From IMG/VR virus record IMGVR_UViG_3300042345_000296, positions 1 to 31,134 of that record: 31,134 nt of DNA; one strand, written 5' to 3'. The translations under genes and the position numbers were made by a program. Positions 1 through 31,134 of this stretch are shown one piece after another. The DNA comes from a virus. Position 1 is the stretch's first letter; each line of letters opens with the position of its first letter. The notes under the pieces were generated by a model that saw only the letters and a list, made by a program, of their open reading frames with translations, was not told the origin of the DNA and did not search any database.

Positions 1-441
1 TCAGCACAAACATTACAGATAGTTATGCGTCACACGTATACAGTAGGTAGACGTAATCCATGGAATCAAGCATATGCCGGTTATGGTACATGGACTCATG
101 AACAAGGCGAAAATATAAGTCAGTATTTCGGTAATGGTGGAGGAGATAACACTCCATATATAGGTGTAACTAGTCCTAATACTCCTAGAAGTGTTTGGAA
201 TGTAATGTGTGCTACAAGAAGTACGAGCGAATTCAAATGGTTTATCAATGGTAGTTTAAGTAGCACTACTGCTAATCCATATGGTACATTAGCAAACACA
301 AGTGCTAATATATTGATAGGCAATGGATACGCAGGTTATTGGCAAGGTGATATGTCTATGGTTACTGCATATACTAGAGCCTTAACAGACAGTGAAGTAG
401 CACAGAATTTTAATGCTATTCGCGGGAGATTTGGTATATGA
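1..441 (+). CDS. LamG-like tail fibre/adhesin protein, C-terminal part (5' end outside window)
   Basis: The frame is open from base 1 (no start needed before the first internal ATG at 25), so this is the C-terminal end of a longer protein. The visible 146 residues look like the second half of a LamG/concanavalin-like jelly roll: a strand pattern with FKWFINGSLSS, then ANILIGNG, then the closing VTAYTRALTDSEVAQNFNA and a final GRFGI. This ending is common in phage tail proteins with a LamG domain, which often bind glycans. The stop overlaps the next start as ATGA. It belongs to a row of three adhesin-like genes, probably distal tail fibre components. The exact ligand cannot be told. Confidence 0.75.
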   Translation, partial: SAQTLQIVMRHTYTVGRRNPWNQAYAGYGTWTHEQGENISQYFGNGGGDNTPYIGVTSPNTPRSVWNVMCATRSTSEFKWFINGSLSSTTANPYGTLANTSANILIGNGYAGYWQGDMSMVTAYTRALTDSEVAQNFNAIRGRFGI

Positions 442-1181
442 GTGTCAATCTAGGACCAGACATTATAGAGACAGGCTTGATACTGTCTTATGATGCTATG
501 AACCCACGAAGTTATCCGGGCTCTGGTTCTACATGGTATGATGTTAGTGGATTCGATAATCACGGGTCTATAAGCAATGGTGAATATAGCAATGGTTGGT
601 TACAAAATAGTGGCAACGTAAGTAGTTTCTTTTATATTTCTACAGGTAATAGCAGTTCTTTGAACTCAGCGTTTAGTACAACAACTGGCGGCTGGACTAT
701 TGAAGAATCAGTATTGACTTACTCAACTAATTATCCAGAAGCAGATGCAGGTACAGTTAGCAGCGGTGACGCATACTCGCCAGGTAATACAGGTTTTGAC
801 TGGCAGCATGGATATGGGGTCACACAATTTCAGATGGGTATGAGTAGCAATTCCGGTGGAGCATATGAAGATACCTGCCTATATACTGTACCAAGTCCTT
901 ACAATGCTTTTAATGTTTGGCGACTAAGGACTATGGTGTGGAATAGAGGTGCGAACACATTCGCGTTTTATATCAATGGTGGATTGGTGGGTTCTTCTAG
1001 TACACCTAACACATCAGGCACAAGCGTATATGATGGTGGTGGGGTGAGTTGGGGAACATTGTATGGTTGGAAGTTTTTTGGTAGACGCAGTACAATCAAA
1101 GTTTATAACGTTGCGTTGACCGCTGCACAAGTCAGCACGAATTGGAGTGCATGGCAAGGTAGATATGGGGTAAATGTATGA
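438..1181 (+). CDS. LamG-like tail fibre protein
   Basis: 247 residues. The N-terminus has the phage LamG signature ILSYDAMNPRSYPGSGSTWY followed by DVSG and an asparagine/glycine-rich strand. The C-terminus has FAFYINGGLVGSS and ends KVYNVALTAAQVSTNWSA then GRYGV, matching the closing pattern of the preceding protein. The domain is a concanavalin-like fold known from phage fibres and baseplate-attached adhesins, so a receptor-binding or virion-decorating role is inferred. It is translationally coupled on both sides (ATGA overlaps at 438-441 and 1178-1181). No signal peptide or membrane segment is seen. The two neighbouring LamG proteins probably arose by duplication and divergence. Confidence 0.75.
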   Translation: MSVNLGPDIIETGLILSYDAMNPRSYPGSGSTWYDVSGFDNHGSISNGEYSNGWLQNSGNVSSFFYISTGNSSSLNSAFSTTTGGWTIEESVLTYSTNYPEADAGTVSSGDAYSPGNTGFDWQHGYGVTQFQMGMSSNSGGAYEDTCLYTVPSPYNAFNVWRLRTMVWNRGANTFAFYINGGLVGSSSTPNTSGTSVYDGGGVSWGTLYGWKFFGRRSTIKVYNVALTAAQVSTNWSAWQGRYGVNV

Positions 1182-1930
1182 GTGTTTATGCAGGTCCAGA
1201 TTATAGAAACTATAAAACGGCCAGTGAACTATTGTCCGCCTTTCCACAACTAGCAGGTAGAGACAATTACTATATGTTGTATCCACAAGGCCCTAGCAGT
1301 AACGGCGTATTGACCTGGTGTGATATGACCACTGACGGCGGCGGCTGGATGATGATAGCACGTAGCCATCCTTCTACTATAAATTATGGCAGCACTAACT
1401 GGGGCTGGCGTGGTGGCGCGATAGGTGATGTTAAAGATTTTAGTCAAGCATATCAGTTAGGTTGGTTCACTTATTTTTATAATAATACTACATTCTCAAG
1501 TTTTATATTTGGCAACAGAGGAAACTATTACAACAATACTTGGGGATATTTTATCTACAAAAGATTTGGATTTACATACAATGATTTGATGAATAGTGAC
1601 ACACAACAAGGGGCTTCAGCATCGACACTACAATCTAATACTAGTGTTTATGGTGACTCAGGTTTTCCGGGAATGCAAAGTGCTATAGGATTTGCCACTT
1701 CAGCCACTAGTAGTAACTTTTATTATATGCGTGATTGTTGCGGATTCGCAGGTTACGGAGCCTATCCTACTTCAATGGTCACAACATATTGCGGAGCGAA
1801 TTTCTATTATGCAGGCCCCTGGTGCGGTGGGTCATCTACAGATGGAAGCGGAAATTTCTTGGCAAATAGTTACGTGTCTAATGGATTGACATATGGCGGA
1901 ACTAATCAATATATGATCATGGTGAAATAA
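1178..1930 (+). CDS. Fibrinogen-like domain tail protein
   Basis: 250 residues. Residues about 45-62 (LTWCDMTTDGGGWMMIAR) match the hallmark start of the fibrinogen C-terminal/intelectin-like fold, where a Cys-Asp pair is followed by DGGGW. The rest is rich in Tyr, Asn, Gly and Ser and has more cysteines (DCCGFAG, TYCGANF, GPWCGG) that could form disulfides or metal-binding loops. In animals this fold binds acetylated sugars; in phage it most likely serves as an adhesin, which is inference. It follows two LamG proteins in an overlapping operon and is probably the last fibre component. No reverse transcriptase is in view to suggest hypervariation. Confidence 0.7.
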   Translation: MSVYAGPDYRNYKTASELLSAFPQLAGRDNYYMLYPQGPSSNGVLTWCDMTTDGGGWMMIARSHPSTINYGSTNWGWRGGAIGDVKDFSQAYQLGWFTYFYNNTTFSSFIFGNRGNYYNNTWGYFIYKRFGFTYNDLMNSDTQQGASASTLQSNTSVYGDSGFPGMQSAIGFATSATSSNFYYMRDCCGFAGYGAYPTSMVTTYCGANFYYAGPWCGGSSTDGSGNFLANSYVSNGLTYGGTNQYMIMVK

Positions 1931-1931
1931 T

Positions 1932-2192
1932 ATGCAATATAATCTTTATATAGAAACTACTCAAGGTATGAAGAACGCTATGGTTGATAGTCCCCATGTA
2001 TTCGCTGGTGCGCCTTTTGGTTATGTTCCTTATCGTAAGTCAGGTTCATGCGAACTTGATCAGACAATAATCGATGATTTCTGGCGCTGTGTTGATATAG
2101 TGCTTGAACAAAATGAATTAACAGCAGATGATTTCATACGAGCAGTAAGAGCGTTTGGTAATAGCAATATGTACGGTGAGATAAACAATTGA
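1932..2192 (+). CDS. Hypothetical protein, tail-fibre-associated
   Basis: 86 residues, not recognised. It starts one base after the stop of the fibrinogen-like gene, so it is surely co-transcribed with the fibre genes. The first half (IETTQGMKNAMVDSPHVFA) is strand-like; the second half (residues about 40-80) is acidic and helical. There is no signal peptide, membrane segment or cysteine cluster; one Cys lies at about residue 40 and another at 54. Its position suggests a small fibre assembly factor or chaperone, but that rests on context only. Confidence 0.65.
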   Translation: MQYNLYIETTQGMKNAMVDSPHVFAGAPFGYVPYRKSGSCELDQTIIDDFWRCVDIVLEQNELTADDFIRAVRAFGNSNMYGEINN

Positions 2193-2202
2193 TAAGTACA
2201 AT

Positions 2203-2643
2203 GTGACTAACATTTTCTTGTTCGATTACGAACTTAGACTTAAGACCTGGGCTGAATTAAGGGATACTATAAAAGACTTGGATGTTGCCCAGCAGTGCAT
2301 AGAGATAGATAGATTCTGGCAAAGAGCCCCAATCAGTAATTATTATTTACATACTGATTATATAAAAGACTGGCCTGACCCGTGGCAACTACTAGCAGAT
2401 AACAACTTTTGTTATTACGCTAGAGCATTGGGTATGATTTATACCTTTTTACTCACGGGCACCAAAAATCTTGAACTTGTCCTAGCAAAAGACGATAATA
2501 GCAATGAAGTGGTATTAGTCCTTGTCGATGACGCAAAATATGTGTTGAATTACTGGCCCGAGACAGTAGTAAATAATCACATCAGCGATTTTACGATAAT
2601 TAAGACATTCGATATATCACCACTGACTGCTAAGATAGGTTAA
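2203..2643 (+). CDS. Hypothetical protein
   Basis: 146 residues, not recognised. A GTG at 2203 gives the start used here. No ATG exists, and an in-frame ATT at 2188-2190 that overlaps the previous stop would add five residues. Visible pattern: WPDPWQLL near residue 65, then NNFCYYARALGMIYTFLL, then a strand-rich acidic tail (NEVVLVLVDDAKYVLNYWPE). A single Cys at the start of a helix after a W-P rich loop is reminiscent of papain-like or transglutaminase-like folds, but a full catalytic set is not evident, so no function is claimed. It lies between the fibre genes and nrdA, ending 2 bases before nrdA. Confidence 0.65.
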   Translation: MTNIFLFDYELRLKTWAELRDTIKDLDVAQQCIEIDRFWQRAPISNYYLHTDYIKDWPDPWQLLADNNFCYYARALGMIYTFLLTGTKNLELVLAKDDNSNEVVLVLVDDAKYVLNYWPETVVNNHISDFTIIKTFDISPLTAKIG

Positions 2644-2645
2644 CA

Positions 2646-4958
2646 ATGAAAATAAATGTAATAAAAAGGTCTGGAAAGACAGAACCACTCGCCGTTGAAA
2701 AATGGCAACAACAAGTAGCAAAAGTATGTAATGGAATAGCAGACATCTCTCAGTCCATGATTGAGATCAAAGCACAGCCCCACTTTTATGACGGTATAAC
2801 CACAAGAACTATTGATGAGATCACTCTACGCGCCATAGTAGACCTTATCGATATCGAACATAATCCAGATGTAGGACATACTAATTATCAATATGTTGCT
2901 GGTAAGCAACGTCTTAGCATGTTACGTAAAGATGTCTATGGGCAGTATAATCCTCCACACTTGTTTCAGATAGTAAAAAAGAACATAGAGTCCGGACTCT
3001 ATACCAGCGAATTACTTGATTGGTATAGTGAAGATGATTGGAATAAGATGGAAGAATTCATCGATCATGAGAAAGATGAACAATACAGTTATGCCGCTAT
3101 TGAACAATTGATTGAGAAATATCTTGTACGCAACCGTGCTACAAAAGAGATTTATGAGACTCCCCAAGTTCGCTATATGGTCGCTGCCGCGACTGTGATG
3201 CACAAAGAAGATAAGAGTCAAAGACTAAAATATGTAAAGGAATACTATAATGCTTCTAGTGATGGTTTGTTCACTCTTGCTACTCCTGTACTCGCTGGCC
3301 TCGGAACACCGACCAAACAGTTTAGTTCTTGCGTTCTTATCCGTAGTGATGATGACCTTGACAGCATTTTTGCATCAGGTGAGATGATGGCTAAGTATGC
3401 TAGCAAACGCGCTGGCATTGGCCTTGAGATAGGTAGATTGCGCCCATTAGGTAGTCCTATACGCGGTGGCGAAGTTATGCACACGGGAATGATACCTTTC
3501 TTGAAGAAGTGGTTCGGAGATTTACGCAGTTGTTCACAAGGAGGTATTAGAAATGCAAGTGCTACAGTATTTTATCCCATTTGGCATTATCAGTTTGATG
3601 ATCTTATTGTTCTTAAGAACAATCAAGGAACCGAAGAAACCCGAGTCCGTCATATGGATTATGGGGTTGTGCTTAGTAGTTTCTTCTGGAGACGATTCAA
3701 AAACAGAGAAAACATAACATTTTTTGACCCCAACGAAGTTCCAGACTTATACGAAGCATTCTATTCAGATTGCGCGAAGTTTGAAGAACTTTACGTCAAA
3801 TATGAGAAACGTAAAGATTTACGCAAGAAAACCATGAATGCTGAAGATGTGTTCAAGGGTGGCATATTAAAAGAAAGAACTGACACGGGACGTATCTATT
3901 TGGTATTCATAGATAATGTCATGAACCAAGGGCCGTTCGACCCGGAATACCATACAATTTATCAAAGTAACCTTTGCTGTGAAATTCTGCTTCCTACTAA
4001 ATCTTTTAAGCGTCTTGACGATCATAACGGTCGAATTGCACTTTGCACTCTGGGGTCCATTAACTGGGGCGCATTCAGAAACCCTGAAGATATGCGTAGA
4101 GCTTGCCGCGTTCTACAGCGTAGCCTATGCAACATACTGGACTACCAAGATTTCTTAAGCATACAAAGTAAACTAAGCAATGATGAGATTCAACCATTAG
4201 GCATTGGTGTAACTAATCTAGCATACTGGCATGCCAAACGCGGAATGCGATATGGTGAGAAAGATAGTTTGCAAGAAGTTAAGACTTGGATGGAACATCA
4301 GGCATTTTATCTCACAGAAGCAACAGTTGAACTTGCTAAAGAGCGCGGCAAGTGTGTAGATAGTGACAAGACACGTTATGGTCAAGGTAAGTTTCCATGG
4401 GAGTTACGTGCTAAAGGCGTGAATGAACTTGCTAATTTCACCCCTGAACTCGACTGGGAATCGTTGAGAAAGGAAATGAAACAACATGGGGTACGAAACG
4501 CAACACTTATGGCCATTGCTCCTGTTGAGTCTAGTTCTGTGGTTATTAATAGTACTAATGGTATTGAGATGCCTATGTCACTTATCTCAGTTAAGGAGAG
4601 CAAGGCTGGATCTTTTACACAAGTTGTACCCGAATATCAAAAGTTAAAAAATAAATATGAGTTGATGTGGGAACAGAAAGATTGTTTAGGTTATATCAAG
4701 ACCTCAGCAGTATTGGCAGCATACGTAGATCAAAGTATATCAACAAACACATTCTACAATCCCGCACATTTTACAGATCGCAAAGTTCCTACTACGTTGA
4801 TAGCAAAGAATTTAATGCTGGCTCATCAATATGGATTGAAGACTTTCTATTACAGCCTCATCAATAAGGCTGGGTCTAGAGTTGTAGAAGAAAGCCATGA
4901 AGTTGTTAAACAAGAAGTATTTGAAGAAGATGGCGATTGCGAGTCTTGCAAACTTTAA
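2646..4958 (+). CDS. nrdA: Ribonucleoside-diphosphate reductase class Ia, alpha subunit
   Basis: 770 residues, normal length for NrdA. It reduces NDPs to dNDPs in the cytoplasm together with NrdB, supplying dNTPs for phage replication. An ATP-cone lies at residues 1-90 (INVIKRSGKTEPLAVEKW), the allosteric activity domain. Active-site residues: Cys229 in FSSCVLI, the thiyl-radical site Asn442-Leu-Cys444 and Glu446 in SNLCCEILLPT, and the C-terminal redox pair Cys765/Cys768 (CESCKL) that is re-reduced by glutaredoxin. The Tyr-Tyr radical relay is present in TFYYSLINKAG. Next come iscU, nrdB and grx, all on the same strand with short gaps. The residue after the radical Cys is a second Cys (E. 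coli has Leu). Confidence 0.97.
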   Translation: MKINVIKRSGKTEPLAVEKWQQQVAKVCNGIADISQSMIEIKAQPHFYDGITTRTIDEITLRAIVDLIDIEHNPDVGHTNYQYVAGKQRLSMLRKDVYGQYNPPHLFQIVKKNIESGLYTSELLDWYSEDDWNKMEEFIDHEKDEQYSYAAIEQLIEKYLVRNRATKEIYETPQVRYMVAAATVMHKEDKSQRLKYVKEYYNASSDGLFTLATPVLAGLGTPTKQFSSCVLIRSDDDLDSIFASGEMMAKYASKRAGIGLEIGRLRPLGSPIRGGEVMHTGMIPFLKKWFGDLRSCSQGGIRNASATVFYPIWHYQFDDLIVLKNNQGTEETRVRHMDYGVVLSSFFWRRFKNRENITFFDPNEVPDLYEAFYSDCAKFEELYVKYEKRKDLRKKTMNAEDVFKGGILKERTDTGRIYLVFIDNVMNQGPFDPEYHTIYQSNLCCEILLPTKSFKRLDDHNGRIALCTLGSINWGAFRNPEDMRRACRVLQRSLCNILDYQDFLSIQSKLSNDEIQPLGIGVTNLAYWHAKRGMRYGEKDSLQEVKTWMEHQAFYLTEATVELAKERGKCVDSDKTRYGQGKFPWELRAKGVNELANFTPELDWESLRKEMKQHGVRNATLMAIAPVESSSVVINSTNGIEMPMSLISVKESKAGSFTQVVPEYQKLKNKYELMWEQKDCLGYIKTSAVLAAYVDQSISTNTFYNPAHFTDRKVPTTLIAKNLMLAHQYGLKTFYYSLINKAGSRVVEESHEVVKQEVFEEDGDCESCKL

Positions 4959-4972
4959 GAAAGGATGATATA

Positions 4973-5353
4973 ATGGCTTATAGTTCACAAGTAGTAGATC
5001 ATTATGAAAACCCAAGAAATGTGGGTAGTTTTGATAAATCCGATACTGGTGTTGGTACTGGTATGGTTGGCGCACCTGCTTGCGGTGACGTTATGAAATT
5101 ACAGATAAAGGTTGACAATGATACAGGTATTATTACAGACGCTAAATTTAAAACGTACGGCTGCGGCTCGGCAATCGCGAGTTCCAGTCTTGTTACAGAG
5201 TGGGTCAAAGGAAAAACCCTTGACGAAGCCGGAGAAATTAAAAATAGCCAAATTGCTGAGGAGTTAGCATTGCCTCCAGTCAAGATACATTGTAGCATTT
5301 TAGCCGAAGATGCTATCAAGGCAGCGATAGAAGATTACAAAAAGAAACACTAA
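4973..5353 (+). CDS. iscU: Iron-sulfur cluster assembly scaffold IscU
   Basis: 126 residues, full length for IscU (about 128). IscU is the scaffold on which cysteine desulfurase IscS builds a 2Fe-2S cluster before HscA/HscB-assisted transfer. All functional residues are visible: Cys37 (GAPACGDVMKLQI) with Asp39, Cys64 (YGCGSAIASSS), and His106-Cys107 (KIHCSILAEDAIKAAIEDY). The HscA-binding LPPVK motif is at residues 100-104. The start at 4973 is chosen because AAAGGA lies just upstream and the N-terminus AYSSQVVDHYENPRNVG matches the family; an upstream GTG frame extension overlaps nrdA. The protein looks strongly bacterial, so fairly recent capture from a proteobacterial host is likely. It sits between nrdA and nrdB, an unusual place. 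Confidence 0.95.
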   Translation: MAYSSQVVDHYENPRNVGSFDKSDTGVGTGMVGAPACGDVMKLQIKVDNDTGIITDAKFKTYGCGSAIASSSLVTEWVKGKTLDEAGEIKNSQIAEELALPPVKIHCSILAEDAIKAAIEDYKKKH

Positions 5354-5354
5354 T

Positions 5355-6455
5355 ATGAGCAAAGAACAATATAATTTAAAAACAAAAACAGATTATTCTA
5401 GTCGTAAAATGTTCTTGGACAAAGAGGGTCCAGTAACAATTCAACGTTTTGAAGAAGTCAAGTATCCCAAATTACAAAAACTAGAACAGACGGCTCGTGG
5501 TTTCTTTTGGGTACCCGAAGAAGTTAGTTTGACAAAAGATGCCAACGATTTCAAAGATGCAACAGATGCCGTCAAACATATCTTCACAAGCAATCTATTA
5601 CGCCAGACAGCACTTGACAGTTTACAAGGACGTGGGCCCAGTCAGATATTCACTCCGGTCGTCAGCCTACCTGAGTTAGAAGCATTGATGTTCAATTGGA
5701 GTTTCTTTGAGACAAACATCCATAGCCGCAGTTACAGTCACATCATTCGTAACATCTATAATGTGCCCAAGGATGTGTTCAACACAATCCACGACACTAA
5801 AGAAATTGTAGACATGGCATCAAGTGTAGGCGACTACTATGAAAAATTACACCAATTAAATTGCTTCAAAGAAACAGGCACAGAAGTTGCCGAGAGTCAT
5901 CACATCAAGGCTATATGGCTAGCACTCAACGCAAGTTATGCATTAGAAGCATTTAGATTCATGGTTAGTTTTGCTACAAGTTTAGCAATGGTTGAGAATA
6001 AAATCTTTATCGGTAACGGGAATATCATCAGTCTCATCTTACAAGATGAGATCATGCATAAAGATTGGACTGCATATATGATCAATCAAGTGGTTAAAGA
6101 AGATAATAGATTCGCAAGAGCAAAGCAAGAGTGCGAACAAGAAGTATATACATTGTATATGGATGTCATTCGCGAAGAGAAAGAATGGGCAGACTACTTG
6201 TTCAAGAAAGGCAGCGTTATCGGTCTTAACGCTAACATATTGAAGGACTTTGTTGACTACACAGCCAACACAGCACTTAAAGAAGTCGGTATCAAATATC
6301 AAAGCCCTGCACCTAAAAACACGCCGATACCCTGGTTCAATAAACATAGCGAGACCAGTAAAAAGCAGACGGCATTACAGGAAAATGAGAGTACGAATTA
6401 CGTGATTGGGGTCATGAGCGACCAATTAAATTACGACGACCTACCTTCCCTGTAA
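5355..6455 (+). CDS. nrdB: Ribonucleoside-diphosphate reductase class Ia, beta subunit
   Basis: 366 residues. NrdB holds the diiron-tyrosyl radical that starts catalysis in NrdA. Metal ligands by comparison with E. coli R2: Asp88 (ALDSLQG), Glu119 and His123 (FFETNIHSRSYSHI), Glu198 (LEAFRF), Glu232 and His235 (QDEIMHKDW). The radical tyrosine is Tyr127. Oddity: Glu119 and His123 are four residues apart, whereas E. coli R2 has E115-T-I-H118, three apart; the reading frame is clean, so this is a real one-residue insertion. The C-terminus (MSDQLNYDDLPSL) is the acidic tail that docks on NrdA. It starts two bases after the iscU stop and is followed by glutaredoxin. Confidence 0.96.
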   Translation: MSKEQYNLKTKTDYSSRKMFLDKEGPVTIQRFEEVKYPKLQKLEQTARGFFWVPEEVSLTKDANDFKDATDAVKHIFTSNLLRQTALDSLQGRGPSQIFTPVVSLPELEALMFNWSFFETNIHSRSYSHIIRNIYNVPKDVFNTIHDTKEIVDMASSVGDYYEKLHQLNCFKETGTEVAESHHIKAIWLALNASYALEAFRFMVSFATSLAMVENKIFIGNGNIISLILQDEIMHKDWTAYMINQVVKEDNRFARAKQECEQEVYTLYMDVIREEKEWADYLFKKGSVIGLNANILKDFVDYTANTALKEVGIKYQSPAPKNTPIPWFNKHSETSKKQTALQENESTNYVIGVMSDQLNYDDLPSL

Positions 6456-6479
6456 TATATAATACACAAGGAGAAAAAT

Positions 6480-6704
6480 ATGAAGGCTGTAATTTGGAGT
6501 AAGGATTACTGCGGTTTTTGTGACCGCGCAAAAAGATTGCTAGAACAAAAGGGCATCACTTACGAAGAACGTAAGATTGGTAGCGGATATACTAAAGAAC
6601 AGTTATTAGAAGCAGTTCCCTCAGCAAGAACAGTTCCGCAGATATTCATAGACGATGAATATGTCGGTGGTTTCACTGAACTACAACAGAAATTTGGAGC
6701 ATAA
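6480..6704 (+). CDS. grx: Glutaredoxin
   Basis: 74 residues, a compact phage-type glutaredoxin. The active site is Cys11-Gly-Phe-Cys14 (SKDYCGFCDRAKRLL) and the cis-proline loop is TVPQIF near residue 53, followed by the GSH-binding GGFTEL. It would use glutathione to reduce the C-terminal cysteine pair of NrdA, which fits its place at the end of the nrd block. A good AAGGAG ribosome-binding site lies before the ATG. CGFC differs from the usual CPYC, so redox potential may differ. It might also serve as reductant for the phage AhpC. The next gene begins two bases after its stop. Confidence 0.95.
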   Translation: MKAVIWSKDYCGFCDRAKRLLEQKGITYEERKIGSGYTKEQLLEAVPSARTVPQIFIDDEYVGGFTELQQKFGA

Positions 6705-6705
6705 T

Positions 6706-7005
6706 ATGGATATCAACAAAAACGAAACATACACATTTAAGTTAAACAGCGGTGAAGAATTAGTCGCTAAAGTGATAGAGGTTAAAGATAATTACGTCAT
6801 AGTGTCTAGCCCGGTTTCAGTAGCCCCGGGTCCTCAAGGAATGGGGTTGATGCCCAGTTTGTTCACTAACGACCAGCGTGGAAATGTCAGACTAAATACT
6901 AATAGCATTGCTCTAGTTGCGGATACAGAAGAGGCAGTCAAGATGAAGTACATCGAAGCGACTACCGGAATCAGTGTCCCTTCTAAGAAAATGATATTAG
7001 GATGA
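6706..7005 (+). CDS. Small Sm-like phage protein (hypothetical)
   Basis: 99 residues. The start at 6706 directly follows the glutaredoxin stop; a longer frame from 6655 lies inside grx and is rejected. The first 45 residues (YTFKLNSGEELVAKVIEV then NYVIVSSPVSVAPG) show the strand-glycine-strand pattern of Sm/LSm-like barrels (turn GEE, then KVIEVKDNYVIV). The middle has a flexible Gly/Pro/Met-rich loop (APGPQGMGLMPSLF) and the rest is strand-rich. RNA binding or a structural role would be guesses. It lies between grx and the PAAR gene, so it could belong to either module. Related short proteins occur in marine T4-like phages as far as I recall. Confidence 0.7.
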   Translation: MDINKNETYTFKLNSGEELVAKVIEVKDNYVIVSSPVSVAPGPQGMGLMPSLFTNDQRGNVRLNTNSIALVADTEEAVKMKYIEATTGISVPSKKMILG

Positions 7006-7008
7006 TAC

Positions 7009-7287
7009 ATGCCACAATTAAGTCGCAAGGGTGATAAAAATACTACAGGAGGAAAGATTGTACGCGGAGCCGAGACGGTATTCTGTAACAATATTGCTGT
7101 AGGTCTACATAAGAGCGACATCACCCCGCACGATCCAAAAAAGAATAAGAAGCCGCACCAAGCGGCTAAAACCACTGACGGTAGTCCTACAGTATTCGCA
7201 GAACACTCTCCTGTGCTTAGAGTTGGCAGCGGAAACGACTGCGGACATAAGATAGTTCAGGGTAGCGATAACGTGTATGTCGAGTAA
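7009..7287 (+). CDS. PAAR-repeat spike-tip protein
   Basis: 92 residues. Two PAAR-like repeats are visible: KIVRGAETVFCNNIAVGLHK with a nearby TPHD, and GSPTVFAEHSPVLRVGSGND with a following CGH then GSDNVYVE. PAAR proteins fold into a small cone with a metal bound at the apex by His and Cys residues, and cap the baseplate spike in myoviruses (T4 gp5.4) and type VI secretion systems. The fit in length and motif is good. The following two large genes are probably baseplate or tail structural proteins, in keeping with this role. It starts 3 bases after the preceding stop and ends 3 bases before the next ATG. Confidence 0.88.
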   Translation: MPQLSRKGDKNTTGGKIVRGAETVFCNNIAVGLHKSDITPHDPKKNKKPHQAAKTTDGSPTVFAEHSPVLRVGSGNDCGHKIVQGSDNVYVE

Positions 7288-7290
7288 GTC

Positions 7291-9225
7291 ATGGCAGATA
7301 CCGGTAAACAAAGTCCCTTAGGCGTAAACGTAATAGGATCGATATTAGATAATATCGGTTTCTGGATAAACCCTACGGCTGAAAGTTACATGGGCAGTAA
7401 TAAACTGACATGGACTGAGGTTCCCGGTTCTAATGCTGACTATGCTAAAACTTCAAATAATTTAACATTCGGTAGGACAGTAGAAGAAACATCACTTAAG
7501 TGGATCACATGGTCTATCAATGATGCATTCTTTAGGGGCGCGGCAAGCAAACTTAATCCACTGTTATCGGTCGGCACTATCACAGCAACGACATATAATA
7601 ATCTATTATCTATAGGTCAAGATGCGGCTACAGGTGGAAAATTTTTGCCTGCATTAGGTAATAGCCCACCATATGATAACTGGACTAGGCAGAATGTTAA
7701 CACATGGGATCCTACGTATACGTGGAAGAATCCACATCCTGAACTATACTCGCATGAATTAGCAGGTCCACCTGCATTCTCAGGATATGGATTGTTTAGT
7801 TGGACTAATCCTATATATGAAGGTTCATATTCTGTTAGTAGTCCTTTCGACCCTCCCACTAGAGTTAAGTACGCTTACATCAATGAAGGTCAATTAGCAA
7901 GTTGGTGGCCGTTCAAGGCTACAACGTCATCCGGTGTAGTACCTAACAGGGGAATCACTCAGTGGGGTTGGTTGAGAGTGATTCCGTTACAAGCATGGAA
8001 TGAATTTGATTTCAACAACGAGTTAAAAATAAAAGGGTATAATCCACAAAGATATTGGATCCAAGAACCTTTGAATACTCCTGAGTACAGAATGTTTGTA
8101 GATAGTTTCATGAGTTTCTATGGATTCATGCAATCTACAAATGAAGCGATATATTCTATAACAAACAGCCGATCTTTCTTGAAGGGAACGTATTCAAATA
8201 TGGACGATCTCATCACGGCTGACGTAGCAGGAGCATCATTAGCATTTAAAGAATTCGGTCAAGATTTATTGAACTTAGGTAAGATAATTGATTGGCAGTA
8301 TATAAAGTCATTTGGTCTACCATCTACATTACTAAAAACTCTAAACAACAATAATGCGATAAATGGCAGTTTGAATTTAGCACTGTTGACTTCTGGTATA
8401 CCGCAAGCACGAATCACTGATATTGCTACAGGTTCTGAGACTGCCACAAAAGAAGAAGAACAAAAAATGTATGGTTCCTTCTTAGTTATTGTTGGACAAG
8501 ATTTAAAAGAAATATTAACTACTTGCTTTTGTAGTACAGTAGGTATAACTACGTTAGGTGATTGTCTCAACATCAAAAAACTATTTCCTAATAGTTATAG
8601 CACGTTGACAGTGCCTACATACAATGTATCACAAAGCGCCGTACAAAGTGCAAAAACTTATTATCCGTTGTTCCAGCCAAATACAGGTAACGTCAACCCG
8701 ACATTAGATTCTCCGGCTATGCAAGATAAGATAGGCACGTTAGTACCACCTGGGGCACCTCCTATCACTCTAGTTCCTCCTATGATAGAAACTAGCGTCA
8801 GCGAAAGTAATTTCGGTCTGACTAATAACAGTGTAGATGTATCGGTGACAGAAAACAAGATGGCTATAGCAGAAGGTGTATTAACATCAGAAACTTTAGC
8901 AGCGGTACAGGATGTACCTAACACTCCTAAGTTATTGCAAGAGAATGTTGATACTAATCCTACTGTAAACTCTGCAATTATTTCAACGGGAGAGTTCTTA
9001 GCACAAGGTTTTGTTAAGGCAACGGCTAGAGAAATTCAAAACGCACCTAATATACCTGCACCAACCCCGCAACCTACACCTAACGTGATTTCAGAAAACA
9101 CACCTAATAAATCAGGTGTAGGAATATCAGGTTCAGGTATAGGAACAATATCACCGACGGGTGGAAAAACTAGCCTCGGTGGCGGATTTTTCCAAGATGA
9201 TATAGGTCAATTGGACGATAAATGA
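7291..9225 (+). CDS. Large virion structural protein (baseplate/tail, unassigned)
   Basis: 644 residues, family not named with certainty. The N-terminal two thirds are rich in aromatic residues, Asn, Ser and Thr (for example GFWINPTAESYMGSNKLTW and many W/Y-P motifs), typical of tail or baseplate proteins. A Cys-containing stretch near residues 410-430 (TTCFCSTVGITTLGDCLNIK) may be a structural site. The last 150 residues are low-complexity, Pro/Thr/Asn-rich with many TPxPxPTP-like repeats and end in a Gly-rich tail, so they may be disordered or decorating. It lies between the PAAR protein and another large structural protein in a compact operon, which is the main reason for the tail assignment. 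Confidence 0.7.
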   Translation: MADTGKQSPLGVNVIGSILDNIGFWINPTAESYMGSNKLTWTEVPGSNADYAKTSNNLTFGRTVEETSLKWITWSINDAFFRGAASKLNPLLSVGTITATTYNNLLSIGQDAATGGKFLPALGNSPPYDNWTRQNVNTWDPTYTWKNPHPELYSHELAGPPAFSGYGLFSWTNPIYEGSYSVSSPFDPPTRVKYAYINEGQLASWWPFKATTSSGVVPNRGITQWGWLRVIPLQAWNEFDFNNELKIKGYNPQRYWIQEPLNTPEYRMFVDSFMSFYGFMQSTNEAIYSITNSRSFLKGTYSNMDDLITADVAGASLAFKEFGQDLLNLGKIIDWQYIKSFGLPSTLLKTLNNNNAINGSLNLALLTSGIPQARITDIATGSETATKEEEQKMYGSFLVIVGQDLKEILTTCFCSTVGITTLGDCLNIKKLFPNSYSTLTVPTYNVSQSAVQSAKTYYPLFQPNTGNVNPTLDSPAMQDKIGTLVPPGAPPITLVPPMIETSVSESNFGLTNNSVDVSVTENKMAIAEGVLTSETLAAVQDVPNTPKLLQENVDTNPTVNSAIISTGEFLAQGFVKATAREIQNAPNIPAPTPQPTPNVISENTPNKSGVGISGSGIGTISPTGGKTSLGGGFFQDDIGQLDDK

Positions 9226-9226
9226 T

Positions 9227-11497
9227 ATGGCTATGACACCACCACCAGAAGGCTTTGATTCATATCTTGATGGCATATTGCCACCTGATCAGGCTATATT
9301 AGCCGGCGCCTTTGCGTACACTATGCAACAGGTTAGAAATATAGATAAAGTTCCTGCAACTGACTTTGCTAAAGTAGTATACAGCATGGAGAACGCTTCA
9401 GTAGGACTACCGCAAATAAACGGTAGCGTTGTTGATAATTTTCAGATACCTACAAATAAACCATTAGCCGACAACGGCACTAGAAAAGAAGCGTTGGGCG
9501 CGGGCCCGCAAGGCACTTATACCATGAGCAATTTCTTTGGTGCTATGAGTGGTCTTCCTTATCCTTGGGTAAGAATGACACAGTTGATCAAAGATACAGA
9601 AACATTTAAGTTGAGAAATACATATCAAGAAATGTTTCTAGCAGTTACATGGCAAGAAGCATCGATGGACATCTTGCAACCAGATTATTATAAAATTGCA
9701 AAACCTTATGTGGCTCCTACAGTAACACCTAACAATACTAACCCTGATTATCAACCTGACGGTACTGTGAAGACCGCAGGATCATTTACAGTAGGTTGGG
9801 AGTTCACTATTACTACTGTAGGCACTACTGATTTTACTTTGATAGGCGCCGCAAGTAATACAGTTGGGGTGACTTTTGTTGCTACCGGCGCCGGCGCAGG
9901 TGACGGTACTGCGACCCCGGTCGTTAACTTAAATCAATATGTAAATCCTACTACAGGCGCAGAAACAAAAAGCCCTTCATATTATAGTGACGGTGGTGAG
10001 CGCGAGTATTATGACTGGTATTATACAGTACAATGTATGCAAATTGAAGATGGCGGCGGATATGGAAGAGGATCTGCACCTCCGCCTAAAGTACAAGTCG
10101 CCATACGTTTTCCAAATGGATCATATGATACTGTTAGAAACATAAATGTAGGCACTGTGCCAAATCCGATTTGGACTTCTCCTACTAGAGCCAATGTGAC
10201 TACAGTACAAGGTACTAATCCACAGGACTGTGCATCGATAGAACGTAAGTCATATGGTAGAGTGACTGCAAGAATAAACAATGGCGGAGCATACTTGTGG
10301 CTACCACTAGACCCGCAACAGAAAGATATATATGGCAGACCTTGGGAAGATAAGACAGGTCAAGATACAGTGTTGTATGTTGATGGCAACCCGGTCGCTA
10401 ATCCTCCACCTACACCAGTCTACCCGCCGAGACCAGAACAAGAGATAAGAGGTACATCATTGTCGGATCCTGGCATGATGCCTATAGAAACTATAACGAT
10501 TGAATATCCGCCTATACAGCCTTTACCTGTACAGGCAAACGGCAATAAAGCAGTTGATGGTGTTAACACACAAGGAAGGGTCACTTGTAGATTTGGACTT
10601 ATGCCTAACCCACCTGCTACAGTTTTCTGGACTAGCCCTGGTAATAGTGTGACTCAAGGTTATATCAATCAAGCGAACATAGAGATTCAAACGGTTATCG
10701 CACCTACAACCCCCTATTATCAAGAATTGTACAACTTGTGGGAAATTTTAGGCATTAATATAAAATTAGAGCAACGTTCACGTTATATCGCACTTGCCCC
10801 GGTACCCGTGCCTTGGGACACAAGATATGCAGATATACCTGTGTCATTGAACGGTTTCGTTGATAGCATACCTGAATTTGCTCAACAAACTGAACCAAAC
10901 ATGGCAGCACAGACTTTAGAAAACATCAGCAATGTCACTACACCAGGCGGCCAAAGCGTAGTAGCGCAGATGAGACAAGAGAGAAATCAGACTAGACTAG
11001 CAGAGATAGGCATAGAGTTAGATAACGGTATGGGCAAAAAACTACCACCTAGAGAGCAAACAAGGTGGATGGTCAACGGCACACTACCTACAGCAATAAC
11101 AGGTATACCTGGCGCTACTGGAGCAGACATAGACACACCGATATATGTCATACCATCCTATCCTACTATAACTGTACCTATAACTTATTGGGATTGTGTA
11201 GATAATACATTAAAGATCGTCACTAACTTAGCACCAGGAACTATAAGACCTATACTAGAAGGAGAGGGATGTCCTATAGTGGGCCCAGAAATACCAGTAG
11301 GTCCTGGACCCGAATTCCCGCCCCCGGGGAATCCGTTTGATCCAGGCGGAAATAATGGATCAAATCCGGGAGGTGAAAAACCGCCCGCTAATACTAATAG
11401 AAATACTACTAGTACAACACTGCGTCCAAGCACATATTCTGTGCAAGATGCTATAGATAGGGTAATATCGTGCAACTGCGACTGCTGGATAGAATGA
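9227..11497 (+). CDS. Large virion structural protein with inserted VGTTDFTLIG-type module
   Basis: 756 residues. Residues about 184-230 carry the module FTITTVGTTDFTLIGAASN followed by GVTFVATGAGAGDGTA, a short beta module seen, as I recall, in many environmental phage structural proteins. Around it the protein is strand-rich and proline-rich; the region near residues 500-600 (YYQELYNLWEILGINIKLEQ) is helical. The tail from about residue 690 is Pro/Gly/Asn low complexity and the end is CNCDCWIE, a short Cys-rich finish. It starts one base after the previous stop and is the last gene before a roughly 95-nt gap. Function is inferred from composition and neighbours only. Confidence 0.7.
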   Translation: MAMTPPPEGFDSYLDGILPPDQAILAGAFAYTMQQVRNIDKVPATDFAKVVYSMENASVGLPQINGSVVDNFQIPTNKPLADNGTRKEALGAGPQGTYTMSNFFGAMSGLPYPWVRMTQLIKDTETFKLRNTYQEMFLAVTWQEASMDILQPDYYKIAKPYVAPTVTPNNTNPDYQPDGTVKTAGSFTVGWEFTITTVGTTDFTLIGAASNTVGVTFVATGAGAGDGTATPVVNLNQYVNPTTGAETKSPSYYSDGGEREYYDWYYTVQCMQIEDGGGYGRGSAPPPKVQVAIRFPNGSYDTVRNINVGTVPNPIWTSPTRANVTTVQGTNPQDCASIERKSYGRVTARINNGGAYLWLPLDPQQKDIYGRPWEDKTGQDTVLYVDGNPVANPPPTPVYPPRPEQEIRGTSLSDPGMMPIETITIEYPPIQPLPVQANGNKAVDGVNTQGRVTCRFGLMPNPPATVFWTSPGNSVTQGYINQANIEIQTVIAPTTPYYQELYNLWEILGINIKLEQRSRYIALAPVPVPWDTRYADIPVSLNGFVDSIPEFAQQTEPNMAAQTLENISNVTTPGGQSVVAQMRQERNQTRLAEIGIELDNGMGKKLPPREQTRWMVNGTLPTAITGIPGATGADIDTPIYVIPSYPTITVPITYWDCVDNTLKIVTNLAPGTIRPILEGEGCPIVGPEIPVGPGPEFPPPGNPFDPGGNNGSNPGGEKPPANTNRNTTSTTLRPSTYSVQDAIDRVISCNCDCWIE

Positions 11498-11593
11498 TGT
11501 CCAAAATGTTTGCAGTAATTAAAACAATAAGTTAAGATAGATACTTATTGTGTCTTATCTAAAGGCAGAGGGCAACCAGCCGAGGAGAAAGAA

Positions 11594-12121
11594 ATGGAAA
11601 AATCATTACAGAGTATCAATCTGTTGATCGGACTTTTGTTTGTAGCATTGCTAACGTTCATGATAAGCAATAACAGGATCAAGATGATCAAAGCAAACAC
11701 GGCCGCAAAAACAGAAAGCGTTGAGAGCATAGAGAAGAACCTTTCTTGTCTAGCACTTAACATTTATAGAGAAGCAGGCCATGAGCCTTTCGAGGGAAAG
11801 GTCGCTGTAGCACAGGTAACTATAAATCGTACACGCGACCCTAATTTCCCTGATACTGTATGCGAAGTAGTGTATCAGAAAAATTCGTTTATGGGTAAAG
11901 TTGTATGCCAATTTAGTTGGTATTGTGACAATGCACACAGAATGCGCCCTATAAACAAACAGGCGTATGAAGAGAGTTACAAAGTAGCCAAGATGGTCTA
12001 CTTAGAAGACTTCAAGTTGGAAGGACTTAAGGATGCGTTATATTATCACGCAGACTATGTAAATCCAAACTGGAGAAAAAAGAAAATAACCAAGATAGGA
12101 GCACATATTTTCTATGAATAA
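11594..12121 (+). CDS. SleB/CwlJ-family cell wall hydrolase (endolysin)
   Basis: 175 residues. It has a hydrophobic helix at residues 8-24 (INLLIGLLFVALLTFMI) followed by a positively charged stretch, then a SleB/Hydrolase_2 domain: CLALNIYREAGHEPFEGKVA with the catalytic Glu60, AQVTINRT, the NSFMG loop, CQFSWYCD, and the closing DALYYHADYVNPNW. The family cleaves peptidoglycan as a lytic transglycosylase. The N-terminal helix lacks a clear cleavage site, so it may be a signal-arrest-release anchor, a known endolysin secretion route. GAGGAGA before the ATG is a good ribosome-binding site. The next gene overlaps its end by 8 bases and encodes a membrane protein, a typical lysis pair. Confidence 0.87.
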   Translation: MEKSLQSINLLIGLLFVALLTFMISNNRIKMIKANTAAKTESVESIEKNLSCLALNIYREAGHEPFEGKVAVAQVTINRTRDPNFPDTVCEVVYQKNSFMGKVVCQFSWYCDNAHRMRPINKQAYEESYKVAKMVYLEDFKLEGLKDALYYHADYVNPNWRKKKITKIGAHIFYE

Positions 12122-12476
12122 TGACCTTAAACTCAACACGGAAAACAACTTCATGGATAAAACATATGATTATACCAAGCGTTTTTTCAAACGCATGTGG
12201 TTAGAGTTTAGAGCAAGCATTCGCAAAGTCACAATCGATGGTATCGGTTGGACGGCATTGTTGACATTACACGCAGTCACTATTCCTACATTGATTGGAT
12301 TGATGACTGGATTGAGCGACAAGACACCACCAATCGATATGGTATTGATTTTGTGGATCGGTATGGCATTGTTCTATCTAAAGAGTATTCTTGAAAAGAA
12401 CGTTGTTAGCATCATCATTATTGGTCTTGGATTTATCGCACAAAGTGTACTGATGGCTCTTGTTTTCTTTAAATAA
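12114..12476 (+). CDS. Small 3-helix membrane protein, candidate holin
   Basis: 120 residues with a soluble basic N-terminus (residues 1-45) and three predicted membrane segments: about 46-68 (GWTALLTLHAVTIPTLIGLM), 74-92 (IDMVLILWIGMALFYLKSI) and 97-119 (VVSIIIIGLGFIAQSVLMAL). It overlaps the lysin gene by 8 bases. Three membrane segments, small size and a position directly after the lysin fit a holin, but no family match is recognised. The long N-terminal soluble part is atypical for a class I holin, so an inner-membrane or antiholin role is also possible. Confidence 0.7.
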   Translation: MNNDLKLNTENNFMDKTYDYTKRFFKRMWLEFRASIRKVTIDGIGWTALLTLHAVTIPTLIGLMTGLSDKTPPIDMVLILWIGMALFYLKSILEKNVVSIIIIGLGFIAQSVLMALVFFK

Positions 12477-12480
12477 GAGT

Positions 12481-12987
12481 GTGAGCGAAGATCCTAATAA
12501 AAACAATTCCGCAAAAGGACGAGAGAGTTTCGATGTAACAGTCGGAAACTCTCTTGTTTCTTTTTTTAATAGGAATGCGACCAACTATCCTACAGAAGTA
12601 GGTGCACCTAAATTTGACCTAGTCCCGGTCACTAAACAAAAAGACATCATGCTCAATGTGGCTAGACTTCATGCTAGCCAAGAATATGATCGTATCATGG
12701 AACTTGTTAATGTATTGCAGAAACAAGCACAACAGATACAGCATAGATTGAAACTCACCGATATGGTACACGGTGCAAAATACAATTTTCAATTGTACCA
12801 TAATCAATGTTATTGGCTTGCGTTTGATCATAGAAAAAACTATACTATACTTACTCCGTTAGGCCCTACAGATTGGTGTACTGGAGCCCCGCATGAGTAT
12901 GAGTACATCACAAGAGTAAAATGGCTAGGTGACTATACTTGGATAGAAGTTAACCCTGACGGAACAGACGGACAACAAACATTATGA
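12481..12987 (+). CDS. DUF2452-family protein
   Basis: 168 residues from the GTG at 12481, four bases after the previous stop (a TTG at 12460 is a less likely alternative). The match to DUF2452 spans residues about 42-165: KFDLVPV, a long amphipathic helix (RIMELVNVLQKQAQQIQHRL), MVHGAKYNF, YHNQCYWLAF, and a C-terminal VKWLGDYTWIEV. The family is small, of unknown function, and occurs in bacteria and phages. Oddity: the first 30 codons contain a strong hairpin followed by a T-run (12522-12567), so transcription from upstream may end inside this gene unless an antiterminator acts. It ends in an ATGA overlap with the next gene. Confidence 0.82.
   Translation: MSEDPNKNNSAKGRESFDVTVGNSLVSFFNRNATNYPTEVGAPKFDLVPVTKQKDIMLNVARLHASQEYDRIMELVNVLQKQAQQIQHRLKLTDMVHGAKYNFQLYHNQCYWLAFDHRKNYTILTPLGPTDWCTGAPHEYEYITRVKWLGDYTWIEVNPDGTDGQQTL
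12522..12567 (+). terminator. Rho-independent terminator inside the DUF2452 coding region
   Basis: The arms AGAGAGTTTC (12522-12531) and GAAACTCTCT (12545-12554) pair perfectly over 10 bp with a 13-nt loop, then TGTTTCTTTTTTT follows. This is a textbook intrinsic terminator for the lysis genes, but it lies within the open frame of the next gene, which has no good start downstream of it. Confidence 0.75.
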
Positions 12988-13544
12988 CTAAGATTAGCAA
13001 GAGCCCACAAAGAAATACTTTTCAAAAAGAAAAGTACATTGAGCGTTGCCAAAAAGAAGGTATAGAACCTTCACAGGATTATTTAGACATGTGGCTAGAA
13101 GATGATAAGCGCCGCATGTCTAAATTCAATGATCCACAAAGCAGAGTCAATAATATGGAATATGATTTATTGACTACTGATTGGATATTAGAAAAAGTAC
13201 GTAATGATGAAGCATACGCACAAAATCTATATGCCAGCATGTGTAATACTGATTTTGTCAGAAACGATGTATGGCCATTATTGAAGGGTGAAAAGTGGAG
13301 TTGTAGTTGGCGCTATGCAGGGGGTATCATTGCTGATATGTGCCAAGAGGGAGACTACATAGATTGGTACTGTTCAGGTATACGAGGTGATATGTCTGAA
13401 CCTTTTGATCCTACACCAGAGCAAATCGAACGTATGAAAATAACTGAGCGGTTTGTAGGTGAAGGTCATGTGACTGATGAGATTCGTAGTGACTTATTAA
13501 AGTTAGGATGGGTAGTTATCGATGACGACAGCCAGCCCATATAA
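12984..13544 (+). CDS. Hypothetical protein
   Basis: 186 residues, not recognised. It overlaps the DUF2452 gene by 4 bases (ATGA), so they are coupled. N-terminal 45 residues are highly charged and helical (QRNTFQKEKYIERCQKEG). The middle is rich in Trp, Cys and Asp (WSCSWRYAGGIIADMCQEGD then YIDWYCSGIRGD). The C-terminal part contains EQIERMKITERFVGEGHVTD and LLKLGWVVI, which looks like a small winged helix-like end. No enzymatic motif is clear. The last codons overlap a TATAAATA box serving the next gene. Confidence 0.7.
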   Translation: MTKISKSPQRNTFQKEKYIERCQKEGIEPSQDYLDMWLEDDKRRMSKFNDPQSRVNNMEYDLLTTDWILEKVRNDEAYAQNLYASMCNTDFVRNDVWPLLKGEKWSCSWRYAGGIIADMCQEGDYIDWYCSGIRGDMSEPFDPTPEQIERMKITERFVGEGHVTDEIRSDLLKLGWVVIDDDSQPI

Positions 13545-13547
13545 ATA
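13540..13547 (+). promoter_or_regulatory. T4-type late promoter TATAAATA
   Basis: Exact match to the T4 late promoter core recognised by the gp55 sigma factor. It overlaps the stop of the upstream gene, and the next ATG is only 5 nt downstream (13553). Because T4-type late transcripts start about 5-7 nt after this box, the mRNA would begin at or very near the ATG. Confidence 0.6.
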
Positions 13548-13552
13548 CAGTT

Positions 13553-13699
13553 ATGATCAATTTAAATAACCTTCACGGCGGCATTAAACTCATCAAAGAG
13601 ATAATGGACAAAAATAATAATAAGAGACAACCTTGGTCTAGAGACAAGCAGAAAGAAAAGGTGTCTTCACTTAAAAATTATAAACCTAAATCAAAATGA
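13553..13699 (+). CDS. Small basic hypothetical protein
   Basis: 48 residues, M-I-N-L-N-N-L-H-G-G at the start and a very Lys/Arg/Asn-rich second half (MDKNNNKRQPWSRDKQKEKV). A TATAAATA late-promoter box ends 5 nt before the ATG, and its end overlaps the DUF1289 start by 4 bases (ATGA). Those two facts support translation. The composition suggests a nucleic-acid-binding or disordered peptide; no family is recognised. Confidence 0.55.
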   Translation: MINLNNLHGGIKLIKEIMDKNNNKRQPWSRDKQKEKVSSLKNYKPKSK

Positions 13700-13854
13700 A
13701 TGTTGAATCTCCTTGTATAGGACTATGCAGGCTTGAAAACAAAATATGTATAGGATGCCAGCGCACCGATAAAGAAATTCAACAATGGTACTATGCAGAT
13801 AATCAGCAGAAGTTAAAAATACTTGAAGCAGTAGAAAAAAGACGCAAGCGATAG
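13696..13854 (+). CDS. DUF1289 small zinc-ribbon-like protein
   Basis: 52 residues. The start MNVESPCIGLCRLENKICIG followed by CQRTDKEIQQW matches DUF1289 closely: Cys7 and Cys11 (SPCIGLC) and Cys18 and Cys21 (CIGC), then the (R)TxxEIxxW motif. The four Cys probably bind a metal. DUF1289 proteins are common in proteobacteria, with no proven function; a phage copy suggests capture from a host. It overlaps the preceding small gene by 4 bases and precedes another Cys-containing small protein by 8 bases. Confidence 0.85.
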   Translation: MNVESPCIGLCRLENKICIGCQRTDKEIQQWYYADNQQKLKILEAVEKRRKR

Positions 13855-13862
13855 GGGTAGAT

Positions 13863-14174
13863 ATGAGCGGCGACCAAATCAAAGCAAGAGTTAGTAAGCG
13901 CAGATTAAAAGATGACAACGCAGTTCGCAAACAAGTCAAGATAGCAAAAGCGCATGGTCTTACACCAAAAGATAAGCAACTAAAAGAACCGCATAGATAT
14001 GCAAAACATCATGCTATGGATTGCGGTAATCCCGGCTGCATTTTATGTAGCAATCCTAGACACAACAAATTATTTAAAAAAGATAAACTTACTATTCAGG
14101 AACGAAAGTTCTTTCAAGATGTGGATAACAAAAAGTATAAACACGGTAACGGAAGCATCGAAGAAGATAATTAA
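13863..14174 (+). CDS. Small basic Cys-motif protein
   Basis: 103 residues. The N-terminal 45 residues are basic and helical. The centre has KHHAMDCGNPGCILCSNPR, a C-x4-C-x2-C motif with His nearby that looks metal-binding and occurs in small phage and bacterial proteins of unknown role. The C-terminus is Lys-rich. GGGGTAG before the ATG is a weak ribosome-binding site. The similar size and Cys content to the DUF1289 gene next to it suggest a group of small nucleic-acid or host-interaction proteins, an inference. Confidence 0.75.
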   Translation: MSGDQIKARVSKRRLKDDNAVRKQVKIAKAHGLTPKDKQLKEPHRYAKHHAMDCGNPGCILCSNPRHNKLFKKDKLTIQERKFFQDVDNKKYKHGNGSIEEDN

Positions 14175-14277
14175 TCTATCTTTACTGCTACTATTACTTT
14201 TTGGGCTAAGTCTATTGATCATACCCGCTATAGGTATAATGTTCGGGGCATTACGAAATTTTATGGGCATCTCTTAG
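14119..14277 (+). CDS. Small single-pass membrane peptide
   Basis: 52 residues starting inside the previous gene (56-nt overlap). It has a positively charged front (WITKSINTVTEASKK) and then a long hydrophobic segment at about residues 20-44 (LSLLLLLLFGLSLLIIPAIG). The segment is strong enough to insert in the inner membrane. The codon pattern beyond the end of the previous gene keeps coding only in this frame, which supports it, but there is no clear ribosome-binding site. It may be a small lysis-timing or membrane regulator; unproven. Confidence 0.5.
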   Translation: MWITKSINTVTEASKKIINLSLLLLLLFGLSLLIIPAIGIMFGALRNFMGIS

Positions 14278-14280
14278 GCA

Positions 14281-14288
14281 TATAAGTA
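14281..14288 (+). promoter_or_regulatory. Late-promoter-like box TATAAGTA
   Basis: One base away from the T4 late core TATAAATA and 25 nt before the ahpC ATG (14314), with AGGAG in between. It fits a late promoter driving the five-gene ahpC-ahpD run. Confidence 0.4.
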
Positions 14289-14313
14289 TTTCACTGACCT
14301 ATAGGAGATATAT

Positions 14314-14886
14314 ATGAAAACAGTAGGAGATAAATTAAAGCCCTTCGCCGTAGTTGGCGTTAAGCCAGGCAAGTTGACCCCAGATGATGCTTTTGAAACT
14401 ATCACAGAAAAGAGTTTTGAAGGCAAGTGGAAAGTAATTGTTTACTATCCAAAAGATTTTACTTTTGTCTGCCCAACTGAGATCGTTGCTTATGACAAGT
14501 TGAACAAAGATTTCGCTGATCGTGATGCCGTATTACTAATCGGTAGCACAGACAACGAGTTCTGTAAACTAGCATGGCGCGCAAATCATGAAGATTTGAA
14601 GAAGACTAACAGTTGGATGTTTGCCGATGTTAAGCGCGAGACATACAATGACGTTGATGGTTATAGTAATGAAGGTTTGATCGATCAACTAGGTGTATTC
14701 TACGCACCGGCTGGTGCAGCATTACGCGCCACGTTCATCGTTGACCCACAGAATGTTATTCAGCACGTTACTGTAAACAACTTGAATGTTGGTCGTAGCC
14801 CAGAAGAAACATTGCGTGTACTAGACGCTTGCCAGACAGGTGAACTATGCCCGTGCAATCGTACTATCGGCGGTGAAACACTGTAA
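14314..14886 (+). CDS. ahpC: 2-Cys peroxiredoxin AhpC
   Basis: 190 residues. It reduces H2O2, organic peroxides and peroxynitrite. The peroxidatic Cys53 lies in KDFTFVCPTEIVAYDKLN and the resolving Cys is in the C-terminal GELCPCNRTIGGETL (Cys179/Cys181). The N-terminus MKTVGDKLKPFAVVGVKPGK and the ending resemble betaproteobacterial AhpC from memory. AGGAG precedes the ATG. It is the first gene of an overlapping run ending in an ahpD-like gene, so the peroxidase and its partner are in one transcript. A peroxiredoxin is rare in phages and would protect the infected cell from oxidative bursts or support virion protein folding. Confidence 0.95.
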   Translation: MKTVGDKLKPFAVVGVKPGKLTPDDAFETITEKSFEGKWKVIVYYPKDFTFVCPTEIVAYDKLNKDFADRDAVLLIGSTDNEFCKLAWRANHEDLKKTNSWMFADVKRETYNDVDGYSNEGLIDQLGVFYAPAGAALRATFIVDPQNVIQHVTVNNLNVGRSPEETLRVLDACQTGELCPCNRTIGGETL

Positions 14887-15530
14887 TGCTTGAAACTATC
14901 TGCGAAACGCTTGTAGAGGCTTATCGTAGAAATTGGATCACAAGTCGTGATGGCAATGTTAGTATTCGTCATCACGACCGTGATCACTTCTATATAACAC
15001 CTAGCGGTGTACGTAAGCAAACACTACAGCCTGATCAATTCAAAAAGATAGGCATAATGCATCAACCTATTGATAGATGGAATTGGACTGATTTGCCTTA
15101 CACAGATATAAGCAAAAATCTTAGACCAAGCGGCGAGTTACCATTACATTTTGGTTTACAAAAGATGATGGGGCAACATAGTAACGATGTTCGTGTCGTG
15201 ATGCACTTTCATCCTACATATTGTGTAGCAGCCATGCATGCGGGTATAGATTTAAGCACAGTCGTAAATGATTTTCCCGAACTAAGCCGTTATACAAAAG
15301 TAGCAAAGAATGTACCAGACGTACCTCCTATCAGTCAAGAATTGGCTGATCGTTGTCTTGAGAATCTAGAATTGACTAACAATGGCACTATATCTTATGA
15401 TATAGTTGGCATCAAAGGTCACGGAGTAGTAGCAATTGATACAAGCCCGTGGCGTGCGTTTGAACATATAGAAAGACTAGAACACATTTGTAAGATCGTG
15501 CTTTCTAGCAGAAAGGTTCATAGTGCATGA
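14886..15530 (+). CDS. Class II aldolase/adducin family protein
   Basis: 214 residues. It starts on the last base of the ahpC stop. Class II aldolases (fuculose- or rhamnulose-type) bind one metal ion by three His and use a Glu as base: here His107 and His109 in VMHFHP, His179 in KGHGVVAI, and Glu84 in PSGELPLHFG. The N-terminal RNWITSRDGNVSIRHHDRD is also typical. The substrate cannot be read from sequence, since the family includes sugar phosphate aldolases, epimerases and decarboxylases. It overlaps the DUF2061 gene by 8 bases. Its place between ahpC and ahpD suggests co-capture from a host genome. Confidence 0.9.
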   Translation: MLETICETLVEAYRRNWITSRDGNVSIRHHDRDHFYITPSGVRKQTLQPDQFKKIGIMHQPIDRWNWTDLPYTDISKNLRPSGELPLHFGLQKMMGQHSNDVRVVMHFHPTYCVAAMHAGIDLSTVVNDFPELSRYTKVAKNVPDVPPISQELADRCLENLELTNNGTISYDIVGIKGHGVVAIDTSPWRAFEHIERLEHICKIVLSSRKVHSA

Positions 15531-15732
15531 GTCTAATAAACGCAGTTTAGCAAAAGCAGTAAGTTGGCGAATCACCGGTACTGTAGATACATTCATAATA
15601 AGTTTTTTTGTGACGGGTGAAGTAGCATTAGCGGGTGCTATTGCAGTAACAGAAGTAGTGACGAAAATAGTTTTATATTGGTTGCATGAGAGAGTTTGGA
15701 ATAAAGTGAAGTGGGGTAAGACAGATGCTTGA
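15523..15732 (+). CDS. DUF2061 small membrane protein
   Basis: 69 residues from a GTG at 15523 that overlaps the aldolase stop. RSLAKAVSWRITGTVDTFII and LAGAIAVTEVVTKIVLYWLH with ERVWNKV match DUF2061 very well; the family has two membrane helices (about residues 19-37 and 41-59) and an ending like HERVWNK. Function is unknown; such genes sit beside various metabolic genes in bacteria and occur in phage auxiliary regions. No ATG is available in frame near the start, so GTG is likely. It overlaps the next gene by 8 bases. Confidence 0.87.
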   Translation: MHESNKRSLAKAVSWRITGTVDTFIISFFVTGEVALAGAIAVTEVVTKIVLYWLHERVWNKVKWGKTDA

Positions 15733-16120
15733 GTGTTTGATATTAGGTGATAGCATAGCAGTAGGTACACATCAAGCAAGACCTGAGTGTGCTGTATATG
15801 CTAGAGGCGGAATCAACAGTAGAGATTTCGTTAACAGATATATAGGCAAAGACTTAGTTGCCGACACAGTAGTTATCAGTTTGGGTTCTAATGACCATAA
15901 AGGTATTAAGACTAAAAACGAATTGATGGATTTGCGAAGTCAAGTAGTAGCAAAAAAAGTATATTGGATACTGCCTGCAATCAAACCAGAGATACAGGAA
16001 ATAGTAGAAGAAGTAGCACACAAGTATGGTGATTGGATGATTAGAATTCCTCATCTTTCAAATGACGGTGTGCATCCTACTAGGCAAGGATATAAGAAAA
16101 TAGGAGATATAACAAAATGA
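15725..16120 (+). CDS. SGNH/GDSL-type hydrolase
   Basis: 131 residues, short for the family. The catalytic pattern is intact: Ser10 in ILGDSIAVG (block I), Asn56 in SLGSNDHKG (block III), and Asp114/His117 in NDGVHPTRQGY (block V). The family removes acyl groups from lipids, sugars or peptidoglycan. With no signal peptide it should act in the cytoplasm, perhaps on sugar or capsule precursors. It overlaps the DUF2061 gene by 8 bases and the ahpD-like gene by 4 (ATGA). The small size suggests a minimal catalytic core. Confidence 0.87.
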   Translation: MLECLILGDSIAVGTHQARPECAVYARGGINSRDFVNRYIGKDLVADTVVISLGSNDHKGIKTKNELMDLRSQVVAKKVYWILPAIKPEIQEIVEEVAHKYGDWMIRIPHLSNDGVHPTRQGYKKIGDITK

Positions 16121-16653
16121 ATGGATTAAGAAATTGGGTAGAAATTATCAAAGATAGCATCCCTGACCATAGTAAAGATATAAGATTAAATCTTGACGCA
16201 GTAATTAATCGTAGCCTGTTGAGCAAAGAAGATACACATGCAGTCGCATTAACAAGCGCACTTGCGGCAGGCAATGGAGAACTAGCGTTTGCGATCATGA
16301 CTTCAGGAGAGTTGGATGAATTTCCTAAAGAAATGGAAGCCGCAAAAACAGCAGCGAGCCTAATGGGAATGAATAACGTATGGTATCCATATGTCGAGAT
16401 GACACAGGATCCCGAACTCAAAGGCTTACCTGCAGGATTGCGTATGAATGCATACGCAACACACGGTGGTGTATCAAAGAAGCAGTTTGAGATGTATGCA
16501 CTAGCCGCTAGCGCAATAGGTAAATGTCATTTTTGTGTTAAGAACCACTATGATGTTCTTAAGAAGGAAGGAATGACTACACCAGAACTACATCACGTAG
16601 GTAAAATCGCTGCCGTGATTAATGCCATTAGCAAAGTAGCGCCAGATTTATAA
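16117..16653 (+). CDS. AhpD-like alkylhydroperoxidase (carboxymuconolactone decarboxylase family)
   Basis: 178 residues. It has the AhpD/CMD motif GKCHFCVKNHYDVL with Cys137 and Cys140 as the redox pair and His144 as base. MGMNNVWYPYVEM and LRMNAYATHGGV are typical of the bacterial AhpD-like family. In mycobacteria AhpD links AhpC to NADH reductants; here it shares a transcript with ahpC, so a similar reducing role is a sound inference. The N-terminus (IPDHSKDIRLNLDAVINRS) also matches betaproteobacterial AhpD-like proteins from memory. Its end overlaps the minus-strand gene by 6 bases. Confidence 0.9.
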   Translation: MNGLRNWVEIIKDSIPDHSKDIRLNLDAVINRSLLSKEDTHAVALTSALAAGNGELAFAIMTSGELDEFPKEMEAAKTAASLMGMNNVWYPYVEMTQDPELKGLPAGLRMNAYATHGGVSKKQFEMYALAASAIGKCHFCVKNHYDVLKKEGMTTPELHHVGKIAAVINAISKVAPDL

Positions 16654-17211
16654 TCTGCCTATAAGCATCATTCTATTATACTTTAGATGCCCATAGTCAA
16701 ATACTTTTTCACCTTCGAAAAGTATTTGACCCATGGGAAACTTTGATTTAAAGTCTTGCATATCAGGTATAGGATGAGTGATGTTCCATACAGGATCATC
16801 ATTCACTACATTACTAGACTGTATACAAACTAATTGATATGGATTGACTTTATGATACCAAGTTGCGTCCATATGCTCACAACTAGTATTGATGATCACA
16901 TTATTGTATCCTAACTCTTTATGAGATATGGTATCAATATGTTTAGTGACGTTACGTAGTTTGTGCCCTTCACCTATCATCCAAGCATTATTAATTTTGT
17001 CTGCTATCTGAGTAGCACGGTCATCTACATCTACTCCTTGTATCATATTATACGTCTCTGATTTCCTAGTCAACATCATAAACCCTAGTAAATTATACCA
17101 GGATCCTATGATCATGACTTGTGCAGGATCGGGTAAATGCTGTTCTAATTCTTCACAAAGCCAAAGTTTGCTTTGTAATTGTCCGTGACTGAATGCGTTG
17201 AAGTCTATCAT
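16648..17211 (-). CDS. Methyltransferase-like protein (class I SAM fold)
   Basis: 187 residues. The start at 17211 is chosen because a TAAATA box lies 5 nt upstream on the same strand; a longer frame to 17346 runs into the oppositely oriented lipoprotein gene. A SAM-binding pattern is visible: VMIIGSWYNLLGFMML (motif I), then GVDVDDRATQIADK (acidic loop), then VIINTSCEHMDATWY near residue 110. The protein ends LKYNRMMLIGRL. The substrate is unknown. It is one of three minus-strand genes in the window and converges with the ahpD-like gene. Confidence 0.65.
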   Translation of the reverse strand: MIDFNAFSHGQLQSKLWLCEELEQHLPDPAQVMIIGSWYNLLGFMMLTRKSETYNMIQGVDVDDRATQIADKINNAWMIGEGHKLRNVTKHIDTISHKELGYNNVIINTSCEHMDATWYHKVNPYQLVCIQSSNVVNDDPVWNITHPIPDMQDFKSKFPMGQILFEGEKVFDYGHLKYNRMMLIGRL

Positions 17212-17216
17212 GCTTA

Positions 17217-17222
17217 TATTTA
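17217..17222 (-). promoter_or_regulatory. TAAATA box 5 nt before a minus-strand ATG
   Basis: On the minus strand the sequence reads TAAATA then TAAGC then ATG at 17211. The box and spacing are the same as at 13540, 18770, 23386 and 23706, so a late promoter with a leaderless transcript is proposed. Confidence 0.5.
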
Positions 17223-17238
17223 CTAACGTTGGTTGATG

Positions 17239-17246
17239 TATAAATA
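17239..17246 (+). promoter_or_regulatory. Late promoter TATAAATA with 5' leader hairpin
   Basis: Exact TATAAATA, 51 nt before the lipoprotein ATG. Right after the expected transcript start, GGACT (17254-17258) and AGTCC (17264-17268) form a small hairpin in the leader, followed by TCAGGAG. Box, hairpin and Shine-Dalgarno spacing parallel the EF-hand gene at 30307. A weaker sigma70-like TATAAT lies at 17280-17285. Confidence 0.6.
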
Positions 17247-17297
17247 AAACGATGGACTTGTAGAGTCCTTTTTCTATTATATAATCAGGAGAAAAAT

Positions 17298-17480
17298 ATG
17301 AAGAATGTAATCGTTTTGGGTTTAGTAGCACTTGCTCTTGTAGCATGCGGCAAGAAGGAAGAAGTTAAGGTCGAGCCAGTAGTTGAGGCTGCACCAGCAG
17401 TCGTTGCCCCTGCCCCAGCCGCTGAAGTGGGCAAGCCTGCTGATGAGAAGGTTGAAGCCACTGCACCAGCAGCCAAGTAA
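17298..17480 (+). CDS. Small lipoprotein, Ala/Pro-rich
   Basis: 60 residues. A signal peptide with a lipobox ends at LALVAC (Cys17), so the mature protein is lipid-anchored from Cys17 and is only about 44 residues long. It is Ala/Pro/Val/Glu-rich with APAVVAPAPAAEVGK and looks flexible. Small phage lipoproteins that block reinfection exist (T5 Llp), so superinfection exclusion is a reasonable guess, but composition alone cannot prove it. AGGAG precedes the ATG, with an upstream TATAAATA late promoter and leader hairpin. Confidence 0.8.
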   Translation: MKNVIVLGLVALALVACGKKEEVKVEPVVEAAPAVVAPAPAAEVGKPADEKVEATAPAAK

Positions 17481-17483
17481 TTT

Positions 17484-17507
17484 AAAAAAATCGCCGTTAA
17501 ATGCGAT
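17484..17507 (-). terminator. Possible minus-strand terminator
   Basis: ATCGC/GCGAT (17490-17494 and 17503-17507) form a short hairpin; on the minus strand a run of seven T follows. It would stop transcription coming from the right. Weak because the stem is only 5 bp. Confidence 0.35.
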
Positions 17508-17521
17508 AAAAAATTACAAGG

Positions 17522-17529
17522 AATAAATA
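17522..17529 (+). promoter_or_regulatory. AATAAATA late-like box
   Basis: Differs from TATAAATA in one base and lies 8 nt before the ATG of a 39-residue ORF. AAGGA is also nearby. Low confidence because TAAATA is frequent in AT-rich DNA. Confidence 0.3.
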
Positions 17530-17537
17530 AATTCACT

Positions 17538-17657
17538 ATGAATACTTTACTACTCATATCTAAACATTGGTGTTCCTTACAGATTAGTAAGATGAATGCC
17601 TATGCCTTTGGATACGAGACACCACGCAACCAAAGAGATCATGAGGTGCCCGGGTGA
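17538..17657 (+). CDS. Tiny hypothetical peptide (39 aa)
   Basis: A 39-residue ORF (MNTLLLISKHWC start, ending ETPRNQRDHEVPG) between the lipoprotein gene and a strong terminator. A late-like AATAAATA box lies 8 nt upstream and a terminator 31 nt downstream, so a transcript of this size would be sensible. The sequence is not recognised; the C-terminal half is charged with Arg, Asp, Glu and His. Translation is uncertain. ACAGATTAGTAA recurs inside this ORF and again near 17784, a 12-nt repeat of unknown meaning. Confidence 0.35.
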   Translation: MNTLLLISKHWCSLQISKMNAYAFGYETPRNQRDHEVPG

Positions 17658-17687
17658 TGTAAGTTGTTGATTTATAACGAATTTATG

Positions 17688-17721
17688 TCCCGGGCCTAAA
17701 AAACCCGGGATTTTTGTTTTT
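17688..17721 (+). terminator. Rho-independent terminator
   Basis: TCCCGGG (17688-17694) and CCCGGGA (17704-17710) pair perfectly with a 9-nt A-rich loop, followed by TTTTTGTTTTT. It ends the lipoprotein transcript and separates the structural/metabolic half of the window from the tRNA array. Confidence 0.9.
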
Positions 17722-17726
17722 GAGGC

Positions 17727-17755
17727 TTGACATTTGGTTTTAGAGGGTGCATAAT
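17727..17755 (+). promoter_or_regulatory. Strong sigma70-type promoter
   Basis: TTGACA (17727-17732), 17-bp spacer, CATAAT (17750-17755). It lies immediately after the terminator and opens the tRNA/ncRNA region. It reads into 17756-17811, which holds a Shine-Dalgarno-like AAGGAG but no convincing ORF. Confidence 0.7.
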
Positions 17756-17811
17756 ACATTCTGTGTTGATAATTTAAGGAGACACAGATTAGTAAAAGTT
17801 TTAAACAAGGC

Positions 17812-17840
17812 TTGACACGCACATGAATTTGTGCGATGAT
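17812..17840 (+). promoter_or_regulatory. Sigma70-type promoter with inverted repeat in the spacer
   Basis: TTGACA (17812-17817), 17-bp spacer, GATGAT (17835-17840). The spacer holds CGCAC and GTGCG arms 8 nt apart, which could be an operator. It reads into the structured block starting near 17846. Confidence 0.6.
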
Positions 17841-17845
17841 AGCAG

Positions 17846-18088
17846 ACTAGTGTGAAATTGAGGGAACGAGGTCCTCACAGCGCACTTTAAACATGCTGTA
17901 AACGGGCGGACAGTATACATGAAAGGGTTGGCGATAACTTCCCGAGTAAGACTACTGACTAGGGCATGACCCTAGTATAGCAAAGGAAACTTTGCTATTC
18001 TATAAGCACATTCGTTAATGCCATCAGGCTCTGCAACTCGCTTGGGTACTCCGTGTTAATTTTGAATGTGCTTATAGAATAGTAAATA
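17846..18088 (+). ncRNA. Structured RNA candidate with 19-bp perfect stem
   Basis: About 240 nt with no ORF, starting just after a promoter and ending before tRNA-Thr. Hairpins seen: ACTAGGG/CCCTAGT (17958-17976), ATAGCAAAG with a GAAA tetraloop and CTTTGCTAT (17977-17998), and a 19-bp perfect stem, 17995-18013 with 18064-18082, enclosing about 50 nt. The GAAA hairpin shares four bases with the long stem, so the two either compete or stack end to end. No match to RNase P, tmRNA or 6S RNA core sequences is apparent. GC content is visibly higher than the coding parts. Function unknown. Confidence 0.6.
17995..18082. repeat. 19-bp perfect inverted repeat
   Basis: CTATTCTATAAGCACATTC at 17995-18013 and its exact complement GAATGTGCTTATAGAATAG at 18064-18082, with a 50-nt loop. 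Pairing can extend 4 bp outwards with one G-U. No T-run follows, so it is not a plain terminator. Confidence 0.95.
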
Positions 18089-18095
18089 GTTCGTT

Positions 18096-18171
18096 GCCCA
18101 TCTAGCTCAGTTGGTAGAGCACCTGATTAGTAATCAGGATGTCGGCGGTTCGATCCCGTCGATGGGCACCA
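18096..18171 (+). tRNA. tRNA-Thr(AGT)
   Basis: Cloverleaf with acceptor GCCCATC/GATGGGC, anticodon stem CCTGA/TCAGG and loop TTAGTAA, CCA encoded. A34 is unusual: in bacteria A34 is normal only in tRNA-Arg(ACG). A second Thr tRNA (TGT) is at 29505. Confidence 0.95.
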
Positions 18172-18184
18172 AAGTAAAGATTAT

Positions 18185-18260
18185 TGGCCTATAGCTCAGT
18201 CGGTAGAGCATTTGACTGTTAATCAAAGTGTCCCTGGTTCGAGCCCAGGTAGGCCAGCCA
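18185..18260 (+). tRNA. tRNA-Asn(GTT)
   Basis: Acceptor TGGCCTA/TAGGCCA, anticodon loop CTGTTAA between TTTGA and TCAAA, discriminator G, CCA encoded. Confidence 0.96.
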
Positions 18261-18299
18261 ATATTCTGTAGGTAAGATATGTTGAATAGGACATATCAC

Positions 18300-18340
18300 G
18301 GTAGTTCGCGGTGTGTGGGGCGACTATCTCTTTTTAATTT
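18300..18340 (+). terminator. Intrinsic terminator between tRNA-Asn and tRNA-Glu
   Basis: GGTAG-T-TCGC pairs with GCGA-CTATC (18300-18309 with 18320-18328, one bulge), then CTCTTTTTAATTTT. A smaller GATATGT/ACATATC hairpin (18276-18297) precedes it. It would end a Thr-Asn transcript. Confidence 0.6.
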
Positions 18341-18341
18341 T

Positions 18342-18417
18342 GCTCGGTTCGTCTAGAGGCCTAGGACGCCGCCCTTTCACGGCAGTAACACGGGTTCGAA
18401 TCCCGTACCGAGTACCA
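18342..18417 (+). tRNA. tRNA-Glu(TTC)
   Basis: Acceptor GCTCGGT/ACCGAGT with a G-T pair at 1-72; anticodon loop CTTTCAC; anticodon stem has one C-A mismatch; T-stem CGGG with TTCGAAT; CCA encoded. Confidence 0.93.
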
Positions 18418-18421
18418 GTTT

Positions 18422-18498
18422 GGGTCTATCGTATAATGGCATATTATATCTGGCTCTTAACCAGAAAGATGCAGGTTCAAGTCCTGCTAGGCCCACCA
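18422..18498 (+). tRNA. tRNA-Lys(CTT)
   Basis: Acceptor GGGTCTA/TAGGCCC, anticodon loop CTCTTAA between TCTGG and CCAGA, A discriminator, CCA encoded. Its D arm (GTATAATGGCAT) is not like the usual Lys D arm. A separate tRNA-Lys(TTT) is at 23621. Confidence 0.9.
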
Positions 18499-18507
18499 AA
18501 CCTCGGT

Positions 18508-18581
18508 TGAGGGATCATCCAATGGTAGGATAGCGGACTTTGACTCCGTTCATCTTGGTTCGAATCCAAGTCCCTCAGCCA
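18508..18581 (+). tRNA. tRNA-Gln(TTG), first copy
   Basis: Acceptor TGAGGGA/TCCCTCA, anticodon loop CTTTGAC between GCGGA and TCCGT, G discriminator, CCA encoded. A different tRNA-Gln(TTG) is at 23478; the two are only distantly similar. Confidence 0.94.
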
Positions 18582-18769
18582 GATTATATCATCCTGTCCT
18601 TTGATGTAGTAGGGAATGATTATACGGTAAAACATCAGTACAGAGTGCGAGGTTGTCTGTTGGTAGCATGAATATACTATGAGGTGAACAGAATAGTCTA
18701 TGTTGCGCGGGGGCATAGATGAGATCAAACTCTATTGTTGTTTACGGTGGAGTTAGCCCGCGCCTTAAC
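18582..18769 (+). ncRNA. Structured RNA candidate with predicted pseudoknot
   Basis: 188 nt without a gene. CTATG/CATAG (18698-18702 with 18714-18718) encloses the left arm of a GC-rich stem GCGCGGG/CCCGCGC (18705-18711 with 18757-18763). The two stems interleave, so they form an H-type pseudoknot if both fold. It lies between tRNA-Gln and a gene that has its own TAAATA box, so it may be either a separate RNA or a long leader. Confidence 0.45.
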
Positions 18770-18775
18770 TAAATA
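18770..18775 (+). promoter_or_regulatory. TAAATA box 6 nt before an ATG
   Basis: Sequence CTTAACTAAATATTCTCTATG; nearly the same string (CTTAACTAAATATCTGTATG) occurs on the minus strand before the FkbH-like gene. This points to a shared late-promoter/start signal. Confidence 0.5.
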
Positions 18776-18781
18776 TTCTCT

Positions 18782-19381
18782 ATGAACAATTACTTTTTTA
18801 AAATAGCAAAATTTGATATCGATGAAACTCTGTTATACAACGAGTGGTTCCACGTAGCCAACAAATACGATGCGTTTAACAGGACTAAAAAGTTTATAGA
18901 AGATATCAATGGGGTAAAAGGTTACAAGACCTATCATAGGTTGCGAATCAACTATCCCGATAATATGAGTAGTGATATGGATCCAGTTATGATACAAGGG
19001 TATAACACTGAAGTAGAGGCTACTGGATATAGCATCGATAATATCATTGATGATTTTAAAGGTTCGTATACTGAAAAGATTGCTAGACAAGTGCATGATT
19101 TCTTGCTTGAAAAATATCCGGCATATATCGTCACTAATATCAAGTATCATTCGATATCACCCAAATCATCAATGACGTTGCATATTGATGATAGCACTAG
19201 ACCTAGATTTTTTCTTTCTGCTAGCGTACCCGAAGGTTGTTTCATGCAAATAAACAATGAGAAGATTCCTATGCATGAGACCGGCGCATTGTACAGAATG
19301 ATATGCAAAGTGCTACATAATCCATTAAATGAAAGTGATGGTTATCGTGTTTCTATGGTTTTTGATATAGCACATAAGTAA
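18782..19381 (+). CDS. Putative Fe(II)/2-oxoglutarate hydroxylase (Asp/Asn hydroxylase-like)
   Basis: 199 residues. The C-terminal half has SMTLHIDDSTRPRFFLSASV with His134 and Asp136, then MHETGALYRMICKVLHNPLN with His179 and Arg189 (YRVSMVFDI). This resembles the HxD...H metal triad and 2-oxoglutarate-binding Arg of the Asp/Asn beta-hydroxylase cupin family. The N-terminal half is unassigned. The substrate, if any, is unknown: a host protein or surface component are both possible. A second protein with the same layout is at 28936. A TAAATA box lies 6 nt before the ATG. Confidence 0.6.
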   Translation: MNNYFFKIAKFDIDETLLYNEWFHVANKYDAFNRTKKFIEDINGVKGYKTYHRLRINYPDNMSSDMDPVMIQGYNTEVEATGYSIDNIIDDFKGSYTEKIARQVHDFLLEKYPAYIVTNIKYHSISPKSSMTLHIDDSTRPRFFLSASVPEGCFMQINNEKIPMHETGALYRMICKVLHNPLNESDGYRVSMVFDIAHK

Positions 19382-19384
19382 GTG

Positions 19385-19566
19385 CTAAATAAGTTTTGTG
19401 AGAGTCCGAAAGCAAAGAGTTTAACCAACTACCTGGCTATCAAGGATGTATCCGACCTTTTGTTATATTCGATCCCGGTTATTAGGGTGTGCTGTGGTGG
19501 CACTGGAAACAAAAGGGGGCATATCTAGCCCTTAAACGGACGATAGCACCCTCACCCCGAATTAAC
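19385..19566 (+). ncRNA. Structured RNA candidate
   Basis: About 180 nt without a gene between the hydroxylase gene and tRNA-Ala. AGGGT-GT-GCT (19484-19493) pairs with AGC-ACCCT (19545-19552) around an inner GGGC/GCCC hairpin (19517-19531). TAAATA occurs at its left edge (19385-19390), and an AGTCCGAAAGCAAAGAG stretch follows. No homolog recognised; RNA function inferred only from pairing and lack of ORFs. Confidence 0.45.
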
Positions 19567-19642
19567 GGGCCTGTAGCTCAGTTGGGAGAGCGCCAGCTTT
19601 GCAAGCTGGATGTCGCAAGTTCGATCCTTGTCAGGTCCACCA
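19567..19642 (+). tRNA. tRNA-Ala(TGC)
   Basis: Acceptor GGGCCTG/CAGGTCC, anticodon loop TTTGCAA between CCAGC and GCTGG, G-T at position 3-70, CCA encoded. The G3-T70 pair is the alanine identity element. Confidence 0.96.
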
Positions 19643-19661
19643 GATTTTAAGTGAGTTTAAA

Positions 19662-20096
19662 TTGTTGCATCTTATAAATGATTTCACAGATAAGTTTTTC
19701 AGTTTCTTGTTAGAAGATCCTGTGAGACCAAATATTCCTCAAGTTGACCGTATAGGCAACAACAAGGATATCTTTGTCATGCGTGATGAAGATGATAAGG
19801 CACAAGCGATAACCTGTGTGAGTTATCAAAAATCTGTTCCTACTAGTGAGGCTGATCTTTTTGAAATGTGTGAAGAACCCGAGATCGCGGTTTTTTATAC
19901 GATTTGGAGTTATAAAGCCGGAGCCGGTAGACAATTGATATTTGATGCCGCACAGTATATCAAAGAAAACAGACCTGAGATCAAACGTTTTGTCACATTA
20001 AGTCCTAAGACTGAAATGGCTAAAAGGTTTCATCTTAAGAACGGTGCTTTAGTATTCAGAGAAAATACAGACACCGTTAACTATGAATATCTATAA
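19662..20096 (+). CDS. GNAT-family acetyltransferase-like protein
   Basis: 144 residues from a TTG at 19662. No ATG exists, and longer frames begin inside tRNA-Ala. The acetyl-CoA-binding motif is seen at IAVFYTIWSYKAGAGRQLIF (Arg/Gly turn KAGAGR), followed by the helix YIKENRPEIKRFVTLSP and the closing MAKRFHLKNGALVFR, which is the usual GNAT C-terminal pattern. The substrate is unknown. It lies between tRNA-Ala and tRNA-fMet, with its stop only 4 nt before the latter. TATAAATG at 19673 is a weak box inside the frame. Confidence 0.75.
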   Translation: MLHLINDFTDKFFSFLLEDPVRPNIPQVDRIGNNKDIFVMRDEDDKAQAITCVSYQKSVPTSEADLFEMCEEPEIAVFYTIWSYKAGAGRQLIFDAAQYIKENRPEIKRFVTLSPKTEMAKRFHLKNGALVFRENTDTVNYEYL

Positions 20097-20100
20097 ATGT

Positions 20101-20175
20101 CGCAGAGTGGAGAAGGGGTATCTCGTCAGGCTCATAACCTGAAGGTCGGTGGTTCGATTCCATCCTCTGCAACCA
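20101..20175 (+). tRNA. tRNA-fMet(CAT), initiator type
   Basis: Acceptor CGCAGAG/CTCTGCA has the C1-A72 mismatch that marks bacterial initiator tRNA; the D arm (GTGGAGAAGGGGTATCTCGTC) is close to bacterial fMet; anticodon loop CTCATAA. The anticodon stem has two G-C pairs plus A-T instead of the usual three G-C. CCA encoded. Confidence 0.9.
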
Positions 20176-20201
20176 ATAACTGTTGTTAAAATACAACAGG
20201 C

Positions 20202-20230
20202 TTGACAACGGGACATTTCGGCACTATAAT
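20202..20230 (+). promoter_or_regulatory. Perfect consensus sigma70 promoter
   Basis: TTGACA (20202-20207), 17-bp spacer, TATAAT (20225-20230), between tRNA-fMet and tRNA-Trp. ACGGGAC in the spacer (20208-20214) has its complement GTCCCGT at 20254-20260. A CTGTTGT/ACAACAG hairpin sits just upstream, and a T-run follows at 20276-20283. Confidence 0.9.
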
Positions 20231-20285
20231 ACATGTATTGATGCTGAAAAAGCGTCCCGTTCTTTAAAATACACGATTTTTTTAT

Positions 20286-20361
20286 ATACCGGTAGCTCAA
20301 CTGGCAGAGTAGCGGTCTCCAAAACCGCAGGTTGGGGGTTCGATTCCCTCCCGGTATGCCA
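20286..20361 (+). tRNA. tRNA-Trp(CCA)
   Basis: Acceptor ATACCGG/CCGGTAT, anticodon loop CTCCAAA between GCGGT and ACCGC, G discriminator, CCA encoded. Confidence 0.96.
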
Positions 20362-20367
20362 AATTAT

Positions 20368-20445
20368 GTGTCGGTGGCAGAGCGGCCCATTGCAACGGAT
20401 TGCAAATCCGTAAAACCGTCAGTTCAAATCTGACCCGACACTCCA
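20368..20445 (+). tRNA. tRNA-Cys(GCA)
   Basis: Acceptor GTGTCGG/CCGACAC, anticodon loop TTGCAAA between ACGGA and TCCGT, T discriminator as required for Cys, CCA encoded. The D loop and 6-nt variable loop are slightly long. Confidence 0.94.
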
Positions 20446-20984
20446 AGTTTCATCGGAAAATGGCTGTGACCACCATAACCAGCCCAGTGCTTTTGTACGG
20501 CGCAATTCTAGACAAGCCAGAGAGAGCAAACGATAGCAGGGAGATTGCTATCCATAACGATGAGCCCTACGTTCCGGGTGTCTCCGGATAGTGTGACCCA
20601 CACGATGAGAAGTAGTGTGACAACTACGGGTGGTAGTCTTTAAACCAAAAGGCCGCTGGCAGTGCGAGAACGGTCCCTGTCGGGAAGCGGGTGGAAGGAG
20701 TGTGTGATGGGTATGATAGCGTCATATCTTGATACTCTATAATTACCGCCGGGGGACGCAGAGCATTTTAAAATATATTAAGGGTTACCTGATCCGTTAG
20801 GTACTTTAAGAGAGGAGCACAGGGGCCGCCCTACGCAATCTTAGAGTACAGGAAGCGTATGAGTACATTGTACCGAACGTGACGGGCAGTTAGGCAGTAA
20901 TGACGAAACTGAAAATATGAGAGACGGTCTCATATAGCAAGTCTAGTTCCCTTAGTGTATTTTAAAATGCTAAATTAAATATGC
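20446..20984 (+). ncRNA. Giant structured RNA candidate (539 nt) within the tRNA array
   Basis: No ORF is credible here, yet the stretch is GC-richer than the coding parts and full of perfect hairpins: GATAGCA/TGCTATC (20532-20552), GTGTG/CACAC (20591-20603), GTAGT/ACTAC (20612-20627), TACCT/AGGTA (20786-20803), TACGC/GCGTA (20832-20859) and ATATGAGA/TCTCATAT (20915-20935). A 14-bp perfect long-range stem (20762-20775 with 20958-20971) closes a 210-nt domain at its 3' side. Size, folding density and position among tRNAs resemble the GOLLD and ROOL giant phage RNAs, but no conserved core is recognised, so this may be a member or a new family. Confidence 0.65.
20762..20971. repeat. 14-bp perfect long-range inverted repeat
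   Basis: AGCATTTTAAAATA at 20762-20775 is the exact complement of TATTTTAAAATGCT at 20958-20971. It closes the 3' domain of the 539-nt block; between the arms lie at least three smaller hairpins. Confidence 0.93.
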
Positions 20985-21069
20985 GGAGATGAAGCATCAA
21001 TGGTGATGCAGTGGACTGTAAATCCGCCGCCTTCGGGCACGACTGGTTCGATCCCAGTAATCTCCACCA
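20985..21069 (+). tRNA. tRNA-Tyr(GTA)
   Basis: Class II tRNA with a long variable arm (CGCCTTCGGGCAC), anticodon loop CTGTAAA between GTGGA and TCCGC, acceptor GGAGAT/ATCTCC with a G-A mismatch at 7-66, CCA encoded. It begins 13 nt after the long-range stem of the structured block. Confidence 0.93.
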
Positions 21070-21076
21070 AATATTA

Positions 21077-21153
21077 GCCTCAATAGCTCAGTTGGTTAGA
21101 GCATCGTCTTGATAAGGCGGGGGTCCATAGTTCGAATCTATGTTGAGGCACCA
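21077..21153 (+). tRNA. tRNA-Ile(GAT)
   Basis: Acceptor GCCTCAA/TTGAGGC, anticodon loop TTGATAA between TCGTC and GGCGG (two G-T pairs), A discriminator, CCA encoded. Confidence 0.95.
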
Positions 21154-21156
21154 ATT

Positions 21157-21232
21157 GGCAGTGTAGCATAGCGGTTAATGCGCTTCCTTCATACGGAATA
21201 GATCGTGTGTTCGAATCACACCACTGCTACCA
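21157..21232 (+). tRNA. tRNA-Met(CAT), probably elongator
   Basis: Acceptor GGCAGTG/CACTGCT with G-T at 1-72, anticodon loop TTCATAC between CTTCC and GGAAT, CCA encoded. Lacks the C1-A72 mismatch of the initiator. Ile(lysidine-CAT) is possible, but its C4-G69/C5-G68 pairs are absent, so Met is favoured. Confidence 0.85.
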
Positions 21233-21234
21233 AT

Positions 21235-21311
21235 GGTGGCTGTCGTCAAGCGGTTAAGACCATGGATTGTGATTCCATTATACGTGGGTTCGATTCCCAC
21301 CAGTCACCCCA
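21235..21311 (+). tRNA. tRNA-His(GTG)
   Basis: Acceptor GTGGCTG/CAGTCAC preceded by an encoded G-1 that pairs with C73, the histidine identity element. Anticodon loop TTGTGAT between TGGA and TCCA. CCA encoded. Confidence 0.96.
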
Positions 21312-21315
21312 AATT

Positions 21316-21391
21316 GCCATAGTAGCTCAGTTGGTAGAGCAACGGATTGAAAATCCGTGTGTCGTTGGTTCGATTCCAACCTTTGGCACCA
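21316..21391 (+). tRNA. tRNA-Phe(GAA)
   Basis: Acceptor GCCATAG/CTTTGGC with one T-T mismatch, anticodon loop TTGAAAA between CGGA and TCCG, CCA encoded. Confidence 0.95.
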
Positions 21392-21396
21392 AAAGG

Positions 21397-21425
21397 TTGA
21401 CAAATAGATTCTTTGATAGTATAAT
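21397..21425 (+). promoter_or_regulatory. Perfect consensus sigma70 promoter
   Basis: TTGACA (21397-21402), 17-bp spacer, TATAAT (21420-21425). It drives tRNA-Ser, starting 11 nt downstream of the -10 box, so transcription would start almost at the tRNA 5' end. Confidence 0.9.
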
Positions 21426-21435
21426 TAAAGCATAA

Positions 21436-21527
21436 GGAGAGGTGCCCGAGAGGCCGAAGGGAGCGGTTTGCTAAACCGTCGAACGTAGAAATATGTTCCG
21501 TGGGTTCGAATCCCACTCTCTCCACCA
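21436..21527 (+). tRNA. tRNA-Ser(GCT)
   Basis: Class II tRNA with long variable arm, acceptor GGAGAGG/TCTCTCC, anticodon loop TTGCTAA between CGGT and ACCG, CCA encoded. Confidence 0.96.
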
Positions 21528-21745
21528 GACCCCGGTTTACACTTTTACGTTATATAAAGTGGGTGATTGTCGCAACCATACAGACACGGTGAGATCATTA
21601 TCGACCGCAAGGCCTGATTTTACGGGCGACTTGAGACACATGATCGGGCAGAAGTGAAACTGACCTAGATGCAAATATCAACGGACAGGGTAACAACTCA
21701 GTTTGGGGCAGAACAGGGAACTGTAGCCAAACACTTTAGAATTTT
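21528..21745 (+). ncRNA. Structured RNA candidate between tRNA-Ser and tRNA-Asp
   Basis: 218 nt, no ORF. CACTTT/AAAGTG (21540-21561), GATCAT/ATGATC (21593-21645) enclosing a smaller pairing, and GTTTGG/CCAAAC (21701-21732) enclosing ACAG-GGAA-CTGT. Co-transcribed with tRNA-Ser from the 21397 promoter if no terminator intervenes; none is seen. No family recognised. Confidence 0.5.
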
Positions 21746-21822
21746 GGCCCGTTAGATCAGTTGGTTAGATCGCATGCCTGTCACGCATGAGGCCAGGGGT
21801 TCAAGTCCCCTACGGGTCGCCA
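21746..21822 (+). tRNA. tRNA-Asp(GTC)
   Basis: Acceptor GGCCCGT/ACGGGTC with a G-T at 2-71, anticodon loop CTGTCAC between CATGC and GCATG, G discriminator, CCA encoded. Confidence 0.96.
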
Positions 21823-21829
21823 TATTTTT

Positions 21830-21906
21830 GCGTCTTTAGTTCAGTGGATCAGAATGCAACGCTACGAACGTTGAGGTCGGAGGTTCGAGTCCTTCAAGGC
21901 GCGCCA
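21830..21906 (+). tRNA. tRNA-Arg(ACG)
   Basis: Acceptor GCGTCTT/AAGGCGC, anticodon loop CTACGAA between CAACG and CGTTG, G discriminator, CCA encoded. On the other strand the FkbH-like gene continues through this tRNA, stop at 21836. Confidence 0.96.
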
Positions 21907-23380
21907 GCCAATCATCTATTTGATTTGCTATCTTATGAATCGTGTTCCTGCTGTATTTTCTCAATGCAGGTAAATCATTTATAGGAGTTCTATTGATAGG
22001 GTGTGTGCTATCATCATTATCTTCATCAGGCATGTACATTATAGTCAGGTTAGGATTATTGATATGTTTCTGCCAAGCATGATATAGATAATCATAACGC
22101 ACATCCTTCTTGAATACATCTGAGTATTTTGGTAACAGTATCAACGCCTTTCGCTGTGTATCTGATAAACGGTTCACGAAATGTGTGATGACGTTATCAA
22201 AATATTCTTTAGTGTGATTCTTTTCAAGAGACCAATACATGCTATAATCGAAAATAAATTCGATGTACGAAGCGAACACAATGATCTTGGGTAATTTCTC
22301 AAAATTATACTGTGAGTGATATAATTTATCAGTGCGAAACAAATCTTCTAGTGGTATATTGTAATAGATTTGATCCATATATCTGCTATATGCGGCGTAT
22401 GCAGGTCCTAAACAATGCATCAAGAACGCGATAGATGGTTCTTTAACTGAAAGATTTTCTTGACCTCTGATGAAGTTTTCTAAAGAGGAATATTCATGTA
22501 CGTTGATATAATCGATATCAGCATGATCTATACAATTGCTACCCAATAACATTTTGTATTTGGATTTCAACAATTGCATACATCGTTGTTCAATATTCAT
22601 GTTCATGACTCTGCAACTAAAAACAAAATTAGTTATAGTGGCTGCGTTTAATAATGAATCACCTTTAGTTTGTATTGAGATATAACCGATCAAACCATAA
22701 TAACCATACTTGTCCCATGCGAATACAGCATAACTTTTTATGTCGTTTCTGAGGATATAATCTGATACTGTGTTTTTAGCAAAGCGACTATTGGTATAGT
22801 TAAGTTGATTGGATTTATTGACTAGTTCTTCTACTCTTTCTTGATATAACAAACAATCATGATTCTCTGCTATCGCTATATTGATATCAGAATCTTTTAA
22901 AAATTCAATATTAGAATCATAAGATTTTCTGATATCTTTCTTTGTTTCTAATATTCTATATTGTTTTGTTTTAGTATTATTTTGGGGTATGGCAAACTCA
23001 TCTATGAATTTGTATGGGTCATTGTACGTAACTATGCCTGGACAATAATATGTTGCTTCATTGAGGTTTATCATATTATCATCGATGAATACAACATCAT
23101 CCGAACGTAACTGACAATCAGATATAATTTGATTTATCCTGTTACCTTTCGGTAGTAGATTGATGCTTGGGAAAACAAAGAGTTCCCAAATATCTAGACT
23201 CTGTAGTTTTTTCTTGATACGATCATGATCGTTTTTAGAACAGATAGAATGTATGATACCATTCTTTTCTGTGTTTTTTATAAATTCGATGATGTCTTGA
23301 TTCGGCGAAGTATCGCCGCCTTCAGTGATACTACCACTCCATAGTACACCATCAAGATCCCAGATAACAAGTTTAACCAT
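21836..23380 (-). CDS. FkbH-like HAD-GNAT protein
   Basis: 514 residues. The N-terminal HAD phosphatase-like domain has VIWDLDGVLWSGS with Asp8 and Asp10, then the SKND and FIDDN motifs. After it comes the FkbH-type GNAT part with ELVNKSNQLNYTNSRF and YYGLIGYISI. FkbH proteins load a glyceryl unit from 1,3-bisphosphoglycerate onto a carrier protein in polyketide and surface-polysaccharide pathways. The C-terminal ~170 residues are unassigned. The last 23 residues (LARLEGLEPPTS...) are read from the antisense strand of tRNA-Arg, so no earlier stop exists. A TAAATA box lies 5 nt before its ATG on the minus strand. Confidence 0.85.
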   Translation of the reverse strand: MVKLVIWDLDGVLWSGSITEGGDTSPNQDIIEFIKNTEKNGIIHSICSKNDHDRIKKKLQSLDIWELFVFPSINLLPKGNRINQIISDCQLRSDDVVFIDDNMINLNEATYYCPGIVTYNDPYKFIDEFAIPQNNTKTKQYRILETKKDIRKSYDSNIEFLKDSDINIAIAENHDCLLYQERVEELVNKSNQLNYTNSRFAKNTVSDYILRNDIKSYAVFAWDKYGYYGLIGYISIQTKGDSLLNAATITNFVFSCRVMNMNIEQRCMQLLKSKYKMLLGSNCIDHADIDYINVHEYSSLENFIRGQENLSVKEPSIAFLMHCLGPAYAAYSRYMDQIYYNIPLEDLFRTDKLYHSQYNFEKLPKIIVFASYIEFIFDYSMYWSLEKNHTKEYFDNVITHFVNRLSDTQRKALILLPKYSDVFKKDVRYDYLYHAWQKHINNPNLTIMYMPDEDNDDSTHPINRTPINDLPALRKYSRNTIHKIANQIDDWLARLEGLEPPTSTFVALHSDPLN

Positions 23381-23385
23381 ACAGA

Positions 23386-23391
23386 TATTTA
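23386..23391 (-). promoter_or_regulatory. TAAATA box 5 nt before the FkbH-like ATG
   Basis: On the minus strand: CTTAACTAAATATCTGTATG. Same string as before the hydroxylase gene at 18782. A transcript from here would start close to the ATG. Confidence 0.5.
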
Positions 23392-23396
23392 GTTAA

Positions 23397-23473
23397 GCCC
23401 AGGTGATGGAACAGGTATACGTGTCTGACTCAAAATCAGAATTTTGTGGGTTCGAATCCCACCTTGGGCACCA
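23397..23473 (+). tRNA. tRNA-Leu(CAA) without long variable arm
   Basis: Acceptor GCCCAGG/CTTGGGC, Leu-type D arm, anticodon loop CTCAAAA between TCTGA and TCAGA. The variable region is only ATTTT (5 nt), where bacterial tRNA-Leu has a 12-15 nt arm. The same shape is found in tRNA-Leu(TAG) at 26651, and both share most bases outside the anticodon arm. Confidence 0.92.
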
Positions 23474-23477
23474 ATAT

Positions 23478-23552
23478 TGGGGATTCGCCAAGCGGTAAGG
23501 CATCGGATTTTGATTCCGACATTCCCAGGTTCGATCCCTGGATCCCCAGCCA
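23478..23552 (+). tRNA. tRNA-Gln(TTG), second copy
   Basis: Acceptor TGGGGAT/ATCCCCA, anticodon loop TTTTGAT between TCGGA and TCCGA, G discriminator, CCA encoded. It looks like a standard bacterial tRNA-Gln, unlike the first copy. Confidence 0.95.
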
Positions 23553-23558
23553 AATAGT

Positions 23559-23587
23559 TTGACAAGTTCCGATGAAACAGTTATAAT
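23559..23587 (+). promoter_or_regulatory. Perfect consensus sigma70 promoter
   Basis: TTGACA (23559-23564), 17-bp spacer, TATAAT (23582-23587), between tRNA-Gln and tRNA-Lys(TTT), 34 nt before the tRNA. Confidence 0.9.
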
Positions 23588-23620
23588 TTTAATAGAATGA
23601 TTGTACATTTGACAGATTAC

Positions 23621-23696
23621 GGGACGTTAGCTCAGTTGGTAGAGCAGTAGACTTTTAATCTATTGGTCACAGGTTCAAATCCTGTACGTCCTACCA
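23621..23696 (+). tRNA. tRNA-Lys(TTT)
   Basis: Acceptor GGGACGT/ACGTCCT with G-T at 1-72, anticodon loop CTTTTAA between TAGA and TCTA, CCA encoded. Just upstream is the 23559 promoter. Confidence 0.95.
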
Positions 23697-23705
23697 TTTT
23701 CAGGA

Positions 23706-23711
23706 TAAATA
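23706..23711 (+). promoter_or_regulatory. TAAATA box 5 nt before an ATG
   Basis: ATAAATA follows tRNA-Lys and precedes ATG 23717 by 5 nt, with no Shine-Dalgarno between. Matches the pattern of the other array genes. Confidence 0.5.
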
Positions 23712-23716
23712 AAAAT

Positions 23717-24481
23717 ATGAGTAAGTTGTTGATCACAAGCGGATGTAGTTTTAGTGAATGTCTATCGTCAAGTATCGATACTTGGCCTCGACATCTCACA
23801 CGTAAATTAGAATCGCATGGTTACGATAAGCATATCAGTTGTGCTATGGGCAGTCAAGGTAATGGATTGATTAGTCGTGGACCAATGTATGAAGTGACCA
23901 AAGCACTGAAGACTCATAAGCCAGAAGACATTCTTGTCGGCATTATGTGGAGCCACAGCAATCGATTTGATTATCGTTGTGAAGACCCTACCGTATTGAG
24001 TTGGGGTCATGAGAACAAGCATCATTGGATGGTGAATCCACGATCATTTGTAGATGGAGCACCCAATAATTGGGTGATCGGTAATCTACATTGGGATAGT
24101 ATAGAATTCTCAACTCATTTGAAGTATTATCATAGTCATATCGGTTCATCAATATTGAGCCTTGAGCATATATTGCGCACTCAATATTTTTTGAAGTTGA
24201 AGAAAGTTCCATATTTCTTTACAGATTTTATAGACTATAATATAGTTGAGAAAGCATTCTTACATGAACCAGAATTGACTTATCTCATGGATGAATTAGA
24301 CAAAGATCAGTATTTACCCGTAACGAGCGAACACGGTTGGTTGATAGAAAATAGCATGACTAAGGAAGAATATCTTAAAGAACATAATGGTTGGCAGTGG
24401 ATTCATCCTAAGACCCATCATCATAAAGAATTCGTAGATAGAGTTATCTATCCTTGGTTGCAGGATAAAAAGTATATATGA
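23717..24481 (+). CDS. SGNH-like hydrolase-fold protein (DUF6071-like)
   Basis: 254 residues. The start at 23717 is chosen because the longer frame begins in tRNA-Lys. SGNH-like blocks: ITSGCSFSE with Ser11 (block I), GSQGNG near residue 45 (block II), MWSHSNRFD near residue 77 (block III), and a C-terminal HPKTHHHKEFVDRVIYPWL (block V region, His-rich). Similar proteins occur widely in marine phages as conserved unknowns. Substrate not known; acyl esters of glycans are typical for the fold. It is one of two SGNH-type proteins in the window, with little similarity to the 15725 gene. Confidence 0.7.
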   Translation: MSKLLITSGCSFSECLSSSIDTWPRHLTRKLESHGYDKHISCAMGSQGNGLISRGPMYEVTKALKTHKPEDILVGIMWSHSNRFDYRCEDPTVLSWGHENKHHWMVNPRSFVDGAPNNWVIGNLHWDSIEFSTHLKYYHSHIGSSILSLEHILRTQYFLKLKKVPYFFTDFIDYNIVEKAFLHEPELTYLMDELDKDQYLPVTSEHGWLIENSMTKEEYLKEHNGWQWIHPKTHHHKEFVDRVIYPWLQDKKYI

Positions 24482-24486
24482 TTTTT

Positions 24487-24562
24487 CTGCCCGTAGTTCA
24501 GGGGATAGAACAACAGCCTTCTAAGCTGTGGGTCGCAGGTTCGAATCCTGCCGGGCAGGCCA
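24487..24562 (+). tRNA. tRNA-Arg(TCT)
   Basis: Acceptor CTGCCCG/CGGGCAG, anticodon loop CTTCTAA between ACAGC and GCTGT, CCA encoded. Confidence 0.95.
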
Positions 24563-24576
24563 TAAAGTGAGGACTA

Positions 24577-25200
24577 ATGAGAGTTAAAGTATACAATGAC
24601 AGCATAATTCATTTGATGTTTCCTAATCAAAAGGAACTCACTATGACTTTATCTAGACCTCAAGAATTCTATGAAAGCAATAATTCAAAGTTGCGTAATA
24701 GAATTTTCACGTATGAACAATTCATAGATCATCATACACAAAAAGACGGGTGTTTTGACTACTTCAGTTTTTGGGGTGGTTTTAATATACCTGGGCATAT
24801 CTTAGAAGACTTCTTTGACGTTTTTGAATTGACCCAACGTGAAGCAGCGGTTAGGAAAATTACTAAGAGATACAAGCGAAAGCCTTACTATCTGATCGGT
24901 ACGTTAGCAAAAGATGATGAGACGATGGTTCACGAACTACTACATGCTCATTATTATTTGGATCCTGTGTATAAACAACAGGTAGATGTGCTAGTGAGGT
25001 CTATGAGTAAGACTCTAAGAGTAGAACTGACCACTGCGTTAAAAACAATGGGTTATGCTAACCATGTGATAACGGACGAAATAAATGCGTACATGGCTAG
25101 TAGTAAATATAAGTACTTAAAAGAGGAATTAGAATTAGATGTTACGAGGGCTGATATGAAGCCATTCGTAGAGTTGATGAAGACAATAATGCGGCGGTAG
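24577..25200 (+). CDS. Putative zinc metallopeptidase (HExxH)
   Basis: 207 residues. The motif MVHELLHAHYY gives a zinc-binding HExxH (His119, Glu120, His123), and a downstream Glu in ITDEINAYMAS (Glu168) could be the third ligand, as in gluzincin-type peptidases. No signal peptide is seen, so it would act in the host cytoplasm or be packaged. The target is unknown. The stop codon TAG (25198-25200) is formed by the first ten bases of tRNA-Gly, overlapping T8-A9-G10. AGGA lies before the ATG. Confidence 0.7.
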   Translation: MRVKVYNDSIIHLMFPNQKELTMTLSRPQEFYESNNSKLRNRIFTYEQFIDHHTQKDGCFDYFSFWGGFNIPGHILEDFFDVFELTQREAAVRKITKRYKRKPYYLIGTLAKDDETMVHELLHAHYYLDPVYKQQVDVLVRSMSKTLRVELTTALKTMGYANHVITDEINAYMASSKYKYLKEELELDVTRADMKPFVELMKTIMRR

Positions 25201-25264
25201 TTTAATGGTAGAATGAGAGCCTTCCAAGCTCACGACAAGGGTTCGATTCCCTTTCGCCGCTCCA
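25191..25264 (+). tRNA. tRNA-Gly(TCC)
   Basis: Acceptor GCGGCGG/TCGCCGC, anticodon loop CTTCCAA between GAGC and GCTC, T discriminator typical of glycine, CCA encoded. Its first ten bases overlap the preceding gene. Confidence 0.96.
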
Positions 25265-25280
25265 AACAAAGGTGAATTTT

Positions 25281-25520
25281 ATGATGGATAGCAAACAAAT
25301 GGCACTACAATATCTCATGGATTCGTGTGATGATATGGCTAGTGCTTGCGAGAAGAATTTAAAGTCGCTCGACAAGAAAAAGACCTTAAGAGATTTAGAA
25401 CGAAATTTTGGTAACTTGCTAGCAAGTATTAAAGAAGTAGTCGAAGCATATAAGTTAGATGAGAACAAAGTTTTTTCCGAAGTAGAGAACTCTATACAAA
25501 AACGCAAAGAATCAATCTGA
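25281..25520 (+). CDS. Small helical hypothetical protein
   Basis: 79 residues, nearly all helical and charged (MALQYLMDSCDDMASACEKN then DKKKTLRDLERNFGNLLASI). It looks like a two-helix coiled coil. AAAGG precedes the ATG; a GTG at 25272 is an alternative. Not recognised. It is followed 6 bases later by the glycosyltransferase-like gene, so the two form a small operon. Confidence 0.65.
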   Translation: MMDSKQMALQYLMDSCDDMASACEKNLKSLDKKKTLRDLERNFGNLLASIKEVVEAYKLDENKVFSEVENSIQKRKESI

Positions 25521-25526
25521 CTTGGT

Positions 25527-26660
25527 ATGAAGATTCTGCGTAAGATAGTCAACATGGATAGTATGCTTTATGATGAGCATAGCCATGACATTTTTGAGAA
25601 ACATGATCATTTCTTTCAACTAGATGATCGCTGGGAATATGTCGATAATATAGAAGACGCAGACATAGTTCCTATATTACCAGCCGGAAAACCTAAACTT
25701 GATAAATGCTCACTTAGATTGAGAGACGATCAAGTACTATGTATGTTGATGTACTATTTGATAGATGATCACCATGATATATCATTTTTTGAAAATGTGC
25801 TAGAATACGCGGGGCATATAGCCAAAAATGTATTGATAGTGCATAAAAATAGTTTATTTAAAAATCATGTTCACGATAACATCGTGCATTATGATTCTAT
25901 GTTTAGTATCACTAAGATGTGTTTTACCGAATATGAAAACTATGATTTTACAGACCGTATTTGGAATCTATATTCACATAATGATACATATCGTTTACCG
26001 GATATAAAAAAGAATCTAACTAAAAAATTTATGTGTCCTACGTATGTCTATCAACCATATACACATGCTAGGATGATCTATAGAGCAAAAGTTAGAGAAA
26101 TCATAGAACCATATAAAGAATATGGTTATGTGAGTACAGATAAAGTCAAATTGATGCCTAATAGTCCGGTGACTGACCTCATGCTGAATAATATGATGAA
26201 TAGTACTACTATACAATGGTATCCGGTCAGCGATGAATTATATAACTCATCCTGTATCTCAGTTGTATGCGAGACTATAACGGGTTTATGCAATGAGGAT
26301 AAAAAATATAATAAAGTTCAATGTGTCACAGAGAAAACACTAGAACCATTGGCAAAAGGTAATTTCATATTACCATTTGGATATCCCGGATTGATACAAG
26401 ATGTATTAGCATATGGGTTCAAATTACCAGAATGGATAGATTATTCATATGACGATTTACATGACATAGATAAACGATTTAACAAGTTCAAAACGATATT
26501 AGATAATTTATTAGGTAACATCTCTGTAGACAGATTACAAAAGTTTTGTGAAAGAGATATAGATATATTAGAACACAATAAACGGGTATTTTACTCTAGA
26601 CCTTATGATAATTTATATGATATAATCTTGAGTAAATACAAAGAATTATTGCCCAGGTGA
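25527..26660 (+). CDS. Glycosyltransferase-like protein
   Basis: 377 residues, not firmly assigned. The C-terminal part contains CVTEKTLEPLAKGNFILPFG followed by YPGLIQDVLAYGFKLPEW and DYSYDDLHDIDKRFNKF. A TEKTxxP motif followed by a glycine-rich turn resembles the acceptor/donor region of exostosin- and fucosyltransferase-like glycosyltransferases common in marine phages. The N-terminal half is a Rossmann-like mixed domain with a run of aspartates and histidines. Its stop TGA lies inside tRNA-Leu(TAG), at the 10-base overlap. The role may be glycan decoration of DNA, virion or host surface. Confidence 0.6.
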   Translation: MKILRKIVNMDSMLYDEHSHDIFEKHDHFFQLDDRWEYVDNIEDADIVPILPAGKPKLDKCSLRLRDDQVLCMLMYYLIDDHHDISFFENVLEYAGHIAKNVLIVHKNSLFKNHVHDNIVHYDSMFSITKMCFTEYENYDFTDRIWNLYSHNDTYRLPDIKKNLTKKFMCPTYVYQPYTHARMIYRAKVREIIEPYKEYGYVSTDKVKLMPNSPVTDLMLNNMMNSTTIQWYPVSDELYNSSCISVVCETITGLCNEDKKYNKVQCVTEKTLEPLAKGNFILPFGYPGLIQDVLAYGFKLPEWIDYSYDDLHDIDKRFNKFKTILDNLLGNISVDRLQKFCERDIDILEHNKRVFYSRPYDNLYDIILSKYKELLPR

Positions 26661-26727
26661 TGGAATTGGTATACGTGTTGGTCTTAGAAGCCAAATTTTG
26701 TGGGTTCGAGTCCCACCCTGGGCACCA
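26651..26727 (+). tRNA. tRNA-Leu(TAG) without long variable arm
   Basis: Acceptor GCCCAGG/CCTGGGC, anticodon loop CTTAGAA between TTGGT and GCCAA, variable region ATTTT. Shares the odd short variable loop with tRNA-Leu(CAA). The preceding gene ends 10 bases inside it. Confidence 0.92.
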
Positions 26728-26739
26728 TTATAAGAGAGC

Positions 26740-28137
26740 ATGATGATAATCACTAGAGATATAATCAATCGTGATATAAAATATTTCGACCGCACACAAT
26801 TAAATTTGCATAAGGATTTTGATTTTGCCGGCTTGTCTAGCATGGTCGATGCATATAAAAATCTATTCATGTCTAAGGGCGCTAGTAAAGGCAAAAGCGT
26901 AGTCATAGGCAATCCTGCTAATACGTCACAGATAGCATTAGTATTAGCATGTGCAGAATTAGGACTCACGATTATGATCGTAGGCAATCCGTTATTGCCG
27001 GGCACTAAACCAGAAGACTATATTCGCATGAGAGGTAATATAGATTCTAAACTAAAAAAATTGTTACCGATAGATTACTTTATATTAGATAATCAGCAAA
27101 GCACAAATAAGTTTGAGGTGTTTAGTGATGTTTGCAGATACACTATTCTTATAGAAAATGAGAAATTAGATTACACCCCTAACAACACGATATATGCAGA
27201 CGATACTACTTTATTGATAAAATGTACTAGTAGCGGTACTACTGGCGAACCTAAAGTACTATCACATACTCATGCATTCATGTATGAATTAGTACATAGA
27301 AATAGCAAGCAATTTTATGGTAATATGGGAATGCTCAGTAATCTTGCGCACGGTAGCAGTATCGCTGTGTATTTTTTACCGGGACTAGTATCTAAAGATG
27401 TAAAAAGTTATTACAACTTACCTAATATTGATCTAGCGACTATATCAAAGATACTACACAATCAAAATGCATCATTAGATCATTTGCTTATTCCTTATAC
27501 AGTGTTCATCGATGATTTTTTTACAACAGATCATAAATTATCAGGTTGTGTGCTACATACTTTAGGTATGATACGCAAGTCTTGGGTGAAAGAATTGTAT
27601 AGCGGCAGGATCAAAGACATAGTTAGTATATTTGGAACTAATGAAACTTCAGGTCCCTTCTTATTGAATAAAGCGTCTGATCCTGAATTCGCTGAAGATA
27701 CATATTTTGAGATAGATGATTTTTATAAATTAAATCTATCAGGTAATTATGGATTAGAAGTCATAATGCCTATATATGAAACCAGTGTGAGGACACATGA
27801 TACTTTCTACAAGCAAGGGAATAAATTTGTGCATGTGGGTAGAAGTAACTTATATCGGATAAATGATTTAGAAATCGATGTCAACAAGTATCAAATAGAA
27901 GTTGATAGATTGATAAAAGGTGAAATAATAGTAGACACAAAGAAAGATAACATCTATCTTGTGATTTGGGAAGATATAGTAGATTTATCTAAAATCGACT
28001 ACATCAATGCCCGTATGAAGAGTGATAGTAATGGATTGCATTTCATATCCAAATATGCAAAGTTAAATTATTCAGATTATCTCAATGGCGTCAAGATCGA
28101 TAGAGAGACGTTGAGGGAATACTTCCGAAATCTTTAA
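26740..28137 (+). CDS. ANL-superfamily acyl-adenylating enzyme
   Basis: 465 residues, a bit short for the family. Core motifs: TSSGTTGEPK at residues 163-172 (A3 phosphate loop), FGTNETSG at 298-305 (A5), RTHD at 351-354 (A7, usually RTGD), VGRSN (A8 region), and LNGVKIDRETL near 453 (A10 with the catalytic Lys). ANL enzymes adenylate a carboxylate with ATP and pass it to a thiol. The substrate is unknown; an aryl, amino or fatty acid is possible. An ATG at 26740 is used, with AGAGAG before it. It lies between tRNA-Leu and a small unknown, near the FkbH-like and glycosyltransferase-like genes. Confidence 0.85.
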   Translation: MMIITRDIINRDIKYFDRTQLNLHKDFDFAGLSSMVDAYKNLFMSKGASKGKSVVIGNPANTSQIALVLACAELGLTIMIVGNPLLPGTKPEDYIRMRGNIDSKLKKLLPIDYFILDNQQSTNKFEVFSDVCRYTILIENEKLDYTPNNTIYADDTTLLIKCTSSGTTGEPKVLSHTHAFMYELVHRNSKQFYGNMGMLSNLAHGSSIAVYFLPGLVSKDVKSYYNLPNIDLATISKILHNQNASLDHLLIPYTVFIDDFFTTDHKLSGCVLHTLGMIRKSWVKELYSGRIKDIVSIFGTNETSGPFLLNKASDPEFAEDTYFEIDDFYKLNLSGNYGLEVIMPIYETSVRTHDTFYKQGNKFVHVGRSNLYRINDLEIDVNKYQIEVDRLIKGEIIVDTKKDNIYLVIWEDIVDLSKIDYINARMKSDSNGLHFISKYAKLNYSDYLNGVKIDRETLREYFRNL

Positions 28138-28146
28138 CCAATTCAC

Positions 28147-28175
28147 TATACATTCTTGTCCGGGCTAGTTATAAT
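28147..28175 (+). promoter_or_regulatory. Sigma70-type promoter
   Basis: TATACA (28147-28152, 4/6 to consensus), 17-bp spacer, TATAAT (28170-28175). Upstream of the 54-residue ORF at 28200. Weaker than the tRNA-array promoters. Confidence 0.5.
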
Positions 28176-28199
28176 ATACACAGTTAATCGGAGAATGTT

Positions 28200-28364
28200 A
28201 TGAAAACGGTTACATTTGAAAACATCTTCAATAAAGAGAGGTTCGAAGTTTTTGGTAAAAAAGATACCAAATTCATCGATGGTATTGAATACTGGAAAGT
28301 ATTTAAGCAAGGTACCAAGCGTGAAGTATTAGTACGCAAGGATTACTTGAAAAAGGTTAAATAA
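28200..28364 (+). CDS. Small conserved-type hypothetical protein (54 aa)
   Basis: 54 residues: MKTVTFENIFNKERFEVFGK, then strand-like FIDGIEYWKVFKQG and VLVRKDYLKKVK. Two-strand plus basic tail suggests a small fold. GGAGA lies before the ATG and a sigma70-like promoter upstream. It resembles short proteins known in T4-like marine phages, but no function is recalled. Confidence 0.65.
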   Translation: MKTVTFENIFNKERFEVFGKKDTKFIDGIEYWKVFKQGTKREVLVRKDYLKKVK

Positions 28365-28381
28365 GAAAGACAGAGGACGAT

Positions 28382-28939
28382 ATGGCAGTTTTAGCACTTG
28401 ATATCTCAGGAACTCCGCGTCAATGGATCACCAATGATGACGCGATCACTTACCATGCCAAGAGAGCAGTTGCCTGGACATTGGGCAACATCGTAGCAAA
28501 ATATCGCGGTGGAGTTCAAAACGATGGTACAGAGTCATATTTGGAAACACCTAGTATTATCGCTATCAAGGGCCATGGATTCAACCCCGCAAGGCATGGG
28601 CGTGTCGCATTGACTAACCGCACACTGTTCGGTCGTGATCGTCATGTTTGTGCATACTGCGGTGGTCATTTCCCTAACGGTAATCACCTTAGCCGGGATC
28701 ATATCTTACCTAAGAGTCGCGGTGGTGTTGATGACTGGATGAACGTAGTAACAGCATGTAAGAAATGTAACACTCATAAAGGTAGCAAGACTCTAAAAGA
28801 AGCAAAACTTGAATTGATCTATGTGCCATATGCACCTAATCACTTTGAGAATCTAATCTTACAGAATAGGAACATCCTAGCAGACCAGATGGAATATCTA
28901 CTGTCAGGGGTACCTAAACATAGTAGGATTATCAATTGA
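28382..28939 (+). CDS. HNH endonuclease
   Basis: 185 residues. The HNH/zinc core is intact: HVCAYCGG (Cys90/Cys93), RDHILPKSRGG with Asp106-His107, WMNVV (Asn121), ACKKCNTHK (Cys126/Cys129, Asn130, His132). The N-terminal ~80 residues (LALDISGTPRQWITNDDAIT) are of the type seen in bacterial HNH proteins. It may be a free-standing homing nuclease or a phage DNA-processing enzyme; no intron or intein is seen around it. GAGGACG before ATG is a fair ribosome-binding site. It overlaps the next gene (TTGA). Confidence 0.92.
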   Translation: MAVLALDISGTPRQWITNDDAITYHAKRAVAWTLGNIVAKYRGGVQNDGTESYLETPSIIAIKGHGFNPARHGRVALTNRTLFGRDRHVCAYCGGHFPNGNHLSRDHILPKSRGGVDDWMNVVTACKKCNTHKGSKTLKEAKLELIYVPYAPNHFENLILQNRNILADQMEYLLSGVPKHSRIIN

Positions 28940-29490
28940 GTTTATTGTACTCCATATATGGTTATTTTGGACATCTATGCGAAGTCCCGAAAGATGTCCT
29001 TGATAACCTGCATGAGAATTACGAATATGTGACGCAAAACGTTCATACAAACATGAGGAACACTACTTACAAGCAGTGGTTCCTGCAAGATACAAAGACA
29101 GAAGATGTATTTACATATAATGATGCAGATTGGACTGTATGGAATGATCAAGACAGGCTTAGACGTACTAAAGATTTTTTCAATCAGTACGTGTCAGAGA
29201 TATTTCGATTTAGATTTTCGTTCTTAGAAAAAAATAACAGCGTTGATTTTCATTCGAAGCACATGTTGCCCAGAATTCATATACCATTGAATGATAACGA
29301 TTCCTATTTTGAAGTCATAGATGAGAAAGGAAATACGCATTCGTATAAATTAGAATATGGACATGCACATTTCATCAATGTGACATATAAACATCGTGTA
29401 GTAGGTTCAAACTCTAACGCAAGAAAGAACAGTTTTTTCTGTTTTAAAGAGTTCTCAGATAGAAAAATCGCAGAGAAGTTTTTAAAATAA
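28936..29490 (+). CDS. Putative Asp/Asn hydroxylase-like protein
   Basis: 184 residues from a TTG at 28936 overlapping the HNH stop. C-terminal half: LPRIHIPLNDNDSYFEVID with His115, then YGHAHFINVTYKHRVVGSNS with His153 and Arg163. This resembles the Asp/Asn beta-hydroxylase-like fold (His-x-Pro-Leu and a later His/Arg pair) and is similar in layout to the 18782 gene. An enzymatic role is therefore tentative; the canonical HxD is not clearly seen here (HIP). It may be a partner or diverged copy. No signal peptide is seen. Confidence 0.55.
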   Translation: MSLLYSIYGYFGHLCEVPKDVLDNLHENYEYVTQNVHTNMRNTTYKQWFLQDTKTEDVFTYNDADWTVWNDQDRLRRTKDFFNQYVSEIFRFRFSFLEKNNSVDFHSKHMLPRIHIPLNDNDSYFEVIDEKGNTHSYKLEYGHAHFINVTYKHRVVGSNSNARKNSFFCFKEFSDRKIAEKFLK

Positions 29491-29504
29491 TATATAGTAT
29501 AGAA

Positions 29505-29580
29505 GCCCACTTAGCACAGCTGGTAGTGCAACTGATTTGTAATCAGTAGGTCGGCGGTTCGAATCCGTCAGTGGGCACCA
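29505..29580 (+). tRNA. tRNA-Thr(TGT)
   Basis: Acceptor GCCCACT/AGTGGGC, anticodon loop TTTGTAA between CTGA and TCAG, CCA encoded. Second Thr acceptor, with normal T34. Confidence 0.95.
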
Positions 29581-29585
29581 TTTTT

Positions 29586-30215
29586 ATGATCATAAATACA
29601 GAAAATTTTCGCAGGATAGTAGGGGCAAAGATAGTAGGCTTTGACCCCTATTGTCGTTATGCTAGGGAAAGACATATAGCATACGTGCATATTCCTAAAA
29701 ACGCTAGCAAGATAATCATGGCTGCATTGAATGATTATACGGATATAGTACTTGAAGATAGAAATCCAGTTGATGTACAATTAGAAGACCCTGATGCTAG
29801 GTTTATAGTAGTGTTGCGCAACCCATTAGAAAGATGGTATAGTGGTATACTACAGTACCTAGAAAATATCAATTATCGTGAAGGACTTAAGAATCCTAAA
29901 GTGTTGCGCATGATATGTGACGGCTTAGATTTTGATGTACATACACAATTGCAGATAGACAAGTTAGATGGGTTAGATACAGACCGTTGTGTATTTTTCA
30001 ATGCTGATGATTCATCCTTCAATCAAAAACTGATAGACTTTTTCAGCAAAGAGTTAGACTACGAGATAAAACTTCCGGAAAAAACGGTTAGTTATGATAT
30101 AGATAATCTAAACTATATCAGAGATTTTATTAGAGAGAATCCTGAGACATTAGAAAAGATCAAAAAGTATTATAAACCCGATTTTATGCTGTTTGATAAA
30201 GTAGCATTTGTATAA
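29586..30215 (+). CDS. Sulfotransferase-like protein
   Basis: 209 residues from the ATG at 29586, 5 nt after tRNA-Thr (a longer frame begins in the tRNA). It has the PAPS-binding loop YVHIPKNAS at residues 33-41 and the 3'-phosphate motif VLRNPLERWYSGI at 76-88, as in carbohydrate sulfotransferases (Sulfotransfer_2 type). The family moves sulfate from PAPS to hydroxyls of sugars. No signal peptide is visible, so it would act in the cytoplasm. A sugar or protein target on the host surface or virion is a guess. TAAATA lies inside its start (29593), so a promoter there would not serve it. Confidence 0.78.
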   Translation: MIINTENFRRIVGAKIVGFDPYCRYARERHIAYVHIPKNASKIIMAALNDYTDIVLEDRNPVDVQLEDPDARFIVVLRNPLERWYSGILQYLENINYREGLKNPKVLRMICDGLDFDVHTQLQIDKLDGLDTDRCVFFNADDSSFNQKLIDFFSKELDYEIKLPEKTVSYDIDNLNYIRDFIRENPETLEKIKKYYKPDFMLFDKVAFV

Positions 30216-30255
30216 GTTTTGTACTATACAAAAACTATACTTTTTGGCCTGGCTG

Positions 30256-30263
30256 TATAAATA
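30256..30263 (+). promoter_or_regulatory. Late promoter TATAAATA with 5' leader hairpin
   Basis: Exact TATAAATA, 43 nt before the EF-hand gene ATG (30307). GACACG (30269-30274) and CGTGTC (30279-30284) form a perfect hairpin with a GGGA loop right at the expected 5' end of the transcript. AGGAG follows. The layout matches the lipoprotein gene at 17298. Confidence 0.65.
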
Positions 30264-30306
30264 GACTTGACACGGGGACGTGTCCATGCAGTACAGGAGT
30301 AGTACA

Positions 30307-30552
30307 ATGAAGAAGATAGCAGTAGCAACATTGGCTTTGTTTTCGACTCTAGCATTCGCTCAGGATCGTGTAGCAAAGTTTGATAGAGATGAAGACGGCA
30401 AAGTAGATATAGTAGAGTTAAGAAAGTCGTGCGATGTATCACACAATCTGTTCGAAAAAGCAGACAAGAACGGTGATGGTGCATTGAGCAATTCTGAGAT
30501 GAGAACAGCCAAGGCTTATCTCTTCACCAAATGCGATGAGAAAGTTGCTTAA
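30307..30552 (+). CDS. Secreted EF-hand calcium-binding protein
   Basis: 81 residues. A clear Sec signal peptide (residues 1-18, KKIAVATLALFSTLAFA, cleavage after Ala18) leaves a mature protein of about 63 residues with two EF-hand loops: DRDEDGKVDIVE (26-37) and DKNGDGALSNSE (53-64). Both have the usual Asp/Asn at 1, 3 and 5, Gly at 6 and Glu at 12. It should bind Ca2+ in the periplasm. EF-hand proteins are rare in phages. A late promoter and a strong terminator flank it, so it is a single-gene unit. Confidence 0.9.
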   Translation: MKKIAVATLALFSTLAFAQDRVAKFDRDEDGKVDIVELRKSCDVSHNLFEKADKNGDGALSNSEMRTAKAYLFTKCDEKVA

Positions 30553-30580
30553 TTTAACAACCATCCTCCAGAGGGTTGTA

Positions 30581-30606
30581 GGGCGGTAGCGATATCGCCC
30601 TTTTTT
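30581..30606 (+). terminator. Rho-independent terminator
   Basis: GGGCG (30581-30585) with CGCCC (30596-30600), 10-nt loop, then TTTTTT. It ends the EF-hand gene transcript. A second CAACC/GGTTG hairpin just upstream (30557-30579) may add to it. Confidence 0.85.
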
Positions 30607-30607
30607 A

Positions 30608-30635
30608 TTGCATTAGTTTTAAATTAATATATAAT
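30608..30635 (+). promoter_or_regulatory. Sigma70-type promoter before tRNA-Pro
   Basis: TTGCAT (30608-30613), 16-bp spacer, TATAAT (30630-30635), 10 nt before tRNA-Pro. It would drive tRNA-Pro and tRNA-Val. Confidence 0.65.
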
Positions 30636-30645
30636 GAATATAGTT

Positions 30646-30722
30646 CGGAGTGTAGCACAGCCTGGTAGTGCGTCTGCTTTGGGAGCAGAAGGTCCAAGGT
30701 TCGAATCCTTGTACTCCGACCA
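30646..30722 (+). tRNA. tRNA-Pro(TGG)
   Basis: Acceptor CGGAGTG/TACTCCG with C1-G72, anticodon loop TTTGGGA between TCTGC and GCAGA, CCA encoded. Confidence 0.95.
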
Positions 30723-30734
30723 GTTTTACAATTT

Positions 30735-30809
30735 GCGGGATTAACTCAGTGGTAGAGTAGCGCCTTTACACGGCGAATGTCGGGAGTTCGACCCTCTCAT
30801 CCCGCACCA
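30735..30809 (+). tRNA. tRNA-Val(TAC)
   Basis: Acceptor GCGGGAT/ATCCCGC, anticodon loop TTTACAC between CGCC and GGCG, CCA encoded. Last tRNA of the window, 1 nt before the end of the minus-strand gene. Confidence 0.95.
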
Positions 30810-30810
30810 A

Positions 30811-31134
30811 TCAACTAAAGTCCTCATATGTGTCATCTCTCACAGTATCAAGGGTGGCGCAATGAGGACCACCGCTTAATGTGCGGCAATGACGCATACG
30901 AACCGGCATTATATCAAAACCGTTCGCTTCTAGTTGTTTTATGAGATTAGTCTGACGCTCTTCTACAGCGATGAGTTTATCACTGAGGCTGAGGATGTTC
31001 ATGCCTAACCAAGGACTTGCAGCCGCCCAATGCTCTTCATATGGAGTCTCAATCGGATCCGCCGCATAGATTTTCTTCCATGATTTAAAGAAAGAGGGAA
31101 GGTTATTCTCATTGACACGCTTAGGATTTAATAA
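30811..31134 (-). CDS. Amidinotransferase (glycine/inosamine amidinotransferase-like), C-terminal part
   Basis: The minus-strand frame is open to the right edge; only the C-terminal 107 residues are seen. They read LLNPKRVNENNLPSFF, then ETPYEEHWAAASPWLGMNIL, QTNLIKQLEANGFDIMPV and MRHCRTLSGGPHCATLDTVRD. The GGPHCATLD motif holds the catalytic Cys of the glycine amidinotransferase family, which moves an amidino group from arginine to an amine. Substrate here is unknown. The end lies 1 nt from tRNA-Val. Confidence 0.85.
   Translation of the reverse strand, partial: LLNPKRVNENNLPSFFKSWKKIYAADPIETPYEEHWAAASPWLGMNILSLSDKLIAVEERQTNLIKQLEANGFDIMPVRMRHCRTLSGGPHCATLDTVRDDTYEDFS

Follow-up and report, generated by a model that had tools for sequence, protein, structure and literature searches.

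What is the structured RNA that sits immediately 5' of a 25-tRNA island in a T4-like viral genome fragment, and what could it do there? We examined it at positions 17846-18088 of the window, by which we mean the whole stretch of DNA analysed, a 31-kb IMG/VR virus fragment of 31,134 nucleotides. The gene content of the window is T4-like (nrdA/nrdB), and the closest cultured relatives of its nrdA are genes in Xanthomonas and Stenotrophomonas phages; no T4-type major capsid gene (Gp23) was found in the fragment. Genes for an AhpC-type peroxiredoxin, a class II aldolase and a CMD/AhpD-like protein lie at 14314-16653, just upstream of the tRNA island. The island has the following features:

18096-18171, + strand: tRNA-Thr(AGU), first gene of the tRNA island
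18096-30809: tRNA island, 25 tRNAs
18262-18330: second structured element, between tRNA-Asn and tRNA-Glu, kept in ten loci
28382-28939: HNH endonuclease-like ORF (MAVLALDISGTPRQW...)

The stem of the element at 18262-18330 varies in step (GATATGT/ACATATC in the window versus GATGTGT/ACGCATC in locus L074), and the element gave no Rfam match.

The predicted fold of the RNA at 17846-18088 had an energy of -86.1 kcal/mol, compared with -63.5 kcal/mol for dinucleotide-shuffled versions (z -5.1), and none of 200 shuffles was as good. An earlier note, made from the letters of the window, had described here an ACTAGGG/CCCTAGT stem, a GAAA hairpin and a 19-bp perfect stem around 50 nt, and all three are located where it placed them. 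They form the periphery of the RNA, its 3' domain; the pseudoknot core at 17849-17957 and the tRNA-Thr gene at 18096 had not been singled out. The most conserved part of the RNA is its 5' half, this predicted pseudoknot core of about 110 nt, made up as follows:

17849-17853, + strand: P1 5' strand AGUGU, pairing with 17882-17886
17860-17876, + strand: P2 hairpin GAGGG-AACGAGG-UCCUC, with the loop AACGAGG nearly invariant
17877-17881, + strand: P3 pseudoknot 5' strand ACAGC, pairing with 17895-17899
17882-17886, + strand: P1 3' strand GCACU
17887-17894, + strand: pseudoknot loop UUAAACAU, consensus WUAAACAU
17895-17899, + strand: P3 pseudoknot 3' strand GCUGU
17902-17909, + strand: near-invariant unpaired ACGGGCGG, complementary to E. 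coli 16S rRNA 1399-1406
17911-17957, + strand: P4 CAGUA/UACUG (17911-17915 with 17953-17957) around P5 (17925-17943)

In this topology P2 lies inside P1, and the ACAGC that follows P2 pairs with the GCUGU beyond P1 to form an H-type pseudoknot; the unpaired ACGGGCGG and the two-part P4/P5 come after it. In 79 aligned sequences, standard pairs occupied 88.6% of the cells, and the covariation score was 0.439, compared with 0.148 ± 0.010 when shuffled and 0.06-0.08 when slid. Both-side changes were observed at all five pairs of P2, with 90% of the cells paired, and the strands of P4 also co-varied across members. The pairs of P1 to P3 were counted on the re-trimmed alignment A3 only, as the initial MAFFT alignments had placed P1 and P4 wrongly. 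In P1, the search pattern and the trimming had already set four of the five pairs, which are hence uninformative in the 79-sequence alignment. Locus L085, which falls outside the search pattern, carries a compensatory change in P1 (AGCG/CGCU). For the pseudoknot, strands from loci left out of structure building were paired, and at least four contiguous pairs were formed in 93% of the 27 unique strand pairs, versus 13% of mismatched combinations. The unpaired ACGGGCGG was exact in 57 of the 62 loci selected without using it, with a mismatch in the other five; the conservation of GGGCGG in the first scan was partly imposed by a GGGCGG rule in the first search pattern, and the scan was then repeated without GGGCGG. 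Collectively, the homologs alter the DNA and keep the pairs, the reverse of the pattern named by the earlier note as speaking against its reading, in which the DNA is kept and the pairs are broken. From this comparison of sequences, we regard the RNA family and its predicted structure as close to certain.

Close relatives of the window, found through the neighbouring CMD-family gene, hold the RNA at the same place. An initial viral search based on a single arm of the long stem had matched chance palindromes only and was discarded. The first degenerate pattern of the core matched at least 119 viral contigs in IMG/VR, and the second, without the GGGCGG element, 63 IMG/VR stretches, 42 of them absent from the listed matches of the first scan. 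The RNA stands on well over 120 IMG/VR contigs, up to 365 kb long. Among bacterial and archaeal contigs (257 Gb; one genome per species, 84,980 species) only 2 matches were obtained, one in a short MAG contig that has a tRNA island of its own and the other a chance match in Actinomyces, so the RNA is essentially absent from bacterial genomes. A blastn search of the RNA and five relatives against cultured phages returned nothing meaningful. The covariance model R1, which gave 67.3 bits for the window (itself part of the training set), found no match in T4, Xanthomonas phages X1 and XaC1, Stenotrophomonas phage Moby or Acinetobacter phage MD-2021a. When 17 large contigs of 156-365 kb, chosen as carriers of the RNA, were analysed, 16 had one strong copy and one had two, and the T4-type major capsid gene (Gp23) was present in 14.

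The position of the RNA was equally regular. Same-strand tRNAs followed it in all loci long enough, with few exceptions, usually 100-350 nt on, and no opposite-strand tRNA was seen after the RNA among the loci. The first tRNA was more than 500 nt away in 23 loci, mostly behind an inserted ORF, and in eight of these the ORF was an HNH endonuclease of the family found at 28382-28939 of the window; the placement of these relatives between the RNA and the first tRNA suggests that the window's HNH ORF is a mobile gene of tRNA islands. The window shows the series by which membership was judged, i.e., P1, P2, the P3 pseudoknot, ACGGGCGG and P4 in order, upstream of same-strand tRNAs. On these sequence comparisons, the RNA is a new, previously uncatalogued and widespread predicted family of large, mostly uncultured bacterial viruses, in which it heads tRNA islands.

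Downstream of the core, the 3' domain of the window has these parts:

17958-17976, + strand: P6 hairpin ACUAGGG-CAUGA-CCCUAGU, class A only
17977-17998, + strand: P7 hairpin AUAGCAAAG-GAAA-CUUUGCUAU (as DNA, ATAGCAAAG-GAAA-CTTTGCTAT), class A only
17995-18013, + strand: P8 5' arm, 19 bp perfect, reaching 17991 in the alternative pairing
18014-18063, + strand: variable apical insert of P8, exactly 50 nt in the window and about 3-100 nt in strong-stem members
18064-18082, + strand: P8 3' arm, whose AUAG, lengthened by UAAA to 18086, is a rival partner for the P7 3' strand

Class A, a subgroup that includes the window, has P6 and P7, and class B comprises the members without them. In the 27 sequences listed, each of the 7 pairs of P6 showed 2-4 standard pair types with none broken, and P7 behaved similarly, with few breaks. 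The doubtful L155 and L300 are retained in these counts, the class A detector having wrongly caught a few class B sequences, most of them removed by eye. The loop of P7 was mostly GNRA (GAAA, GCAA, GUAA). P8 is near-universal but sequence-divergent: an inverted repeat of weight at least 10 followed the core in 88% of members versus 5% of shuffles, and its arms vary in step around an insert of widely differing length. Class B members often have a different hairpin 3' of P8, of the type ACACAUUG-GAAA-CAGUGUGU (e.g., L172, L211 and L261), detected in 33 of 105 tails versus 3.5% of shuffles, with GNRA as the commonest loop. At the other end of the RNA, L180, L189, L306 and L317 miss the AGUG strand of P1 and keep the rest of the core; they may be degenerate or variant members, possibly with another partner strand.

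Since P8 is a long palindrome with a variable central insert, and tRNA islands are hotspots for inserted ORFs, we considered that the inverted repeat and its neighbours could be a recombination, replication or packaging site in the DNA, the RNA structure being incidental. This is very unlikely: a pseudoknot and G-U pairs, both features of RNA, are among the compensatory changes, the element keeps one strand and one order with respect to the tRNAs, and four minimal members (L074, L091, L199 and L274) keep the core alone, with no P6-P8 and tRNA-Thr following at once.

The earlier note had also noticed that the GAAA hairpin and the long stem have four bases in common. These are 17995-17998 (CTAT), shared by P7 and P8, and the shared segment is longer still once a single G-U pair is allowed, which extends the long stem to 23 bp (17991-18013/18064-18086) and gives 8 nt of the P7 3' strand two possible partners. 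In class A, this strand can pair with its own 5' strand or with the sequence just 3' of P8, and the latter pairing was 5.6 nt long within sequences versus 3.7 nt between them. In each of the 16 relatives tested, the energy gap between the two states lay within -3.4 to +0.5 kcal/mol, and this extension of P8 by the P7 3' strand at near-equal energy makes a switch plausible. Thus, of the fold switching proposed by the earlier note, the competing pairings were borne out in relatives, and a switch in the cell is what we infer from them; it is plausible that the 3' domain of the class A RNA has two forms.

In agreement with the earlier view that this is not a recognised family, no Rfam match was obtained for the RNA. 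In the window only tRNAs passed the threshold, with no credible match on the RNA even at E<10; a sub-threshold YrlA match fell over tRNAs, not over the RNA. In 14 divergent loci searched at E<1, neither GOLLD, ROOL nor any other family, riboswitches and Y RNA-like RNAs included, matched it. We dropped RNase P, tmRNA and group I intron as readings, since Rfam gave no signal for them, and likewise a likeness of GCACUUUAAACA to boxA, because its CACU is paired in P1 and covaries in L085. No earlier description of the RNA family was found in the open-licence literature. The nearest likenesses are by location. GOLLD and ROOL are functionally uncharacterised non-coding RNAs of phages or prophages, often found by tRNA islands, with elaborate covarying structures that include pseudoknots (PMC12286853). 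They resemble the present RNA in standing beside phage tRNA islands but are far longer, with many GOLLD above 800 nt, and the present RNA matches no Rfam model at permissive thresholds. T4 has two small stable RNAs of unknown function, rnaC and rnaD, in its tRNA cluster (annotated in NC_000866); these close the cluster on its 3' side and are without ACGGGCGG, whereas the present RNA heads the island, and R1 found no match in T4. Type III toxin-antitoxin RNAs (ToxI-type) are likewise small pseudoknots tied to phage biology, but the window RNA has neither tandem repeats nor an adjacent toxin ORF and was negative in Rfam.

How the RNA would be transcribed bears on what it may do. Promoters and promoter-like sites in the window are:

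17812-17840, + strand: sigma-70-like promoter TTGACA-N17-GATGAT with an extended -10 (TG), 10/12 consensus matches
17727-17755, + strand: second upstream promoter-like site TTGACA-N17-CATAAT, 11/12, a consensus match only
20202-20230, 21397-21425 and 23559-23587, + strand: three perfect TTGACA-N17-TATAAT promoters inside the tRNA island

The first of these, the promoter that the earlier note put ahead of the RNA, is identical or almost so in L073, L075 and L183. A sigma-70-like promoter was found locally upstream in only about 20% of loci, versus 3% in shuffles (score 9.5), and in most loci no recognisable promoter adjoins the RNA. Three upstream arrangements were observed: some loci have a sigma-70-like promoter, others a terminator-like hairpin, and others the end of a conserved 50-60 aa ORF. 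This ORF (motif LTxEQxxKLIxxKxERA) stops a few nt 5' of P1 in L167, L170, L172, L182 and about 60 other loci, and the spacing from stop codon to core is tight in about half of the loci, mostly 5-13 nt. The ORF gave no confident Pfam match and a weak PHROGs match; its sole copy adjoins the RNA in each of four large genomes that matched it, and it was not found in the window. A pseudoknot of this type, at this spacing, would suit a recoding signal promoting read-through or frameshifting at the stop codon. We consider this extremely improbable, since tRNA genes and not an extended frame come next, and about half of the loci, the window among them, are without such an ORF.

The same spacing enters the case for a cis-acting leader of the tRNA-island transcript, which would act on polymerase or on processing, e.g., by antitermination or by setting the order of cutting. 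The RNA precedes the tRNAs on their strand at nearly all loci and has one copy per genome, which also speaks for a leader, and there is a precedent in HK022 putRNA, which acts on polymerase in cis to suppress pausing and termination (PMC9378689) and, like the present RNA, is a short, structured phage RNA at the head of a transcription unit. Against it, the three perfect promoters inside the window's island, versus 0.02 expected by chance, make one early antiterminator superfluous, and the island has few terminator-like sites on its + strand. None was detected at 17846-18095, the stretch between the RNA and tRNA-Thr included, and no T-run follows the long stem, so the earlier statement that the RNA is not a terminator holds. 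Moreover, unlike HK022 put, from which it is set apart by description and by Rfam, many members lack a nearby promoter and have a large 3' domain, and the long P8 with its variable insert and the several GNRA hairpins exceed the needs of known put-like elements. We keep a cis leader as a tentative second explanation.

We prefer to read the RNA as a stable trans-acting RNA that would be cut out together with the tRNAs, to which, judging from comparative evidence, we give a probability of roughly 0.5. It would form the 5' portion of the island transcript, which would start at the RNA's own promoter in the window and elsewhere probably arise by read-through from an upstream gene. Release would then come from the cuts that mature the tRNAs, by RNase P at the first tRNA and possibly by RNase III at P8, and the freed RNA may work in trans during infection, offering ACGGGCGG and the AACGAGG loop to a partner, for which a host ribosome component would be the first candidate. 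In the subgroup of the window, the competition of the GAAA hairpin and the long stem for one strand may let the 3' domain take two forms. GOLLD and ROOL, as precedents for a stable RNA of tRNA islands (PMC12286853), count in favour of the trans-acting RNA, as does the absence of a terminator-like site between the RNA and tRNA-Thr in the window; against it, a cis role would account equally well for the strict synteny with tRNA genes, and the distance of more than 500 nt to the first tRNA in 23 loci means that release by RNase P at the tRNA 5' end would not be general.

A specific form of the trans-acting reading is that ACGGGCGG acts as an antisense to the ribosome, pairing with 16S 1399-1406 in the decoding region (base of helix 44) and altering host translation or 30S assembly. 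The complementarity to the E. coli site is exact, ACGGGCGG is unpaired in the consensus and kept in most loci found without it, and no further complementary site was found in the window. The 16S site falls within the target of universal primer 1392R, which we counted in favour, and is buried in the mature 30S, which we counted against. Only 8 nt are complementary, and chance gives such a match in about 2% of cases for 16S and 6% for 16S plus 23S; because about 2% of 8-mers match 16S by chance, this complementarity is a lead only. In addition, the bases flanking ACGGGCGG do not lengthen the pairing, matches of 9 nt occur between the window RNA and other parts of 16S, and the five mismatched loci count against it. 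According to a report cited in PMC12286853, GOLLD bound ribosomes in pull-down experiments, which lends some weight to the antisense proposal; on balance we hold it to be unlikely. Still more doubtful is the full combination, a pseudoknotted RNA class with a two-state 3' domain, made together with the tRNAs, that would bind host ribosomes through ACGGGCGG at the 16S decoding region and retune translation along with the phage tRNA set.

With this RNA, a covariation-supported class absent from Rfam joins the very small set of phage tRNA-island RNAs, namely GOLLD, ROOL and T4 rnaC/rnaD. It supplies precise testable elements: the near-invariant unpaired ACGGGCGG, the conserved pseudoknot, and the strand common to the GNRA hairpin and the long stem. 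If the RNA acts on translation, phage tRNA islands would be linked to the takeover of the host ribosome.

Follow-up and report, generated by a model that had tools for sequence, protein, structure and literature searches.

RNA E, a new family of covarying, pseudoknotted RNAs, and its predicted neighbours D and F in the tRNA array of an uncultivated phage

Comparative analysis of the window, a linear IMG/VR fragment of 31,134 bases, resolves the 539 nt at 20446-20984, the gap between tRNA-Cys and tRNA-Tyr, into three predicted and independently conserved RNAs, D, E and F, which lie head to tail and replace the single 539-nt RNA proposed in an earlier note on this DNA. The middle one, RNA E, represents a previously uncatalogued, intricately folded family whose members were found on considerably more than a hundred DNA fragments of uncultivated phages, almost always next to tRNA genes. 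RNAs E and F are conserved independently of each other and contain covarying pairs; in RNA E these include tertiary pairs, and RNA E is usually single-copy and keeps its strand and spacing with respect to tRNAs. Large structured RNAs beside phage tRNAs, such as GOLLD and ROOL, are a standing puzzle. RNA E belongs to the same kind but is much smaller and usually single-copy, and its fold, with three tertiary contacts, is well determined; chemical probing, structure determination and pull-down of partners should therefore be straightforward.

Division of the gap between tRNA-Cys and tRNA-Tyr

A total of 25 tRNAs were identified in the window using ARAGORN and one more, tRNA-Tyr, was found by the Rfam tRNA model alone. 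The location of the 539 nt inside the tRNA array, as described in the earlier note, is confirmed by the two flanking tRNAs. The features of this part of the array are as follows:

20202-20230, plus strand: promoter-like site TTGACA-17-TATAAT, 12 of 12 positions of the sigma-70 consensus (a consensus match only, not proof of function)
20286-20361, plus strand: tRNA-Trp (CCA), at which the presumed transcription unit begins
20368-20445, plus strand: tRNA-Cys (GCA), directly followed by RNA D
20446-20567, plus strand: RNA D, 122 nt, with the motif AATTCTAGACAA..AGCAAA; 13 loci, 9 of them full length
20568-20765, plus strand: RNA E, 198 nt, widespread new family with a covarying structure; 180 loci
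20766 (about)-20971, plus strand: RNA F; 77 loci, 13 of 22 pairs compensatory, single-sequence fold z -5.1
20985-21066, plus strand: tRNA-Tyr (anticodon read as GTA), 36 bits with the Rfam tRNA model, missed by ARAGORN

The promoter-like site thus lies upstream of tRNA-Trp, tRNA-Cys, D, E, F and tRNA-Tyr, and a second perfect match to the sigma-70 consensus is found at 21397-21425, ahead of tRNA-Ser and a further RNA, G. When compared with dinucleotide shuffles, the 539 nt folded better than 100 out of 100 (z -3.8). The earlier reading that 20446-20984 holds no credible open reading frame was confirmed, and in the homologues of E and F insertions and deletions are not multiples of three and no reading frame is kept.

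Relatives were retrieved using the 756-aa protein encoded at 9227-11497 of the window as bait, which identified two loci, L013 and L016, both keeping the order Cys-RNA-Tyr. The gap between the two tRNAs is 223 nt long in L016 and encompasses only the middle part (E), and is 317 nt long in L013, where it encompasses the first and middle parts (D and E). Iterated nhmmer searches over all fetched loci were used to separate D, E and F, which adjoin one another in the window as well as in L052, L116 and other close relatives; in most relatives RNA F is not beside RNA E, being found elsewhere in the array, often ahead of tRNA-Glu. Since the pieces are carried apart in relatives, the proposal of one 539-nt RNA was abandoned. 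The 14-bp perfect stem reported in the earlier note is exact, with AGCATTTTAAAATA at 20762-20775 pairing with TATTTTAAAATGCT at 20958-20971 and closing 210 nt. It coincides with the closing helix of RNA F (20762-20784 with 20949-20971) and, because F usually lies apart from E, is best regarded as F's own helix, lengthened in the window by four bases from the end of E. Proteins encoded at 18782-19381 and 25527-26660 yielded no relatives when used as bait. The HAD-like protein yielded L002-L009, among which only L004 was informative, carrying RNA G and a D-like motif, and a 16-nt match in L010 was judged to be due to chance.

RNA F is a second covarying family of predicted RNAs. Its 22-pair structure contains 105 compensatory cells versus 35 in shuffles, and 93% of cells are paired versus 32-54% after sliding the partners, so that the covariation called for in the earlier note exceeds both controls. 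RNA D has a closing stem CATCG:CGATG, replaced by GCCG:CGGC in L013, and its copies are too few and too little diverse for firm covariation; D may be a variant within a more extensive family organised around its motif. An HMM of the D-like RNA of L117 was set aside as it drifted onto other array sequence. The D motif also occurs in L117 (about 3510-3700), L112, L114 and L115, in different RNAs with long closing stems.

Fold and distribution of RNA E

The dense hairpins read by eye in the earlier note proved only partly real, and the single-sequence minimum-energy fold of RNA E (z -1.7 in the window) differs from the structure indicated by covariation; it was dropped in favour of the latter. 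RNAalifold applied to 54 RNA E sequences yielded 38 pairs, 28 of them with compensatory changes, and changes on both sides of a pair were found in 330 cells versus 94 in shuffles. Sliding the partners by 1-3 columns in this 54-sequence alignment reduced the paired cells from 96% to 35-46%. A total of 91 copies were then aligned using the covariance model R1 (alignment A4) and further covarying columns were sought. The strongest covarying columns corresponded to the predicted helices, and others led to tertiary contacts, which were checked copy by copy:

20580-20621, plus strand: kissing loops, P1 loop 20580-20582 with P3 loop 20619-20621, identified by covariation
20596-20631, plus strand: pseudoknot 1, P2 loop ACCC 20596-20599 with GGGU 20628-20631 in the strand after P3, six complementary 4-mer pairs
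20632-20646, plus strand: pseudoknot 2, GGU 20632-20634 with ACC 20644-20646 in the P4 loop, identified by covariation

The full structure encompasses 48 pairs and consists of hairpins P1-P5, the P1-P3 kissing loop, the two pseudoknots and one long arm. Compensatory changes are found in 39 of the 48 pairs, with 724 compensatory cells versus 219 in shuffles, a control which ignores relatedness, and sliding the partners reduced the paired cells from 97% to 35-52%; RNA E thus covaries beyond the shuffled and the slid controls. In alignment A4 the main helices were made to fit the model, and the counts of tertiary pairs come from the same data in which these pairs were discovered, caveats that are answered in part by the slide control and by the many different pair types. 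The kissing loops pair as GUC:GAC, AUC:GAU, AACG:CGUU, AUAAU:AUUAU, GUAG:CUAC and others, pseudoknot 1 as ACCC:GGGU, GUCC:GGAC, ACUC:GAGU, ACAC:GUGU, AUCC:GGAU and ACGC:GCGU, and pseudoknot 2 as GGU:ACC, with CCU:AGG in the L016 clade and UUCC:GGAA in L167. Tertiary partners change together in several lineages. Many unpaired bases are invariant, and both the internal loops and the tertiary contacts show strong conservation across 54-95% identity.

The spread of RNA E was assessed with a degenerate pattern of its core, GAAGYGGRTGGARG followed after a short gap by GTGTGATGG, which matched 86 IMG/VR stretches versus about 0.15 expected (a rough estimate); a second, looser pattern gave at least 120 matches. 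HMM searches placed RNA E in 180 fetched loci, some of them the same or near-identical contigs, and 79 full-length copies are less than 95% identical to each other (pairwise identity 54-95%, alignment A2). RNA E is the most widespread of the array elements found here, and the contigs bearing it reach 525 kb. It is single-copy in 28 of the 30 contigs searched end to end, the exceptions being a 525-kb contig with two copies and another with a weak second match. The two copies of the former (L048, 524,565 bases), at 424195-424392 on the plus strand and 119584-119792 on the minus strand, differ from each other and reflect either a true duplication or the assembly of two phages. The loose pattern matched 28 times in 84,980 bacterial and archaeal genomes, and only one of these matches, L214, was RNA E according to the HMM and the covariance model. 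L214 is a 5.9-kb contig binned as Bacteroidota, which also carries the array elements A, B, C and I described below, and probably represents phage DNA assigned to a Bacteroidota genome during binning.

With respect to tRNAs, RNA E starts 0-3 nt past the end of a tRNA in 99 of 177 loci (within 5 nt in 102), has a tRNA within 20 nt downstream in 59 and a tRNA within 1 kb in 164; some of the 13 loci with no tRNA within 1 kb are cut at contig ends. No upstream neighbour within 1 kb lies on the opposite strand in the 177 loci. The identity of the upstream tRNA varies among loci, and RNA E is therefore a member of the array in its own right, not tied to one tRNA.

Relation to known RNAs and proposed role

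No Rfam 15 family came near its cut-off in the window, even when matches up to an E-value of 10 were listed, in keeping with the earlier note, which had recognised no family core; diverse RNA E homologues likewise gave no known family at or near the gathering score. A blastn search of the 539 nt against GenBank phages (50,697 records) gave no match, nor did divergent copies of E and F against the same records, and the phages bearing these RNAs have no isolate yet in GenBank. No description of E or F was found in the literature searched, in which subscription journals and bioRxiv were partly covered, and an earlier description is possible. Between the two options left by the earlier note, a new class is supported by the strong covariation, and a divergent GOLLD or ROOL is disfavoured by the lack of a match to either model in the window at loose thresholds.

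Several known families were considered and rejected as identities for these RNAs. The T-box sequence binds the 3' end of tRNA, its UGGN bulge pairing with the NCCA end, and the conserved GGGUGGU(ACC) of RNA E resembles it. However, in RNA E this strand is engaged in two covarying internal pairings, its GGGU part with the P2 loop and the following GGU with that of P4, varying with those partners, and is not a free UGGN bulge; no Rfam T-box model matched. Genes for phage tmRNA (RF01850, RF04321), another stable RNA, also lie within the tRNA arrays of related phages (L050, L084), but E and F have neither a tRNA-like domain nor a tag reading frame, and no tmRNA match was found in the window. A group I intron had no Rfam support for any of the three, and neither did a hammerhead or RNase P RNA, which were suggested by short motifs only.

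The GOLLD model (RF02032) gave no match in the window at an E-value of 10, the same search scoring 200 bits for L067 and 189 bits for L047, and true GOLLD was found as a separate element in the contigs of four relatives (L047, L067, L157 and L177), about 2-3.5 kb from RNA E. A GOLLD-like organisation as one RNA of about 800 nt with a conserved 3' part and a variable 5' part was rejected, as the units measure 122, 198 and about 206 nt and are found separately; the location near phage tRNA genes agrees with GOLLD, but is common to many RNAs and not diagnostic. GOLLD and RNA E are both structured phage RNAs in or near tRNA islands, and some arrays have both, but they are unrelated in sequence and fold, and E is about 200 nt long whereas GOLLD often exceeds 800 nt (PMC12286853). 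ROOL (RF03087) had no match in the window or in eleven relatives, sets that contained no positive control. It resembles E in being a structured phage RNA with pseudoknots, often near tRNA islands (PMC12286853), but its model has about 575 positions versus 199 for E. On comparative sequence grounds, E and F are new RNA families that join the ornate phage RNAs already known from tRNA islands and belong to neither GOLLD nor ROOL.

D, E and F are probably three separate RNA genes of a phage tRNA operon, whose stable, trans-acting products would be co-transcribed with the tRNAs and cut out by tRNA processing. Transcription probably begins at the promoter-like site ahead of tRNA-Trp and continues past Trp, Cys, D, E, F and Tyr, and host tRNA-processing nucleases would cut the precursor. 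Because RNA E is placed in the array like a tRNA gene, we infer that it is matured by tRNA enzymes: its 5' end would be formed near the CCA end of the upstream tRNA (after D in the case of the window), and the 3' end would result from a cut at a downstream tRNA or from trimming, after which RNA E would fold alone into a compact particle in which P1-P5 are locked by the kissing loop and the two pseudoknots, with the long arm in addition. The low copy number and tightly held tertiary fold favour a trans-acting RNA over a spacer or processing signal, and the other stable RNAs of related arrays (GOLLD, tmRNA, group I intron) count in favour of this explanation. As to what RNA E does, a tentative suggestion is that it is a stable structural RNA made during infection, which may act by binding a host protein or the translation apparatus, either singly or as an oligomer made of RNA only; the same is suspected for GOLLD and ROOL. 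This role is favoured by analogy with GOLLD and ROOL, cage-forming RNAs encoded close to tRNA islands, of which ROOL reaches the abundance of 16S rRNA in one strain and GOLLD increases during lysis (PMC12286853), and with phage ICP1, whose most abundant transcript is non-coding (PMC7567579).

It is unlikely that E, F and the other array RNAs instead act in counter-defence, as decoys or inhibitors of host anti-phage enzymes such as tRNA-cutting nucleases or sensors of phage RNA, with the arrays serving counter-defence too. Their location in phage tRNA arrays, their patchy presence and rearranged order among phages and their nature as small, tightly folded, single-copy RNAs would fit, but the loops and tertiary contacts of E are conserved (54-95% identity) and, outside the apical arm, lack the divergence of an arms race; no link to a defence target was found. 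There is little probability that E and F serve only as segments of the tRNA precursor, steering transcription by antitermination or the processing of neighbouring tRNAs, with no function in trans. They abut tRNAs directly, and antiterminator RNAs are known in other phages; however, with usually one E per contig most tRNAs are without it, its position in the array and its flanking tRNAs vary, and the element before the first tRNA is A, not E. A ribozyme, for example self-cleaving or acting on tRNA, is improbable for RNA E: the compact pseudoknotted fold and many invariant unpaired bases are compatible with one, but no Rfam 15 ribozyme family matched, conserved bases are equally expected of a protein- or RNA-binding fold and there is no cleavage site to point to. 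Finally, one giant 539-nt RNA, the divergent GOLLD or ROOL of the earlier note, is highly improbable: its length, its tRNA neighbourhood and the contiguity of D, E and F here and in L052 and L116 are as expected, but the three are found separately in other phages, a separation of E from F that already contradicts it, neither the GOLLD nor the ROOL model has a match in the window and RNA E co-occurs with true GOLLD as a distinct element.

Other RNAs of the array and of related arrays

Further conserved elements were identified in the window:

17862-18094, plus strand: element A, conserved and RNA-like; about 61 loci, covariation above shuffles
18261-18341, plus strand: element I, conserved non-coding spacer between tRNA-Asn and tRNA-Glu; 11 loci
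18582-18781, plus strand: RNA B; 17 loci, few diverse copies
19382-19566, plus strand: RNA C; 17 loci, 20 of 43 pairs with compensatory changes
21528-21745, plus strand: RNA G; 59 loci, covariation above shuffles, behind the promoter-like site at 21397-21425 and tRNA-Ser

Covariation is well above shuffles for A, C and G, and B, like D, has too few diverse copies. RNAs B, C and G are non-coding and lie between tRNAs. Element A precedes the first tRNA in the array of the window and in many others, downstream of a promoter-like site matching 11 of 12 consensus positions; it looks like an array leader, which may act as an antiterminator or form a structured RNA in its own right. RNA G of L004 is 74% identical over 217 nt, the neighbouring protein being just 55% identical. 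The presence of the array RNAs is patchy among phages and their order is rearranged. A single array can thus hold several independent RNA families missed by both protein-based annotation and Rfam. A fair possibility is that the arrays are RNA islands which, besides the tRNAs, encode no fewer than eight uncatalogued and mutually unrelated elements (A, B, C, D, E, F, G and I, with hints of more), most of which would act in trans, giving the infecting phage a layer of RNA machines of its own making.

Between positions 16648 and 31134 of the window, unusual phage genes are interspersed with the tRNAs. Judged from their sequences, these genes encode a beta-hydroxylase-like protein, a HAD/FkbH-like protein, an AMP-binding-like enzyme and a sulfotransferase-like protein; those tested had no match in PHROGs. 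tmRNA was found in E- and F-bearing phage arrays at L050 6082-6501 (minus strand) and L084 4087-4531 (plus strand), and the match to a betaproteobacterial model hints at betaproteobacterial hosts. A group I intron above the Rfam cut-off lies inside the tRNA array of L158 (6439-6638). A conserved non-coding stretch, element K, is present between E and tRNA-Cys at L025 1425-1668 and in about 95 other loci, and by eye consists of two more elements, each with a long closing stem, TATTGAAGCACA..TGTGTTTCAATA and TTTTATAGTCAAGCA..TGCTTGACTATAAAA.
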